Below are positions 1 through 64,000 of a DNA stretch of 64,000 bases, piece after piece (position 1 is the stretch's first letter; every line of letters begins with the position of its first letter). This DNA comes from Planctomyces sp. (lineage in GTDB: Bacteria > Planctomycetota > Planctomycetia > Planctomycetales > Planctomycetaceae): assembly GCA_016795105.1 (NCBI GenBank), contig JAEUIH010000019.1:1-64000 (forward strand), written 5' to 3'. A program made the position numbers and the translations under genes. Below the pieces are notes generated by a model. The model saw only the letters and a list, made by a program, of their open reading frames with translations. It was not told the DNA's origin and ran no database searches.

Positions 1-315
1 AGAGAGTTCGGCATTCTTTTGCCGTCATTCTCGTGCCAATTGAGAAGACTCCAGGACAGAGTTTGTGGCATTGAATTAAAGTCGCAGGCAGGGCTGGTGT
101 TTTGACCACGGAAGACACGGAAAAGACGGAAGAATCGCAGGGGGTCCGGAGTTCGGGCGATGGCAGAAGAATGGTGGGCAGGAGAATGAGAGAGTTCGGC
201 ATTCTTTTGCCGTCATTCTCGTGCCAATTGAGAAGACTCCAGGACAGAGTTTGTGGCATTGAATTCAGGTCGCAGGCAGGGCCGGCGTTTTGACCGCGGA
301 AGACGCGGAAGGGGC
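1..315. repeat. Two direct copies of a ~130-bp dispersed repeat, period 188 bp
   Basis: The sequence beginning AGAGAGTTCGGCATTC at position 1 recurs at 189 and stays nearly identical to about 315, with a few substitutions such as GAATTAAAG versus GAATTCAGG. Each copy ends in the 'gaccacggaagacacggaa' type of text that recurs through many planctomycete genomes. The left copy may continue outside the window. A third, inverted copy of the last ~70 bases lies at 2283-2353, so the parB/DUF167 pair is bracketed by inverted copies. No coding potential is claimed; the short open frame here (102-293) is a by-product of the repeat. Confidence 0.85.
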
Positions 316-328
316 GGACCGGGGGACT

Positions 329-356
329 CATCATCACGGCGGAGCGTGATGAGTAC
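329..356. repeat. CATCACG hairpin element, copy 1
   Basis: A short palindrome, CATCACG-GCGGAG-CGTGATG, flanked by CAT and AGTAC. The same 28-base text occurs at 27817-27844, and a variant with a CTCCG centre lies at 48590-48608. All three are between genes. It behaves like a REP/BIME-type dispersed palindrome; its function is unknown. Confidence 0.8.
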
Positions 357-724
357 ATTAGTGTGTCTTTCGTGGTTACCAATCACGCTGGCTAGGCTCA
401 GGAGGCAGTAGGAATCAACTCACGGCGATTCTCGCCGCGCAAAAAGCCAGCACTAAACAACGTGCACAACTCGCCGTAGAAAGCCTTTGCAGCTCGTAGA
501 GAATTCAACTATTCGTGGTTCAAAGCAGGTTTTTGACCAGTAACAGCAGTTTCTGCCGAAAAACCGTTTCGAATTGCAGCAAATACGTTTGGAAGGAAAC
601 TGTACCGAGCGTACCGGTTGTGCCGATTATGACTATTGGCGAGTAGAAAGATTCTACCGGGGGGCGAGGGCGTCAATTCGTCCGAACCTCCATTTGCAAA
701 GATCAGACTCCTTGAGGCGGAATA
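357..724. other. Non-coding leader region upstream of parB
   Basis: No convincing gene is seen. A small perfect hairpin, CGGCGA-TTC-TCGCCG, lies at 423-437. The rest is unique sequence that presumably carries the parB promoter; I could not pick a convincing -35/-10 pair. A GAGGCGG stretch just before position 725 can serve as ribosome binding site for parB. Confidence 0.5.
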
Positions 725-1729
725 ATGAACGCTCAGTCAGCTGAACTGAACTCCGGCGGTCAGCCAACATTGAAGCGAAGACTTGGTCGAGGTCTGAATG
801 CCCTGCTTGGTCAGGGATCAGATGACGACAATGAGCCGCGCACAATTCCAATGCCAACCTCATCATCGGGAACCGACGTCGACGTCCAGTCTCCTGTGGT
901 GATTCCGGCATCCGACGAAATTGCACTCGAACTGATTGAGAGAAATCCCTATCAGCCTAGACGCGATTTTGATCAGGCATCAATCGACGAACTGGCCGAG
1001 AGTATCCGCAAGCACGGAATGCTTCAGCCAGTTCTTGTTCGCCCAAAGCCGAATGGCGACGCTGGTTATCAGCTCGTCGCCGGCGAACGCAGATGGCGGG
1101 CTGCACAACAGATTGGACTTGAAAGCGTTCCATGTCGAGTACTGGAGTTCGAAGACAGAAAGGTCTCCGAAGCTTCACTCGAAGAGAACATGAAACGTCA
1201 GGATTTGAACGTACTTGAGAAGGCTCAGGCCTTCCGGGACTACCTGGAACGATTCGGCGGGACGATCGAAGAGCTTGGTCGTCAACTGAGTATGAATCGA
1301 GCCACAGTCAGCAACATGATGCGACTGCTTGAGCTTCCATCCGTTGTTCAGGACATGGTTCGAGCCGACAAGATCTCAGGCGGTCACGCCCGCGCAATTC
1401 TGCCGCTGGCCGAGGCTCAGCAGGTCGAACTTGCTCGACAGATTGAACAGGAACAACTCTCAGTTCGCAAAGTCGAAGAGATTGTCCGTGAGATGCTGCA
1501 GGCGGGAGTGATTCATCCCGAACCTGTCGGTGACGAAGGTGGCTCCGAACAGAAGTCGAAGCCTGTGCCTTCGAATCATGTTCTTTCGCTCCAGGAGAAT
1601 CTCCGTCAGCAATTTGGCGCGAAGATTGAGATCAAGCTGAAAAAGAAGGAATCAGGTCAGATTGTGATTCACTTCGGAAACAACGATGACTTCGAACGAA
1701 TCGTCGGACAACTCCGCAAAGCGGGATAA
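725..1729 (+). CDS. parB: Chromosome partitioning protein ParB (Spo0J family)
   Basis: A 334-residue ParB. The N-terminus carries the GRGLNALLG motif (about residues 21-30), the usual ParA-contacting segment. It is followed by an acidic linker, the ParB N-terminal CTP-binding domain (NPYQPRRDF, then ...HGMLQPVLVRP and the GERRWRA motif near 120-127), a helix-turn-helix region (LSMNRATVSNMMRLLELP) for parS binding, and a Lys-rich C-terminal dimerisation part. In this family it loads on parS sites, slides as a CTP-dependent clamp and works with ParA in origin segregation. The ATG is preceded by GAGGCGG. No parA is present in the 724 bases upstream, so a parAB operon would have to be interrupted by the repeats or be absent. 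The DUF167 gene overlaps its 3' end. Confidence 0.96.
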   Translation: MNAQSAELNSGGQPTLKRRLGRGLNALLGQGSDDDNEPRTIPMPTSSSGTDVDVQSPVVIPASDEIALELIERNPYQPRRDFDQASIDELAESIRKHGMLQPVLVRPKPNGDAGYQLVAGERRWRAAQQIGLESVPCRVLEFEDRKVSEASLEENMKRQDLNVLEKAQAFRDYLERFGGTIEELGRQLSMNRATVSNMMRLLELPSVVQDMVRADKISGGHARAILPLAEAQQVELARQIEQEQLSVRKVEEIVREMLQAGVIHPEPVGDEGGSEQKSKPVPSNHVLSLQENLRQQFGAKIEIKLKKKESGQIVIHFGNNDDFERIVGQLRKAG

Positions 1730-2066
1730 AGTCTCGTCTCAGCTCGCCTCACCGCTGCCGGAGTACGTTTCTGACTGCAGTGAAGGCTGCCTGCTTCGAT
1801 TGTTCGTACAGCCCAAAGCCCGACGGCGTCAGGTCGTCGGGCTTCATCTTGACAGGCTGAAGGTTGCCGTTACTGAACCGCCTGACCGAGGCAAAGCCAA
1901 CGCAGCAGTGATCGAACTCATTGCCGAATTGTTGAACGTTCCGAGATCCTCAGTCACGCTCCTTCGCGGCGATACAAGTCGTGCCAAGGATGTTGTTGTC
2001 GCCGGCGTTCGCGCTGACACTGCCGCAACATTGCTCAGAAATGCACTCGCCGACTCGCCTCGATGA
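1686..2066 (+). CDS. DUF167 (YggU-family) protein
   Basis: 126 residues. The core matches the small DUF167/YggU family: LRLFVQPKARR, then KVAVTEPPDRGKANAAVIELIAELL and SVTLLRGDTSRAKDVVV, with the conserved G-K-A-N-A and G-x-x-S-R-x-K segments. The fold is known from structures, but no biochemical role is settled. The assigned ATG lies 44 bases inside parB in another frame. The first ~30 residues are not conserved family sequence, so translation may start later at a non-ATG codon, and coupling to parB is likely. It is followed by a repeat-rich gap. Confidence 0.88.
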   Translation: MTSNESSDNSAKRDKVSSQLASPLPEYVSDCSEGCLLRLFVQPKARRRQVVGLHLDRLKVAVTEPPDRGKANAAVIELIAELLNVPRSSVTLLRGDTSRAKDVVVAGVRADTAATLLRNALADSPR

Positions 2067-2567
2067 GGTCTGCTGAAGCCACTACGCTCTCTGTACTACT
2101 AACAGTTGAGTTCTTTTCGAGCCGCAAAGATTCTGAATGGCGAGTCACGCAAGTTGTTTGGTGCTGGCGTTTTGCGCAGCGAGGACTGCAGTGCGTTGAT
2201 TCCGACTTCAGGCAGCGTGTAGCCAGCGTGTTTGGTAACTACGAAAGACACGAACCACACGAAAGAACACGATCGGGTACTTCTGCGATTCTTCCGTCGC
2301 TCCCGCGTCTTCCGTGGTCAAAACGCCAACCCTGCCTGCGATTCGAATTCAACTAACGGTTCGATTCCCTCGACTGAAACTGGTTGCGACTGAGCGAAGC
2401 GAAGCCGTGCTGTGATTTGTTGGATTCTCGGGGCGGAAAACAACGTCTTTGACGAAGAATCCTTCGGTAAGGCGTGGGCAATTCCCCGCATTTCCGGATT
2501 CAGGAACGCTGCAAATTGGCGAGCAACCTAAGGTTCCTCGGGCCAGCGCAAATCAGCAATAATAATC
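2067..2567. other. Repeat-containing intergenic region
   Basis: About 500 bases without a convincing gene. It contains a run of planctomycete-type text (aactacgaaagacacgaacc, about 2236-2270) and the inverted repeat copy at 2283-2353. The remaining ~210 bases before the kinase are unique. Short open frames here (2063-2356, 2474-2770) run through repeat text or overlap the kinase gene and look spurious. Confidence 0.6.
2283..2353. repeat. Inverted copy of the repeat at 71-140 / 258-315
   Basis: Reading the reverse complement of 71-140 gives this segment with few changes: CTGCGATTCTTCCGTC..., then TCTTCCGTGGTCAAAAC, CCCTGCCTGCGA and AATTCAA. The two copies upstream of parB and this one downstream face each other across the parB-DUF167 pair. 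Confidence 0.8.
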
Positions 2568-4019
2568 GTGGACTCACAGTGCTGCCCAAAGTTCAACGAG
2601 GGTGGCATTGTCGTGGCAAAGAGCTCTGCGGCCGCAAACCGCGAAACTTCAGACTCAACTCGTGCGCTCACGGTGCCAATCTCGGCTGGCACTGCAGATG
2701 TCTCACGAAAAGCTGCCGCTGGCTCAGCGTTAACGGCCACAGATCTGCTGCGGCAACAGGCCTCCGGTAAGCTCTTTCAGCAATATCGCATCGGCGAGCT
2801 GCTCGGGCAGGGCGGTATGGGAACTGTTTATTCGGCTGCTCATCTGACACTTGGAAAACAATTTGCGATTAAGTTCCTTGCTCCGGGGCTTATCCAGTCC
2901 GCCGAGGCGGCCAGCCGCTTTCGCGATGAAGTGACCAGTCTTGGTCAGCTGCAGCATCCGAATCTGGTGAATGCTGTTGATGCAGGAGTCTTCGACGGAC
3001 TCTATTATCTTGTGACCGAACTGATTCAGGGAATGGATCTGCAGAGGCGTATTGCTCTCGACGGTCCGATGTCCGAAGAACAGGTCCTGAGACTCGCCGA
3101 CCAGGCAGCGGCCGGTCTGGCAAACGCACACTCAAACGGGTTTGTCCATCGCGATATCAAACCGTCTAATCTCATGCTCGATGAATACGGTACACTGCGT
3201 ATCCTCGACTTCGGGATTGCTCGACATGCTCGACATTCTCATGGTCATACTGCCTCCGGACAACTCCTTGGAACGGTCGACTATCTGTCGCCTGAACAGG
3301 CCGCAGATGCTCAAAGTGTGGATCATCGCAGTGACCTCTACAGTCTGGGCTGTGCTCTGGTCTTCCTGTTGACCGGTCAACCACCGTTTCCCGACGAAGA
3401 CTTCGGAAGTTTTGCAGCAAAGATCAAAGCGCATCTGTTCGAGACACCTCGTTTGCTGATTCAGCCTCTGTCGCAGAAGACTCGGATTCTTCTGGCGAGT
3501 CTGCTCGCAAAGAAGCCAGATGACCGTCCTAAGGATGCTGAACATGCAAGATCAATGATTCAGGAGGCACTGTCAGGTCTTCAGGGTCGTCAGGCCGGCC
3601 CCTGCAGTCGGCACCCGGTACCGGTAAGAAGACGCTTCAATCGCTGGCTGTCGGCGGTGATCTGCGTCTCCGGTGTCGTGTGTGTCGGTGCAGTCACCAT
3701 TAGTCGGTTCAATCCAGATTCGAACCAACATGTTGAAGTCGCAGGTTTCACACGAGCCACTGGTCTTGAACCAGGTACCGCAGCAAATATTGAAGCAGGT
3801 GCTGAGCAGAGTCCTGAAGAAGATGCTGACGCAAGTGCTGTGGTTGTGGTGGAGGAGGAGACTCCTTCGGAAGACAGTGCACTCGATGCCGATGAAGCAC
3901 GATCCAAAGTTTCACCGGGAGCACAAAACGCTGGTCGCAGTCCATCTTCGCGAATCGGAAAATCGCTGGGCAGGAATATTGCAAAGAAGATCGGTCAGGC
4001 CAGCGGAGTCAATCCATGA
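2568..4019 (+). CDS. Membrane-anchored Ser/Thr protein kinase (Hanks type)
   Basis: 483 residues from the ATG. A GTG at 2613 (preceded by GAGGG; product VAKSSAAANRE) is a good alternative start. The kinase domain is complete: glycine loop GQGGMGTVY (about 80-88), lysine in AIKFL (102), HRDIKPSN (194-201), DFG (214-216) and a GTVDYLSPEQ activation/APE region. One transmembrane segment follows at about 362-382 (RWLSAVICVSGVVCVGAV), so the kinase faces the cytoplasm. The C-terminal ~100 residues outside the membrane are Ala/Glu-rich and show no recognised sensor domain. It overlaps the FHA-GGDEF gene by ATGA, so the two are translationally coupled. Substrates are unknown, but the FHA domain next door is a plausible reader of its phosphothreonines. 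Confidence 0.93.
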   Translation: MDSQCCPKFNEGGIVVAKSSAAANRETSDSTRALTVPISAGTADVSRKAAAGSALTATDLLRQQASGKLFQQYRIGELLGQGGMGTVYSAAHLTLGKQFAIKFLAPGLIQSAEAASRFRDEVTSLGQLQHPNLVNAVDAGVFDGLYYLVTELIQGMDLQRRIALDGPMSEEQVLRLADQAAAGLANAHSNGFVHRDIKPSNLMLDEYGTLRILDFGIARHARHSHGHTASGQLLGTVDYLSPEQAADAQSVDHRSDLYSLGCALVFLLTGQPPFPDEDFGSFAAKIKAHLFETPRLLIQPLSQKTRILLASLLAKKPDDRPKDAEHARSMIQEALSGLQGRQAGPCSRHPVPVRRRFNRWLSAVICVSGVVCVGAVTISRFNPDSNQHVEVAGFTRATGLEPGTAANIEAGAEQSPEEDADASAVVVVEEETPSEDSALDADEARSKVSPGAQNAGRSPSSRIGKSLGRNIAKKIGQASGVNP

Positions 4020-4927
4020 TCACGATCACTCAGCAGTTTGAGGAAATGCTGCCGACGCGTTTTTCGCTTCCTGCGATGCCGGATTCGACTCCGCATTCCA
4101 GAGGATGCCTCGTGCGGATTTATCCGATAGAGGGAGTCGGCAAGCTGATTTCTCTGGATGGAAACGAGCTGATTGTAGGGCGAGATTCTGCCGTCTCGAT
4201 GCAGCTTAACGATGATTCCGTATCCCGGCGGCACGCAAAGATCGAATCTCAGCCAGATGGCGACTTTGTCACTGACCTTGGAAGTACGAATGGAACGTGG
4301 GTCAATGATCGCAGAATTACGGTCGTTCAGCTTCGCGCAGGTGATCGAGTCCGTTTTGGGAATCAGATCTTTGATTATCTTTCGGCGAGCTCGCTGGAAG
4401 CGCAATACCATGAGTCCGTTTATCGGATCATGACCACTGACGGTCTGACTCAGGCTCATAACAGACGCTTCTTCGTGGAAGCCCTTGATCGAGAGATCAT
4501 GCGTGCCCGCCGGCGAGGGACATCGTTGTCTGTCATGATGATGGATATCGACCATTTCAAGTTGATTAATGACACATGGGGGCACCTCGCAGGTGACTCC
4601 GTCCTGACGGAATTCGTCCGCAGAGTCAGCGGCATTCTGCACGGTGATGAACTTTTGGCGCGTGTGGGTGGTGAAGAATTTGGGCTGATGGTTCCCGATG
4701 CATCGGCACCGGAAGCTGCTCAGCTGGCTGAGACCATACGCTCGTCACTTGCAGGGACTCCTGTCCTGACGGAGACGTCATCAATCCCGGTGACCGTCAG
4801 CATTGGTGTCGCAGAATATTCGATCTCGGTTACCGATACGGTTTCACATCTTATTCAGGAAGCAGACCGGCATCTCTATGTGGCAAAGAACGCTGGTCGC
4901 AATCAGGTCAGTTTTTCCAGGAGCTGA
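4016..4927 (+). CDS. FHA-GGDEF protein, predicted diguanylate cyclase
   Basis: 303 residues. An FHA domain covers about 33-122, with the hallmark GRDSAV, SVSRRHAKI and DLGSTNGTWVN motifs for phosphothreonine binding. A GGDEF domain covers about 135-303: MDIDHFKLINDTWGHLAGD for Mg/GTP, and the signature GGEEF at 218-222, intact for catalysis. The inhibitory I-site RxxD, normally just before the signature, reads HGDE here, so product inhibition by c-di-GMP is probably lost. There is no membrane segment. The start overlaps the kinase stop (ATGA), and the next gene begins 4 bases after the stop. It probably converts kinase/phosphatase signalling into c-di-GMP production; that coupling is inference. 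Confidence 0.93.
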   Translation: MITITQQFEEMLPTRFSLPAMPDSTPHSRGCLVRIYPIEGVGKLISLDGNELIVGRDSAVSMQLNDDSVSRRHAKIESQPDGDFVTDLGSTNGTWVNDRRITVVQLRAGDRVRFGNQIFDYLSASSLEAQYHESVYRIMTTDGLTQAHNRRFFVEALDREIMRARRRGTSLSVMMMDIDHFKLINDTWGHLAGDSVLTEFVRRVSGILHGDELLARVGGEEFGLMVPDASAPEAAQLAETIRSSLAGTPVLTETSSIPVTVSIGVAEYSISVTDTVSHLIQEADRHLYVAKNAGRNQVSFSRS

Positions 4928-4931
4928 TTTT

Positions 4932-6260
4932 ATGTCGCAGTTAGTTCGCAGTCTCACTGTCTTCGCTCTCATAGTGTCTTTCAGTTCGTGCACCGCGGCG
5001 GCGACTGACTTTGTTCCAATCATTGGGTGGAACGAACAGCTGTTCCCTTCCTATATCATCTCGACCGCCACCATGAAGCATGATGAGTTTTCTGCTGAGG
5101 AGGATGCTGAGGAAGATGAAGCCAGCGAAGAAGAGGAGACGACAGAAGCACAGGAAGTGATCGAAGATGAAGACTTCGTTGAGCTGGCTGAAGTCCTTGG
5201 CGACGAACGTGGGCTGCTTGGCGTTGAGATTGTTTCACCTGGTCGAAATGTCACAGTGCGGGTCACCATTACATGCGATGAAATTATGGAACCCACGACG
5301 TTTGTGGAAACACTGTCTGAAGAAGGGAAGACCTACCACATTCTGCCCAAGATCAAGTACAAATATGGTAAGCTCGCCGAGATCAATCAGGTGACTCCTG
5401 TGACGATGACTTTTAAAGTCCAGATCGGAAAAAAAGAAGCACGAGAAATTTCGGAGTCCGTTACTGTTCGACCAATCAATGACTGTCCTTTCGTAGTGAA
5501 TTACGACGACGGATACGTGGACGATATCAGCTATACGTTTGCGGCGTACGTCAATGAACAGCACCCGTTCCTTGATAAAGTCCTGCGCGAAGCACTGGAC
5601 TACGAGATTGTGGATTCGTTCTACGGCTACCAGGGCGAAGATGCCGACGTGATCCGTCAGGTCTATGCGATCTGGGATGTACTCGTTGCCAGAGATGTTC
5701 GCTATAGCAGTATTACCAGTACCTCTGCGACAGCAGATATGGTTTATTCTCAGCACGTTCGTCTCATTGAGCAATCGTTGAACAATTCTCAGGCCAACTG
5801 TGTTGACGGCTCTGTTCTGTTTGCTTCCCTTCTGCGGAAGATTGGGGTTGAGCCGTTTCTCGTGATTGTCCCCGGGCATTGCTACGTTGGGTTCTATGTG
5901 GACAAGAGTCATGAGAAGCTGCTGGCGATCGAAACCACCATGCTGGGGACGTCGTACGAAGAAGGTGAAGAATTCCAGTCGTACGAAGTCCTGAACCAGG
6001 CTGTGCCTGAAGAACTGCGGGATCCAGCTTCGTGGCCGGGTTTCACCAGTGCCATTGTCAGCGCGACCAGCAATATTGTAGAGAACAGCGAAAAGTTTCA
6101 GTCAGAGGAGAATGCTGATTACCTGCTGATTGAAATCTCTGAAGCTCGAAGACGAGGGATCCTTCCGATCGCATTTCGCGGCAAGGAAAAGTTTGAGAAT
6201 CGCAGCGGCTCTTTTGAGGAGTCTTTTGAAGTCGATGAAGAAGCTGAAGACGAAGAGTAG
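4932..6260 (+). CDS. Exported transglutaminase-like protein
   Basis: 442 residues from the ATG at 4932, four bases after the diguanylate cyclase gene. An open frame reaching back to 4803 would overlap that gene and is not preferred. The N-terminus is a signal peptide (LVRSLTVFALIVSFSSC...), possibly a weak lipobox at FSSC. A strongly acidic Glu/Asp stretch follows at about 50-85. The C-terminal half has the transglutaminase-like superfamily pattern: the N-C-V-D-G nucleophile block (Cys290) in a helix reading SVLFASLLRKIGVEP, and PGHCYVGFY with His316. The usual third residue (Asp) is not obvious; IETT is the closest. It may act as a peptidase or crosslinking enzyme outside the cytoplasm. The tail is again acidic. 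The operon context suggests output control by the kinase/c-di-GMP pair. Confidence 0.8.
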   Translation: MSQLVRSLTVFALIVSFSSCTAAATDFVPIIGWNEQLFPSYIISTATMKHDEFSAEEDAEEDEASEEEETTEAQEVIEDEDFVELAEVLGDERGLLGVEIVSPGRNVTVRVTITCDEIMEPTTFVETLSEEGKTYHILPKIKYKYGKLAEINQVTPVTMTFKVQIGKKEAREISESVTVRPINDCPFVVNYDDGYVDDISYTFAAYVNEQHPFLDKVLREALDYEIVDSFYGYQGEDADVIRQVYAIWDVLVARDVRYSSITSTSATADMVYSQHVRLIEQSLNNSQANCVDGSVLFASLLRKIGVEPFLVIVPGHCYVGFYVDKSHEKLLAIETTMLGTSYEEGEEFQSYEVLNQAVPEELRDPASWPGFTSAIVSATSNIVENSEKFQSEENADYLLIEISEARRRGILPIAFRGKEKFENRSGSFEESFEVDEEAEDEE

Positions 6261-6376
6261 TAACCCGTGCACCATGCCACGATACTGACGACGCGTCACT
6301 TCACAGGTTGAATCGCAGACACGTCTGTCGTGTGGCATTCCCTGTCCGTGTTTGGAAGTGCGATACGTCAGCGAAG

Positions 6377-7405
6377 TTAACTCTGTTCGACTGGTGACCC
6401 CGAGTCATGTCGGAGAATCCAGGACTGGAGGACCTTCATGTAGTTACCTCGTTCGTAGGCTCGAGGGTCTGGTATCGAACTCAGGCTCATACATCCCTGT
6501 ACAGGCTGAATGGCGGGATATTCATGTTCATCCAGCCAGCGATGAACGCCGGTCAGAAGTGAAGTCAGATGCTCAATGCCGTGGGTCAGGAGTGCAGATG
6601 TGAGCATGGCAACGCGAGCACCGACCATCATACATTTGAGTACATCAAGTGGTGAGTGAACTCCTCCGGTAATTCCTATATCGGCCTTCACATGGTCAAA
6701 CAGGATGGCGGTCCAGTGAAGTCTCAGCGGCAGCTCGTTGGATTGGCTGAGGTGCAGTCGTGGAACAACATCAAGCGTCTCGAGGTCCAGATCCGGCTGA
6801 TAGAATCGGTTGAAGAGCACCAGCGCATCTGCACCTGCTTCGGAGAGTCGAACTCCAAATGCAGCCGGTGACGTAAAGAATGGGCTCAGCTTAACTGCGA
6901 GGGGAAAGGAGACAATGGAATTCAATTGCCGAACGAGCGCGACGTAGCCATCTTCCAGTTCACCGGAACTGATTCGTGGGTCTGTTGGGATATCGTACAG
7001 GTTGAGCTCCAGGCCATCGGCGCCGGCCTGTTCAATCAACTTTGAATATTGGATCCACCCACCCGGTGAAACACCGTTGAGGCTGGCGATGACGGGAATC
7101 TCGAGGGTTTCTTTTGCGCGGCGAATGTGGTCAAGATACGCATCAGGTCCGAGATTATATGTGGGCATGTCAGGGAAGTAGCTGGGTGCTTCTGCTCCAG
7201 TGTGTGATCCACTCGAGAGTCGATAGTCGAGTCCCATGCTTTCCAGTTCGAGCTGCTCTTCAAACAGCGATCGAAGAACGACGGCGGCAGCGCCGGAGTC
7301 TTCCATCCTGCGAAGAGCATCAAGGTCATCGCAAAGCGGGGACGAGGAGCAAACAAGCGGGTTCTTGAGATTCAATCCCATGTATCTGGTGCTGAGGTTA
7401 CTCAT
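6377..7405 (-). CDS. Dihydroorotate-dehydrogenase-like flavoprotein
   Basis: 342 residues, TIM-barrel FMN protein of the PyrD/PreA superfamily. It begins with LSTRYMGLNLKNPLVCSSSPL, and the FMN-phosphate site is seen as GITGGVHSPLDVLKCMMVGA. The catalytic loop that reads N-x-S-x-P-N in true dihydroorotate dehydrogenases is NLYDIPTDPR here, so it is probably not the pyrimidine enzyme. Its ATG overlaps the nifJ stop (ATGA). Close nifJ linkage of this subgroup is known in other bacteria, but its substrate is not established to my knowledge; a ferredoxin-linked reductase is one possibility. It is the last gene of the operon and converges with the transglutaminase-like gene. Confidence 0.85.
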   Translation of the reverse strand: MSNLSTRYMGLNLKNPLVCSSSPLCDDLDALRRMEDSGAAAVVLRSLFEEQLELESMGLDYRLSSGSHTGAEAPSYFPDMPTYNLGPDAYLDHIRRAKETLEIPVIASLNGVSPGGWIQYSKLIEQAGADGLELNLYDIPTDPRISSGELEDGYVALVRQLNSIVSFPLAVKLSPFFTSPAAFGVRLSEAGADALVLFNRFYQPDLDLETLDVVPRLHLSQSNELPLRLHWTAILFDHVKADIGITGGVHSPLDVLKCMMVGARVAMLTSALLTHGIEHLTSLLTGVHRWLDEHEYPAIQPVQGCMSLSSIPDPRAYERGNYMKVLQSWILRHDSGSPVEQS

Positions 7406-10400
7406 GGGTGACTTTTCTCCTGTGTTCCGGAATCCAGCCCTGCCAGACGTTCATAGAGTCGCCATCGTTCACGAATATCGTGTTCCGCTCGATGGAGGAG
7501 CTCTTCGGCTTCTCTCGGATGACTCTGCTTTAACAGAGTGAACCGTGTTTCATTATATGCGTACTTTTCAAGGGGCAGCGACGGTGCTTTGCTGTCCAGT
7601 TGCATTGCGGATTCTCCTGCAAGTTTTCGCCGAGGATCAAACCTGAGGAGTGGCCAGTAGCCGGCCTGAACCGCGGCCTTCTGCTGACTGTTGCCGTGCA
7701 GCAGGTCATATCCATGTGCAATACAGTGACTATAAGCAATGATAATGGCCGGCCCCTGATATTGTTCAGCTTCTTCAAATGCTTTTAATGTCTGAGCGTC
7801 GTTGGCTCCGAGTGCCACGCGTGCCACGTAAACATTCCCATAGGTCATCGCCATAAGGGCTAAGTCTTTCTTTGGCCGAGTATTTCCCTCTGAGGCAAAT
7901 TTCGCGACTGCACCGAGTGGAGTGGCTTTGGAGGCCTGACCGCCTGTGTTGGAATAGACTTCGGTATCCAGCACCAGCACTTTGACGTTCCGCCCGGAGG
8001 CAAGCACATGATCAAGCCCACCGAAGCCGATGTCGTATGCCCATCCATCGCCTCCGATAATCCAGACGCTCTTTCGTACAAGTGCATCGGCCAGCGAGCG
8101 CAATCGCTTCGAGACGACTGATTGATCCTGCCGGAGTTTTTCTTTAAGTATATCGACTCTGCGGCGCTGAGCATTGATGCCCGCTTCTGTTGACTGGTCA
8201 GCGGTTCGGATTTCATCGACCAGTTCTGATCCCAATAACTCTCGGAGCCGTTCCAGTTCCAGAAGGGCGCCGGAATGTTGTTCGTCAAGAGCCAGTCGCA
8301 TCCCAAGACCAAACTCAGCATTGTCTTCGAACAGCGAATTCGACCAGGCTGGTCCTCGACCATCCGAATTGAACGACCAGGGAGTGGTCGGGAGATTGCC
8401 TCCATAAATGGAAGAGCAGCCGGTTGCGTTGGCGATCATCAGGCGATCACCAAACAGCTGAGTGAGCAGTTTCAGATATGGTGTTTCTCCACAACCTGCA
8501 CATGCCCCCGAGAACTCAAACAGCGGATCCAGCAGCTGGACATCTTTGACGGTGTTATGCCTTAGTGACTCGCGGGGGACGTCGGGAAGCGTCTCAAAGA
8601 ATTCCCAGTGCTTCCTTGCGTCGTCAATCAGCGGTTCAATCGGTCGCATGTTGACGGCTTTGAGCCGAACTTCCGTCTTGTTCCTGACAGGACAGATATC
8701 CACGCACACACCGCATCCCGTACAGTCATCGGGCGCAACCTGAAGTGTAAATCGTTCTGACTTTCGATCCGGCCAGCGTGCCTCTGAAGATCGGAAGCCT
8801 GACGGTGCGGTTGTTAGCAGCTCCGGCTCGCAGAGCTTCGCTCGGATCACTGCATGCGGGCAGACAAGCACGCATTTTCCACATTGAATGCAGATCGATT
8901 CGTCCCAGACAGGAATTTCGTGGGCAATACTGCGACGTTCCCACTGCGTCGTGCCGGACGGCCAGGTTCCATCGACAGGAAGAGCGCTCACAGGAAGACT
9001 ATCACCACATCCGGCAACAATCTGAGCTGTCACTCTTTGTACGAATTCAGGTGCTTCCGCGGGGACAGGTGCCAGTCGGTCACGGATTGCTGAAGCCGTG
9101 GCGGGAACTGGTACTGGATGAAGATTCTCGATGGCTGCATCGACTGCAGCGAAGTTTTTCTCAACGATTACCGCACCACGTTTGCCAAAGGTCTTTTCAA
9201 TCGCCTTCTTAATTTCTGCGACGGCCGATTCGAAAGGCATGACGTTGGTCAGTCGAAAGAAACACGTCTGCATGATGGTACTGATTCGCCCGCCCAGACC
9301 TGCTTTCGCAGCAGCAGCAACTGCATTGATCACATAGAACTTCAGTTGTCGGTCGATGATCAGCTGCTGGACACTTCGTGGAAGTCGAGACCAGACTTCG
9401 TGAGGCCCAAACGGCGCGTTTAAGAGAAACGTCGCGCCTTGTTCAGCGTATTGAAGGACATCAATTCGATCCAGAAACGGGAAGTGATGACACGCAACAA
9501 ACGTGGCTCGTCGGATCAGATACGTTGAACGAATCGGTCGCGGGCCGAATCGCAGATGTGAGACCGTCATTGAGCCGGACTTCTTTGAATCATAGACAAA
9601 GTAGCCCTGAGCATAGTTGTCTGTTTTGTCACCGATGATCTTGATCGAATTCTTGTTGGCGCTGACCGTTCCATCAGCTCCAAGCCCGAAAAAGACGCAC
9701 CGTACAACGTCGCTGCTTTCCGTGGAAAACTCCGGGTCGTAAGCGATACTTTGATGTGTGACATCATCGATGATCCCGACCGTAAACTGACGGCGTGGCC
9801 GGGAATTTGCCATTTCCTGATAGATCCCATGGATCATTGCTGGTGTAAACTCTTTGGATGCAAGCCCATATCGTCCTCGGAGAATTTTTGGCTGAATTCC
9901 CGATGAATACTCCTGAAGAGCCGCGATGACGTCGAGTGCGAGCGGCTCTGCAAGACTTCCGGGCTCTTTGCATCGATCAAGGACTGCCAGTGTCTTCACT
10001 GTTAATGGGAGCGCCGCAACAAACTGTTCGGCGGGAAACGGGCGATACAGTCTCACCCGTATGACGCCCACTCGGGCTCCGTTACGATTCAAATGCTCAA
10101 CAGTTTCAAGAATCGCTTCCCCTCCTGAACCCATAATCACAATCACACGTTCCGCGTCTGCTGCACCGAAGTAGTCGATGAGGTGATACGCACGCCCGGT
10201 CATCTCTGCGAATCGGTCCATGACAGACTGAACGATTTCAGGGCAGGCGATGTACCATGGGTTTACTGTTTCTCTTGCCTGGAAGTACACATCCGGATTC
10301 TGAGCCGTACCCCGAATACACGGATGGTCGGGAGATAATGCTCGACTGCGAAAGTCAGCAATCTTCTGTTCGTCGATCAAAGTTGTTAGCTGAGTATCCG

Positions 10401-10959
10401 TCGGTACATCGACCTGATTAATCTCGTGTGAGGTCCGAAATCCGTCAAAGAAGTGCAGAAACGGAATGCGTGATTCGAGCGTTGATGCATGTGCAATGGC
10501 GGCGAGGTCGGCTGCTTCCTGAACACTTCCTGATGACAACATGGCAAACCCCGTCGCCCGGCAGGCCATGACGTCGCTGTGGTCTCCAAAAATCGAAAGC
10601 CCCTGTGCAGCCAGCGCACGTGAAGCCACATGGATGACCAGAGGCGTCAGTTCACCGGCAATCTTGTACATGTTTGGGATCATTAACAGCAGCCCCTGCG
10701 AGGCCGTAAATGTTGTTGTCAATGCTCCAGCCTGAAGTGATCCGTGCACTGCCCCGGCAGCGCCACCCTCACTCTGCATCTCAATCACTGTGGGAGTCTG
10801 TCCCCAGATGTTCGTCCTGCGTTCACCAGCCCACTGGTCACTCAGTTCTCCCATTCCGGATGACGGAGTAATCGGATAGATCGCAATGACTTCGCTGAGG
10901 CGAAAAGCGACCGAGGCGACAGCTTCATTACCTTCGAGCATCATTCTGGTTCGACTCAT
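7402..10959 (-). CDS. nifJ: Pyruvate:ferredoxin (flavodoxin) oxidoreductase
   Basis: 1185 residues, the full length of the single-chain enzyme. It makes acetyl-CoA and CO2 from pyruvate and passes electrons to ferredoxin or flavodoxin. In order: the N-terminal domain (GNEAVASVAFRLSEVIAIYPITPSS), the gamma domain (GLGADGTVSANKNSIKIIG), two 4Fe-4S motifs near residues 690 (CIQCGKCVLVCP) and 750 (CTGCGVCVDICP), then the TPP domain with CAGCGETPY, GDGWAYDIGFGGLDH and the TEVYSNTGGQASKATP loop. All expected Cys ligands are visible. The FNR gene stops 21 bases upstream, and the dihydroorotate-dehydrogenase-like gene overlaps its stop. There are no other nif genes around, so it serves central or anaerobic metabolism, not nitrogen fixation. 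Confidence 0.97.
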   Translation of the reverse strand: MSRTRMMLEGNEAVASVAFRLSEVIAIYPITPSSGMGELSDQWAGERRTNIWGQTPTVIEMQSEGGAAGAVHGSLQAGALTTTFTASQGLLLMIPNMYKIAGELTPLVIHVASRALAAQGLSIFGDHSDVMACRATGFAMLSSGSVQEAADLAAIAHASTLESRIPFLHFFDGFRTSHEINQVDVPTDTQLTTLIDEQKIADFRSRALSPDHPCIRGTAQNPDVYFQARETVNPWYIACPEIVQSVMDRFAEMTGRAYHLIDYFGAADAERVIVIMGSGGEAILETVEHLNRNGARVGVIRVRLYRPFPAEQFVAALPLTVKTLAVLDRCKEPGSLAEPLALDVIAALQEYSSGIQPKILRGRYGLASKEFTPAMIHGIYQEMANSRPRRQFTVGIIDDVTHQSIAYDPEFSTESSDVVRCVFFGLGADGTVSANKNSIKIIGDKTDNYAQGYFVYDSKKSGSMTVSHLRFGPRPIRSTYLIRRATFVACHHFPFLDRIDVLQYAEQGATFLLNAPFGPHEVWSRLPRSVQQLIIDRQLKFYVINAVAAAAKAGLGGRISTIMQTCFFRLTNVMPFESAVAEIKKAIEKTFGKRGAVIVEKNFAAVDAAIENLHPVPVPATASAIRDRLAPVPAEAPEFVQRVTAQIVAGCGDSLPVSALPVDGTWPSGTTQWERRSIAHEIPVWDESICIQCGKCVLVCPHAVIRAKLCEPELLTTAPSGFRSSEARWPDRKSERFTLQVAPDDCTGCGVCVDICPVRNKTEVRLKAVNMRPIEPLIDDARKHWEFFETLPDVPRESLRHNTVKDVQLLDPLFEFSGACAGCGETPYLKLLTQLFGDRLMIANATGCSSIYGGNLPTTPWSFNSDGRGPAWSNSLFEDNAEFGLGMRLALDEQHSGALLELERLRELLGSELVDEIRTADQSTEAGINAQRRRVDILKEKLRQDQSVVSKRLRSLADALVRKSVWIIGGDGWAYDIGFGGLDHVLASGRNVKVLVLDTEVYSNTGGQASKATPLGAVAKFASEGNTRPKKDLALMAMTYGNVYVARVALGANDAQTLKAFEEAEQYQGPAIIIAYSHCIAHGYDLLHGNSQQKAAVQAGYWPLLRFDPRRKLAGESAMQLDSKAPSLPLEKYAYNETRFTLLKQSHPREAEELLHRAEHDIRERWRLYERLAGLDSGTQEKSHP

Positions 10960-10980
10960 GACGTTCTCGATCCCCTGTCT

Positions 10981-11976
10981 TCATTCACCGTATTGTTCAA
11001 AGTGCACATTCCCCGAATGGTTCGGGCGATCGCAGACAAAACCAAGCTTTTCCAGTGCTTCACAAAGACCCCCATTCGGCGCGCCGTGCGGTGTTGAAGC
11101 TCCGGATGCTGCAGCTGTGCGTGAAGAATTCTGATCCTGGTGTGCGTTCGGTGCTCCGACCATTCGAGCGTTTCCGCAGACAAACACTCGTGTTGTCATT
11201 GGATCAATCCGGCGGCCGGTCGCCTGAAAAAACGTCCCTCCACAAATGAAATCCTGTACGTATTGTCGCCCTACATAACCAGGCAGTTCCGGATTCACAT
11301 TTTCGGGTTCTCGGGTGGTCAACGTGATGCTGCGGTATTGTGGAAACAGTCGCATGAGTCGCTCATGAACGTCCGCGTACCCAAGGTCCAGTCGGTATCG
11401 TGCTCCTACGACAGATGTGATCGGTCCAGAATGGCCGGTCGCGATAAGTTGAGCAATCATAGCGTTGTGAGGAGCTTCGCCGGTTCCTGTTGCTGCAAAC
11501 AGAACATGTTCGTTCGGCTTCACGCTCTTCAGGGTGTAGTTCCCCTTCGCAGTTGAACCTGCGAACAATCGCTCCCCGGGGCGCAGTGCAAACAGTCGAG
11601 GTGTCAGCTGTGAAGGATGTTGCTCTGTGCCCCGAACAAGTGCAATGTAAAATTCCAGCTCAGTGTCCTGTTGTGGAGGAAGGAGATTGCCTTCGCGGTC
11701 GAGTACCCTCGCGGAGATTGAGTATGCTCTTCGTATCAGCCTATGCCCATTCGGGTCCGCTTTCGTCCATGATCCAGCGATCGGATGTTCCCAATCGCCC
11801 AGTCCAAGTGTGATGTACTGTCCAGCTTCGAATTCCAACGGTCCAAAATCGGGTCGGATCCGTATAATTCGCAGATCTTCGTGGATGATTCGAACTGAGC
11901 AAACTGTGGCATTGTATGCATCGCGATGTGATTCGCTTCCGCTCAATCGCGTTTCCGTTGAGGATGTGGTCTGCAT
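10981..11976 (-). CDS. Ferredoxin/flavodoxin-NADP+ reductase with C-terminal insertion
   Basis: 331 residues from the ATG at 11976; the frame is open to 12039, but the extra 21 residues look unconserved. The FAD-binding motif is R-A-Y-S (RRAYSISA), followed by AGSTAKGNYTL, the nucleotide-binding FAATGTGEAPHNAMI and the terminal VCGNARMVG. Family members then normally run straight into a short helix and a GN(I/V)HFE(E/Q)Y ending. Here about 30 residues of Asn/Ala/Ser/Pro-rich sequence (NAHQDQNSSRTAAAS...) are inserted before that. It sits directly upstream of nifJ, so it likely carries electrons from the nifJ-reduced ferredoxin or flavodoxin to NADP+, or the reverse. Confidence 0.88.
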   Translation of the reverse strand: MQTTSSTETRLSGSESHRDAYNATVCSVRIIHEDLRIIRIRPDFGPLEFEAGQYITLGLGDWEHPIAGSWTKADPNGHRLIRRAYSISARVLDREGNLLPPQQDTELEFYIALVRGTEQHPSQLTPRLFALRPGERLFAGSTAKGNYTLKSVKPNEHVLFAATGTGEAPHNAMIAQLIATGHSGPITSVVGARYRLDLGYADVHERLMRLFPQYRSITLTTREPENVNPELPGYVGRQYVQDFICGGTFFQATGRRIDPMTTRVFVCGNARMVGAPNAHQDQNSSRTAAASGASTPHGAPNGGLCEALEKLGFVCDRPNHSGNVHFEQYGE

Positions 11977-12147
11977 GGGGGCGCACACTTGTTGGTCACC
12001 GGGGCGAGTACTTTCCACAGTTCCAAAACAGGAATGCAATTCACGTGCCGCATCGAACTTGCGGTCTTCTGTGCAGCTGGGTGTTCAGTGTGCGTGCCGT
12101 CCCGCACACCTGTCGCAATTCCGCACATCGCAATACCCAAAATCGTA

Positions 12148-12581
12148 CGTAGCTTGGGCATTCCTGCCCGAGCCCCCCCTGCGCCGCTGCAGTCCTCGAA
12201 CCAGTGAGGGACAAGTCGTAGCTTGGGCATTCTTGCCCGAGCCCCCCCTGCGCCGCTGCAGTCGTCGAACCAGTGCGGGACAAGTCGTAGCCTGGGCATT
12301 CTTGCCCGAGCCCCCCTGCGGCGCTGTAATCCTCGAACCAGTGCGGGATAAGTCGTAGCTTGGGCATTCTTGCCCGAGCCCCCCCTGCGGCGCTGCAGTC
12401 CTCGAACCAGTGTGGGACGGACAGGAATGTCCATCCTACTTAGTGAGCCCCCCCTGCGCCGCTGTAGTCCTCGAACCAGTGCGGGACGGACAGGAATGTC
12501 CATCCTACTTAGCGAGCCCCCCCTGCGCGGCTGCAGTCCTCGAACCAGTGTGGGACGGACAGGAATGTCCATCCTACTTAG
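12148..12581. repeat. 69-bp-period hairpin repeat array
   Basis: Six modules, anchored on GAGCCCCCC(C)TGCG at 12170, 12239, 12308, 12376, 12445 and 12514 (spacing 69, 69, 68, 69, 69). Each contains ...CTCGAACCAGTG(C/T)GGGA. Between anchors sits one of two hairpins. Type A, in the first four modules, is GGGCA-TTCC/TTCT-TGCCC preceded by CGTAGCTT. Type B, three copies in the last part, is GGACA-GGAA-TGTCC followed by ATCCTACTTAG. The last type B copy runs into the 3' end of the ceramidase-kelch gene, whose TAG stop (12574-12576) lies inside it. A type A copy is also found alone at 49010-49034. There is no identical-repeat/variable-spacer structure, so it is not CRISPR. Confidence 0.93.
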
Positions 12582-14904
12582 ATAGTTGAAGTTTCCAGAC
12601 TTCGCTGCTGAGTGGCTGAGCGTGGCCGGCGGCGATCCAGATGGTGTTCTGGAAGACGAACGCGGAATGTTCATGACGTTCCTTCCACATCGGCTCGCAC
12701 TTCATTTCCGTCCACGTCTTTCCATCAGTCGAGGACCACACATCACCCCAGTTGCGGGCCGGATTGTTGGACCAGCCGCCGAGCACCCACATGCGGTTGT
12801 TCAGTGTGACGGCGGAAAACCAAAGTCGCGGTGACCATGGAGCACTCTCTGTGACGCACTCCCAAGTCTTCCCATCGGTTGAAGACCAAACATCGTTTCG
12901 AGCTTCATACTCCGGAACATAGTTGCCTCCTCCGAATACCCAGAGTTTCCCATCATGTGCAAGTGACTGATGATAGGCTCGAGGCGACCATGGGGCTGCG
13001 GATGAATGCTGAGTCCATGTCTTTCCATCAGATGTTGACCAGACATCGCTTCGCAGGCTGGACCTGTCTCCGAAGTAGTAGTTTTCGGTGCCGCCGAGAA
13101 GCCACATCTGATCTTTGAATTCAACAAGTCCACCGGAAATTCGTGGAGTCCAGCCGGGGCTGTCTGTTTCCAGAACCCAATCTTTGCCATTGTCAGATGA
13201 CCATACTTCATCGGTCGCTCCATGTCCTTCAAGACGTCCGTTGTACCAGCCACCCAGAATCCACATGCGATCTTTGAAAACGGTCGTCATTGCGAGGTCG
13301 CTGTACTTCCAGGGAGCTTCTGCCGTGACAAGTTCCCAGGTTTTTCCGTCAGCAGAACTCCAGACGTCTCTTGGCGGGGCTGAGTAGGAATCATACCAGC
13401 CGCCGAGGATCCAAAGTCGATCTCGAAAAGCGACTTCTCCACTGGAATCCCGGGGTTTCCAGCCTGCATCGGCTGTCACCTGTTCCCAACCGCCTCGTTC
13501 CCACTGAATAGCAGCCTGCTTGTCGGAATTCCTGATGCGGCTGACAAGTCGATCCACACAAGACGTGATGATCGATTCGATTTCACCTGACCAGCGGTAG
13601 GCGGGGCGGCCATACTCATACAGATTCGATCCGCCTTCATAACCACCTTCTTCCCAGACTCTGCGTGATGGAATGTAGGCAATCATGTCGTCGGCATATC
13701 CGCAGACCCATGTGTTTCCACCATACTGCCCCTTAAACTTCAGGGCATAATCGACAACGGTTTCAGCCCCCATACCGATAAAGATTGTGTCGCTTCCCAG
13801 TCTCCATGCGTGAACCGGGTACGGATAAGATACGGGGAATTCGGTTCCATGGGCTCTGAGTTGTTTCATGCGGTTGGCCCAGCGAGCTTTAACGGCATTG
13901 CTGTCACTGGTCGCCGTGTCCAGTTCTTCATCGGTGATGACGCTCAGATACGGAAGCTCTATCATTTCGAACTCTGTTCGAATCCCCGGACCGATCGGCT
14001 TCAATTCTGCCTTGAGTGCTTCTTCAACGGCAACGGCCAACTGGTGTCCATACTTCTGACACAACTCAACAGTTCTGCGAGGCAAAGGGTTTTGATCGCC
14101 ACCGCATGTGTTCACAAACATTGCCATTGTTCCTGGATGACTGGCTTCGATTTCCAGCTGAGCAAATCCAGGATAGTCACCGCACCAGGTCATGAAGCTG
14201 AGCGTTGTCGGATGACATGCGTATCCAAACAGTACCGTCTTAAGACTTCCATCGGGGCGAGTGACGGTCAGCACAGGTACTGAATGATCAACGGGGCCAA
14301 TGAGTGGCGTACCGGCTGCGATTAATGCCGGGACGTCAGCTTCGCGATTGTTTCTGCGATTGACGGCAAATGTGCACTGACCAGATCCAGCGCTGATGGA
14401 AACGGGTTCGAGATTGGCAAGGGCTTCTCCCACCATCTCCACAAGTCGGACCTGCATCTTTGCCGAATACTCGTCTACAAGCCTGACCTGATCCTCATCA
14501 ACAGGGTAATAGTCAACAAGATCATCACCCAGTCGCGGTCCGCAGTGATTGTGCGAAAAGGTGATCATCACCTGATGTCGCTCCAGCCCATACTTTTTTT
14601 GAAGCTCTACAAATACAGGATCACTAAAGCTCTTAGGGACACCCTGAAAGTCGCTTGTCACCAGGACAACTCGATGACCAGCGTTGTCTTCCAGGACCAG
14701 TGTTTTCATCCAGAGTTCATGAAGCTTCCCGTCAGGTGCTCGCTTTGATCCATAGCCGGCCAGCCAGACGGGGGTTTCAGGCGTGATTATGGCTCTGGCG
14801 GTTCCGGCTTTCCATTCCTGTGCGCTGGCAGCAGTTTGGAACAGAGTCAATGCACATAAGACGGTCAGCAAAATCGCCTGCAGTCGGCGTCGATTCTCGC
14901 GCAT
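12574..14904 (-). CDS. Exported neutral-ceramidase-like domain fused to kelch-type repeats
   Basis: 776 residues. A signal peptide (RLQAILLTVLCALTLFQTAASA) leads into a domain of the neutral/alkaline non-lysosomal ceramidase superfamily (about 30-440): AGTARAIITPETPVWLAGYG, VTSDFQGVP, the metal-site-like TFSHNHCGPR, then GYACHPTT and NTCGGDQNP. From about 470 to the end there are five to six beta-propeller repeats of kelch/galactose-oxidase type, each with a core like RLWILGGW...DVWSS(A/T)DGKTWE. Ceramidases hydrolyse N-acyl amide bonds of sphingolipids; the planctomycete relatives are uncharacterised and the substrate here is unknown. It is the third gene after the PSCyt1-type and DUF1501 genes (29-base gap). 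Its stop codon lies in the repeat array. Confidence 0.85.
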   Translation of the reverse strand: MRENRRRLQAILLTVLCALTLFQTAASAQEWKAGTARAIITPETPVWLAGYGSKRAPDGKLHELWMKTLVLEDNAGHRVVLVTSDFQGVPKSFSDPVFVELQKKYGLERHQVMITFSHNHCGPRLGDDLVDYYPVDEDQVRLVDEYSAKMQVRLVEMVGEALANLEPVSISAGSGQCTFAVNRRNNREADVPALIAAGTPLIGPVDHSVPVLTVTRPDGSLKTVLFGYACHPTTLSFMTWCGDYPGFAQLEIEASHPGTMAMFVNTCGGDQNPLPRRTVELCQKYGHQLAVAVEEALKAELKPIGPGIRTEFEMIELPYLSVITDEELDTATSDSNAVKARWANRMKQLRAHGTEFPVSYPYPVHAWRLGSDTIFIGMGAETVVDYALKFKGQYGGNTWVCGYADDMIAYIPSRRVWEEGGYEGGSNLYEYGRPAYRWSGEIESIITSCVDRLVSRIRNSDKQAAIQWERGGWEQVTADAGWKPRDSSGEVAFRDRLWILGGWYDSYSAPPRDVWSSADGKTWELVTAEAPWKYSDLAMTTVFKDRMWILGGWYNGRLEGHGATDEVWSSDNGKDWVLETDSPGWTPRISGGLVEFKDQMWLLGGTENYYFGDRSSLRSDVWSTSDGKTWTQHSSAAPWSPRAYHQSLAHDGKLWVFGGGNYVPEYEARNDVWSSTDGKTWECVTESAPWSPRLWFSAVTLNNRMWVLGGWSNNPARNWGDVWSSTDGKTWTEMKCEPMWKERHEHSAFVFQNTIWIAAGHAQPLSSEVWKLQLSK

Positions 14905-14933
14905 GGCTTTGGGTTCTCGTTTCTGATGCAGGG

Positions 14934-16421
14934 CTATGTCAGAATCTCTGTGATGACAGATCCATGATCTATATCCAGTCGTCGTCTGCCCGGGATTTCC
15001 AGTTTGCGGTTGTTCAATCCAAGCAGGTGCAGCACAGTTGCATGCAGGTCCGTTACATAGTGGCCGTCGCCAAGGGCATGGTAGCCAAGTTCATCGGTTG
15101 CACCATGGACACAGCCTTTTTTGATGCCGGCTCCGGCAAGCCAGACTGTAAAGCCATTCGGATGGTGATCCCGACCGTCTTTTCCGCCTCCACGAAGTTC
15201 GAGTCCCGGAGTTCGGCCGAATTCGGTACAGAACACGACGGTCACATCTTCCATCAGACCCCTTTGTTTCAGGTCTTGAATCAGTCCGGCGACTGGCAGG
15301 TCGACGGTTGCACAAAGCCGCGTATGGTTTTCCTTGAGCTTCTGGTGCGAGTCCCAGACTCCATAGGTCGATGGAAAGACCTGCACGAAGCGAACACCAC
15401 GTTCCACCAGTCGCCGAGCTGCAAGCAGTTTCATGCCGGCGGCCCGAGTTGCGTCCTGATCGAGTCCATAGAGCTGTCGAGTCTGCTCTGTTTCCTGCTG
15501 AAAGTCCACTGCTTCCGGGACAGACGTCTGCATTCGAAATGCCAGCTCATACGCACGGATGCGAGCCCGGAGATCCTGGTCTTCCGGATACTCAGCCGCC
15601 GCAAGTCCGTTTAACTGCTGGACAAGCTGGAATTCCCGCCTTTGAGCGTCTTCGGTCTGCGAGCTCAACCGTTTTCCGAACGGGAGTGGGTTCGCCGGGT
15701 CAACCTCGAGTGGAACTCCCGAATATTGCGGCCCAAGATAATAGGCGTCGATCGACTGTCGGGTATCAGATCGCGTTGGCCCTCCGAGTACAACATACCG
15801 AGGCAGGTTCTCGTTCAGAGCTCCAAGACCATAGCTGGCCCACGATCCGATCGTTGGCTGTGGTTCATCAAGTTTGTGGCGTCCGGTGTGAATTTGATTC
15901 TCTGCTGCATGATCATTGTCCGTTGTCCACATGTTTCGGACAAAACAAAGTTCATCGACGCAGCCAGCGAGATGCGGCCACCAGTCAGTGATTTCAATCC
16001 CGGATTCGCCATGCTTCCCCCATCCGACCTGCATCGAAAAAATGGTTGGATAGACGTCCCGAACGTTGATTTCTTCTGCCGGGACAGATCGAAATCGTTT
16101 TCGATGTAAGGGTGAATGAACCGGATTCTCAAACGGAGTCTTGTCAAATGTCATTCCGGCATACTTGTTGAGCGCCGGCTTCGGATCAAAAGTCTCCACA
16201 TGGCTGTATCCTCCTGAAAGAAAGATCCAGATAACGGACTTTGCTTTCGGAATACCGTCAATGCTCGCTGCATCCGCGCGTTCGTCTGCAACCGCTCGAT
16301 TCCAGAGACCGTCCGCCGCGAACATATCGCCGAGGGCCATCCCGGCACATCCCAGTCCAAGATCCGCCAGAAATGGACGGCGTCCGGCAGGCTGGTGGCA
16401 ACAGGCGTTCTTCCTGGTCAT
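14934..16421 (-). CDS. DUF1501 family protein
   Basis: 495 residues. The N-terminus resembles a twin-arginine-type leader (RRPFLADLGLGCAGMALG), pointing to export of a folded protein. The alkaline-phosphatase/sulfatase-like DUF1501 core is clear: WIFLSGGYSHVETFDPKP, LVERGVRFVQVF, VVFCTEFGRTPG and DGRDHHPNGFTVWLAGAGIKKG. DUF1501 proteins are very abundant in planctomycetes and usually lie beside a DUF1549/DUF1553 protein, as here (22 bases apart). The biochemical role of this pair is not established; polysaccharide or sulfate-ester utilisation has been suggested. Confidence 0.93.
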   Translation of the reverse strand: MTRKNACCHQPAGRRPFLADLGLGCAGMALGDMFAADGLWNRAVADERADAASIDGIPKAKSVIWIFLSGGYSHVETFDPKPALNKYAGMTFDKTPFENPVHSPLHRKRFRSVPAEEINVRDVYPTIFSMQVGWGKHGESGIEITDWWPHLAGCVDELCFVRNMWTTDNDHAAENQIHTGRHKLDEPQPTIGSWASYGLGALNENLPRYVVLGGPTRSDTRQSIDAYYLGPQYSGVPLEVDPANPLPFGKRLSSQTEDAQRREFQLVQQLNGLAAAEYPEDQDLRARIRAYELAFRMQTSVPEAVDFQQETEQTRQLYGLDQDATRAAGMKLLAARRLVERGVRFVQVFPSTYGVWDSHQKLKENHTRLCATVDLPVAGLIQDLKQRGLMEDVTVVFCTEFGRTPGLELRGGGKDGRDHHPNGFTVWLAGAGIKKGCVHGATDELGYHALGDGHYVTDLHATVLHLLGLNNRKLEIPGRRRLDIDHGSVITEILT

Positions 16422-16443
16422 AAGTTCTCTCCGTCAGGTTCCA

Positions 16444-19137
16444 TTATCGAACCGCAACAAAGTCATTGTGATTCAACAGTACTCGGACAAGCGAATCGAC
16501 TGCCATACCTCCGGCAATGGACTCCGTGCAGATCCTGAGTTCGTCGGGGCTGGGTGTTCGAGAGAGAATCTGTTCGAACGCTGCTACGACAATGTGATTC
16601 TGTTTCGCGAATTGTTGTTCCGGCAAGAGCTGCTGGGCAGAGGGATGTGCCTGTTCGGCGCTGGAGATCAGTCGTTCGGCGATGACGTTGCTCATCTGGT
16701 GGATCAGCTCACTATTGAAGAGCGCCAGGGCCTGCTGGGGCACCACACTTCGGGATCGCCGATAGCAGTCCGCCGGCTCAGGCGCATCGAACAAAGCTCC
16801 CAGCGGATTCTTGCCATCCAGTTCCGGATTACAGCTGTAGTAAACCGATCGCCGAAACGTTGTCATGGCCTGAGAATTCTCAAGTTCCTGGCCTCCCATA
16901 GTCAGATCGAGTCGCCCGGCGGTAAACAGCAGACTGTCTCGCAGAACTTCGCTCTCCATACGTCCGGAGTTCATTCGCCAGAGGAAACGGTTGTCAGGGT
17001 CGTGCTCAAGATTTACTGATGAGGCTCCCATGCTGCTGCTCGACTGCCATACTCTACTTGTGACAATCAGCCGATGGATATGCTTCATACTCCATCCGGA
17101 TTCCACCAGTTCAACGGCCAGCCAGTCGAGGAGTTCCGGATGAGTTGGCGGGGTTCCGTTTCTGCCGAAGTCAAACACTGAAGCAACGAGCGGTGAATGA
17201 AAGTGTCTCATCCAGATATGATTGACGGCAACCCGTGAGGTGAGTGGATGATCGCGATGAGTCATCCACTGAACGAGCGCCCTTCGTCGGCCGGTGCTGG
17301 ACTTTGCATACTCCGGTCCGGTTGGTGTGTACTTTCCAGCCAACGCAGAATCATGGAGACGAGCCATAGCTTCCGTTACGGCAGTTCGGGCTGTCGTCAG
17401 GTCCTGGTCAGCAGCTGCGATCTTCTTCTGGGTTTCGGCATCTGGATTTTGAATCGCCTTCAGTTCTTCAAGACCAACTTCCCGGGTGGCAACCAGTGCC
17501 TCTGCCTGAAGCACACTGGCGTTGCGTTCGATCCTGCTGGCGGCCTCTGCCAGTTGAACAGGATCTGCTCCGGGTGACCCGTTGTACTTTGCGAAATCCG
17601 CTGCAAATCGAGCTTCGTAAGCTGAACGAGCGGCTCCGATTGCCGCTCGTTCGGCATTCAGTGCCTTGAATTTTGCCGTCTGTTGTTCTGACTGGGCCTG
17701 ACACTGCTGGATTTTTTGATCAACGGCCGCGATGGCAGCCGAGTATTCCGCCAATAGTGCGGCATTCATCGCCGGACGAAGGCCTGGATAGACCGCGGGG
17801 ATCGGAAGCTGGATCTCCCCAATCTGAAGGTGTTGTGGTATCAGGAATAAAGGAACTCCAGGTGACATACTTCCTCGGTCGGCCACGCGATTGCGTTCAT
17901 CACCACCCGTGTAGAACCACGTAGCGGCACCCGGATTCCTGTCGTAGACTCGAACGCTCCCAATCCGGACAATTTTCCGCAAGACGGAATATTCGTATTC
18001 CTGAAATGGTCCAGGATCTGCTTCTCCAGGAACTCGATCCTGGCGAATACCGATCGGCTCAAAGAACGCCCGAAACTGGAAGTAGTTGTCCTGAGTGATT
18101 GGGTCGTATTTGTGATCGTGACAGTGAGCACAATTAAATGTCAGTCCCAGAAACGCCTTTCCGGCATGTTCAACGTTGTTGCGCATCCAGTCGTTGGGAT
18201 TCAAAGCATACCAGTTCCGAATCAGGTAACCTGTTGCATATCCCGCCTCATCATCATCTGGTGCAAATTCGTCCCCGGCGAGCATGCAGGAGATCATGTG
18301 GTCATATCCGACATCCTGATTGAGCGACCGAACAATCCAGTCTCGCCACCGCCAAATCTGTGGGGCGCTGTTCCAGACGTCGGGGACCATTCGACGACCA
18401 TACCAGTCGCTGTAACGCCAGACGTCCATCCAGTGTCTACCCCAGCGCTCTCCATACTGCGGAGAGCTTAACAGACGATCAACGGCAGCTTCCCAGTTCG
18501 ACTGAGACGGGTCACCCAGGAACTGATGAAGGTCATCGCGTGAGGGAGGGAGTCCGATCAGATCAAGATAGAGTCGCCGGAGTCGCTGCTCGGGGCCGGC
18601 AACGGGTTGCGGAACGAGTCCATGAGCATCCAGAGATGCAGCGATGAATGCATCGATGGGATTTCGATTCCCGTCAATAAATGCATTCGTCGGAATGGGA
18701 GGGCGTTCAATTCTGCGGAATGCCCAGTGTTCCCGCGGATCGGCCTCCGGCGTCTCCTGTTTCGGACCTTCTGCTCCGGACGCAATCCAGAGCTGAATCT
18801 GAGCGATTTGTTCAGGAGTCACCGCATGACCTTCAGGGGGCATGCGAGCGGACAGGTCTGCTGTCGTCATACGAACAACCAGTTCCGCCGGATCGTTCCC
18901 TCGTTTCTCAAGAATACTGCCGACGTTACTGCCCTTTCGAATCAGGTCCGCCGTATCAAGCCTTAACCCGGCTTCCTGCTTCAGAGCTCCGTGGCAGGCA
19001 TAGCAGCGTTCTTTCAGTATGGGCTTCACCTGTCGCAGGTAGATGGACTCAGAGGATGCCTTCACGACGCTGATTGTTGCGAGTGCAGTGAAAATGAAGA
19101 ACAGAGTCCGTAGTCGTTTGAAGCTTCGACCGTTCAT
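16444..19137 (-). CDS. PSCyt1/DUF1549/DUF1553 cytochrome-type protein
   Basis: 897 residues. A signal peptide is followed by the PSCyt1 domain with a haem-type CYACH motif (about 45-49; LKERCYACHGALKQEAGLRLD) and a second CxxCH in NCAHCHDHKYDPI. The DUF1549 part (RRLYLDLIGLPPS..., RWGRHWMDVWRYSD) and a C-terminal DUF1553 part (VNHIWMRHFHSPLV, DWLAVELVESGWSMKHIHRLIVTS) follow, with a Gln-rich helical segment between (about 470-600). It is the first gene of the three-gene operon with DUF1501 and the ceramidase-kelch protein, divergent from the gene at 19370. The function is unknown; the family is planctomycete/verrucomicrobia-typical and probably redox-active outside the cytoplasm. Confidence 0.93.
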   Translation of the reverse strand: MNGRSFKRLRTLFFIFTALATISVVKASSESIYLRQVKPILKERCYACHGALKQEAGLRLDTADLIRKGSNVGSILEKRGNDPAELVVRMTTADLSARMPPEGHAVTPEQIAQIQLWIASGAEGPKQETPEADPREHWAFRRIERPPIPTNAFIDGNRNPIDAFIAASLDAHGLVPQPVAGPEQRLRRLYLDLIGLPPSRDDLHQFLGDPSQSNWEAAVDRLLSSPQYGERWGRHWMDVWRYSDWYGRRMVPDVWNSAPQIWRWRDWIVRSLNQDVGYDHMISCMLAGDEFAPDDDEAGYATGYLIRNWYALNPNDWMRNNVEHAGKAFLGLTFNCAHCHDHKYDPITQDNYFQFRAFFEPIGIRQDRVPGEADPGPFQEYEYSVLRKIVRIGSVRVYDRNPGAATWFYTGGDERNRVADRGSMSPGVPLFLIPQHLQIGEIQLPIPAVYPGLRPAMNAALLAEYSAAIAAVDQKIQQCQAQSEQQTAKFKALNAERAAIGAARSAYEARFAADFAKYNGSPGADPVQLAEAASRIERNASVLQAEALVATREVGLEELKAIQNPDAETQKKIAAADQDLTTARTAVTEAMARLHDSALAGKYTPTGPEYAKSSTGRRRALVQWMTHRDHPLTSRVAVNHIWMRHFHSPLVASVFDFGRNGTPPTHPELLDWLAVELVESGWSMKHIHRLIVTSRVWQSSSSMGASSVNLEHDPDNRFLWRMNSGRMESEVLRDSLLFTAGRLDLTMGGQELENSQAMTTFRRSVYYSCNPELDGKNPLGALFDAPEPADCYRRSRSVVPQQALALFNSELIHQMSNVIAERLISSAEQAHPSAQQLLPEQQFAKQNHIVVAAFEQILSRTPSPDELRICTESIAGGMAVDSLVRVLLNHNDFVAVR

Positions 19138-19369
19138 CCGAATTCCTTTGTCGGGCAGGATGGAACGTGATGGGTGGGATGTAAGTGCAGGCTGAGTTCA
19201 AATCGTTCTGCTGGATTACACCTCACAATCAGGGCATTCGCAAGCTCTCTCAGGGAACAGATGTCGACGTCTGATGAATTGTCGATGTCGCAGAATCGAT
19301 TTCGGTGTGTCGGAGGGGTTATGATTTGAGTCTGAGACCAGCCTGCTTCAAAGTTAAAAAGGTTCACCA

Positions 19370-19885
19370 ATGAACTATCCCAAAGAAGTTCAGCATTTGA
19401 TTGATGTGATTTCTCTGCTGCCCGGCGTGGCAGCCTGTTTTTGTGCACCCAAACACTTGTCCAGCGTCACACCGGAGGAACTGTCTTTGCCAGGAGAGTT
19501 CGGTGATCTCCCGCAGGTCGCCGTCATGCGGACTGGCGGGGGACGCGAGAATGAGGTTCTGATTCAAACAGAGATCATCTTCGAACGGACATATGAAGCC
19601 TGGATCAGTCTCGAGTTCCTTGCGTGGTGGGTTCGAGACTGGGCTCGCAGTGGACACCAGATCCAAATGAGACCGGTGGCATTGCCACCACGAGGATTTC
19701 AGATCCAGCTGGGACGAACGCTGAAGTTTTTGCTGGAGTACATTCTGGTTGAGGAGGGCGATGAGTTTGCGGCAACACTGAAGACGGTTGAAAGCATGGC
19801 CGAATCGATCGCTGAGAGTTTTGAAAACTATCGAGAGTGTTTCGAGAGTCCTGCTGAATTCACCGGCGAGGTCGATGATATCTGA
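19370..19885 (+). CDS. Conserved-looking hypothetical protein
   Basis: 171 residues, soluble, no signal peptide and no known motif. The sequence has the composition of a real protein: an amphipathic start (YPKEVQHLIDVISLLPGVAACFC), a central WISLEFLAWWVRDWARSG and an acidic C-terminal helix (ETVESMAESIAESFENY type). It is divergent from the PSCyt1-type gene and convergent with the zinc-ribbon gene, with only 15 bases between the stops. I cannot assign a function. Confidence 0.7.
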   Translation: MNYPKEVQHLIDVISLLPGVAACFCAPKHLSSVTPEELSLPGEFGDLPQVAVMRTGGGRENEVLIQTEIIFERTYEAWISLEFLAWWVRDWARSGHQIQMRPVALPPRGFQIQLGRTLKFLLEYILVEEGDEFAATLKTVESMAESIAESFENYRECFESPAEFTGEVDDI

Positions 19886-19900
19886 TGTGACTGATTGTCC

Positions 19901-21091
19901 TCAGAGTTCCTGCATGTTTTTAGGGGACATCTTGTCTGTGCCGGTGTCTTTCTCCATCTCAATGTCGGCTTCGTCTTCCTTGTTCAAATCGATAGCGGCC
20001 CTGGAGTCGGAATCTGTATCGGCTTTCGAGTCGGAATCCGATTCTGTCCCGGCATCGGGCACAGGCGTTGATGGTTGTTTTTGAGGGGCGACCAGTACCG
20101 TATAGTTGCCAGGAAAGTGCCGAACTCCATCGGGCAGAGTCCGTCCACGAATCTGGAATGAAGTAAGCCCGCGCGGCAAAGCAAAATAGAGGCGTCCCTG
20201 TTCATCTTCTGAAGCACACCGGATTGCTCGACCCTGTGTGACAGCTTCCACAAGAAACCCAAGCCCCGAGACTCGACCATTCAGTCCAATCGCATCTCGG
20301 TACGATGCCGCATCTATCAGGACCGATTCACCCTGCTTCTTCCGAATCTTGTCCGAACAGTACTGAGAGGCATTCTTCTGGAGTTCGTTGATTCTCATTG
20401 ATCCCAATGCAGGCTGGTTCTTTCGCAGCCAAAGAGCAATTGCCCCCTGATCGGCCGGGTCAACTCGGTACCACGAGCTTGAATCGGTTGCAGATAGCTG
20501 AATGCCGATACCATCCGGCGTTCCAGCGAAGCTGCAGACCATCAGGTCGCTGCGGAAGACATCTGCTTCTTCACGGAGGATGGCCTCCAGTTCAGAGGAC
20601 TGTTCTGAATTAAGGCGAGTCACGGACCATGGCAGGTTGACTGATGTGAGTACAGGGTCAGTGAGATTTTCAGCGTTGAGTTCACCGGCAAGTTCCGGCA
20701 TACGATTCATCATGAACGCTGCAAGAACGCCAAACAGGATCAGGAACATGATGATCGGGAGTCCAAAGATCCAGACTCGACTTGTTCGTCGACGCGAACG
20801 TCTGCGGACGGATTTCGTGCTGCCCGAAGGAGCGGCCGACGGTTCGGAACCTGGAAGAGCGGGAGGATTCACCGACGGGATTTGACGATCTGATCGATTG
20901 TCGGCAACCGTTTCGCCGGTTTGACGGAGGCCGGACTGAGTATCTGCGGCAGGGAGTACAGGGATTGGCGGAGCTACATTTGGAATGATGAGGACAGTAT
21001 CACACTTCGGGCACCTTCCCCGGCGTCCGGCAAGAGCATCCGCAACACGAATAACGGCTGTGCAGTAGGGACAGTGAAATTCGATCGCCAT
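19901..21091 (-). CDS. Zinc-ribbon membrane protein
   Basis: 396 residues. It starts with a zinc ribbon, CPYC-x16-CPKC (Cys 7, 10, 27, 30), of the kind common at planctomycete N-termini, then a Pro/Ser-rich linker and a basic RRRSRRRTSR patch. One transmembrane helix (IFGLPIIMFLILFGVLAAFMM, about 110-130) and a large second domain without a recognised family follow. The C-terminal 60 residues are Asp/Ser-rich low complexity. Its start is two bases after the GNAT gene stop, so it is the last gene of the kamA operon; whether it has a role in that pathway is open. Confidence 0.75.
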   Translation of the reverse strand: MAIEFHCPYCTAVIRVADALAGRRGRCPKCDTVLIIPNVAPPIPVLPAADTQSGLRQTGETVADNRSDRQIPSVNPPALPGSEPSAAPSGSTKSVRRRSRRRTSRVWIFGLPIIMFLILFGVLAAFMMNRMPELAGELNAENLTDPVLTSVNLPWSVTRLNSEQSSELEAILREEADVFRSDLMVCSFAGTPDGIGIQLSATDSSSWYRVDPADQGAIALWLRKNQPALGSMRINELQKNASQYCSDKIRKKQGESVLIDAASYRDAIGLNGRVSGLGFLVEAVTQGRAIRCASEDEQGRLYFALPRGLTSFQIRGRTLPDGVRHFPGNYTVLVAPQKQPSTPVPDAGTESDSDSKADTDSDSRAAIDLNKEDEADIEMEKDTGTDKMSPKNMQEL

Positions 21092-21093
21092 TC

Positions 21094-21597
21094 TCAGACT
21101 TTCCGCACGTAAACCACCTTGTCATCGCCTTCATCATAGAAGTCTGTCATGACAGCATCTTCATGGTAACCACAGCGTTCGTAGAATCCACGAGTCGGCT
21201 TGTATTGTTCTCGACCGGAAGTCTCTATATAGACTCGACGCCCACCCATCCGACGAATCGCCTGTTCGCTGAGTTCAACGAGTTTCAGTCCGAGTCCCAT
21301 TCTCTGCTGGTCACGATGAACTGCTATCCAGTAGAGGTCAAAACTATGTACTGTACACGCGATTGGCCCAAAACAGGCATAGCCCAGCACCTGGCCTTCG
21401 TTTTCGATAAAGACGAAGTAATAACCGGAGGACGGTCCTTTGGCGAGCCGTTCATCGACAAGTTCCACGGCGACATCTGCTTCTGCAGCCGAAAAGAAGC
21501 CTGTGGATTCGACGATGTCGCGGACGGCGATGCGATCCTCGGGGCGAACTTCTTCTCGTATCGTTAGAGATGGTGGATTGAGGGTGACTTGTTTCAT
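21094..21597 (-). CDS. GNAT family N-acetyltransferase
   Basis: 167 residues with a complete GNAT fold pattern: beta4 (YWIAVHRD), the acetyl-CoA pyrophosphate loop QRMGLG (Q/R-x-x-G-x-G) followed by LKLVELSEQ, and the late motif TRGFYERCGYHEDAVMTDFY. The substrate is not evident. In an operon with lysine 2,3-aminomutase the obvious parallel is AblB, the beta-lysine N-acetyltransferase, but the two ATP-grasp genes between them point to a peptide or amide substrate. It is 26 bases downstream of the ATP-grasp gene and two bases upstream of the zinc-ribbon gene. Confidence 0.88.
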   Translation of the reverse strand: MKQVTLNPPSLTIREEVRPEDRIAVRDIVESTGFFSAAEADVAVELVDERLAKGPSSGYYFVFIENEGQVLGYACFGPIACTVHSFDLYWIAVHRDQQRMGLGLKLVELSEQAIRRMGGRRVYIETSGREQYKPTRGFYERCGYHEDAVMTDFYDEGDDKVVYVRKV

Positions 21598-21623
21598 TTC
21601 AAAATTCTCTGCGGAAATACGGG

Positions 21624-22619
21624 TTATCTGCTGCGTTTCGATGCATCATCAACGATACGGCGAATTGCCTCGACATAGGGCACATTTCCCTGTTCTATCG
21701 CGGCAGCGAATCCGGCGTCATCGGCGATACACGGGTTTGCATTTACTTCAAGAACCCAGGGCTGCATTGCTGAGTCGACACGGAAGTCAACACGCGCATA
21801 TCCGCTGAGCCCGAAGCAGTCCCAGCATTTCCGTGCCTGCATGTTGATCTGTTCCAGCAACGGTGTTTCGTCGCTCTTGAACTCAAAAGTCCTTGGAGTA
21901 TTCTGGTACTCGTTCGTGTTCTCGCTCCATTTGGCAGCATAGCCAACAATTTTGGGCTTATCGTCCGGATAGTCGATAAACAGAATTTCAGCAGCAGGCA
22001 TCATGACAGGCTCGAAGGCATCCGCAAGGATCGTAATGTTGATTTCACGTCCGTCGATGAACTGTTCTGCAAAGTGCTGCTTTCCTGTTTGTTCTTCCAG
22101 TCGTTTCAGGCGGTCTCGGATTTCCTGATCCGAAACTGCGGCGCAGCATACAATTGAGTCGTCGGTGATTCCGAATGAGGCATGTTCCCACGCAGCTTTC
22201 AGGATTGCCTTTTCAGGTCGCAGGCCGTTCCAGCCCGGGTCCTGGAGCGTCATCCACGAAGGTGTTGGAATTCCAGCTGACAGCATCCATCGCTTGGCGT
22301 TGATCTTTCCGGATGTGGCCAGAATTGCCTGGCTGGAGGCTCCGGTATAGGGGATTCCCATTGCTTCAAACAGAAGAGGAGCCATGGGCATCAGTCGATC
22401 TGTCCCACGCAGCGACTCAACCAGATTGAAGACGAGATCAGGCTGCTGTTCGTCAATGAATCGAGCCGCATTCTCCAGGTTGAGGTTGACGGCGAGTCGA
22501 GCGTACGTGTGACCAAGTTCTGACAAAGCTCGTTCGACTGCGTCACACTGGAACAGTACATCCTGTTCATCAATAGAGGGGTTTTCAGAGACTTCGTTGT
22601 GCAGAAGGATCACATGCAT
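21624..22619 (-). CDS. ATP-grasp ligase, D-Ala-D-Ala ligase-like (second of pair)
   Basis: 331 residues from the ATG at 22619, which overlaps the upstream gene's stop as TGATG; a GTG at 22622 is the other possible start. The ATP-grasp pattern is clear: the N-terminal domain contains DLVFNLVESLRG and GIPYTGAS, the central part GKINAKRWMLSAGIPTPSW, and the Mg/ATP end reads VDFRVDSAMQPWVLEVNANPCI (E-V-N-A-N-P). ATP-grasp ligases form an amide bond between a carboxylate activated as acylphosphate and an amine. The wall-peptide enzyme Ddl is one relative, but two divergent copies next to an aminomutase argue for secondary or peptide metabolism. Its partner at 22619-23617 shares only the fold-level motifs. 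Confidence 0.88.
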   Translation of the reverse strand: MHVILLHNEVSENPSIDEQDVLFQCDAVERALSELGHTYARLAVNLNLENAARFIDEQQPDLVFNLVESLRGTDRLMPMAPLLFEAMGIPYTGASSQAILATSGKINAKRWMLSAGIPTPSWMTLQDPGWNGLRPEKAILKAAWEHASFGITDDSIVCCAAVSDQEIRDRLKRLEEQTGKQHFAEQFIDGREINITILADAFEPVMMPAAEILFIDYPDDKPKIVGYAAKWSENTNEYQNTPRTFEFKSDETPLLEQINMQARKCWDCFGLSGYARVDFRVDSAMQPWVLEVNANPCIADDAGFAAAIEQGNVPYVEAIRRIVDDASKRSR

Positions 22620-23617
22620 CACTTCGACCCCGAGGCGACAACCCGCTCAGCTGCTGAGTTAACGATGGCAGCAATCAGCTCTGAATACTTCATGCCTACG
22701 GCTGTTGCCAGCATAGGCAGGTCTGAGTGTTGAGGATGCAGTCCGGCAAGTGGATTGGCTTCCAGAAACTGCGGGTGACCGAGGCCGTCAGATCGCAGGT
22801 CAATTCGACCTCCATCGCGTCCTTTCAGCTCTTTCCATGCAGCCAGTGCAATTCTTTCCGCTTCAGCGACCTCGGGATCCCCGTCAGGACGAACCAGCCG
22901 ATACTCAACAAGCTCTTCGCAGCGTTCTTTGTTGACGTAGGAGTAGACTCCCTGTTCGGCAGCGGGGAGCAGGATGATTTCCAGAGTCCCGATGACTCGT
23001 GCCGCGTTTCCGGTACCAAGAACGCCGACCGTGAATTCCCGACCACTCAGATATGTTTCCACCAGAACTGGCTGCTGAAAACGTTCCAGCAACTGCCGGC
23101 AAACTGTCGAAAGCTGCTGAGCATCGGCGATCATGGAGGCCGGTGTAATTCCCTTGCCGGTACCTTCTGCAACCGGTTTTGCAAACAGCGGGAATGGAAG
23201 CGAAACTGCGTCCGCCTGCTCGGGCGTTTCGACAAGAACATGCTGAGGTGTAGGAATACCGGCCTGCTGCAGGATGGTCTTTGTAAGCCCCTTGTGAAGA
23301 CAAAGTGACATTACAAGTGGATCAGCGAACGTATATGGAATCTGGAAAGCATCCAGGACCGCAGGAACCTGTGCTTCCCTGGCAATCCCAAACATCCCTT
23401 CGCAGATGTTGAACACGAGGTCCCAGCGATCGCCGCGTCCAAGACGCCAGACGAGCTGGCGAACATGACCTATTCGATCAGTTTCGTGACCGAGAAGCCG
23501 CAAAGCAGATTCGAGGGAATCAATTGTATCGGCGCGGTCAAATTCGGCTGTAGTTTCTTCGTCGTACCCGGCCTGCAGGTATTCGTCCCGCAGGTCGTAT
23601 GTCATTCCAATCCGCAT
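22619..23617 (-). CDS. ATP-grasp ligase, D-Ala-D-Ala ligase-like (first of pair)
   Basis: 332 residues. It starts RIGMTYDLRDEY and has DLVFNICEG, IPYTFADPLVMSLCLHKGLTKTILQQAGIPTP, the FPLFAKPVAEGTGKGI nucleotide-binding segment, LVETYLSGREFTVGVLG and the C-terminal FLEANPLAGLHPQHSDLPMLA. This is the pattern of Ddl-related ATP-grasp enzymes often seen outside the murein cluster. Three bases separate it from the YkgJ-like gene upstream, and its TGA overlaps the next ATP-grasp start. It probably catalyses one of two successive ligation steps in the kamA operon; the substrates are unknown. Confidence 0.88.
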   Translation of the reverse strand: MRIGMTYDLRDEYLQAGYDEETTAEFDRADTIDSLESALRLLGHETDRIGHVRQLVWRLGRGDRWDLVFNICEGMFGIAREAQVPAVLDAFQIPYTFADPLVMSLCLHKGLTKTILQQAGIPTPQHVLVETPEQADAVSLPFPLFAKPVAEGTGKGITPASMIADAQQLSTVCRQLLERFQQPVLVETYLSGREFTVGVLGTGNAARVIGTLEIILLPAAEQGVYSYVNKERCEELVEYRLVRPDGDPEVAEAERIALAAWKELKGRDGGRIDLRSDGLGHPQFLEANPLAGLHPQHSDLPMLATAVGMKYSELIAAIVNSAAERVVASGSK

Positions 23618-23620
23618 GAG

Positions 23621-24106
23621 TCAGTTTTCCTGGGCCAGTTCCTGATACAGCATGGCGTGCCAGCGGGCGACATCATCAGGATTTACCTTCACGGCGTCAA
23701 ACACGGACTGCCCAGGAAGCAACAGTTCTCGCGGACAACATTTTGCCGGTTCGGTGCGGATTTCGTGCTGTGAGAATTCAACGGGGTAGAGTCGACAGAT
23801 CAATGGACGCACTTCTTCAGGGAGAATGCAGCCCTGATTGCCAAGGAATATGCAGTCCTGATTTGGCTGTTGTTTCAAAACACGCCGCGACCCGTCCGGA
23901 CGGAAGACCTTTTCCATCCAGAGCGGGTCGTGGTGTTCATTCAGGTAAACCTCATCCGTGGGTATTCGGTACTCTGTGAAATCGCTGTGTCCCACATGGG
24001 CGGAAATCCGTGCGACATCCTGGGTCGTAACGTAGATATCGGATTCCTGGCAGCAGGTTTGCTGATGCCGTGCACAACGAGCGCATAAAGACTCTAAAAT
24101 TTCCAC
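23621..24106 (-). CDS. YkgJ-type cysteine cluster protein
   Basis: 161 residues with the Cys pattern of the YkgJ/CxxCxxCC family: CARCARHQQTCC near the start (about 8-19), QDCIFLGNQGCIL in the middle, then RPLICRLYPVEF and AKCCPREL. Such proteins bind zinc or an iron-sulfur cluster, and their reactions are unknown. It lies between kamA (49 bases) and the first ATP-grasp gene (3 bases), clearly within the operon. It might supply or protect a cluster or act as an oxidoreductase in the pathway; that is conjecture. Confidence 0.85.
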   Translation of the reverse strand: MEILESLCARCARHQQTCCQESDIYVTTQDVARISAHVGHSDFTEYRIPTDEVYLNEHHDPLWMEKVFRPDGSRRVLKQQPNQDCIFLGNQGCILPEEVRPLICRLYPVEFSQHEIRTEPAKCCPRELLLPGQSVFDAVKVNPDDVARWHAMLYQELAQEN

Positions 24107-24155
24107 AATCTCGTCTCGGTCAACCTGGTCCTAAACAAATCAGCCCTGAAATCAA

Positions 24156-25610
24156 TCAGCCCTGAATTGGATCCGGATAGCGAAACGTCTTGCCTTCAAA
24201 GTTCTTCAGCAGGAGGTCATCGCCATCACGTCCAACGACACAGTCAGGCTGCAGAGGAATTTTGCCTCCGCCGCCAGGTGCGTCGATCACATAGGTTGGG
24301 ACAGCGTAGCCCGTTGTATGGCCTCGAAGTCCCTGAACGATTTCCAGTCCCTTAGAGACCGGAGTTCGAAAGTGCGAAGATCCGCTGATCGGGTCGCACT
24401 GATACAGGTAATACGGTCGGACTCGCATCAGCAGCAGTTTGTGGACAAGCTGCTTCATTGTGTCGACGTTGTCATTGACGCCTTTCAGCAGCACAGTCTG
24501 TGACCCGAGAGGAATTCCGGCGTCGGCGAGCCGTTCGCAGGCTGCCTTTGATTCCGGTGTACATTCTTCCGGGTGCAGAAAGTGAATGCTCATCCAGATA
24601 GGATGGTACTTCCTGAGCATCGTCACCAGTTCTGTGGTGATTCGCTGAGGCAGAACCGCGGGCATCTTCGTTCCGATTCGAACAAATTCGATATGCGGAA
24701 TGGCTCGAAGGCGTCCCAAAATCCAGTCCAGCTTCTCGTCGCTCAGAGCAAGCGCGTCTCCGCCGGAAATCAGCACGTCTCGGACCTGAGTTGTTTCTTC
24801 CAGGTAGTGGAAGATCGCTTCCAGTCGCTGAGCGTTCGGAACAATCTCACCGTGTCCTACAACTCTCGATCGAGTGCAGTAGCGACAGTAAGTTGAGCAG
24901 AAGTCCAGTGGTAACAGAAGAACTCGATCCGGATATCGATGGACAAGTCCAGGAACTGGGCTGTGACCGTCTTCACCCAGCGGATCGTCTGCTTCACCGG
25001 GAGTTCGGATGAACTCCGCTGTTGTCGGAACGACCGTCTTGCGAAGCGGCTGCAGAGGATCATGAGGATCCAGCAGGCTCATGTAGTAAGGTGACACCGC
25101 AACCGGGAGCATCGTGCCTCCCTCGACGAGGGCGTCATGTTCTTCGTCGGACAGATCCAGCATCGTTTCAAACTGATCGAGTGTTCGAATTCGATGCCGA
25201 GACTGCCATCGCCAGTCATCCCATTCAGCGTTGGAAACGTCGGGAAAGAATCGCTCTCGGAACTCAGTCGTCCTCGGATTGGAAGGACGAGGGGAGCTGC
25301 CGTAAAGCGGTGAATCAACGACGGGAGGTAAGGCGGGGGACGACTTGCTTTGAGTCGTCGGGGGCTCAGCAACTGCGGTTTTTCCGCCGTTTCGGGAGCC
25401 TCGCAGAGTCGATACCGGTGTCGAGCCGGCTCGAAGCCGAGAGAGCACTGATTCGGTGTCAATGCTGCAGGTTTCAGTTGTTCGTGTTGTAGTTGCTGCA
25501 TTTTCAGACAGAATCTGAAGCAGCGAGGAACTTCCCGGAGGGTCATCGTGCTCCGAGGTGGTTGCTGGAGGCTCAGAGCACTCGCAGCCACCGAATGAAC
25601 TTTCGTCCAT
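24156..25610 (-). CDS. kamA: Lysine 2,3-aminomutase (KamA family radical SAM)
   Basis: 484 residues. The radical-SAM cluster motif is CSTYCRYC (Cys 238, 242, 245). Residues that in the clostridial enzyme hold PLP and lysine are present: the PGGGGK lysine (450), Asp443 in VIDAPGGGGK and Asp406 in YQCDPISG. These support L-lysine 2,3-aminomutase activity making beta-lysine with SAM and PLP. The first ~105 residues are a Ser/Thr/Pro-rich extension not seen in typical KamA. GGAGAA stands 8 bases before the ATG. It is the first gene of the six-gene operon. No efp or epmA gene is near, so an EpmB role in EF-P modification is less likely. The family call is secure; the substrate is inferred. Confidence 0.92.
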   Translation of the reverse strand: MDESSFGGCECSEPPATTSEHDDPPGSSSLLQILSENAATTTRTTETCSIDTESVLSRLRAGSTPVSTLRGSRNGGKTAVAEPPTTQSKSSPALPPVVDSPLYGSSPRPSNPRTTEFRERFFPDVSNAEWDDWRWQSRHRIRTLDQFETMLDLSDEEHDALVEGGTMLPVAVSPYYMSLLDPHDPLQPLRKTVVPTTAEFIRTPGEADDPLGEDGHSPVPGLVHRYPDRVLLLPLDFCSTYCRYCTRSRVVGHGEIVPNAQRLEAIFHYLEETTQVRDVLISGGDALALSDEKLDWILGRLRAIPHIEFVRIGTKMPAVLPQRITTELVTMLRKYHPIWMSIHFLHPEECTPESKAACERLADAGIPLGSQTVLLKGVNDNVDTMKQLVHKLLLMRVRPYYLYQCDPISGSSHFRTPVSKGLEIVQGLRGHTTGYAVPTYVIDAPGGGGKIPLQPDCVVGRDGDDLLLKNFEGKTFRYPDPIQG

Positions 25611-26313
25611 TAAAAACGTTCTCCGCGTACATCACACGCAGATCAGGAGGTCCTTTTGCTTCCTGTACAATCACCTTCATCTCACCTGTTCAGGTGTTGC
25701 ATGGCTGACTTTGTCTCAGCCTGCTTAGATTTCAGACGTTCAAAAAAAGCGGGACATCCGGTCCACAAAGTGACTTTTGAGAAGTCGGCATTAGTACGCC
25801 CCACCGGCCGACTCCATCCCGGTCAGGCGTTCAGACAACGAACTCAAACAATGCCATGGATTGCTGCTCTTCAGCATCCTCAAGCTTTGAGTCTAAGCCA
25901 ACTGGCCGACTCGCTGTCACCTCCGCAATTGTTCCTGGAACAAATGCTGTAAATACCAAACAAAGAACGTCAATGCGCGGGCGTTATAACGTCCCGCCAT
26001 TCCAAATCAATAGAGCAGGTTGAACAGAATTCAGGAATCCTGAGAAAACTGTTTCGCAGCCGGTCACTATTTATTGACATTCATTCACTGAAGTTCGGCA
26101 ATCTCTGCGCCTCTCTGTCAATTGACTCGAATGAGTTCGCTGTTGAACTGTGACGCGGTTCTGCACCGTCAGGAACCAATGGTGGTCTGCAGCGTGATCT
26201 ACCTTTTATGGCCGCTTCGGAAGTTCACTTTCAGCAATCGCTCGTCACCTGATAGACTCCTGGCCACAACCCACAGCTTCGCCGCGGGTGTTCAGGATGA
26301 AGGTCGTCTGATC
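25611..26313. other. Intergenic region between divergent operons
   Basis: About 700 bases that must hold the kamA operon promoter (leftward) and the promoter of the HEAT-like gene (rightward). I see no repeat and no RNA gene. The open frame 25656-25952 has no protein-like features, and frame extension of the rightward gene back to 26122 lacks a ribosome binding site. Confidence 0.45.
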
Positions 26314-27801
26314 ATGGATGAGGGTGTTCGAGTGGTAAGTTCATCGCCAGCTTATAAACGTGGTTCCATAGTGTTTACTTTGGTATTGCAGGCAGCACGA
26401 TTCAGGCGACCGTCAAACTCCTCCGGACCACTCTTCGCATGGCCCTTCGTGATCACTCTGGTCCTGACTCTCATTGCTGCACCGCCCACTTACGCCTGCC
26501 CGTTTTGTCTGGCGCCCCCGGAAACGTGGGCGGAAATTGTGGACAAGGCCGATGTCATGCTGCTTGCAGAACTTGTCCGAGTCGATCTGCTCAATGGGGA
26601 TACCGAAGCGAGGTCACACCTGAGAATCCTAAGTGTTCTCCGAGAACCAGGCCGGCGGCCGACGATCACTCAGTGTCTCGGTGGGGTGTCCGGAGTCGAT
26701 GGGACACCCGGATCCCGGGCACCCGGAGAACTTCGCCCGGGAAAGATGATTACCCTCTACGAATTTGTCACAGGGATGCCGGGAGATGTGTTTCTGTTAA
26801 CGGGCCGCTCCTCCGGGGGCGCCGAGGCGGGAAGGACCTTCGCCGATGAAATGCTATCCGGCTCTGTAGTTTCTTCGGCCGAGATCACCGTTTCACGGAC
26901 GGAGTCGTTGTCTTCCATGCCGGCTACCGGGAAGCCATCCTGGTCAGTTGCGACGTTCTTTTATTGGGAAGTTTCTTCGCCGCTCACTGATGACAGTCGA
27001 AACTATCTTCTCAACCTGCCTTCAAATTCGATGCCTGCACCCATGCGTTTGCCGTATTTCGTCCAGTGGCTGGAATCCGACAACCCGGAACTGGCAATGG
27101 ATGCCTGGAGCGAATTTGCGCGTTCTCAGTATGAGGATGTCCTGACGGTCAGAAACCTGCTCGATCGACAGAAGCTGCGAACATGGATCGCTCGGCCCGA
27201 TACGTCCCCTGAACGACTCGGCCTGTACGGCATGCTGCTCGGACTCTGCGGAAATTCCGAGGATAAGCAATTCCTGAAAGAGCAGATCGGAATGCCCAGG
27301 CCTGAAAAGGACTTCCGATATGGAATTGAAGGTGTCATCGGTGGATACCTGCTGCTTTCGGGAGAAGAGGGGTTGACATTCCTTGAAGAGACTCGCCTGC
27401 AGCCAAAGGGTGTTCCGTATACAGAACACTTTGCAGTCATGCAGGCGGTTCAGTTCATGTGGAGCTACGAGAGTGATGTCATTGATCAGTCGCGTCTGGC
27501 GAAGTCACTCCGGTATCTCCTGAATCAGCCGCAGGTTCGAGAACTTGCGATCACCAATCTTTCCCGCTGGAAGGACTGGGAAGTCGCACCACTGCTCGCC
27601 GAAATGTACGATTCGAGCGTTGCCGATGATGAACGCAGCCGTGAAGCAATCCTGCAGTTTATGATCGCAATGAATCGAGCTTCTGCGTCTCAGCCCGTTC
27701 CCGACGAACTGCTGTCGGTCGGTCAGGGTCTGCTGGCAAGAGCAGAGCAGTCAAGCCCAACTCTTCTGAAGGCTGCCTATCGAACGTTCGGCGGAAGATA
27801 G
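26314..27801 (+). CDS. Exported HEAT-like hypothetical protein
   Basis: 495 residues if started at the ATG 26314 (GAAGG upstream). The frame is open back to 26122, and a GTG at 26371 would give a tidier signal peptide. The hydrophobic signal segment FAWPFVITLVLTLIAAPPTYA is followed immediately by CPFC, giving an exported protein with a CxxC at its mature N-terminus. The first domain (about 70-250) looks beta-rich. The rest is helical, with HEAT-like pairs (LDRQKLRTWIARPDTSPERLGLYGMLLGL, LREL...NLSRWKDWEVAPLLAEMYDSS). I recognise no enzyme motif. It stands alone, divergent from kamA. Confidence 0.7.
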   Translation: MDEGVRVVSSSPAYKRGSIVFTLVLQAARFRRPSNSSGPLFAWPFVITLVLTLIAAPPTYACPFCLAPPETWAEIVDKADVMLLAELVRVDLLNGDTEARSHLRILSVLREPGRRPTITQCLGGVSGVDGTPGSRAPGELRPGKMITLYEFVTGMPGDVFLLTGRSSGGAEAGRTFADEMLSGSVVSSAEITVSRTESLSSMPATGKPSWSVATFFYWEVSSPLTDDSRNYLLNLPSNSMPAPMRLPYFVQWLESDNPELAMDAWSEFARSQYEDVLTVRNLLDRQKLRTWIARPDTSPERLGLYGMLLGLCGNSEDKQFLKEQIGMPRPEKDFRYGIEGVIGGYLLLSGEEGLTFLEETRLQPKGVPYTEHFAVMQAVQFMWSYESDVIDQSRLAKSLRYLLNQPQVRELAITNLSRWKDWEVAPLLAEMYDSSVADDERSREAILQFMIAMNRASASQPVPDELLSVGQGLLARAEQSSPTLLKAAYRTFGGR

Positions 27802-27816
27802 TTGCCATCTCAAAGT

Positions 27817-27844
27817 CATCATCACGGCGGAGCGTGATGAGTAC
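27817..27844. repeat. CATCACG hairpin element, copy 2
   Basis: Same 28 bases as at 329-356, placed 16 bases after the stop of the HEAT-like gene. It may act as a 3'-end structure for that transcript. Confidence 0.8.
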
Positions 27845-27865
27845 TTTTTTGCGCAGTCGTTAGTT

Positions 27866-27904
27866 AAAAAAAAGAGCCCTGTGACTGGGGGTTGTCACAG
27901 GGCT
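27866..27904 (-). terminator. Rho-independent terminator of the 24-residue-repeat gene
   Basis: On the minus strand an 11-bp perfect stem, AGCCCTGTGAC / GTCACAGGGCT (27875-27885 with 27894-27904), is followed by a run of eight Ts (27866-27873 on the plus strand as As). It lies 36 bases downstream of the stop at 27940. Confidence 0.92.
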
Positions 27905-27939
27905 TGCGGTTTGACGGGTGAGACGTTTGAGGCAGAAGC

Positions 27940-29199
27940 TTAGTCGCGAGCTTCTGGCGGGAGTGGTACGAGGTCGGAATCGGTCGTGGTTCCGAATTCT
28001 GTGCCTGATACCTGAGGTGCTGTCTCACCGGTCTGAGAAATGCGGGTTGATCGTCGATCCAGAATGATTCGAGCAGCATCTCGAACTTCTGTTTCACTGA
28101 GTCGACGCAGGTTCCCGATTTCACTGAGCGGAGTAATCATCTGAGCGACTCGACCTACCGTAGATTCCATCATGGCGATGTCAACCAGAGTTCGTCGGAG
28201 TGTTTCGAGTGATTTAACGTGTGACGCGACTTCTGTCTGGAAGTCTTCCATGATCTCGAGATTCTGGATTGCAGCGGCAACCTGAACGGACTGCTCGCTC
28301 AGTGAATCCTGCATCCGAATCATGGAATCCAGATTCTGCTTTGCTGCTTCGATCTGAATGGCGTCTCGTGTCAGAGTGGAGTTCATTGCGACCAGAACTC
28401 GAGCATTCTCTTCGGCAGAAGCGATTGTCTCAGAGGTACCGAGAATCTGGTTCTTCAGGGCAATCAGTTTTTCAGTGGATGACTGAGCGGAGTCCAGATT
28501 TTCAGAAGAAGCGACGACGGAGTTCTTCAGGTTGACGAACTGATCGAATCGCTCAGCTGCAAGCTGAACGTCCTCTGACTGAGTTGCCAGACGTTGTGTC
28601 AGCTCGGCCAGCTGATTGATGCTTTCGCTGGCAGCTTCGTAACCGTTCGAAGCGGCTACGATTCGCTGCTGGAGGGCGACCATGCCGTCAAGTGAATTAC
28701 CGGCGACTTCCGCTTGTTCCGCGGCTCGTGTCAGGCCAGTGTGCAACTCCTGGATGGAACTCAGCTGTTCGAGTGCTGACTGAGTGGACTGTTGTTCGGC
28801 AAGAATTCTGTCCTGAACTGTTGCCATGCGATCCAGAGCTGACAAAGCAACCGTTGCTGCATCGGCTTCGTTCTGAATTCGATTTCGCAGTGTCTGAATG
28901 TCTTCAATGCTGGCGTTGAGTTCCTGCAGCCGACTGGCCTGATCTTCCAGGCTGGAAAGCAGATCGTTTGTTTTCCAGACAGATTCTCGTACCGAGACCA
29001 GTTTCTTCATATGTCCATCTGACAAATCCAGACGCGTCTGAATACCATCGAGCCGCCCTTTGAGAGGGCCCACCATCATGAGTTGCATTCCGAAGAATAC
29101 GATTGCCAAAGACATCAACATCGAAATCCACATGAAGTTGCGGAACATTCGCAACTCCTGATTGCCTGACCTGCGAATCGTCGTCGTTGTACCGTTCAA
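27940..29199 (-). CDS. Membrane-anchored protein with eleven 24-residue repeats
   Basis: 419 residues using a TTG start at 29199, chosen because GGAGG stands seven bases before it; an ATG at 29220 has no visible ribosome binding site, and the frame is open to 29286. One transmembrane helix (about 20-42, MFRNFMWISMLMSLAIVFFGM) is followed by a coiled-coil lead-in. Residues 98-361 are eleven consecutive repeats of exactly 24 residues with no insertions or deletions: hydrophobic at positions 1, 4, 7, 11 and usually 18, Ala at 21 in nine of eleven. The C-terminus is a short polar tail. It is not a methyl-accepting protein that I can recognise (no HAMP, no signalling hairpin). The likely form is a long membrane-tethered fibre. 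A strong terminator follows. Confidence 0.85.
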   Translation of the reverse strand: MNGTTTTIRRSGNQELRMFRNFMWISMLMSLAIVFFGMQLMMVGPLKGRLDGIQTRLDLSDGHMKKLVSVRESVWKTNDLLSSLEDQASRLQELNASIEDIQTLRNRIQNEADAATVALSALDRMATVQDRILAEQQSTQSALEQLSSIQELHTGLTRAAEQAEVAGNSLDGMVALQQRIVAASNGYEAASESINQLAELTQRLATQSEDVQLAAERFDQFVNLKNSVVASSENLDSAQSSTEKLIALKNQILGTSETIASAEENARVLVAMNSTLTRDAIQIEAAKQNLDSMIRMQDSLSEQSVQVAAAIQNLEIMEDFQTEVASHVKSLETLRRTLVDIAMMESTVGRVAQMITPLSEIGNLRRLSETEVRDAARIILDRRSTRISQTGETAPQVSGTEFGTTTDSDLVPLPPEARD

Positions 29200-29609
29200 G
29201 GTAATTCCTCCGTTATTCATGCGCCGGCAGCATTCGGTTCTCTGCTCCGGCCCAGACAAGGGACATGGACCACAAAGTCTCGCCAAACTTTGTCAGTAAG
29301 CTAAGTTCTCTGATGTGTATCGAGAGCAAAGTCAGCGCAGATTTGCTGGATTCACCCGGATCGGCAAACATTGCCGGAGCTGAGGTCGCCCGTGAGGGAA
29401 TGGATCGCCTTCATCGCAGATGCCAAATGCGATGATCACTACAGATTGAACGGAGAAGTGCGCCTGCCATCCATTCGTTTGTTAAAAAACGCCCGAATTC
29501 ATAAAGAAATTCTCACCCCTCAGTCCGCCCTGTCCGAGGCAAAACGGTGCAGCGACGTTTCGAATGCCATCCGCGATGCTGATGGCCGCCATGCAGTTCT
29601 GATGCCTGA
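29200..29609. other. Intergenic region between the repeat-protein gene and the sigma gene
   Basis: About 410 bases between two leftward genes: the promoter and leader of the 24-residue-repeat gene plus the trailer of the sigma gene. I see no gene, no clear terminator and no repeat here. Confidence 0.4.
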
Positions 29610-30353
29610 TCATCCCGGCGTGGAACGGAGGTACTCACGGACAAATTCCAGTAACTCCAGTGCAGAAAGCTCTTCTTCCAGCCGTTCGTCGGACTCTTCA
29701 TCCAGGCAGGACTTCACTTCGTCGACGAGCATCGCTGCGAAGCGTTTCCGCGTTCGATGGAGTAACTGTCGAAATCGGTCTGCCCGGATCTCGGTCTTTG
29801 TGCGACGGCTCAACTCTTCTGAAAGTTCCTCGGACGTTCGGTCAGGGAATTCGGTCTTCAGTTTCAATGCCAGGTAGCCTGACGTGGGTTTACCACCTTC
29901 ATCTTCCAGCAGGCGATTCCAGGTTTGTTCAAAGACGACTTTTTGCCAGATGTGAAGCCAGCGCTGGTCGAACCGATCTTCACTTTCATTAATGGCCACA
30001 TTGAAGTCCAGTGCAATCGACTTTCGACGTCCTTCGTACGCGAAGTAGTCCCGTACTCGATTGCGGATTGATGCCTTCAGAAGGTCACGAAATCGTCCTC
30101 GTTGAGGGTCTGCGCCACTGAAGTCGCCCTGAATCAGTCGGAGGATCACATCCTGCGAGATCTCATCCGCATGATTCTGGTCGCGAACGATTGCCCCGAC
30201 GTATCGGCGAATAGCTGCGGCATAACGCATGACCAATCGCTGCCGTGCCTGACCGACATCCAGGTTCTGCTCTGAAAGATGAGCTAGTCTGACCAGACTC
30301 CAGCGAGTTCGGATTGCATCAATGTACTCTTCGGAACGCTGTTCTTCAGACAC
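29610..30353 (-). CDS. ECF-type RNA polymerase sigma factor (kinase-linked)
   Basis: 247 residues from the GTG at 30353, which has AGG six bases before it, inside the upstream kinase stop; an upstream ATG (30404) would overlap the kinase by 44 bases. Region 2 is seen at about 40-80 (RYAAAIRRYVGAIVRDQNHADEISQDV), then FRDLLKASIRNRVRDYF, and a region 4-like end (SEELSEELSRRTKTEIRADRFRQLLHRTRKRFA). The protein is longer than ordinary ECF factors. It resembles the planctomycete ECF groups whose genes accompany Ser/Thr kinases, where kinase activity is believed to control the factor instead of an anti-sigma protein. The C-terminal ~25 residues are Glu/Leu-rich. Confidence 0.85.
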   Translation of the reverse strand: MSEEQRSEEYIDAIRTRWSLVRLAHLSEQNLDVGQARQRLVMRYAAAIRRYVGAIVRDQNHADEISQDVILRLIQGDFSGADPQRGRFRDLLKASIRNRVRDYFAYEGRRKSIALDFNVAINESEDRFDQRWLHIWQKVVFEQTWNRLLEDEGGKPTSGYLALKLKTEFPDRTSEELSEELSRRTKTEIRADRFRQLLHRTRKRFAAMLVDEVKSCLDEESDERLEEELSALELLEFVREYLRSTPG

Positions 30354-30360
30354 TCGCCAC

Positions 30361-32619
30361 CTATTCTTTGTCTTTAGCCTGCTCAGACGGCAGTTGACCA
30401 ACACGCGTGCGGAGTTTTACCAGCAGTTGCGGCGGGTAACCCGCAGCCTCGAGTCCATTCAATCCTTCGAGAATTGCAGAAGCTGTTCTTTCCGGAGGGG
30501 ATTCTGTTCCCGACAGTTGATCAATTTCCGCAAGTGTCAGCAGAACAGTCAGTTGCGTCCTGAGATATTCCTGATCTTCAGGAAATTGTTCGATAAGTTT
30601 CCGAATCAGGGAAAGACCCTGTTGAACAGTTGCTGAACCTTCGACGGTGCTTCCGGTATGGGCAACGGCGAGGCCAAGACCAGCCAGCATAGTTGCCCTT
30701 TGTTGCTGATGATTGCGTTCGGCTCCGATTTCAGGAGACAGATCCAATTGCTGAATACCACGCTGAAAATATTCTGCCGCCTGCTCATATTGTCCTGTCG
30801 CTGAATAGCCATCCGCCAGCGCAATGCAGGCCATAATGACCCAGGATGTCGCCTCGGACCGTGCAGCAAGTGGCTGAAGTTCAAAGTTTCTGATTGCTAA
30901 ATCCAACCGACGTTTGCCCTCGCGAAAAAACGCGTCCCCGTCTTTTGCTGGCGAAAGCTTGTTCATCTGGTATTGAGCTTCCTGAATTCTCAATGGACCA
31001 ACGAGCAGAGATTCAGGATGCACGTCTTCGAGATGTTGAAAGGCCGCGGTCACTTCTGTTTCGATCTGCTGTTTCTGTTCGAGTGTCATTCCATCGGCGG
31101 GGAACTGAACTTTTTCCAGAAGCAACTTTGCACGGGCCACGTCAATTCGTTCATCGTTGTTATGCTGCGTGACCAGATTGTTGAGCAGCGATTCGAGTTC
31201 TTCGGTAACACGGACACTCTTGCCCACATCTCCGAACACCCACTCTGCTGTGGCAAGCTGTTCGAACGCATCAATCAAATTGTGAGCTGCACGCAGATCA
31301 TGAGGTCGCATCTCATAAAGTTTCCGATTCAGTTCGGCTGATTCAATCGCCGTCTGATGCATCAATCCAGTTGCCTGCGGTACTTCATACAGGTCATTTC
31401 GGACACGATTGACGACTCGATCAAGCGCATCCTGGGTCAGCCGAAAAGACTGATCAGACTCCTGAACGGCAAGTGTCAGCTTGTCGTTTGCCGCCAGAGT
31501 CGCTGCATAAGCAGACTGAAGTGCAAGCATTCCGGCAATGCTTCCAGTGGTCAGCACGACCAAAAGCCCGAGTACCGCAGACTTCCATGGATTTCGCGAT
31601 ACCCACTTCGCGAGCTTCTCATACTTTGACACCGGTCTGGCAAGAATTGGTCGCCCGGCCAGAAGTCGTTCGAGGTCATCAGCCAGATCGCCGGCCGTCA
31701 GGTATCGCCGGCTCGGTGATTTGGCGAGACATTTCAGACAGATCGTCTGCAGGTCTGCAGGAATTGAAGGCTGCAAAGATCGGGGAGTGGGAGGATCGTC
31801 GGACATGGATCGAATCATCACATCAAACGGATCTGCCGACATGAAGGGAGGGCGGCCAGTGATGAGTTCAAACAGGACACAACCAAGTGAGTAGATATCT
31901 GCACCCGGACCGGGATTACTGTTCATGCCGGAGATCTGCTCCGGGGCCGTATAACCGGGAGTACCCAGCATTTGCCCGGTCCGAGTCAGATGGTGGGGAG
32001 CCTGAATTCGGCGCGCAAGGCCGAAGTCCGAGATGCGCAGCGAGGTCTGTGAAAATGGATCGCTCCCGGGAGTGACCTCAGACGGGGTATCTTCCTCATC
32101 GGCAATCAGCACATTTCCAGGTTTGATGTCGCGATGCAGAATTCCGGCTGAATGAGCGGCCTGTAGAGCACGTGCCAGCGTCCGGACTGTATTCGCAGCC
32201 AATTGCCAGTGAATCGGGTTTCCCCGAAGCACGTCTGCCAGCGAACCCCCCGAGGCATACTCCATCACACAATACGGGGCGTCATCAGCCGGTTTTCCAA
32301 ACTCAAACAGTCGTACAATGTTCGGGTGAGTCAGGTTTGCGACGACTCGAGCCTCCTCTTCGAATCGAGCCACCTGTTCCGGATCATCAAAGTCGATCAG
32401 CAGTTTGATGGCGACGGTACGTCCCAGTTTGAGATCACGAGCCTTATAGACGCGTCCAGTACCGCCACGCCCCAGGACGTTCAGAAGTTCGTAGCCTGGG
32501 ATCACTGTTTTTGTTTCAACAACCTGATTCACCTGTCTGCCCCGGCAAACCCCACATTGCACACAATTCTGTTCCAGAGTTTCACTCTCAGTATACGTGG
32601 ATTGAACGAGTCGATTCAT
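30361..32619 (-). CDS. Ser/Thr protein kinase with transmembrane helix and TPR-like sensor
   Basis: 752 residues from the ATG at 32619; the frame is open to 32769, but that would run into the divergent giant gene and gives an unconserved N-terminus. A Cys trio (NCVQCGVC, about 18-25) precedes the kinase. Kinase motifs: GRGGTGRVY (50-58), VAIK (Lys72), HRDIKPGN (162-169), DFG (198-200) and GTPGYTAPEQ. A transmembrane helix lies at about 345-367 (WKSAVLGLLVVLTTGSIAG). The outer ~380 residues are helical and TPR-like (GYSATGQYEQAAEYFQRGIQQLDL). It lies directly upstream of, and probably in one transcript with, the sigma gene. It probably senses an outside or periplasmic cue and phosphorylates the sigma factor. 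Confidence 0.92.
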   Translation of the reverse strand: MNRLVQSTYTESETLEQNCVQCGVCRGRQVNQVVETKTVIPGYELLNVLGRGGTGRVYKARDLKLGRTVAIKLLIDFDDPEQVARFEEEARVVANLTHPNIVRLFEFGKPADDAPYCVMEYASGGSLADVLRGNPIHWQLAANTVRTLARALQAAHSAGILHRDIKPGNVLIADEEDTPSEVTPGSDPFSQTSLRISDFGLARRIQAPHHLTRTGQMLGTPGYTAPEQISGMNSNPGPGADIYSLGCVLFELITGRPPFMSADPFDVMIRSMSDDPPTPRSLQPSIPADLQTICLKCLAKSPSRRYLTAGDLADDLERLLAGRPILARPVSKYEKLAKWVSRNPWKSAVLGLLVVLTTGSIAGMLALQSAYAATLAANDKLTLAVQESDQSFRLTQDALDRVVNRVRNDLYEVPQATGLMHQTAIESAELNRKLYEMRPHDLRAAHNLIDAFEQLATAEWVFGDVGKSVRVTEELESLLNNLVTQHNNDERIDVARAKLLLEKVQFPADGMTLEQKQQIETEVTAAFQHLEDVHPESLLVGPLRIQEAQYQMNKLSPAKDGDAFFREGKRRLDLAIRNFELQPLAARSEATSWVIMACIALADGYSATGQYEQAAEYFQRGIQQLDLSPEIGAERNHQQQRATMLAGLGLAVAHTGSTVEGSATVQQGLSLIRKLIEQFPEDQEYLRTQLTVLLTLAEIDQLSGTESPPERTASAILEGLNGLEAAGYPPQLLVKLRTRVGQLPSEQAKDKE

Positions 32620-32767
32620 CCGCAAAACAGTGGCGAAGACTCCGAAAAACACGGGAAGTAGACAATTTTTCAGAAAAATCTGACCACTTCTGTCACACGG
32701 ATTCGAGCTCAGCCGTACGGACGCCGCTCTCGGTTTTTTCCCGAATACTCTGGCGGCGAGACCTCTC

Positions 32768-35700
32768 ATGATTCAGGCGTTTATCAGGAAGGCACGACAA
32801 ATCTTTGAAGCCAACGGATCGGCGAACGGGCCTTGTACCCACCGCAGCAGTTCCGCACTTCGAAGGAAGCGTTCTTCCAGGTATCGGCAACCGGCTTCTG
32901 AGACCCTGGAAGAACGCATCGTGCTGGCCACGTATTCATGGCAGGGAGGATTCGCTTCGAACGTCTGGCAGGACGCTCGAAACTGGATGAACGTTGATCT
33001 CGGAGCCACGAATCAGGGCTTCCCGGATGCGGATGACATTGCCATCATTGCAGGCGGACCGAACCTGACTCTCAACGCCGACCTCACGATTGGCACACTG
33101 AACTGGGAATCCACCGCCCCCAACCTGCAACTTAACACCAACGTCTCAACTCTCACCATTAACGGAGGAACGATCGAGGGAGGCTTGCTGGTGGGCGGAT
33201 TCATCAACAATGGAACGCTCAATATTGATGTGCCCGTTGGAGTCAATTCCGTAGGCGATGGTGCTCCTCGTCTGTGGGGCTCCCTCACGAACAACGGTAC
33301 GTTCCGACTGCAGAATGGTCCGTTTATCACAAGCTGGCCGATTTCGGCGACCGGAGCGATCACCAATAGTACAACAGGGGTCATCGAGCTGATCAATGAC
33401 AGCGCGATCCGATCGGACTGGGGGCAGCCTGTCTTGGTGAATCATGGAGTGATCCGCAAGACGGGCACCGGAGTCAACGCGATTATTTCGTCCCGCATTC
33501 AGTCACAAACCGGAAGTCGAATTGAAGTCGATGGCGGCACTCTTACCCTCGGCGGTACTCAGCACGATCTGAGAGGCGACATCGAAGTCAGTCCATCGGC
33601 TTCACTTCAAACATCCGCTTCGGTGCAGATCCTTGATGATATTCAGCTGACGGGAGGTGGTGAATGGCGGCATAGCGCGGGAATCATGTACCCCAATGGC
33701 CATACTCTTAACTCTGTCGCCACAACACTGCGTCTGGAGGCTGCTTCGGGCGACGGCAGCAGTACGCAGATTGCTGGCAGTGGAGTCTTCAATCTCTCAG
33801 AGTTGAAAGTCGTGCGGGGAAGAATTGGCACACCGGGTTTCTTTACTTCCTACACGTTCAATCCGTTCGTCAACACGGGTGTGGTGAAGTTTGAGCCTGT
33901 GCAAAACAATTCGGCCGTGATGTCAGCGGCTACCATCCACAATCAGGGCAGCATCATCATCGATGCGTCCACTGCTGGCAGCGGTTTCGGATTGCAGGGC
34001 TCTGCCATCGACAACCAAACGGGCGGAACAGTCACGTTCCTGAGCTCAGTCAATGCATATATTCAGGCGGCCTGGATCAACGCTGTTGGTCCGTCGTACC
34101 TGTTCAACAGTGGGACCCTCATTTCAAATACTCCTGGAGCTTCAGCGTTTTGGGACGGGCTGTTGTTGCAGAACTCACCGGAAGGTCGCATTGAAGTGTC
34201 TGCCGGAACGCTCGACTTCTCTGGTCTTCGTCACTGGTCTTCAACGCCCTCAGAGCAGAGCTTCAGCAAAGGCGGACACTTTGTTGTGTCCCCAGGCGCA
34301 ACGCTTGACCTTTCCAATGGCAGTGCTGCCACCGGCTCTCCCCGCTACTCGGGTCGCTATACGGCAGAAGGTGGCGGTACGATCCGACTGGGTGGTAACT
34401 GGTGGGACAATGCCGTCATTGATTTCCCGACGGGGATGGCGATCTGGGATGCGGGCACGAACTACGGACGACTGATCAATGAGGGGGATTTGAGGATTGG
34501 TCCCGATTCGGGATCACGGCACATGTGGGGTGAACTCATCAATGAAGGAACTCTCACCGTTCAGAATGGAACGCAACTTCAGCTGAACCAGCTCTTTCAG
34601 GGTCAGGGCACGCTCATCAATCGCTCCAGCGGCACTGTCACTCTGGAAGACGGAAGCCAGGTTCTTGGTGTGTTCAACGGCAGCGTTCAGTTGAGCCAGT
34701 CGCCGTTGTTCGTGAACCAGGGACTGGTTCGAATGGATGGAGGCGGTGCCTGGATTCAGACTCGCTTCGAGAATCAGGGCGTTGTCTCGGTGGATAACTC
34801 CGCGTTCCTCACCGTGAGTGCACCTCGGGGAGAAACTGCGTTTGGTTCAGGACTGACCACACTGCCTGGTGACTGGCACATCGTTGACGGCAGCCGTATC
34901 GATTTCCCTTCCGCTGGTTCAGTCTTCACGACTCTCGGCGGTGAACTGCACCTGGACGGCGCCAGCAGTCGGTTCACTGGACTGGAAGAACTGACCACTG
35001 TCCGCGGACACCTGTCCCTGACCGGAGGCACCAACTGGACTCGTAACGGTGCTTTTGAGAATCAGGGGGCAATCACGCTGGGCAGTAACAGCACACTGAC
35101 CGTTAATGGAGCATTTACTCAAAGTTCCAACGGTTCGTTGACGACTCTTGTGGGCGGCACAACCAGCATGGGTCGGCTCAACTCCATCAGCACGACCACA
35201 CTTGAAGGAACATTGATCACAGGACTGGAGAACGGCTTCCAGCCACTGGAGACGGATCGCTTTGATGTGGTTACGGCATTGACGATCAACGGTACGTTTG
35301 ATGACATCGAAGTGAACGGTCTGGCTGCGACGGTGACCTCAAACAAGGTTACTCTGGGGCTGTCTTCAATCGCCGCCGACCTTACAATTGAGAACGTTCA
35401 GTTGCTGGGAGTTTCCGGGCCGCTCAATCCTGGCCAGACGTTTCAGGTTCAGTACACCGTTCGAAATCTGACGGACCGCACCGTCAACGGGCCATGGACA
35501 GATCTGTTGTTCCTTTCTGAGAATTCAACACTCGATCTGCATGATCTGTCGGTGAAGCGATCTGTCCCCACGGCATCGCTGCCTGCCTTTGGCAGCACCA
35601 CGATTACGGAAACCATAACGGTGCCGAATCGTCCAGGCCGCTGGTTTGTGATTCCCGCTGCTGATGCCGCCGGAGTCGTGCTGGACCTGAATCGATCCAA

Positions 35701-38700
35701 CAATGCACGGCCTTCAACTTCTGCCATTCAGATTTCTGCAGAAGCTCTGCCGTTCGGCGTCAATGTTTCCAGCAACACCCCCGCGAATGAGCCTGTCTAT
35801 TACGCGTTGACCGTGCCCACGGGCGCGACCACCATTCAGGTGATGACAACATTCCCGGCAGGCGATGCGGGGGAAATTCGAATTCGACGGGCCAGCTTGC
35901 CGACCGGTGGATCGGACGATCCCTATGTCGCGTCGACCATTGTCGAAGGCGGGAATCGCGTTGCTCGAATCACAATGGATGAGCCCGTTGCCGGAACATA
36001 CTACGTCTCGGTGATCAGTCGAGCTCCTGGCAATGCGGTGACTCGAGCAGATAACTTATCGCTGAGCCTCCTCGGAATTGAAAATGAAGCTTCGATCAGT
36101 TCGCAACTGCTTGTTGCTGATTCGCTGTTGCTGACAGTGCGAGGAACCGGTTTCACTTCGGCCACTCAGTTTCGCCTGGGCACTCAACTCGCCAGCAGCG
36201 TCAACCGTGTTGACTCAACCACCGCCGCAATCACATTCACCAATCTGAGCATTGGCGGACCATTCCAGATTTCAGCTGACAATGGCGGAGCGCCGGTGGT
36301 GTACTCCGGAAAGAACTTTACGGTCGTGTCCGGAGGCACATCTGCGGCTGACGCCTGGGCGAGGATGCCGAACTGGCAGGTCGAAGTCAGCATGCCTGAG
36401 ATTACTCGCCCGTTCCGCGACATTCCGGTTCTGGTCACTGTGAAGAACAACAGTACCAGAAGTCAGCCGGCTCCAGTGATTCAGCTCATTACCGACAACG
36501 GCGCGTTTCTGCCAGTGGGAGAAACGGAAGCATCAGAAGACTTTGCCAGCATCCTGGCGGTGAAAGAGAGCGGTCGCGCAGACAACTACGCACCCGGCGA
36601 AACGGTAACGCTCAGGCTCTTCGTTCAGCCGCGGGCCAACGGCCTGCATGTATTCACCAGAGTTGCAGCGGCGGCGATTGCAGAAACCCGAATTCAGTCA
36701 CAGACGGGAGTTGGTGGGGCTATCTTCCCCGTGGAAAGCCAGGAGCCGCTTACAACCGCGATGCTGGATGCATACCGCCCCGACTTCATTTCGCCTGAAG
36801 CATGGACCAATGCGGTCCGGCCAGCATTGTCGGCTCTGGTGGGTAACACAGTCCAAAGCTGGAGCAACGCCATCCGCAGTGCGGCTGCGGTTCTGGCACA
36901 GGATGGTCTCTCCACACTCAACCCGTCTCGAGCCATGGCTTACCTGATTCAGCAGGCGAATCGGTTCGGGACGATACACCAGAGATTCGCGTTGACTGCG
37001 TATGGACGTGGCATTGAAAACCCGTTGGATATCCGTGCGGTGACGGACGTTGATGGAAACGTGGACCTGATTACCGGCTTCTCGATTCGCTCATTCCGCC
37101 GGTCCGGCAGTAGTTTCGTCGGCTATGGTGCTGATCGCGGGCAACTCTCGAATCAGAGTGGCGGTGGATACATCCTGACCGAAGCCGATGGAACAATCAC
37201 GGCTTACTCGTCAGATGGAACATGGGACTACACCGAATCCCGTCTCGGAGTTCGCGTCACGGCAGGTTATACAGCCGGACGCCTGACGACACTGACAGAT
37301 CACTTTGGTGATGTGACAACTTTCGCATATAACGGAAACGGACGAATCACATCCATCACGGATCCCGTGGGTCGAGCCACAACGCTTGCATACGATGCTC
37401 AGCAAAGACTGACATCGATCACCAGTGCGGAAGGTGTGATCACATACGAATGGAACGCTGACACGACCGGACCCAAAGCGTGGACACTTTCCGGTGTCAT
37501 TGGGATCGATGGTGTGCGATCGAACTTCGTGTATGACTCAGCCGGTCGTATCCAGCAAACATCGCTGGCCAACAATCTGCAGGCCGTCAACTACGTTTAT
37601 GGCAGCCTGGCACAGCTCGGCCGAGTCACCGTTACCGACGCGCTTGGGCGTACGACATCGTGGCTGGAAGGCGAATTCGGTCAGCCTACGGAAGTCACAG
37701 AAATGACCGGAGAAGCAGCCGACCTGATGTTCGATAACGAAGGCCGACTCACGGGAGTAAGACAGGGTAGTATTCGAACGTCTCTCGTGCGCGATGCCTT
37801 TGGGAGCATCACTCGACTGACGTCACCAGCGGGCCACGACACAACGATTGATTTTGATTCTGATGGCGTGTTTTCGGAGGGAATCACCAACGCCAATGGA
37901 CATCTGACTGACTTTGTGCGAAACAATCAGAATCTGATGACGAGTTCCGTCAATCCTGATGGCAGTTACAGACTCTATGGGTACGACTCACTGGGCAATC
38001 GACTCTTGCAGAAGACCGAGGGTAACCGCTGGACGCTCGACACGGTCAACAGCAAGAACCTGATCACTCGACGTGAATACTCCGATGGATTGAGACAGGA
38101 CTACACCTACGACGCTCGCCGCAACATGACACAGATTGTGGAAACGCTGAGCAACGGATCAACGCAGACGGTGACCTTCACGTACGATGCAGCCGATCGA
38201 ATCACTCGAATCACTTATCCCAACGGTCGCTTCGTAAACTATCGTTACGATGCTGGCGGCCGACAGGATCAGATCAGCACCTCAGATGGACTCACCATCG
38301 ACTACACCTTCGACACCCTCGGCAATCTGGCCACCGTAAGCCGAAACGGGAGCCTACAGGTGACTTATGCGTATGACGCAGCGGGACAACTGGCATCGAA
38401 GACATTCAGTAACGGCGCATCGACTCACTATTCGTACAACAGCTTCAATCAGCTGACTCGGATCGAACATCGCGACAACACGTCGGCAGTGATCAGCTTC
38501 AATGATTACGCATATGATTCGCACAATCGACTGATCTCGATGACGGACGCAGCCGGACTTACATCCTACGAGTACGATCCTGATGGGCAGCTGGTCGCGG
38601 TTACCTTGCCAAACGGCACGATTCATCGCTACGACACCGATGCGGTAGGAAATCGAGCGGGATACCTGGCGAACTCGATGAATCAGTACCAGACTGGACC

Positions 38701-41700
38701 GAACGGAGAGCAGTTTGAATATGATACAGACGGCAATCTGATTTCCATGGTCAGAGCTGACGGCAGCAGCCTGCAGTATTCTTATGACAGCCGGAATCGG
38801 TTGTCGAGCATTGTTGATGGCAACAACACCTGGCAATTTGAGTACGACCCGCTGGGCAATCGCTGGGCGGTGACGCTGAACGGAACACGAACCGAACTGC
38901 TGATGGACGCACTGGGCGGCGTTGATGGGCTCAACGATGTGCTGGCGGAATACGTGAGCGGAAATCAGACGGCATCGTATGTGATCGGCACCGGCCTCGA
39001 AGCCATGATTTCGAACTCCGGGACTCAGAGCTACTACCACTTCGATGTCACCGGCAACACAACTGCGCTGACGGCTGGCGATGGCAGTGTTTCGGCCAGT
39101 TATCGTTATCTGCCGTTTGGGGAGATTCTGTCAGCCAGCGGAACAGCCGCATCGACGAATCGTTACACGTTCAACGGTCAATGGGGTGTCTCGCAGCGAG
39201 GAACCGCCGGATTCGACATGCGAGCACGGCTCTATGACTCGACCACGGGCCGATTCACGCAGCTTGATCCGATTGGATTTCTGGGCGGCGATGTGAATCT
39301 TTATCGGTATGTGGGCAATTCACCAATCCTGCTGACGGATCCCTCTGGCTTACAACCCTCCGGAATGCCAAACATCAAACTTCCAAGCCGCCCTGGAGGC
39401 GCACGCGTTGTTCAAACCGGCGTAGGAATTCTCCGAGGAGCTCCGAACGGTTCTGGGACAACAGGACTTATACGAACAGGTTTTCAGACAGCATTTCGCT
39501 TTGGGGTGGGGCAGGGTGTCACGATTGCGGAGGGCGGAGCCGGAGCAGCGGGAATCGCCAGCAGTCTGTACCTGTTACCTCTGCTTCCTCTGATTCCCGT
39601 TGCTGCTGACATTGCGGGCAATCAGATTGAAGCCCATGAAGCCGGCAAGGCCGGACCAGCACCAACAGTAACGTCCGACCATGTCCGGAGATTGACGGAC
39701 ATTCGAAGCAAACAACACCCGGCCCTCAAGTCACTTCTGGACCAATGGCGACAGCAGAATCCAGGTCAGGAACCACCATGGGAAACGGTCCTGTACTATT
39801 TGCGGCTCATCAAACAGGGCGAAAAAGATCTTGAAACCTCCGAGCAGCGAACTCCCAACGATCCGAACGAGATTGTGGGACCGACTGGAACCGGCACGGG
39901 GGGCTTCCTGACAACACCGGCGTTGTTCCCTTACACAATCTACTTCCAGAATGTGCCGACCGCAGCAGCGCCGGCTCAGGAAGTGTTCGTCACGCAGCAG
40001 CTGGATGCGGATCTCAACTGGGATTCGTTCGAGCTGAATCAATTCGGATGGGGCGATGTGGTACTGAATGTCCCGGCGGGATTAAAGTCGTGGACGGGAC
40101 GAGTCTCTGATCCGGCCAGTGGGCTGGTGGTCGAAGTCACGGCTCTGTTCAATTCAGTGTCGGGCCAGTTGAGCTGGACCTTCCGATCGCTGGACCCTGT
40201 GACCTTCGACCTTCCGTGGGATGGGCTCGCCGGCTTCCTGCCGCCTGACGATGTAACAGGGCGTGGTCAGGGATTTGTGTCCTATACAATCGCTCCGAAA
40301 TCCAATGCCGTCAGCGGCACCGAATTCACGGGACAGGCTTCTATTGTCTTTGACACAGAGGCCCCCATCGTCACCAATACCTGGCTCAACACCGTCGACC
40401 TGAATCGCCCGTCGAGCAGTGTTGCGGCTCTGCCTTATCCTGTCGTGACGCCCACGTATCTTGTTTCATGGACAGGAAACGATGGAGCAGGTGCCGGAAT
40501 CTCGGCATACGATGTTTACGTGTCGGAAAATGGAGGGCCGTTTACAATCTGGCAGAGCCAGACAACGTTGACGTCTGCCGTATTTGCAGGCCGTCATGGC
40601 AGAACATATCAGTTCTACAGCGTGGCCACCGATCACGTTGGAAACGAGGAGCTTCTGCCAAATCAGCCGGATACGACGACGTGGTTCAACTTACCGTCGG
40701 GTTTTACGGCACCGGGAGCATTCGTAAATAGTTTGACTCCGACATTTGAGTGGACTCCAACTCCGGGGGCAGTGTCATACGAGCTGTGGTTCGCGAATTC
40801 TGCCACAGGGGTGAATCCGTATCGGCAGGCGACATCAACCACGAACTCATATACCCCTTCAACACCTTTCGACATTGGCCGATATGTGGTCTGGCGAAGG
40901 AGCGTGGATTCGAATGGCGTTCGTTCAGATTGGAGCCCGCAATACAATGTTCAGATCGGTGCGCCAGTCGTTCTGGAGCCGATGGATCGTTTCTATGCGG
41001 ACGCAACTCCCACAATCCAGTGGGCTGCCTTGCAGGGTGCCGTGAGCTACGAATTGTGGGTTGACAATGTTACCACCGGTCAGAAAAAGTTTGTCTATGA
41101 ACCCAGCTGGAATCAGACATCATGGACTGCAGCAACAGACTGGCCTCTTGGCACATATCGCATCTGGGTTCGCGGACGCGATGCCGGCAATGTGCCCACG
41201 CCATGGTTAAATGTGACAGAGATCCTTATCGTTGCACCACCATTGGTCGTTGGCCAGGCATCTGCCACCTTTGATAGACGTCCAACACTTACCTGGGCCG
41301 CAGTCGTCGGTGCTCAAACTTACGAACTGAGGCTTGTCAACGAAGTCAATGGTGTTATCACGACTCAGACAAATCTGGCTTCGACAAGCTGGACCCCATC
41401 TGCAAACCTGAATGACGGTCCCTATCGCTGGCAGGTTCTCGCTCAAAGTGCTTCAGGAATGCGCAGTCTGTGGTCAAATCCACAGTCATTGTTTATCGGT
41501 GGACGTCCAACAGTGACATTGTCCTTAGCGGGCTCAAATCACCAGCCTATCATTGTGTGGTCGCCTGTGGCGGGAGCAGTGAGGTATGAGCTTTGGGTTG
41601 ATCGAGTTGGTGTTCAGGCGGGATATCTGCAGAATACGCAACTGACCGGAACAACTTTTACGCCTTCAAATCCACTCCCCGCCGGAACATACCGCATCTG

Positions 41701-42034
41701 GTTGAGAGCTGTGAGTTCCTCCGGAGAATTCAGCCCATGGAGCATACCCCGCGAGATAATTGTCTCTGAACTGGATTCGCTAAAGCCTCGTTTGCTACCC
41801 GCCGAGCCGATACCTGATCCCCTGGAGTCGAAAAACAGACCGAGTTCTGAGGAACGACCAGAGTTGGATGCGGTCAGGCCCCGAATTCCGTCGTCGTTCA
41901 CCCAAATCTCCAACCTGAATCCAGTAACCATCGACTGCATCATGGCACTGATCTCCAATGAAGGACTGCCACACGAAAAAAGTGGTGAAGAATTTGAGTT
42001 TGTCGTTCCGGAGTTTGTTATCTGTAGTCGCTGA
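32768..42034 (+). CDS. Giant LEPR-XLL / RHS-YD repeat / fibronectin-like surface protein
   Basis: 3088 residues. The N-terminus is basic and carries LEERIVLA (47-54), the LEPR-XLL-type motif of large planctomycete surface proteins. Residues ~55-860 are beta-helix-like repeats of the form N-x-G-(T/V/L)-(L/I)...GGTLTL. A CARDB-like domain (about 870-985) and further beta domains to ~1400 follow. About 1490-2195 are YD repeats ending in a complete RHS core (RYLPFGEIL..., RARLYDSTTGRFTQLDPIGF, NLYRYVGNSPILLTDPSGL). After the core there is a hydrophobic Ala/Gly-rich stretch. Instead of a toxin tip it continues for ~800 residues with a PAQEVFVTQQLDADLNWDSF domain and at least five fibronectin-like repeats (AVSYELW...GTYRIW). 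No immunity-like gene follows. It diverges from the kinase/sigma pair. Confidence 0.93.
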   Translation: MIQAFIRKARQIFEANGSANGPCTHRSSSALRRKRSSRYRQPASETLEERIVLATYSWQGGFASNVWQDARNWMNVDLGATNQGFPDADDIAIIAGGPNLTLNADLTIGTLNWESTAPNLQLNTNVSTLTINGGTIEGGLLVGGFINNGTLNIDVPVGVNSVGDGAPRLWGSLTNNGTFRLQNGPFITSWPISATGAITNSTTGVIELINDSAIRSDWGQPVLVNHGVIRKTGTGVNAIISSRIQSQTGSRIEVDGGTLTLGGTQHDLRGDIEVSPSASLQTSASVQILDDIQLTGGGEWRHSAGIMYPNGHTLNSVATTLRLEAASGDGSSTQIAGSGVFNLSELKVVRGRIGTPGFFTSYTFNPFVNTGVVKFEPVQNNSAVMSAATIHNQGSIIIDASTAGSGFGLQGSAIDNQTGGTVTFLSSVNAYIQAAWINAVGPSYLFNSGTLISNTPGASAFWDGLLLQNSPEGRIEVSAGTLDFSGLRHWSSTPSEQSFSKGGHFVVSPGATLDLSNGSAATGSPRYSGRYTAEGGGTIRLGGNWWDNAVIDFPTGMAIWDAGTNYGRLINEGDLRIGPDSGSRHMWGELINEGTLTVQNGTQLQLNQLFQGQGTLINRSSGTVTLEDGSQVLGVFNGSVQLSQSPLFVNQGLVRMDGGGAWIQTRFENQGVVSVDNSAFLTVSAPRGETAFGSGLTTLPGDWHIVDGSRIDFPSAGSVFTTLGGELHLDGASSRFTGLEELTTVRGHLSLTGGTNWTRNGAFENQGAITLGSNSTLTVNGAFTQSSNGSLTTLVGGTTSMGRLNSISTTTLEGTLITGLENGFQPLETDRFDVVTALTINGTFDDIEVNGLAATVTSNKVTLGLSSIAADLTIENVQLLGVSGPLNPGQTFQVQYTVRNLTDRTVNGPWTDLLFLSENSTLDLHDLSVKRSVPTASLPAFGSTTITETITVPNRPGRWFVIPAADAAGVVLDLNRSNNARPSTSAIQISAEALPFGVNVSSNTPANEPVYYALTVPTGATTIQVMTTFPAGDAGEIRIRRASLPTGGSDDPYVASTIVEGGNRVARITMDEPVAGTYYVSVISRAPGNAVTRADNLSLSLLGIENEASISSQLLVADSLLLTVRGTGFTSATQFRLGTQLASSVNRVDSTTAAITFTNLSIGGPFQISADNGGAPVVYSGKNFTVVSGGTSAADAWARMPNWQVEVSMPEITRPFRDIPVLVTVKNNSTRSQPAPVIQLITDNGAFLPVGETEASEDFASILAVKESGRADNYAPGETVTLRLFVQPRANGLHVFTRVAAAAIAETRIQSQTGVGGAIFPVESQEPLTTAMLDAYRPDFISPEAWTNAVRPALSALVGNTVQSWSNAIRSAAAVLAQDGLSTLNPSRAMAYLIQQANRFGTIHQRFALTAYGRGIENPLDIRAVTDVDGNVDLITGFSIRSFRRSGSSFVGYGADRGQLSNQSGGGYILTEADGTITAYSSDGTWDYTESRLGVRVTAGYTAGRLTTLTDHFGDVTTFAYNGNGRITSITDPVGRATTLAYDAQQRLTSITSAEGVITYEWNADTTGPKAWTLSGVIGIDGVRSNFVYDSAGRIQQTSLANNLQAVNYVYGSLAQLGRVTVTDALGRTTSWLEGEFGQPTEVTEMTGEAADLMFDNEGRLTGVRQGSIRTSLVRDAFGSITRLTSPAGHDTTIDFDSDGVFSEGITNANGHLTDFVRNNQNLMTSSVNPDGSYRLYGYDSLGNRLLQKTEGNRWTLDTVNSKNLITRREYSDGLRQDYTYDARRNMTQIVETLSNGSTQTVTFTYDAADRITRITYPNGRFVNYRYDAGGRQDQISTSDGLTIDYTFDTLGNLATVSRNGSLQVTYAYDAAGQLASKTFSNGASTHYSYNSFNQLTRIEHRDNTSAVISFNDYAYDSHNRLISMTDAAGLTSYEYDPDGQLVAVTLPNGTIHRYDTDAVGNRAGYLANSMNQYQTGPNGEQFEYDTDGNLISMVRADGSSLQYSYDSRNRLSSIVDGNNTWQFEYDPLGNRWAVTLNGTRTELLMDALGGVDGLNDVLAEYVSGNQTASYVIGTGLEAMISNSGTQSYYHFDVTGNTTALTAGDGSVSASYRYLPFGEILSASGTAASTNRYTFNGQWGVSQRGTAGFDMRARLYDSTTGRFTQLDPIGFLGGDVNLYRYVGNSPILLTDPSGLQPSGMPNIKLPSRPGGARVVQTGVGILRGAPNGSGTTGLIRTGFQTAFRFGVGQGVTIAEGGAGAAGIASSLYLLPLLPLIPVAADIAGNQIEAHEAGKAGPAPTVTSDHVRRLTDIRSKQHPALKSLLDQWRQQNPGQEPPWETVLYYLRLIKQGEKDLETSEQRTPNDPNEIVGPTGTGTGGFLTTPALFPYTIYFQNVPTAAAPAQEVFVTQQLDADLNWDSFELNQFGWGDVVLNVPAGLKSWTGRVSDPASGLVVEVTALFNSVSGQLSWTFRSLDPVTFDLPWDGLAGFLPPDDVTGRGQGFVSYTIAPKSNAVSGTEFTGQASIVFDTEAPIVTNTWLNTVDLNRPSSSVAALPYPVVTPTYLVSWTGNDGAGAGISAYDVYVSENGGPFTIWQSQTTLTSAVFAGRHGRTYQFYSVATDHVGNEELLPNQPDTTTWFNLPSGFTAPGAFVNSLTPTFEWTPTPGAVSYELWFANSATGVNPYRQATSTTNSYTPSTPFDIGRYVVWRRSVDSNGVRSDWSPQYNVQIGAPVVLEPMDRFYADATPTIQWAALQGAVSYELWVDNVTTGQKKFVYEPSWNQTSWTAATDWPLGTYRIWVRGRDAGNVPTPWLNVTEILIVAPPLVVGQASATFDRRPTLTWAAVVGAQTYELRLVNEVNGVITTQTNLASTSWTPSANLNDGPYRWQVLAQSASGMRSLWSNPQSLFIGGRPTVTLSLAGSNHQPIIVWSPVAGAVRYELWVDRVGVQAGYLQNTQLTGTTFTPSNPLPAGTYRIWLRAVSSSGEFSPWSIPREIIVSELDSLKPRLLPAEPIPDPLESKNRPSSEERPELDAVRPRIPSSFTQISNLNPVTIDCIMALISNEGLPHEKSGEEFEFVVPEFVICSR

Positions 42035-42066
42035 TCGCCTGCGGCTTGCCACCAGACTTGGGGTGC

Positions 42067-42104
42067 AAAACGAAAACACCGCATCCCATGCTTGGGGTGC
42101 GGTG
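42067..42104 (-). terminator. Probable rho-independent terminator for the Cys-repeat gene
   Basis: Reading leftward, an 11-bp stem with one G-T pair (CACCGCATCCC at 42077-42087 with GGGGTGCGGTG at 42094-42104, six-base loop) runs into TTTTCGTTTT. It lies 110 bases beyond the stop at 42215. The stem may also serve the giant gene, which ends at 42034, but the T-rich side is only on the minus strand. Confidence 0.65.
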
Positions 42105-42214
42105 CGATTGGCGGAATCATTCATCGGTCTGACAGTCTTCGTCCATCCCCTGGAGTTGTGCCGGGCCGCGGATTACTGAATTCAATTCCGCCTCTGTTTA
42201 ATTTGATTGACGGT

Positions 42215-42928
42215 TTAGTAACGTGATGGTGTCCGAGCTGGTGCACCGTAGTAGTCGTCTCTGTTCTGATGAAATCCTCGACTCTGGTCCTGTACGCGAC
42301 TGTTTCGAAAGTAGGTGTTGTCAAGTTCCAGGTCGTTCTGAAGTGAAGACTCGGTCATCCATGACCGATCCGTGTTCCAGCCTGTTCGGTCCAGAGTGTT
42401 GCGATTCGAACGAGTCTGTGAGTAGCCGCTCTGGTTAATGTTGGGACGACGGGCTTCCCACTGTCCGTCATCAAATCGTGCCTGAGTCACCGGGCGATTA
42501 TATCCGCGATCCTGATTCACAAACCCGCCGTTGCGAGTGTTTGTGTAGCTCTGGCCTGTCGCACACCGACCGTTAGCGCACTGGCCTGTAGTGCATTGGC
42601 CATTGGCGCACTGGCCTGTAGTGCATTGGCCGTTGGCACAGGTTCCCGTGCCGCATTGACCGTTGGGGCAATTTGCGGGCATCTGTCCGTTATATGATGT
42701 TCCTCGATACTGAGTATTTTGATTGGACCCCTGCCACTGCTGCGGGACAGGCAGGCCAAACAGTCCGGTTCGAGGTGCAGTTTGATAACCCTGGTTGAAG
42801 TTTGCTGCTCGAGATGGCAGCGGGCGGTAGCCACCTGGGTAGCCGAGTGGATCGCCGGCGCTGACAGTCAGGCAGCTGGCAGTAAGTGCAACAGAAGCAG
42901 CGAGTACGCTAAGCAGAGTCGTTTTCAT
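42215..42928 (-). CDS. Small exported protein with Cys decapeptide repeats
   Basis: 237 residues. A signal peptide (MKTTLLSVLAASVALTASCLTVSA) is followed by a Gly/Asn/Gln/Tyr-rich mature chain. At 87-126 there are four 10-residue units, CPNGQCGTGT, CANGQCTTGQ (twice) and CANGRCATGQ, placing eight Cys at a strict 5-residue spacing. In DNA this is a 30-bp tandem repeat at 42551-42670. AAGGAA stands about ten bases before the ATG. No enzyme motif is seen. The Cys spacing suits disulfide cross-linking in the envelope or metal binding. It may be a cell-surface structural protein; planctomycete walls are reported to be Cys-rich. Confidence 0.72.
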   Translation of the reverse strand: MKTTLLSVLAASVALTASCLTVSAGDPLGYPGGYRPLPSRAANFNQGYQTAPRTGLFGLPVPQQWQGSNQNTQYRGTSYNGQMPANCPNGQCGTGTCANGQCTTGQCANGQCTTGQCANGRCATGQSYTNTRNGGFVNQDRGYNRPVTQARFDDGQWEARRPNINQSGYSQTRSNRNTLDRTGWNTDRSWMTESSLQNDLELDNTYFRNSRVQDQSRGFHQNRDDYYGAPARTPSRY

Positions 42929-43472
42929 GTGAACACGTTCCTTCGTTGGGGATGGTCAACGTTTCAGAGCAACGGACAACATTCGACATTGAATGCAGCC
43001 TGTTCTGAGCTTTCAGCGAGCGTCCCGAATCATCGTTTTGCTCGTTGAGTTGTTGAGGAGGAATAAAGCGAACGTCGTGCCAGAACCCAAAGAATCGCTA
43101 CATCTCAAAAAACGGCCGGATTCGCAAAATTCGCACATGGCCTGAATTCAGAGTGTCGTCACGCTGATACCAGTCAAAGTCAGTATTTGGACACATTCGC
43201 CATGCGGACGCCACGGGTATGACCCCGAAATTACCGGAGGCCTGACCCTGGCTCACAGGACTTGACCCCGACGTTACGCTTTGGAGTTCCCCCAAACCGC
43301 CAAACACGGCTGGTCCGGCAAAAATCGCCGAACTTGCGGATGGTGGTCTTTCCCTAGATTCTCCCTTTTATTAACGTTCGCTCCGCGATGGTAAATTACC
43401 GGAACTGTGGAAACCTCGTTTCGGGATGTTGGTCAGGAGTGTTTGGAGGTTGTCGGAAGGGACTCTGAGTCA
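42929..43472. other. Intergenic region between divergent genes
   Basis: About 540 bases holding the promoters of the Cys-repeat gene (leftward) and the SbcD-like gene (rightward). The rightward frame is open from a GTG at 43407, but the family-like start is the ATG at 43473. No repeat, RNA or additional gene is seen. Confidence 0.45.
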
Positions 43473-45218
43473 ATGGCGTTCGAACCGCAACGATTTATCC
43501 ACGCTGCCAATGTGAGACTGGATGTGCCGGTCAGTGTTCAGACGTCGGATGTGCTGACGGATGACTTGAGGGTAGCGTTTGAAGACGCGACGCTTCACAG
43601 TTTTGAGTGTGTCATTCAGAACTGTATTGCTCGAAGTGTGGACTACCTTCTGCTTTCGGGGAACATCTTCGTCGAAGCTGACCGCAGTCTTAGGGCTCGG
43701 CTGTCACTTCTGAACGGCCTGAGAATACTGGATTCAAAGCGAATTCGCGTGTTTGTGCTTCCCGGGGATACGGATCCGCCTGAGGCATGGCGACAGATTC
43801 CGGAGATGCCTGGGAATGTCACGATTTGTTATAGCTCGAATCCTGAGCCGGCGGAGTTCCTGCGTGGCGACAAAGTGATTGCCACAATTTCTTCATCGAT
43901 GTGGTATGGCGAGAAAGATGCGTTTGGGATTCAGGTGATTGCTCAGAGTGTTTCCGGGATTCAGCCGTTTCGAATCGGACTGGTCAGTGAATCGAAGTTT
44001 GAAGAAGCCGAGCGAATGGCGGCGATGGCTGCTGAGTCTTCGGATGAGTTGATCGCATCGGCTCTGGATGAGGACGGTCCTGAAGAGGTTGACCTCGCAG
44101 CCCGAGGACGATCAGGCAAACTGGTTCCGATTTCCGGAAAGCCAAAGACAGCACCTGTGACAGAAGATCTGGCGGATCTTCTCGATGAAGAGCAGCAGAT
44201 ACTTCCTGGTGTTCCGGAAGTTGAAGCAACCGTTGAGGAGTCGGCCAACGGAGAGTCTCTTGCCGAAGAATGGAACTCGGACTTTGTCACATATCTGGAC
44301 CAAATCTTTCGCGAAGGGCACTTGAACTATCTGGCACTGACGGGTGAACTGGCACGTGCGACTTTGCGGCGTCCTGCGGGAGTAATGCACTGCCCCGGAA
44401 CGACTCAGCCTCGAAATCGTCGGGAAGCTGCGGTTGGAACGTGTTCTCTGGTGCAGGTTTCAGCGGAAGGGCGAGTCGAGATCTCCACGATTGACACAAG
44501 TGCGGTGGACTGGAAGGACATTGAAATTCATGTCGCGGCGCAGACAACGCTTTCCTCCATGCTGCAGTTCATGAAAACTCGGCTTTCTGATCAGGTTGTG
44601 AACCCTTCGGATCGCATCTGGTCAGTCCAGTGGACGATCCGTTGCTCATTGCCGGTAATGAGAGAGCTTGTGGCGGATGACCTTGACGTTGCTGTTTCGA
44701 TAGAGCTGGACGAGCTGAAAGTGGGTTCGCAGCTGATTCGGCTTCTGCACAACATTCGGCTTGTTCCCAACGGATGGCGAATTGAAGATGAAAAGTCGCT
44801 TGCTCAGCGGTACTCCATGATGGCTGAAGGAGCGATTGATGGTGATGAAGTCAGTCTTCAGCGCTGGGTGGATTCACAGAAATCGCTGTCTCCCGGGTGG
44901 AAGCAGCGTTTGTCAGCGCTGATGGACGGTCTTGACCGGGAACGCATTGTCTCTCGTTTGCGGTCTGATGGAGCTTCATGGTTTATTCAGGATCTTTCGG
45001 TGTTGCTTCCGGATGCATCGGAGATGTCACTGGATGAACTTGACGAGGAAGACCCCGACAACATTATTGATGAACTCGAAACCGATGAGCTGGACTCTGA
45101 AGAGCTGGTTGAGTCCGAAGAAGCCACCGAAGAGTACGATGAAGACTACTCTGACACGGACGAGGAAGACTCCGAAGATTCCGCTGACGATGAGTTCGGC
45201 GATCGAGAGGGAGACTGA
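43473..45218 (+). CDS. SbcD/YhaO-like protein with all metallophosphoesterase motifs degraded
   Basis: 581 residues from the ATG at 43473 (GGAAGGG upstream); a GTG at 43407 is possible. The N-terminus follows the exonuclease pattern, but every metal ligand is changed: HAADxHLD reads HAANVRLD (Asp to Asn, His to Arg), GDLFD reads GNIFV (63-67), GNHD reads PGDTD (97-101) and the late GHxH block reads ALTGELA. A spacer rich in Ala/Glu/Asp lies between. The C-terminal ~70 residues are an extreme Asp/Glu tail. It sits two bases upstream of the YhaN-like ATPase, the same partner order as sbcD-sbcC and yhaO-yhaN. Most likely it is a catalytically dead scaffold or regulator subunit of that complex. 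Confidence 0.78.
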   Translation: MAFEPQRFIHAANVRLDVPVSVQTSDVLTDDLRVAFEDATLHSFECVIQNCIARSVDYLLLSGNIFVEADRSLRARLSLLNGLRILDSKRIRVFVLPGDTDPPEAWRQIPEMPGNVTICYSSNPEPAEFLRGDKVIATISSSMWYGEKDAFGIQVIAQSVSGIQPFRIGLVSESKFEEAERMAAMAAESSDELIASALDEDGPEEVDLAARGRSGKLVPISGKPKTAPVTEDLADLLDEEQQILPGVPEVEATVEESANGESLAEEWNSDFVTYLDQIFREGHLNYLALTGELARATLRRPAGVMHCPGTTQPRNRREAAVGTCSLVQVSAEGRVEISTIDTSAVDWKDIEIHVAAQTTLSSMLQFMKTRLSDQVVNPSDRIWSVQWTIRCSLPVMRELVADDLDVAVSIELDELKVGSQLIRLLHNIRLVPNGWRIEDEKSLAQRYSMMAEGAIDGDEVSLQRWVDSQKSLSPGWKQRLSALMDGLDRERIVSRLRSDGASWFIQDLSVLLPDASEMSLDELDEEDPDNIIDELETDELDSEELVESEEATEEYDEDYSDTDEEDSEDSADDEFGDREGD

Positions 45219-45220
45219 GC

Positions 45221-48200
45221 ATGAAGCTTACAGAAATTGACATTGATCGTTTTCGAATCTGGCGAAACCTCCTGCTGCGACTGAATCCGGCGGGATTGAA
45301 TGTCATTTACGGTCCGAACGAAGCCGGCAAGACGACGCTGATGCGATTTGTTCGATCGGTGTTGTATGGATTTGACCCTCTTGCGGAAGAACCTGCGTGG
45401 CAGCGACCTGACGAAGAGCAGCCATGGCGGGGCGCGATCCGATGTGAACATGCCGGGCGGACGTGGCGCATTCATCGACAGGCGGAGCTGAGTGGCAGAG
45501 GACGGTTGAGGTTATCCGGGGGACCAGAAGGAGTTGAACTCGATGAAGCGCTCGATCAACTCCTTTGTGGGACAAGTGAGAATCTCTACACAGACATCTT
45601 TGCCGTTGGCGTTCGCGAGCTCCAGCAGCTGGCGACGCTGGGTACCGATCAGGTATCTGAATACATTTATGGTCTGTCGATGGGGCCACAGGGCAGGCAG
45701 ATTCTGGATGCACTGTCCGATGTTCGCGACCGCCGTCTGAGGATGCTCAGTGAATCCGGCGATGCAGGACAGCTGCATGATCTGTTCGAAAAGTATTCAC
45801 GGCTCTCCGGGAATCGAAGAAATCCCGGGCGGACTCGTGATCAGCATGCGAGACTCACGCGGCGGCGCCGAGAACTGAACGATGAGATACACGAGCTGCA
45901 GGAACGCGAGAGTCAAATTACAGGTGAGCTGCGGGGACTGAGATTCATCCAGTCATGTTATAAGCCCTGGAAACGGACTCGGGATCTTCATGAAGAAATC
46001 AATCGTCTTCCGCTGGTTCACACAAATCCTTCAGAAGCACTCAAGCAGCTGACGGCGTGTGATCGAGATATCCAGGAAGCCACTTCACGGCGTGAAAAGC
46101 TGAATGAGCAGGCCACTCAGTTTCGAGCCCAGGCCGATCGACTTCAGGTTGACAACGCGTTTGACAAGGAACGCTATGCGATCCAGAGTCTTGTGGATCA
46201 GGCTGACTGGCTTCGACAGATTGATGAGCAGATTCGTCAGGCAGAAGATCGGTCTGCCGAATTGCGACGAGAGCTGAATCATCAGATGGCACAGATGGGC
46301 AGTGGCTGGAGTACGGACCGGCTGAACGCCGTGGATACATCGCCATCAGCCCACCATCGACTGCTTGAGTCGGCTCGCAGGTATCAGTCCGCCATTCAGC
46401 GCCGGGGAAAGCTGCGACGCTGGAATCGAGGACTGTCTCATCGCAGTCAGCAGGAGCTCGTCGAGCTGAATACGGAACTGGATACGCTGGGAACATCAAT
46501 CGAAGATGCGATTGCTCGGGAACAGCATCGCATGCAGGAACTGGAAAATCTTGGGCGGCTGCGACTGCAGGAGGAGCGGCTGGCTCTCAAGATCCAGACA
46601 GTTCGTCGCGTGATGAGCCGTGTCGATACCGACGACTCGATTCCGCCCTGGGTCGACAAAGCCGTGAACACGATGTGGTGGATTGGCACGGCCCTGTTTC
46701 TGTTTGGGATTATGACATTTGCCCTCGGAGCTGATGCTCGACGTTCACTGGGCGGCGCACTTGCGGCTGCAGCATTTGGTTTTGCGGGAATGATGTGGTG
46801 GGGTGTTCGCAATGGACTGCGAAATCATTTTGACCGCAAGACCGGCATCCAGCTTGACGATCTCGTTGAAGAAGCTCGCCAGGCAGACCGTGAGCTGCGA
46901 AACATTCAGGAACGTATTCAGAGGATGGCCGATGTGGGGCGGTCACTTGGTCGATCAGTTCAGGTCAACGGAGATGATCGATCTTCGACTGCTGAACTTG
47001 TTGAGCGGATTGGTGAGTGTTCGAGACGCATCACAGATCTCGAACGTCTGGCCCGCCGCCAGGAACGCGCAATGGCTCGGCGGTCGCGACTAAAGACGCT
47101 GCGTGAACGATTTCGATCTGCTCAGGCGTCCGTTACTCAGGAACGCCAGGAATGGTGCCGACTTCTGACGCAGCTGGGGATGGATGAAACCGTCAATGCC
47201 GAGCAGGCGTTTGACTGGTGGCAGAAGATTCAGCAGCTGCGTGAAATGCACACCCAATGGCGAAATTCAGCTCCTGAAGTCGAGGGACTGCGGCGCATGT
47301 TTGAGGGGATGCGAGCACGTGTCGAACAGCTGGGTACAAGGCTGGCATCTGCTAAGAAGATGAACTTTACTCGGCCATTAGAAGTTCTGACGGCCTGGCA
47401 GCAGCAGTTGAAGAGTCATGATCGAGATCGACTTGAGAAAGAGCGACTCACTCAGGAAGCCGATACCCGTGCGCGGGACGCGATTCATGCTCAGCATCAA
47501 CTGGAGGCAGCGGAACTCCGCCGCAGCGCCGTACTGGCCCGCGCCGGTGTTTCGTCGCGTGAAGAATTGGTGGCACAGCAGGAAGCAGAGAACAAACGCA
47601 AACAACTTGAGAATCAGCTGAATAAGGCCAATGATGAATTGAACGATCTGGCTTCGGCTGAAAAAGAGCTGGCGATTGTCGAGGACGATCTGATTCGGTT
47701 CGATCCGGCACAGGCTCGTGAAACGATTCAGCTGCTCGATCTTGAACTGACCGAAGTCGTTGAGAAGCTTAACAATAATCATGAAGAACTTGGCAGCCTG
47801 AAGCAGGAGATTAAGCTGCTTGAAGCCAGCCGCGATTCTCATGCTGACTACTTTCAGAAAGCACAACTGGCCTCGGAAATCTATCGAGCCGCCGAAGAAT
47901 GGGTCGCTCTGGAAATCGAACAGGACGCCGTTGTAAAAATCCGCCGCCAGTTTGAGCAGGAGAACATTTCCGGGACTCTGGTAACGGCATCGTTGTACAT
48001 GCATCGAATGACCTCGGGCCGTTACCATCGCATCTGGGCACCACTGGGTGAAGACTTCCTCTGTATCGATGACGAGTATGGACAGACGTTTCGAGTTGAA
48101 CAGTTGAGTGGAGGGACTCGAGAACAACTTTTCCTCTCAATACGTTTCGCACTGGTCCGCGAGTTCGCTCGCCGTGGTGTCGAACTGCCGATCGTAATGG

Positions 48201-48550
48201 ATGACCTGTTCGTGAACTTCGACCAGGAACGAACGGAAGCAGCAGCCGACTGTCTGATCGAACTGGCTGCTTCCGGCCAGCAGGTTCTGTTCTTCACCTG
48301 CCATGAACATCTGGCAAAACTGTTCCAGACAAAGCACATTGAACCGCTTTGGTTGCCCGGTCATAAAGTGGCCGTCGATGTTCATAAGCCGGAGCTGGAG
48401 GAGTTTACTTCACATGCCAGAGTTGATGGGGGATTTGATGGTGTGCCAGGAGGCCCCAATCGCTCCGGAAACTTCTCGGTGAATTCCGACGACCTACTCG
48501 ATGACCAGGCCGGCGCACCACTTGCTGATGAACAAAGTTCCCCGGCCTGA
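45221..48550 (+). CDS. YhaN-like SMC/Rad50-type ATPase with central membrane hairpin
   Basis: 1109 residues. Walker A is GPNEAGKT (31-38), after KLTEIDIDRFRIWRNLLLRL. Two long coiled-coil arms follow; in the middle (about 480-530) two hydrophobic helices form a hairpin (WWIGTALFLFGIMTFALG and GGALAAAAFGFAGMMWWG). The C-terminal half-site has the LSGGTREQ signature (962-969), Walker B LPIVMDD (989-995) and a terminal FFTCHEHLAKLF H-loop. All ATPase motifs are intact. This is the YhaN branch of the SbcC/Rad50 family, which has a membrane-touching hairpin instead of a zinc hook. It should act in DNA end processing or recombination with the preceding subunit, but that subunit appears to lack nuclease residues. 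Confidence 0.92.
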   Translation: MKLTEIDIDRFRIWRNLLLRLNPAGLNVIYGPNEAGKTTLMRFVRSVLYGFDPLAEEPAWQRPDEEQPWRGAIRCEHAGRTWRIHRQAELSGRGRLRLSGGPEGVELDEALDQLLCGTSENLYTDIFAVGVRELQQLATLGTDQVSEYIYGLSMGPQGRQILDALSDVRDRRLRMLSESGDAGQLHDLFEKYSRLSGNRRNPGRTRDQHARLTRRRRELNDEIHELQERESQITGELRGLRFIQSCYKPWKRTRDLHEEINRLPLVHTNPSEALKQLTACDRDIQEATSRREKLNEQATQFRAQADRLQVDNAFDKERYAIQSLVDQADWLRQIDEQIRQAEDRSAELRRELNHQMAQMGSGWSTDRLNAVDTSPSAHHRLLESARRYQSAIQRRGKLRRWNRGLSHRSQQELVELNTELDTLGTSIEDAIAREQHRMQELENLGRLRLQEERLALKIQTVRRVMSRVDTDDSIPPWVDKAVNTMWWIGTALFLFGIMTFALGADARRSLGGALAAAAFGFAGMMWWGVRNGLRNHFDRKTGIQLDDLVEEARQADRELRNIQERIQRMADVGRSLGRSVQVNGDDRSSTAELVERIGECSRRITDLERLARRQERAMARRSRLKTLRERFRSAQASVTQERQEWCRLLTQLGMDETVNAEQAFDWWQKIQQLREMHTQWRNSAPEVEGLRRMFEGMRARVEQLGTRLASAKKMNFTRPLEVLTAWQQQLKSHDRDRLEKERLTQEADTRARDAIHAQHQLEAAELRRSAVLARAGVSSREELVAQQEAENKRKQLENQLNKANDELNDLASAEKELAIVEDDLIRFDPAQARETIQLLDLELTEVVEKLNNNHEELGSLKQEIKLLEASRDSHADYFQKAQLASEIYRAAEEWVALEIEQDAVVKIRRQFEQENISGTLVTASLYMHRMTSGRYHRIWAPLGEDFLCIDDEYGQTFRVEQLSGGTREQLFLSIRFALVREFARRGVELPIVMDDLFVNFDQERTEAAADCLIELAASGQQVLFFTCHEHLAKLFQTKHIEPLWLPGHKVAVDVHKPELEEFTSHARVDGGFDGVPGGPNRSGNFSVNSDDLLDDQAGAPLADEQSSPA

Positions 48551-48589
48551 AAATCACTTCCACAGAAAGTAGCCATCACAGAAAGTAGC

Positions 48590-48608
48590 CATCACGCTCC
48601 GCGTGATG
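48590..48608. repeat. CATCACG hairpin element, copy 3 (variant)
   Basis: CATCACGC-TCC-GCGTGATG, a perfect 8-bp stem. Compared with 329-356 and 27817-27844 the outer stem is the same, the centre is shorter and the flanks differ. It lies 40 bases after the YhaN-like gene stop and immediately follows the AGAAAGTAGCC doublet. Confidence 0.75.
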
Positions 48609-48730
48609 AAGCAAACCCTGGCAACGCCCGCGCACGCTGGATGTAATCCAGCCACTCAGTGCGCCGGCACGACGATTAACCTGTGACAAGTACCTCAGCA
48701 GGATCACCATCAATCTCGAGCCAACCGCAA

Positions 48731-48879
<149 letters not shown>

Positions 48880-49009
48880 TTCCGCTCGCTTTGGCGATTC
48901 AGGCTGCAATGTATGATGGCTTGGAAGAGAATGATCACGTTCATTCCCAGCGAAGACCAACGCCCTGGAGGGGCAGTCCGGGGATCGTATCCTGCGCGTA
49001 CCTGGGCGT

Positions 49010-49034
49010 GCTCGGGCAGGAATGCCCAAGCTAC
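49010..49034. repeat. Solitary type A hairpin (GGGCATTCCTGCCC)
   Basis: GCTCGGGCAGGAATGCCCAAGCTAC is the reverse complement of the type A unit in the 12148-12581 array. It lies 34 bases beyond the 3' end of the membrane coiled-coil gene, again just downstream of a gene stop. Confidence 0.85.
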
Positions 49035-49067
49035 ATGTTGGGGGGGATCTTTGGCTTTTGATGACGA

Positions 49068-50648
49068 CTAACGGGCGTCGTGATTGAGGGCTTTGAAATA
49101 GCGTCGGATTGTGGGAAGGGCGTCTGCGGGCAGAAATTCTGCGTCGGCGGGGGATTCTGAAAGAAGTTGCCGGGTTGGAGTCGTGCTGGAAAGTTCGTCG
49201 TGAGGTGGTACTGCGGATCCGGTCGAAAGGACCTGCTCACGTTCTGAGTTGCCTGTCTGCCGGACTTGTCCTCGGAGTCGTTCAAGCTGTCTCTGCATCT
49301 TTGGTGATGTTTGTTGCTGGTACAACTGGTCTGATCGAGCCTGCCCGGCTCCACTTCCGCCGACACCCGAGAACCCCTGTTTGGTATTCATTCTTGTTTC
49401 CTGTGAGTCTCCTGAGTGGTCGATTTGTGTATTGGCAGCATCCTGCAGCCATTCGTAAACGGATTGTTTGGTAAGTGTCAAAGATTCCTGTTGATCTCTG
49501 AGGCGATCTCTTGCGGCTGTTCGTTTGGCCTGTTGAGAAACGGCCGCTGAAAGTTCATTCAGTTCGGCCGTGACTCGACCCTTCTGTTTCAGCTTCACTG
49601 CCGAAGCGAGTTCCTGTACGGTTTCAGGTAATTCACTCATCCCGGCTGCCCGCATTGCTTCCGCGACATCTGACAGCTTTTGGGCTGCGGTTGCCCGTTC
49701 GCTGCTCGACATTGACATTTGTCCCGGCGACGCCAGGTGCTGAGCGGCGGCCGAGTAATCTCCACTCTGCAGTGATCGGCCGGCTTCTTCCAGTCCTTCG
49801 GTGAACTCAAGGGCTTCACCAAGCTGTTGAAGCAGGCGATCCTCCTGAATGTCGATCAGGCTGGATTCCATGTCAATCAGTTTGCGCTGCATCTTAGATA
49901 AAGCCAGAAGAGTTCGCCTTGAATCTCCCTGGGAAGTCCGCAGGTCATTCAGCGACCGTCTCAGTTCGTTCATTGCATTCTTTGATGTCTGATCTTCGGT
50001 ATTGATCATACCAGGGAGTTGCGAAAGTTGGTGCTCAACTTCTGAAACAAGTTGAGACAGATGAGCAGCAGAGAGCTCAGGCTGAGTCGTCGGCAGCGCG
50101 GGACTCCTTCCTGCAACTGAGCCCGCAATGATGACCAGCACGATCGTTCCAGCGGTCCGAATGAACGAAGGGTATTGTACTGAGAGGTTTTGAATTGGGG
50201 ACTTTTGCTTCAGAAGTTCAAGAGTTTGTTCAATGTGAATTCTCTGCCAGATCGTGGGCGAGCTTTCCTCAACGAAACTGAACGCAGACAGAACGTCGTC
50301 CGAGGTTTGCAATGATTGATCGATGCATTCAGCAACACGAATCCACGACGGCCGATTCGGGAGCGAGACCATTAGTACTCCCGAGGTTCCGGCCACTAAA
50401 CATAGAATGGCCGCATAGCTGAGCGATGGCAACGACAACAGGACGCCGGCAGATGAAAACAGCAGTGAGACGATGGCAGTCACTGAACCCCATCGTACCG
50501 CCATCATCACCACGTCCGCAGCCTGAATCCGCCATCGCACCGACCTCATCACCCCCCAAAACTCCCCCACCCGATTAAATGGGTCAGGACTCGTCTTTGC
50601 CGTGGCCTGGGGTGTTTGGGAGGCCTGTGGTGATTTGGGTGAATGCAT
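49068..50648 (-). CDS. Membrane protein with long coiled coil, function unknown
   Basis: 526 residues. Two transmembrane helices at about 54-72 and 76-95 and a third near 162-180 are followed by a long Gln/Leu-rich helical part (about 200-420) and a Gln/Ser-rich linker. It ends in LPTIRRYFKALN, a closing motif I associate loosely with planctomycete membrane proteins of the MoxR/DUF58 neighbourhoods, though no such genes are nearby. No catalytic motif is seen. The start is 29 bases after the DUF1501 gene stop, with no clear ribosome binding site, so translational coupling or an internal start is possible. Confidence 0.7.
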   Translation of the reverse strand: MHSPKSPQASQTPQATAKTSPDPFNRVGEFWGVMRSVRWRIQAADVVMMAVRWGSVTAIVSLLFSSAGVLLSLPSLSYAAILCLVAGTSGVLMVSLPNRPSWIRVAECIDQSLQTSDDVLSAFSFVEESSPTIWQRIHIEQTLELLKQKSPIQNLSVQYPSFIRTAGTIVLVIIAGSVAGRSPALPTTQPELSAAHLSQLVSEVEHQLSQLPGMINTEDQTSKNAMNELRRSLNDLRTSQGDSRRTLLALSKMQRKLIDMESSLIDIQEDRLLQQLGEALEFTEGLEEAGRSLQSGDYSAAAQHLASPGQMSMSSSERATAAQKLSDVAEAMRAAGMSELPETVQELASAVKLKQKGRVTAELNELSAAVSQQAKRTAARDRLRDQQESLTLTKQSVYEWLQDAANTQIDHSGDSQETRMNTKQGFSGVGGSGAGQARSDQLYQQQTSPKMQRQLERLRGQVRQTGNSEREQVLSTGSAVPPHDELSSTTPTRQLLSESPADAEFLPADALPTIRRYFKALNHDAR

Positions 50649-50677
50649 GGGGTGGGTGTTTTTGTGTGCGGAAGTGG

Positions 50678-52162
50678 CTAACTGAGAAGTTCTTCGCGAA
50701 CTCGACCGTTACCCGCAATTGGGTGCGGCCTTCCCTGTTGATCGGGGATTGTCGTGGACTCAGCGTATCCAAGCAGGTGATAGGCGGTGGCCTGCATATC
50801 TTTTGGAGAAATCGGAGTATCCGTAACATCACCACCGATGCTGTCTGTCTGACCAACAACTCGTCCTCGCGCCATTCCGCCTCCGGCAAAAACAGAAGAG
50901 TATGCTCGGGACCAGTGATGGCGAGCGCCTCCGATGGGGCCGGAGTCGATCTGTGGTGTTCGTCCGTGTTCGCTGGTGCACAGGACAAGAGTTTCATCCA
51001 GCAGTCCTCGATCATCGAGGTCTGCGATCAGTGTCGAGTAGCTTTGATCAAAAACCGGCAGGAGATAGTTCCTGAGGCGGGGGAAGTGATTTGAGTGAGT
51101 ATCCCAGACGGACGCTCCGTGTGGTCCGAATGGGTCCCAGAAAACGGATACGAATCGTGCTCCGGCTTCTACGAGTCGTCGAGCTGCGAGGCACGATTGT
51201 CCGAAGAGCGTCATTCCGTATCGTTCACGAAGAGCCAGCGGTTCACGGCCGACATCCATCGCAGTTCGAATTCGACTCGAGCCGATCAATGACATTGCTC
51301 GTTGCTGATGAGCAGCATAGTTCCCTGTTTCAGCAGCCTGATCCATGCACTTGCGAGCTGCATCAAACTGCTTCAGCAGATGGATTCGGGCATCAAACCG
51401 CTGGGTGGAAAGTTCAGAAGGGAGTTGACAGCCTTCAGACAACTGGAAGGCTGCATCACTGCGAATGCCGGCATGAGGGTCATAAACCTGTTCTGTCTGA
51501 TTATCTGCATTGAGTTTTGGGACGATGACTGTTCCTGGTTCCTTAAAGTCTGTCCAGAACGGGTCAAAGTCGCTGCCAAGGAATGCAGCGTACGGTCCAG
51601 CCTGATTGGATGAACTGCCTTTCGAGCAAAACTTCCATGGGACGCCAATGTTACGAGGCAGCGATGGAGATTTCTCGCCGGATCGAAGGCCATCAAGGTA
51701 GTCAACGACCGAACCCATGAACGGCCATTGTTGGGGGTCACGAGGGCTGGTTTCGAGAGGAATGGAGTATGTCGGCATTCCGGTCATGACATATGCGCAG
51801 CAATGGATTGGATAGTCATGAGTCATGGAGCGGACAACTGTGAGTCGGTCAGCAACGCGGGCAATCCGGGGCAGGCCTTCGCAGATTTGAAGTCCAGGCA
51901 CAACGGTATCGATCGCCTGCATCTCTCCCTGGATTTCGCGGGGTGCGTTTGGTTTCGGATCAAATGTTTCATGCTGTGGAGGTGATCCAAACAGAAACAC
52001 GAAGATGCAGGCCCTGGCCTTACCTTCAGAACGGCTGGGGCCGGACGCAGCACTCAAAATTCCGGAATGCAGCCCAAGTGCCCCGATGCTGCCAATGTGC
52101 AGAAGGTCTCGACGAGTCACGCCATTACAAAGTTGTTTGCGACTTCCCGAGACCTGCAGCAT
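50678..52162 (-). CDS. DUF1501 family protein (Tat-exported)
   Basis: 494 residues. A twin-arginine leader TRRDLLHIGSIGALGL is at about 15-30. The DUF1501 core shows FVFLFGSPPQHETFDPKP, LTVVRSMTHDYPIHCCAYVMTGM, LVEAGARFVSVFWDPFG, LVLCTSEHGRTPQI and GGARHHWSRAYSSVFAGGGMARG. It is a distinct member from the one at 14934 and has no adjacent DUF1549/DUF1553 gene; a membrane coiled-coil gene follows instead. The function is unknown. The 134 bases upstream separate it from the acyltransferase operon. Confidence 0.92.
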   Translation of the reverse strand: MLQVSGSRKQLCNGVTRRDLLHIGSIGALGLHSGILSAASGPSRSEGKARACIFVFLFGSPPQHETFDPKPNAPREIQGEMQAIDTVVPGLQICEGLPRIARVADRLTVVRSMTHDYPIHCCAYVMTGMPTYSIPLETSPRDPQQWPFMGSVVDYLDGLRSGEKSPSLPRNIGVPWKFCSKGSSSNQAGPYAAFLGSDFDPFWTDFKEPGTVIVPKLNADNQTEQVYDPHAGIRSDAAFQLSEGCQLPSELSTQRFDARIHLLKQFDAARKCMDQAAETGNYAAHQQRAMSLIGSSRIRTAMDVGREPLALRERYGMTLFGQSCLAARRLVEAGARFVSVFWDPFGPHGASVWDTHSNHFPRLRNYLLPVFDQSYSTLIADLDDRGLLDETLVLCTSEHGRTPQIDSGPIGGARHHWSRAYSSVFAGGGMARGRVVGQTDSIGGDVTDTPISPKDMQATAYHLLGYAESTTIPDQQGRPHPIAGNGRVREELLS

Positions 52163-52296
52163 CGACCGTCTCCTGTTTTAATGCAATGCCGCATTGCGAT
52201 GAGGATCATTGCGATGAGAATCGAAGACGATTCTAGCGAACTTCGAAATGGAGAGGGAAGCTATTTGGGGCGGATTGTCGTGTGAGTTGCTGACGA

Positions 52297-53463
52297 TCAG
52301 GGGAACTTTCTCTTCCCGTGCAGCATCCATCCGATCGGCGTGTAGCGTACAAAGACTACATAGGTGGCGAGACAGGGCAGAACGGTTCCGACGATTGTGA
52401 AGAGCAATTTGAGCCAGAGTGGCCAGTTGAACGGGATCAGGAATGTCTGGAGGAAGATCACCAGGGGAAGATGCGTGAGATACATCCAGTACGATGAGTC
52501 TGAGATGAAGCTCAGCAGAGGATTTCGTTGTGCAAGCCAGCGTTTTCCCAGCAGGAGTGATGTAATGGTCAGTGAAACGGACAGATATGCGGTCAGAATC
52601 CAGCTGCTGAGTTGTTCAGACAGTGGCCGCGACGTGCCGGGAGTGATCAGAATGGCTATGTCGAGAGTTGGCATGCTGGCATAGTATCCAGCGCAACCGA
52701 TGAGGCTAATGACCAGAATGGGCCATATCTGCGAACTGAGCCGATCGAGTTGTTCTTCGCGTCCATAGAGTTGCCAGCCGGCGAAATAGAACAGACCGTA
52801 GAACGTGAACGGCCACCAGGTGGGAAGAAAAGACTCCGGAGCAGGCAGGGGAACGCCAGCCCCAACAATGCCCGGTACAAGGAGAAGAGGCGCCATCATC
52901 ATCAGCCATGGACGATTCAGCAGCCCGTCGATTGAGAATCGCTGAATCCTTGAGAGGCAGATCCCGATCAAAGAGAAGAACATCAGATAGTACAGGAACC
53001 ATAGGTGCATGGTCGTGAGTGTGTTGGCGTTGTTTTGGGCGTTTGGGTTTTTGGCAGCCGCTGCAATAAGTCCCATGACACCCTTGGGCTCGGTGAGGTA
53101 GGAGAGAGCAAAGACGATCACGATTGTCATCGCCGCGAGCAGAAACGGATAGAAGAGAACAAAAGGAAGTGCGATACGGACGAGACGACTGACCAGAAAA
53201 CTCTTTGTTCCCCGACGGGCAAGTACAAGACTGCTGAAGTAGCCTGACAACAGGAAGAAGAGACTCATTCGAAAGAGATGAATCAGCCAGATCGAAGCGT
53301 CAACCGCAGTGCTGGCGCCAGTATCCGTGGCCAGCCAGATGGACTGAGACGGATCAGCGTATGCGAGTGCAGCGTGCAGATAGATTCCCAGCAGCATCGC
53401 CAGGGCACGCAGGTTGTCCAGGTAGTGAATTCTGTGCAACTCTGGCTTAGAATCGCTGTTCAT
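52297..53463 (-). CDS. Acyltransferase family 3-like membrane protein (OpgC/MdoC-like)
   Basis: 388 residues from the ATG at 53463, which shares its A with the permease stop (TGATG); the frame is open to 53829, but that part overlaps the permease gene. About ten transmembrane helices. The start HYLDNLRALAMLLGIYLHAALAY carries the D-x-x-R-A and conserved His of the acyltransferase-3 family. Members such as OpgC add succinyl or acetyl groups to glucans or cell-surface sugars in the membrane. It is fourth in an operon with a GntR regulator and an ABC exporter, so it may modify the envelope under the same signal. Confidence 0.85.
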   Translation of the reverse strand: MNSDSKPELHRIHYLDNLRALAMLLGIYLHAALAYADPSQSIWLATDTGASTAVDASIWLIHLFRMSLFFLLSGYFSSLVLARRGTKSFLVSRLVRIALPFVLFYPFLLAAMTIVIVFALSYLTEPKGVMGLIAAAAKNPNAQNNANTLTTMHLWFLYYLMFFSLIGICLSRIQRFSIDGLLNRPWLMMMAPLLLVPGIVGAGVPLPAPESFLPTWWPFTFYGLFYFAGWQLYGREEQLDRLSSQIWPILVISLIGCAGYYASMPTLDIAILITPGTSRPLSEQLSSWILTAYLSVSLTITSLLLGKRWLAQRNPLLSFISDSSYWMYLTHLPLVIFLQTFLIPFNWPLWLKLLFTIVGTVLPCLATYVVFVRYTPIGWMLHGKRKFP

Positions 53464-54137
53464 CAGACGAGATCCCGCTTTCTTGTCTGAGCGATGAAGG
53501 CAGTGACCAAAGCGCCTGCCGCAATCAGCAGTTCTACCGTGAGCAGTTGAATCAGGACAGGGGGCCAGGAAACGCTGTCGCTCTTTGCGGCTGCTGAAAT
53601 CTCCGGTGAGGCAAACAGCTGCATAAAGAAAACGTTCAGTCCTACATTGCAACCGACCATGACCGAGATGGTCCAGCCAACGGATTCGGAGACGACTGCT
53701 GTTACGAGCTGAATCAGGAATGCACAGAGCAGGAACAGAAAGATGGCCGGGAGCACTGCGAAGGAGCCGTGTTTTGACGTAGGCAGGACAAATGTCAGGA
53801 TCGCGCTGGAGGCAAACATTGCCGACCATGGAATCAGATACGTGGTCAGAATTACGGCGATCTTGCCTACCGAGTAATCAAGAAGGCTTATCGGCATACT
53901 CATCACGAACAACCGCGTCTGATCTGTTGACTCGGACAGCATCAGAGTGCCGATCAGGTGGATGCCTGATGCAATTGCCACCGTGATCATCAACAGAAAT
54001 CCGACAAAAGACACCGTCGGATTCGGGATTGTAGTCAGTGCAGAACTTGCCAGACCGGCAGCAAAGTAGGCGAACAACTGCCGGCGACTCAGGAACAGAT
54101 CCTTCAGAAACAGGATTTTAACCGCTTGAAGATTCAT
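53463..54137 (-). CDS. ABC transporter permease
   Basis: 224 residues, six predicted transmembrane helices and no other domain. It starts MNLQAVKILFLKDLFLSRRQ, typical of ABC-2-type permeases that pair with a single ATPase. The ATG overlaps the ATPase stop (ATGA) and the stop overlaps the acyltransferase ATG, so all four genes are translationally coupled. The substrate is unknown. Confidence 0.85.
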   Translation of the reverse strand: MNLQAVKILFLKDLFLSRRQLFAYFAAGLASSALTTIPNPTVSFVGFLLMITVAIASGIHLIGTLMLSESTDQTRLFVMSMPISLLDYSVGKIAVILTTYLIPWSAMFASSAILTFVLPTSKHGSFAVLPAIFLFLLCAFLIQLVTAVVSESVGWTISVMVGCNVGLNVFFMQLFASPEISAAAKSDSVSWPPVLIQLLTVELLIAAGALVTAFIAQTRKRDLV

Positions 54138-55057
54138 AATGACTTCTCCTCCCGACCACGCATGACCGTGCTGACAAAAATTTCTTCCAGCGTCATTGGA
54201 GCAATCGATTCAATGGTGGCGCCAGACTCCTGAATTCGCTCCATCGTGCTGTCCTGAAACTGATTCATAGACAGAACTCGCAGGCTGCGAAACGATGATT
54301 CCAGCCTCAGCCCATCCAGATTCGGAACGGACCAGTCATCGGAGACCTGAAGACGAATTCGTTTCCACCTGTCGAGATACTCGTCGCGATTTCCCGCAGA
54401 GATGACGTGACCTCGATCGATAAACGTGATCGAGTCACTGATCTGCTCGACGTCCTGGGTATTGTGCGATGAATAAAGTATCGTCCGATTTTCATCCTCC
54501 ACGACCTTCATCAGTTCACCAAGCACCTCATGCCTTGCGACTGGGTCGAGCCCGTTCGTTGGCTCGTCGAGTATTAACAGTTTAGGGCGTCGAGCCAGAA
54601 TCAACAGCAGCATGGCTTTGACTCGCTGACCGTGTGACAGTCCCTTCACTGCCTGATGTTCGATCAATCCAAATCTGCGGAGAAGGTCAGCTGCATACTG
54701 ATCGTCCCATGTGGGATAAAGGGAGCGTACAAACTGCATATGCCATCCGACAGATTCTGGTTTATAGAGTCGCATATCGTCAGAAAAGTAGCCGATGTCC
54801 TGCTTTGCCGCGGCATCGCTTGACGAGATTGTCGTTCCAAGGACCGACACGGTACCGGAATCCGGATTCACCAGTCCCATGAGGATTCTCATGATCGTTG
54901 ATTTACCCGCACCGTTTGGGCCGATCAGCCCCATCACAGAGCCTTTAACTAGTTCCAGATGAATTTTTTTCAGCTGAAAGTGTGCATAAGACTTAGTGAT
55001 ATTCTGAAGGCGTGCGGCGAGTCCTGCGTCCGTGGACGCTTCAAGCAGAGTGGTCAT
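54134..55057 (-). CDS. ABC transporter ATP-binding protein
   Basis: 307 residues. Walker A is GPNGAGKST (about 47-55). The signature is LSHGQRVKA (Gly-Gly of LSGGQ is His-Gly, a common variant in this subfamily). Walker B is LLILDEPTNGLDPVARH, with the H-loop in TILYSSHN. The C-terminal ~90 residues have no separate domain. The YtrB/EcsA-like group goes with YtrA-type GntR regulators. The start overlaps the gntR-like stop (55054-55057). Confidence 0.92.
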   Translation of the reverse strand: MTTLLEASTDAGLAARLQNITKSYAHFQLKKIHLELVKGSVMGLIGPNGAGKSTIMRILMGLVNPDSGTVSVLGTTISSSDAAAKQDIGYFSDDMRLYKPESVGWHMQFVRSLYPTWDDQYAADLLRRFGLIEHQAVKGLSHGQRVKAMLLLILARRPKLLILDEPTNGLDPVARHEVLGELMKVVEDENRTILYSSHNTQDVEQISDSITFIDRGHVISAGNRDEYLDRWKRIRLQVSDDWSVPNLDGLRLESSFRSLRVLSMNQFQDSTMERIQESGATIESIAPMTLEEIFVSTVMRGREEKSL

Positions 55058-55452
55058 TTGATTCCTCTTTGAGCATGGTCGTATGCTTCTGCGATCTTCT
55101 TCTGAATCTCAGCTCTCGACATCCCCAACAACATGCCGAGCTGGACTGCTTTCTCGAGGTGGTCCCTGAATTCACGTTCCTGAACGGATGACTGCAGTCC
55201 GGGACTGTCTGCAATCACGGACCCTTTTCCATGTCGAGTTGAAATGATGCCGTTGTGTTCAAGTTCCAGATAAGCACGTTTAATCGTGATCACACTGACC
55301 TGAAGCGAAGAGGCAAGTTCACGGATCGAAGGAAGTTCAGCGCCCGGAACAAGGTCTCCAACGGCCACTCGCCGCTGAATCTGCTCAACAACCTGCAGAT
55401 ACAGCGGCCGGGGGTCGCTCTGTGAGATCGTGATAAAGCTGTGTCTTTCCAT
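55054..55452 (-). CDS. GntR family regulator (YtrA type)
   Basis: 132 residues from the ATG at 55452 (a GTG at 55467 would add five). The winged-helix DNA-binding part is PLYLQVVEQIQRRVAVG...LPSIRELASSLQVSVITIKRAYLELEHNG. Only a short tail (about 50 residues, helical) follows, as in the YtrA subgroup, which lacks a large ligand domain. No ribosome binding site precedes the ATG. A TATACT hexamer ends six bases before it, which would place the transcript start at the ATG (leaderless). The same bases contain a direct TATACAC repeat, a likely operator. It heads the operon with the ABC transporter and acyltransferase. Confidence 0.88.
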   Translation of the reverse strand: MERHSFITISQSDPRPLYLQVVEQIQRRVAVGDLVPGAELPSIRELASSLQVSVITIKRAYLELEHNGIISTRHGKGSVIADSPGLQSSVQEREFRDHLEKAVQLGMLLGMSRAEIQKKIAEAYDHAQRGIK

Positions 55453-55468
55453 ATACACAGTATACACA
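55451..55468 (-). promoter_or_regulatory. Predicted -10 and GntR operator at a leaderless start
   Basis: Plus-strand ATATACACAGTATACACA. Read leftward it holds GTGTATACTGTGTATATG: a TATACT -10 (55459-55464), then six bases, then the gntR ATG. The two TATACAC half-sites are nine bases apart, as expected for a GntR dimer. No -35 box is convincing. Confidence 0.5.
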
Positions 55469-55693
55469 CATGATCACAGGAGGGAAGAATTGTTTTGAAA
55501 AAAACGGAACGTGTGGCCGGGGTCGCAATCAGACGCAGCGCGTCTACATTAAGGAGGCATCTAAGGACATGGGAGATCGAATCTTTGAGCAGTGTGTCCA
55601 ATGCCGGTTTTATTGAAAATTTCCCGGGGGCGAGCAGCCGCAGGCAAATGAGAAGCCTGAGTTGGGATGTGAGTCGTGTGAGAGGACTACCGG

Positions 55694-56164
55694 ATGGTAC
55701 ATGTATTTGAATTTCGATTTCGAGTTGCGGCGCCAGTTTCGGCAGTATCGGCGTTTCACTTTGAGCCGGGAATCCTGAAGCAGTTGACACCGCCGCTCAT
55801 GATCATGCAGGTTCATCAGTTTGATCCGCTGAGTGACGGATCGATTGGCCATTTTACAATGTGGATGGGGCCAATTCCGGTTCGATGGAAGGCTCGGCAC
55901 TCGGGAGTGTCCCCGACTGGATTTACAGATACTCAAATCGAGGGGCCGATGAAATCGTGGGTCCACACGCACCGATTCAACTCGATTTCTGAGGCAGAAA
56001 CAGAAGTCCATGAGCACATCGAATACGAACATGATTCTGGGCTCAGGGGCATTTGGTCGCGTTTGCTGTTTCCTCAACCGGCGCTGTATGTGCTGTTCAG
56101 AATCCGCGCATGGATTACTCGACGTGAAGTCAGGAAGCGACTTGCAGCCGCGCGAGCTGTGTAA
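55694..56164 (+). CDS. SRPBCC/START-superfamily protein (polyketide cyclase/dehydrase-like)
   Basis: 156 residues. The order fits the helix-grip fold of SRPBCC proteins: HVFEFRFRVAAPVSAVSAFH, a turn with LTPP, then a beta-rich middle (FTMWMGPIPVRWKARHSG) and the C-terminal SRLLFPQPALYVLFRIRAWIT helix. These bind hydrophobic ligands; a specific ligand cannot be read. AGAGG lies about nine bases before the ATG. The gene is followed 90 bases later by the uracil-DNA glycosylase gene and is divergent from the GntR operon. Confidence 0.8.
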   Translation: MVHVFEFRFRVAAPVSAVSAFHFEPGILKQLTPPLMIMQVHQFDPLSDGSIGHFTMWMGPIPVRWKARHSGVSPTGFTDTQIEGPMKSWVHTHRFNSISEAETEVHEHIEYEHDSGLRGIWSRLLFPQPALYVLFRIRAWITRREVRKRLAAARAV

Positions 56165-56254
56165 GGTGGCAAAAGCTGAGTCAGCCTGCGATAATCCTTC
56201 CGTCGGGTGATTTTTCCTATTGGTGGTGCGGCGACAGGCAAGTGGGGTGCGATC

Positions 56255-57139
56255 GTGAATTCGAAGCGAGCAATGGCGCAGTTATTGCGACATTTGTCGC
56301 GAGCCGGAGTGACACACATTCCAAAGGTGACACCACCTGTCCCAAGTCCCGTTACAGCCAGGGGGTCAGGTGGCGCGTCCGGGAAACCGGGGGCGGGAAA
56401 GGCTCCGGCACGTCGACCAGTTTCGGATTCGAACGAACTGGAATCAGACCGAGTGCTGTCGAATCGAGCAGCGGCACTGGTGTCGTCAGTGAATCTTGAT
56501 ATGAGCTCGATCGCGAAGCCATCTCCGACACTGGATATCGCCCAACTGCTGAAGCAGCCGTTCCCCGACCGGGCCGCTCGGGAGAATGGGCTCTGCCAGG
56601 TCGCGGGAATTGTTGCTAAGTGTCAGCGATGTCAGGAGTTGTCAACGACTCGAAAGCAGACAGTCTTCGGCGTTGGAAATCCGGAAGCACGGATCATGTT
56701 GATCGGGGAAGCACCCGGAGGTGACGAAGATGCTCTGGGAGTTCCATTTGTCGGGCAAGCCGGGCAGCTGTTGGATCGAATCCTTGACGCCAGTAAGCTG
56801 AAGCGGCAGGATTTGTATATCTGTAACATCCTGCGATGTCGGCCACCGGGAAATCGGAATCCACTACCGCAGGAAGCCGCCAACTGCCGCGAATACCTGG
56901 ACGCTCAGATCCATATCGTAAAGCCAGAGTACATCATTTGTCTCGGAACGGTGGCTGCTCAGAACCTGCTGAATGTGACCAGCGCTGTGGGTAAACTTCG
57001 GGGGGTCTTCCATGATTATCGTGGCATTAAGGTGATGTGTACCTACCATCCGTCGTACCTGCTGCGTGTTGAATCTGCGAAGAAACTGGTCTGGGACGAT
57101 ATGAAGTTCTTCATGGGAGAACTTGGCGTTCAGCTCTGA
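56255..57139 (+). CDS. Uracil-DNA glycosylase, family 4 (iron-sulfur)
   Basis: 294 residues from a GTG at 56255 ([22 protein letters not shown]); a GTG at 56207 is possible. The first ~115 residues are a Pro/Gly/Ala/Arg-rich linker. The enzyme begins near CQRCQEL (first two cluster Cys), then [27 protein letters not shown] (G-E-A-P-G active-site motif), [16 protein letters not shown], a later Cys in ANCREYLD, and the terminal TYHPSYLLR motif. Family-4 enzymes excise uracil from DNA and hold a 4Fe-4S cluster. All the motifs needed are visible. Confidence 0.93.
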
Positions 57140-57172
57140 CGGTTTCGCTTCGAAATGCTGGGACTGTCGCCC

Positions 57173-57601
57173 ATCAGTAGATCAATTGTCCCCAATTGAT
57201 CACGGCCCTGCCCTTCCTCAATTTCGTGATCATGATCGCCGTCACAACAACCGCATGGCCTGTGCCCCCTGGCTCATCCCAGAGCTGCCGTGCTCAGACA
57301 ATAGAGTCTCGAGTTCCGGGGTTGCCAGCTTCCGGAAGCGAATCGCAAATACCCTATGTTACCAAAACGGTCCTTGACACCTTAATTCGATCAGTAGATC
57401 AATTGTCCCCAATTGATCACGGCCCCGCCCTTCCTCAATTTCGTAATCATGATTGCAGTCATTACAACCGCATGGCCTGTGCCTCCTGGCTCATCCCAGA
57501 GCTGCCGTGCTCAGACGATAGAGTCTCGAGTTCCGGGGTTGCCAGCTTCCGGAAGCGAATCGCAAATACTCTATGTTACCAAAACGGTCCTTGACACCTT
57601 A
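57173..57601. repeat. 217-bp tandem duplication, each copy starting with a hairpin
   Basis: Copy 1 at 57173-57389, copy 2 at 57390-57601, differing at roughly ten positions. Each begins ATCAGTA and a perfect 9-bp hairpin GATCAATTG-TCCC-CAATTGATC (57180-57201; 57397-57418), and ends ...CGGTCCTTGACACCTTAA. It fills the gap between the glycosylase and the convergent unknown gene. Open frames on it (57196-57594 and others) are repeat by-products. No gene or tRNA is seen in it. Confidence 0.92.
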
Positions 57602-57612
57602 AAAGGGGGGGG

Positions 57613-58776
57613 CTAGTCGAGGAGCTGTTGTTTTCGGAGTGCGGATTTGAGTCGGGTCAGCGTGGGGTGTTTAAAGGCAAGGTAAGCGGCGTGGTTGTTG
57701 GCGATTTTTTTGCCCTGTTCGCCTCCCACTGCATCACGCAGATCGGCGAGGATGTTTGCTGCTTCCGTGTAGCTGGTTGTTCCTCGTTGTTCCACCAGCT
57801 GAGAGGCTTTCTTTAGCCAGGCTTCCGGATCAGATTTCATCTCGACCATTCTTGCCAGCCGCTGCTTTTCAGCCTTCCTGGCTTCGCGGGTGGATTTAGC
57901 AGCTTCCCGCAGCTTTTGTTTTTCAGCAGCTTTCTCACGAAGGGACGCACTCTTCTCCAGGAGTTGTGCCATCGTTCGAGTCGGTTGTTCCACCGGCCAT
58001 TCAACTGCCTTAAGGTCAGTTCGGAACTCCGACAGTAACTCGGCTTTCAATGCGACTGGATCTTCGGACAGTATCCGTTGAATGATTTCGGATCGGCGGG
58101 CATTGGGGACTGATTCGATCCAGGTCTTGACCGAATTCTCTTGTGAGACGTTCGCGTTGTAAGATGGAATGCCGATGGCTGCTGCATCGACCAGATACGG
58201 GTCCACTTCAAAGAACGCCAGCAGATCCGCCGCGTCTTCCGGAAACGTCCCGAGCCCGTGCGGTACTGGCGGTTCCATTGATTCGTCGATGTCCCCGTAT
58301 GAAGTCATTGCACCACAAAGCCAGACCACGAATAGAGCGCGCAGATCTCCGGCGATCAGCAGATCTCTCAGTTTTGCTGCGGCATCCAGATAGTCGTCAT
58401 ACTCCCAGATTGATTCGTCGGATTCATCGAGAAATGGTGCGATTGAGAGTATTCCGGCCTCTCCTGTTTTATCCTTGGTCCACTTGATGCCTTCGGAGCA
58501 GATGTACTTTGACCAGACACTCCTGGGGAATGGTAATCCATGGGGCAACCGCATCCGAACCTCGCGGTGTTCATAGTTTGAATATGTCAGGAAGACGTCG
58601 TACCCATTTCGCAGCATGCCATTTACGTCGCCACTAAATGAACTGTAATGATACTCGACTTCAAATTCCCACTTCGTGAACTCCGCTCGCGACGACTGGC
58701 GGTCCATGAACTCCAGTTGCTTATCATTGAGTGGTCGATCGATTGCTCGAAACTTTACGATTTGATACTCGCTCAT
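57613..58776 (-). CDS. Conserved hypothetical protein (MSEYQ-start family)
   Basis: 387 residues from the ATG at 58776 (MSEYQIVKFRAIDRPL); an ATG three codons earlier is the alternative. I recognise the opening, the Y-E-I/V-x-F-x-A-I-D-R-P-L block followed by an aromatic/acidic first domain with HGLPFPRSVW, as a widely distributed family of unknown function. The C-terminal third is strongly charged and helical (EKAAEKQKLREAAKSTREARKAEKQ). No enzyme motif is seen. It is the last gene of a leftward run after the GntP-type permease (27 bases), and its end meets a run of Gs and the 217-bp repeat. Confidence 0.75.
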   Translation of the reverse strand: MSEYQIVKFRAIDRPLNDKQLEFMDRQSSRAEFTKWEFEVEYHYSSFSGDVNGMLRNGYDVFLTYSNYEHREVRMRLPHGLPFPRSVWSKYICSEGIKWTKDKTGEAGILSIAPFLDESDESIWEYDDYLDAAAKLRDLLIAGDLRALFVVWLCGAMTSYGDIDESMEPPVPHGLGTFPEDAADLLAFFEVDPYLVDAAAIGIPSYNANVSQENSVKTWIESVPNARRSEIIQRILSEDPVALKAELLSEFRTDLKAVEWPVEQPTRTMAQLLEKSASLREKAAEKQKLREAAKSTREARKAEKQRLARMVEMKSDPEAWLKKASQLVEQRGTTSYTEAANILADLRDAVGGEQGKKIANNHAAYLAFKHPTLTRLKSALRKQQLLD

Positions 58777-58803
58777 TTGAAGCATTGACTCCCGTTTGAA
58801 ACC

Positions 58804-60216
58804 CTAGAAAGTTCCGAAGAGTGATCCGAGAACAACGACTGCGGCGGTGGCCAGAATTGGGCAGACAACGGAGACAACTCCGATGTCTCTATACGACTGA
58901 CGATGAGTGACTCCGCAGATGAGCAGCAGCGTGATGACGGCACCATTGTGGGGAAGACTGTCGAGTCCGCCGCACGACATCGAGGCGACTCGATGCATCA
59001 GTTCCGGATCGATGCCGGCTTCAGTGCCACGTCTGAGATATTCGGCTCCCAGCGTTTCCATGGCAATACTCAATCCACCGGACGCCGAGCCCGTGATTCC
59101 AGCGAGTGAGTTGACGGCGATCGCTTCAGAAACAAGAGGAGCACCTGGAGCGACGCTTGTGACGCCGTCCCGGACAACGCCGAAGCCGGCCAGCGAGGCG
59201 ATCGTATTGCCATATCCGACCTCAGACGCTGTATTAAAGACGGGCATCAGCGAGGATGTGGCTCCGTTGCGCAGCGAGGTCAGAAGTGCAGAAACCGAAC
59301 GATAATGGATAACAACGACGACACCGATCGCAAAGATCATCGCCAGCATGGTTGCCCATGTTCCCTGAACCGAGGAGGGTTTCACTTTGCCGTATGTCTC
59401 CGTCGCCAGATAAGACGTGTCCCATCCAGGAATGATGTGCTGGCTCAGGAGATAATTCATCCCGATAACGACAACGACCGGCAGGAATGCAGTGACTGCG
59501 GATGGACATTTTTCGAGTACTGCTGCTTCGTTTGGAGGGGTTGCGGCTTCGGTTGCGAGGGTTGCAGGCAGAGGCCCGAATCCTTCATTGGAGCGATGTG
59601 CAATTGCGGCCTGGCGGAGAAGCCACTTCATGCCAAGTCCAAGGATGATGCCGGATCCAATCAACCCTAAGACCGGGGCGGCGAATGCATCGGTATCAAA
59701 TGTCTGCATCGGGATCAGGTTCTGGATCTGTACACTGCCAGGCATTGCAGTCATGGTGAAGGTGAACGATCCCAGAGCGATCGTTGCAGGAATTAGTCGT
59801 CTCGGAAGTCCACCCTGCTGAAAGAGCCTGAACGCGATTGGATAGACTGCGAAGACCACGACAAACAGCGAAACGCCACCGTAGGTCAAGACTGCGCAGC
59901 TGAGTACAACGATCAGAATCTCGTGACCACGACCAAGCCATCGTCCCATAGCTGAAGAGATCGACGCCGCACATCCGGAGTCTTCCATGAGTTTTCCATA
60001 GACGGCTCCCAGCAGAAACAGGGGGAAGTATTTCGCAATAAAGGTTCCCAGTGCTGGCATAAAGACCTGAGTGTACGTGGCCAGCAGGGGGCGGCCGGGT
60101 TCAAACAATACAGCGACGAGCGCACAGAGTGGAGCCAGAAGGATGACGCTGACGTCACGCCATGCGAGCCACATCAACAGTCCCAGCGAAAGAATAATAC
60201 CGACAACACCCAGCAT
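58804..60216 (-). CDS. GntP-family permease
   Basis: 470 residues, about twelve transmembrane helices. The family-typical segments are GKLMEDSGCAASISSAMGRWLG, LTYGGVSLFVVVFAVYPIAFRLF, and ALGSFTFTMTAMPGSVQIQNLIPM, and late GVTSVAPGAPLVSEAIAVNSLAGITGSASGGLSIAMETLG. GntP carriers import gluconate or related organic acids by H+ symport; this branch is distant, so the substrate is open. It lies 51 bases after the MMPL transporter gene and 27 before the unknown gene. Confidence 0.88.
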   Translation of the reverse strand: MLGVVGIILSLGLLMWLAWRDVSVILLAPLCALVAVLFEPGRPLLATYTQVFMPALGTFIAKYFPLFLLGAVYGKLMEDSGCAASISSAMGRWLGRGHEILIVVLSCAVLTYGGVSLFVVVFAVYPIAFRLFQQGGLPRRLIPATIALGSFTFTMTAMPGSVQIQNLIPMQTFDTDAFAAPVLGLIGSGIILGLGMKWLLRQAAIAHRSNEGFGPLPATLATEAATPPNEAAVLEKCPSAVTAFLPVVVVIGMNYLLSQHIIPGWDTSYLATETYGKVKPSSVQGTWATMLAMIFAIGVVVVIHYRSVSALLTSLRNGATSSLMPVFNTASEVGYGNTIASLAGFGVVRDGVTSVAPGAPLVSEAIAVNSLAGITGSASGGLSIAMETLGAEYLRRGTEAGIDPELMHRVASMSCGGLDSLPHNGAVITLLLICGVTHRQSYRDIGVVSVVCPILATAAVVVLGSLFGTF

Positions 60217-60267
60217 CGATGATCTCCTGTTTCCGGTTCACCGGATCATACTGTTGGTGCCGCAGAA

Positions 60268-62613
60268 TTACTCGGATCGGCGTTTCAAGTCAAAGCAGGC
60301 CAGAAGTGCAGGAAGCAGAATCAGGTCTCCCGGCAGTGCCGCTGCCATAGTAATCGAAGTCAGTTCGGCAAATCGACGAGTTGGCACAAAATCGGAGAAG
60401 CCAAGCAGACTCAGGCCACCCACAATCAAAACACTTGTCATGACAATTGCCCGTCCGCAACGAATTACACTTCGGTGAACCGCAACATTTCGCGTGAAAC
60501 CATTCTTTCGTTCAGACAAATACAACGAGAGGAAATGAATGGTGTCATCGACGGCGATACCAAGGCTGATGGAGAAGACAATCACATTGCCGGCAGTCAG
60601 TTCGAAGCCGCGCAACTTCATCCAGGTGACTGTGGTGATCAGAGGCATCAGATTGGGCAATGCGGAGATCATGCCCAGCCTCAGTGAGCGGAATGCTACT
60701 CCAATCAGCAGGAAAATGATTCCGGATGCGGCAACCAGAGAGACAAAAAGATCCCTCACGAACACATCCATGCACAGCGTATGCAGATACGCATCTCCGG
60801 TTGGGACGGCACGGATATCGGATGGCAATTCTCTATTGACGATCGAAGTCACGTGATCAATCAGCTCCTGAAGTTCGGCCGAACCCAGATCGTGAACTCG
60901 CATCATGATTCTGGCCCGGGGCTGATCTGCGGCAATGAAGTCGCGAGTCAGTCGAGACATATCAAGTCGTTCGATCATGCGGCCAATTCGAGCACCTGCG
61001 TCGCCTGCTTCCTGTGAGTTGGTCGATGCGACTCGACCGTCTATGGCTTCCAGAATCTGTACATAGTCTCTGAGAAACGTAATTCGCTGATCGTTTTTCA
61101 GAGCCGTTCTGATTCGCTGCACAGCCAGTACCGCGTCCTGACGGAAGAAGTCCTGCTTCGAGGGTGCCTCAAGATTGATCTCCAGAGACACCAGTCCGGA
61201 GAGTTGACGGTCGAGAAGCTGGATGGTCTGCATTGCCGGATGATGTTCGTCATAGGTTTCAAACATAAACGCATTGACTCGCATGTCCCGTGACCACCAG
61301 AGGCAGGCAATACAGAGCAGGGCATGCAACCAGACAATCGATGTACGATGGCGAACCAGTGCCAACCCGTAGTGGCTCCAGAACCGATAACCGGAAATCC
61401 TGTTCGTGCGAGGAAGATCAGACTCTGCTGAAGACTGCTTTCTGGTCAGTCGACCACCGGTGAGTGTCAATCCACTTCCAAGCACAATGATCAACGAGAA
61501 GTAGTTTGAGATCATTGCAATCACGGCCTGAGTGGCCAGTGTTTGTAGCAGTTCTGATTTCGCGAGCCACAGGCTTCCGAATCCCACCGCAGTTGTAGCG
61601 AGTGTCAAAAGGCAGGTAACCGTCATTTCTGCCATGACGCCCCGAACTGCGAATGCGATACGTACATCCGAAGTCCTTAGCACAACCTGAAGCCTGCTGA
61701 CAATGTGGACAGAATTTGCCGCTGCAATGATCAGAGACAGAGGTGGAATCACATTACTCAGCAGGTTAAATGTTTGGCCTGTCCATCCCATCAGGCCAAC
61801 GGTAACTAATACAGAAGACCCCACAGCACACAATGACACCACGGTGACGAGTGCACTGCGAAACATCAGCAGAGCCAGCAATACAAACGCTGTCGTGCAG
61901 AGCGGCACCATCAACTTCTGGTCATTCTGCAGACTTCGAATGATGTCGACTCGTATCTGTGGTACACCGGTCAATCGTGCTCGAGTTCCTTCAGGGGGCG
62001 GGACGTCTTTCAGCAGCTGCTCGATGGCCTCGACTCGCGGTCGAACGGTTTCCATCTGTCTGCCGGACGGATCAAGTGAGACCAGTACCAGCAGCAACCG
62101 CTTATCGGCACTAATCAGCAGATCGTTCAGCAGCGGCAATCTCTGCAGTCGATCTTCCAGCCGTGATTCGCTCACTAGATCTCTGGCTGAAATGACAGGC
62201 ACCCATTCGATCGATTCATTGGTTGGGCCTGAGCTGCTGGTGTCCTTCAGTTGGGGGCGTTCGAGAGTGACGAGAGATGTGACGCCCGTTACGCCGGAGA
62301 TATCCTTCGCGCCGTTTCCAAATTCAGAGATCCACCTGAGACAGTCCGGTCGCAAAAGCTCTCGACGGTCCGTGGACTCCAGCACGACAAGGCACTGGCT
62401 GTCTTCGAAACGAAACAGACGTTTGTGTGTTTCGCAGAATTCAACCGCCTCATCCTGCCCCGAATAGACGGATTCCGGAGAGAAATCGAATCGAAGTTTG
62501 TAAAGTCCACTGCCAGCAGCGATTGTGAACAGCAGCCATCCCAGCAGGCAGAGACGAGGCGACTCCGTGAGCCAGTTCAGCAACTTGTTTTGCAGCACAA
62601 TCAATGACTTCAT
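60268..62613 (-). CDS. MMPL/RND-family transporter
   Basis: 781 residues with the RND duplication: each half has one helix, a large outer loop and a bundle of five helices. Signatures seen are LLALLMFRSALVTVVSLCAVG and NVIPPLSLIIAAANSVHIVSRLQ in the first half, and FLLIGVAFRSLRLGMISALPNLMPL, NVIVFSISLGIAVDDTIHF in the second. The G-I-A-V-D-D-T-I-H-F core is the conserved proton-relay region of MMPL/Patched-like proteins. The substrate is unknown; relatives move lipids or hopanoids. It starts nine bases after the DUF4332 gene. Confidence 0.92.
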   Translation of the reverse strand: MKSLIVLQNKLLNWLTESPRLCLLGWLLFTIAAGSGLYKLRFDFSPESVYSGQDEAVEFCETHKRLFRFEDSQCLVVLESTDRRELLRPDCLRWISEFGNGAKDISGVTGVTSLVTLERPQLKDTSSSGPTNESIEWVPVISARDLVSESRLEDRLQRLPLLNDLLISADKRLLLVLVSLDPSGRQMETVRPRVEAIEQLLKDVPPPEGTRARLTGVPQIRVDIIRSLQNDQKLMVPLCTTAFVLLALLMFRSALVTVVSLCAVGSSVLVTVGLMGWTGQTFNLLSNVIPPLSLIIAAANSVHIVSRLQVVLRTSDVRIAFAVRGVMAEMTVTCLLTLATTAVGFGSLWLAKSELLQTLATQAVIAMISNYFSLIIVLGSGLTLTGGRLTRKQSSAESDLPRTNRISGYRFWSHYGLALVRHRTSIVWLHALLCIACLWWSRDMRVNAFMFETYDEHHPAMQTIQLLDRQLSGLVSLEINLEAPSKQDFFRQDAVLAVQRIRTALKNDQRITFLRDYVQILEAIDGRVASTNSQEAGDAGARIGRMIERLDMSRLTRDFIAADQPRARIMMRVHDLGSAELQELIDHVTSIVNRELPSDIRAVPTGDAYLHTLCMDVFVRDLFVSLVAASGIIFLLIGVAFRSLRLGMISALPNLMPLITTVTWMKLRGFELTAGNVIVFSISLGIAVDDTIHFLSLYLSERKNGFTRNVAVHRSVIRCGRAIVMTSVLIVGGLSLLGFSDFVPTRRFAELTSITMAAALPGDLILLPALLACFDLKRRSE

Positions 62614-62622
62614 CTGCAGACT

Positions 62623-64000
62623 TCAGGCGGCTCTGAACGCGCGTGCATGCTGAGCCCATGAAATCCAGTTCGTGACTTCGTCGAGGTCCGGTTTTCTGGC
62701 ATTGCGGAGTATCCGTTCACCCTCTTTCGATTCTGCAAACGGACCGACAATCGCCAGAAGTTCGGCCGGGACTCGCCGACTAAGATCATCCGGTTGAACG
62801 ATACCGCAGGCGACCAGCAGTTGAGTATCATGGCCACGGAGTTCCGGGACCATACACATCAGGCGTGCCTGAGCCTGCCACTGTTCAATCACTGTGGCCG
62901 AGATCCGTCGTTGATTCATCTGAGCAGCCAGTTGATCGGGAGCTGCATTGAGCAGGTGATCAACGGTTCGAATTCCGAGAACATGGAGCGATTCGGCGGT
63001 ACGCGGTCCGATGGAAGGAGCCGCTTCGACGTCACTTGATCGGCTCAGAAAGAACCGCAGACTCGTGCCAGCCAGCGTTGCGACAGCCTCGACAGGCTCT
63101 GAGTCCCCGGAATCTGCTGAATCGGGAGCAGGCGGCGAAGACGCACGGAGTCTGGAGGCCAGTTTGCGGCGACGTGCCTGACGCAGTGCGCGGCGTTCGG
63201 CTGCGGCATCTTCGTCGAGACCTGGACGTCGGCGTCGAGCCCGAGTTGAGACCTGTCGAAGTCGTTCTCGTCGCTGCTGACGAGCAACATCTCCAACTTC
63301 GGCGGAATCAGTGCCTGGAGCAGCGATTCGTCGAACAGAGAAGTGTGAACGGGAAACTCTGGCATCGTGGAGACTTCGAGCATGTTGTCCCCATCGTGCC
63401 CAGTTGATTGCCTGCTGTCGATCGATGAATCGGCCGGCTCTGCGAAATCGTGCGCCGGCTTCCGTTCGTTGAAACGCAACGATCCGGTCATAAACGGCTT
63501 CAGGACGCAGTTGTGCGAGTTCTTCAACAGTGCGAATTCCCGAAGCGTAGAGCAGGGCGGCGTCACTTCGGCGAAGCATTGGAACTCGGCACGTCAGCTC
63601 CGACTGTCCTCGAAGTGATTCAATCCGATCTCGTGAAAGCAGGTATCCGCGGGCGCGAGTTCGTTCTTCGATGGTTTCGAGTGGGTGTCTGAGTAAATCG
63701 TCGATCGTCAGAATTCCGGCCGACCGCAGAGCATCCTGTTCAGCCAGCGTCAGTCCGGCGAGGTCTTCGACGCCATGGTCAACTTCGAGGTAGAACAGCC
63801 AGTTGGTCCGTGAAATTGCTTCTGCTGAGGTCTGTGAATCGAACACAACAGGTGGTGCAACCGGTTCCGGAGGTGGCGGCAGCTCCGTAACTACAGGCGG
63901 AACAGGCTGCGGAACACGGTCAACAAACGCTCGAAGTACCGGAACCTCAGCCGGGAGCGGGACAGGTTCGTTTCGCTGCCCAAAAACTCGAACGGATGCA
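62623..64000 (-). CDS. DUF4332 helix-hairpin-helix protein, 5' end outside the window
   Basis: The frame stays open from the stop at 62623 to the right edge of the window, so the gene is incomplete here: at least 458 residues are visible. A GTG at 63846 could start a shorter form, but upstream codons form a continuous Pro/Val-rich stretch (EPVPLPAEVPVLRAF... PPPPEPVAPPVV) that looks coding. Two DUF4332 HhH regions (LAGLTLAEQDALRSAGILTIDDLL, and IGPRTAESLHVLGIRTVDHLL) flank a basic Arg-rich segment, and each is followed by a W(A/I)xWxQHAR motif. Possible DNA or protein interaction. Nine bases separate it from the MMPL transporter gene. Confidence 0.8.
   Translation of the reverse strand, partial: ASVRVFGQRNEPVPLPAEVPVLRAFVDRVPQPVPPVVTELPPPPEPVAPPVVFDSQTSAEAISRTNWLFYLEVDHGVEDLAGLTLAEQDALRSAGILTIDDLLRHPLETIEERTRARGYLLSRDRIESLRGQSELTCRVPMLRRSDAALLYASGIRTVEELAQLRPEAVYDRIVAFQRTEAGARFRRAGRFIDRQQAINWARWGQHARSLHDARVSRSHFSVRRIAAPGTDSAEVGDVARQQRRERLRQVSTRARRRRPGLDEDAAAERRALRQARRRKLASRLRASSPPAPDSADSGDSEPVEAVATLAGTSLRFFLSRSSDVEAAPSIGPRTAESLHVLGIRTVDHLLNAAPDQLAAQMNQRRISATVIEQWQAQARLMCMVPELRGHDTQLLVACGIVQPDDLSRRVPAELLAIVGPFAESKEGERILRNARKPDLDEVTNWISWAQHARAFRAA

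Follow-up and report, generated by a model that had tools for sequence, protein, structure and literature searches.

Introduction

At DNA breaks, Mre11–Rad50 complexes combine cutting, tethering and signalling, and splitting these roles has needed engineered mutants. SbcCD and Mre11–Rad50 have their folds and gene pairing in common with the locus described here, a gene pair from Planctomyces sp. that lies in a 64,000-nucleotide stretch of DNA (the window, by which we mean the whole stretch analysed). Unlike them, however, the window pair lacks the metal ligands and has a predicted membrane hairpin instead of a CXXC zinc hook. YhaON-type pairs (found in Paenibacillus, Bacillus, Cohnella, Chloroflexi, archaea and others) consist of an AAA_27 ATPase and a metallophosphoesterase, and they have the same gene order, ATPase type and predicted hairpin as the window pair, but their nuclease subunit keeps 8/8 catalytic residues and the window's keeps 0/8. 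Canonical planctomycete YhaON (group B) is a homologous pair in the same bacterial family, with an intact site, no hairpin and a separate clade of its own.

An inactive version of this fold has been described elsewhere: the B-subunits of eukaryotic replicative polymerases have an Mre11-like phosphoesterase fold without activity (PMC4996933), as the window's subunit probably does. Their partner, however, is a polymerase and not an ABC ATPase, and their origin is independent. A search of the open-access literature returned no relevant account of an Mre11 pseudonuclease, YhaO/YhaN, a planctomycete SbcD or a Rad50 transmembrane variant.

Gene pair and catalytic positions

The pair consists of two forward-strand ORFs that are 2 bp apart. 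The first (43473–45218, 581 aa) encodes a degenerate YhaO/Mre11-type subunit, recognised by its AlphaFold2 model, VIA, a profile match and its catalytic columns, and the second (45221–48550, 1109 aa) encodes a Rad50/YhaN-type ATPase with coiled coils, recognised by Pfam (AAA_27, 7.8e-12), its AlphaFold2 model and VIA. The first ORF runs from an ATG at 43473 to a stop at 45218, and an alternative GTG start at 43407 is also open in frame. As in YhaON pairs, the ATPase gene is directly 3' of the nuclease-like gene, and relatives show the same order. Upstream of the pair, an ORF of 3088 aa (32768–42034, forward strand) contains a long run of RHS/YD-type repeats.

The canonical catalytic pattern, D,H / D / N,H / H / H,H, is invariant in 15/15 planctomycete YhaO paralogues, whereas in the window protein these positions are N,R / N / D,T / no His / G,L. 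Motif I is HAANVRLD in place of HAADxHLD (residues 10–17, 43500–43523), motif II is GNIFV in place of GDLYD (residues 63–67, 43659–43673), motif III is PGDTD in place of xGNHD (residues 97–101, 43761–43775) and motif V is ALTGELA in place of ALGHxHx (residues 288–294, 44334–44354), all on the forward strand. An insertion makes the motif IV column locally uncertain, but there is no His nearby in the window protein. P. furiosus Mre11 (1ii7) aligns with the canonical profile at D8, H10, the GDLF Asp, GNHD, the LH of motif IV and GHIH, so the scored columns correspond to the residues that bind metal and to the catalytic His. In that protein, we take metal 1 to be held by D8, H10, D49 and H208, and metal 2 by D49, N84, H173 and H206.

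Degeneracy is general in group A, to which the window's subunit belongs: all 31 of the group-A subunits examined in the family (the window's and 30 others) are degenerate, and the eight positions vary freely. The earlier note on this DNA had quoted the strings HAANVRLD, GNIFV, PGDTD and ALTGELA and claimed that the subunit had lost every metal ligand. All four strings are present, the claim holds, and the clade-wide degradation that it proposed to look for among planctomycete homologues is there. One new residue is nearly fixed, i.e., W387, present in 42/42 group-A proteins and 19/20 partial ones, where intact proteins have L, V or I.

Fold of the first subunit

An AlphaFold2 model of the first ORF, built on 32 sequences, had a mean pLDDT of 79 and a pTM of 0.73. 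Its top Foldseek matches were Mre11/SbcD chains, and VIA gave a Z of 20.9 to 3av0_A (4.3 Å over 290 residues), with matches spanning residues 3–434, i.e., an Mre11-type fold with phosphoesterase core and capping domain. A profile of the protein's relatives also matched Mre11 and SbcD chains in the PDB (E 1e-9 to 1e-7), although a single-sequence phmmer search of the PDB with the protein itself gave no meaningful match. Taken together, sequence and model indicate that the fold, capping domain and C-terminal helices of an Mre11-like subunit are retained and selected while the two-metal site is gone, which is to say that the protein is a true pseudo-nuclease. The first subunit lacks the residues that define the catalytic site, and the name "nuclease" is therefore not appropriate for it.

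Two parts of the model are disordered. One is an insert at residues about 205–262 (44085–44258, forward strand; pLDDT under 50, also evident in the alignment), and the other is an acidic tail with 35 D/E in the last 60 residues (45036–45215, forward strand), delineated by the alignment and the AlphaFold2 model. Both are mainly traits of the window's subclade, with a similar acidic tail in genome G009, so the regulatory acidic tail that the earlier note offered is not supported for the group as a whole.

The subunit is nearly invisible to annotation: Pfam assigns the window protein to no family, and of 32 relatives only 4 match Metallophos (Pfam), weakly; NCBIfam gives the window protein only a weak Mre11 hint (E 0.0065). 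The nuclease-like protein used alone as a query of genome contigs found no relatives, and an alignment of the ATPase found them.

ATPase and predicted membrane hairpin

The ATPase has a split ABC head with coiled coils and all of the expected motifs, most positions of which are invariant in an alignment of 21 orthologues. These are Walker A (GPNEAGKTT, residues 31–39, 45311–45337), the ABC signature (LSGGTREQ, residues 962–969, 48104–48127) and Walker B with the D-loop (LPIVMDDLFVNFD, residues 989–1001, 48185–48223), all on the forward strand; Walker B reads LPIVMDD and the D-loop NFD, and the switch His is present. The earlier suggestion of a pseudo-nuclease paired with an intact Rad50/YhaN-type ATPase is thus borne out.

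In the AlphaFold2 model, the head lobes are residues 1–200 and 918–1040, with coiled coils in between. VIA gave Z 24.6 to the Rad50 chain 3qf7_A, a loose superposition (13.8 Å over 316 residues), and Z 23.7 to the Rad50 chain 3qku_A (3.3 Å over 270 residues). SMC heads score close behind, so our preference for Rad50 over SMC comes from the partner and the sequence profile, not from Z alone. A Lamassu defence system would have a LmuB-like ATPase next to a gene for an LmuA effector nuclease; the ATPase here matches LmuB at 2e-16 with its best stretch in the coiled coil, and the adjacent gene matches no PADLOC family. PADLOC matches to LmuB, GajA and others were short or in the coiled coil.

There is no CXXC in the window ATPase. 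Instead, its coiled-coil tip has a predicted transmembrane hairpin at residues about 476–539 (46646–46837, forward strand), which we identified with a Kyte-Doolittle scan, the alignment and two helices in the AlphaFold2 model (476–505 and from 510); the call combines hydropathy with a monomer model of pTM 0.40 and low confidence near the tip. A strongly hydrophobic mid-chain segment, often two, occurs at the coiled-coil tip in 38/38 group A and A' ATPases, and there is no such segment at that place in the canonical planctomycete paralogues of group B or in group-C ATPases. The hairpin was absent from the earlier note, and it appears, from hydropathy and modelling, to replace the zinc hook and tie the ATPase to the membrane.

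Relatives from Paenibacillus, Chloroflexi and archaea have similar predicted hairpins. Hairpin and 8/8 catalytic residues occur together in most of the non-planctomycete YhaON pairs that we found (Paenibacillus, Bacillus, Cohnella, Chloroflexi, Methanosarcinales, Methanoculleus, Latescibacterota, Aminicenantes and others), making the hairpin a general YhaN-type trait and the catalytic loss a derived one. Scalindua, an early planctomycete branch, also has both.

Distribution, trees and selection

Of the 37 family genomes, 35 have a strong match to the group-A ATPase, and in 33 we could identify the degenerate subunit as the gene immediately 5' of it; one of the other cases is at a contig end. 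Trees were quick searches with SH-aLRT support only and midpoint rooting. The ATPase tree has 135 rows, and one of its branches, with an SH-aLRT of 97, splits the planctomycete degenerate pairs from the intact ones. All 42 intact rows fall on the other side of this branch, together with two exceptions from outside the planctomycetes, L196 and the fragmentary L216. In the nuclease-subunit tree, built with the ligand columns masked, the intact/lost character needs two changes, which fits one loss in the planctomycete lineage and one in a Verrucomicrobia MAG (L196).

Loss within the lineage is graded. Twenty pairs, most of them named as Pirellulales, have a pattern close to DHD-x-x-(H/Y)-G-H; judged by the P. 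furiosus assignment that we assume, these have kept metal 1 and lost the metal-2 ligands and the catalytic His. In Planctomycetaceae (the window's family, to judge from named neighbours such as Fuerstiella), nearly all catalytic positions are lost, and there is further erosion in L098 and in some Pirellulales-side members (L096, L097, L100 and L159). Outside the lineage, nearly all relatives keep 8/8. The loss is old and apparently stepwise, and both trees are compatible with a single ancestral loss in Planctomycetia that erosion then followed.

In the Verrucomicrobia MAG, the YhaO next to a hairpin-type YhaN has DHGLGSSM as its catalytic residues, and a second phylum appears to have lost the nuclease site independently. 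One family genome contains an intact-site pair with a hairpin ATPase (L120, at G034:C78) and a degenerate pair elsewhere. A plasmid search gave only partial, distant YhaN-family matches.

Where dN/dS was not saturated, it ranged from 0.06 to 0.3 for the pseudo-nuclease. For example, between L146 and L155 (dS 0.59) it was 0.12 for the pseudo-nuclease and 0.10 for the ATPase partner, and between L096 and L097 it was 0.06 for the pseudo-nuclease. The comparison of the window with G001 is saturated for the nuclease-like gene; identity between the two is 59% for the pseudo-nuclease and 79% for the ATPase, i.e., the subunit is the faster-evolving of the two in the window's subclade. Low dN/dS, a sign of purifying selection, and the conservation of W387 both indicate that the pseudo-nuclease gene is not decaying.

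The window also contains part of a second YhaON-like pair (L061). Its ATPase occupies 62623–64000 on the reverse strand and continues to G000:C110 67312, and the part in the window is the C-terminal part with a DUF4332 helix-hairpin-helix domain. The nuclease-like subunit of L061 is also degenerate, its ATPase lacks the membrane hairpin, and it sits in its own clade (C) with G001, G032 and others. Between the window's two degenerate pairs are an ABC transporter ATPase (54137–55057, reverse strand) and an MMPL-family exporter (60271–62613, reverse strand), neither of which is conserved beside the pair in relatives.

Interpretation

A siteless subunit and an intact motor have been inherited together across a whole bacterial lineage, and for this reason the pair probably holds or senses DNA rather than cutting it, the DNA role being one that we infer. 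It probably descends from, and works like, a YhaON/Mre11–Rad50 complex. Our preferred reading, to which we give a probability of roughly 0.6, is that this pair represents, in the window, an old branch of YhaON complexes specific to planctomycetes: a membrane-anchored, ATP-driven, Mre11–Rad50-like clamp that tethers or senses DNA without cutting it.

In such a complex, the heads of two ATPases would be bridged by a pseudo-Mre11 dimer, and cycles of ATP binding and hydrolysis would open and close them around DNA. The hairpin would meanwhile anchor the coiled-coil tip in the cytoplasmic membrane. DNA ends, forks or foreign DNA might then be sensed or tethered by the complex at the membrane before separate enzymes take them over. 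The pseudo-Mre11 would serve as dimer scaffold and DNA gate, much as the catalytically inactive B-subunits of the same fold have a non-catalytic role in eukaryotic DNA polymerases (PMC4996933). Work on related complexes is relevant here: E. coli SbcCD H84Q, a nuclease-deficient single active-site mutant, has its ATPase activity down by only about 15% (PMC6265447), and human MRN has a DNA-bound sensing state in which the nuclease is auto-inhibited, suited to tethering or signalling (PMC12446458).

A more specific version can be offered only tentatively. In ancestral Planctomycetia, a membrane-anchored, Mre11–Rad50-like nuclease may have given up metal 2 first and metal 1 later, ending as a tether that is driven by ATP, has no catalytic role and keeps chromosomal or replicating DNA attached to the cytoplasmic membrane, i.e., a structural, family-wide pseudo-complex.

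The alternative that survives best, though we judge it unlikely, is that the pair is a docking platform that binds DNA and recruits a separate nuclease or helicase to do the cutting. It is compatible with our preferred reading, of which it would be a special case, and the window genome does have an intact SbcCD elsewhere (at C336; no canonical YhaO was found in that genome). However, neighbour clustering over more than 40 loci linked no third gene, nuclease or otherwise, to the pair: after the initial clusters, mostly antisense shadow ORFs, had been cleaned, no family occurred in more than eight loci and none at a fixed position. About 15 of the 37 family genomes lack any sign of an intact YhaO or SbcD, although copies could be concealed in fragmented assemblies, and the pair does not therefore require either enzyme as a partner; nor is the acidic tail general. 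The earlier proposal that the complex recruits another nuclease is thus unsupported as a general feature.

Quite improbable, too, is a phosphoesterase site rebuilt from other residues; the subunit would then still be an enzyme, and it might use a single metal or act on a new substrate. H306 (88%) and H426 (83%) are new, widely conserved histidines in the degenerate clade that are rare in intact proteins, and they leave a small opening for a relocated metal site. W387 (100%) is likewise conserved in that clade and rare in intact proteins, and the three residues may mark a new interface or ligand site. The metal-1 ligands kept by Pirellulales relatives likewise make a one-metal intermediate plausible. 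Yet the window's clade has no conserved acidic or His replacement at any lost ligand's own position, and H306 and H426 fall short of full conservation.

The pair could also be a regulatory paralogue that joins an active YhaON or SbcCD of its own cell in mixed complexes and restrains it, and such partners are available in some genomes: canonical YhaO is present in 18 of 37 family genomes, and SbcD passes the cut-off in 4 others. We consider this very unlikely, since the pair persists in three single-contig assemblies in which neither was detected (G004, G007 and G016) and has a dedicated ATPase, while canonical planctomycete YhaN lacks the hairpin. There is similarly little room for a role away from DNA, i.e., a membrane-tethered SMC-like ATPase with some other mechanical job; the predicted membrane hairpin would suit it, but both subunits match Mre11 and Rad50 best, in sequence profile and in fold. 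Finally, every catalytic residue is lost and the gene changes faster than its partner in the window's subclade, but a decaying pseudogene kept only by its operon position can hardly be squared with the selection data, the open frames in relatives, the invariant new W387 and a confidently predicted fold.

Implications

Under the preferred reading of a membrane-anchored clamp that tethers or senses DNA, cutting appears to have been removed naturally from a whole lineage and the rest of the complex kept under selection. With a predicted hairpin where Rad50 has its zinc hook, one may also ask why YhaON-type complexes would be at the membrane. Apparent intermediates can be seen, from intact sites (Firmicutes, Chloroflexi and archaea) through metal-1-only sites (Pirellulales) to none (Planctomycetaceae), and this natural loss series therefore makes the nuclease-independent functions of such complexes directly testable.
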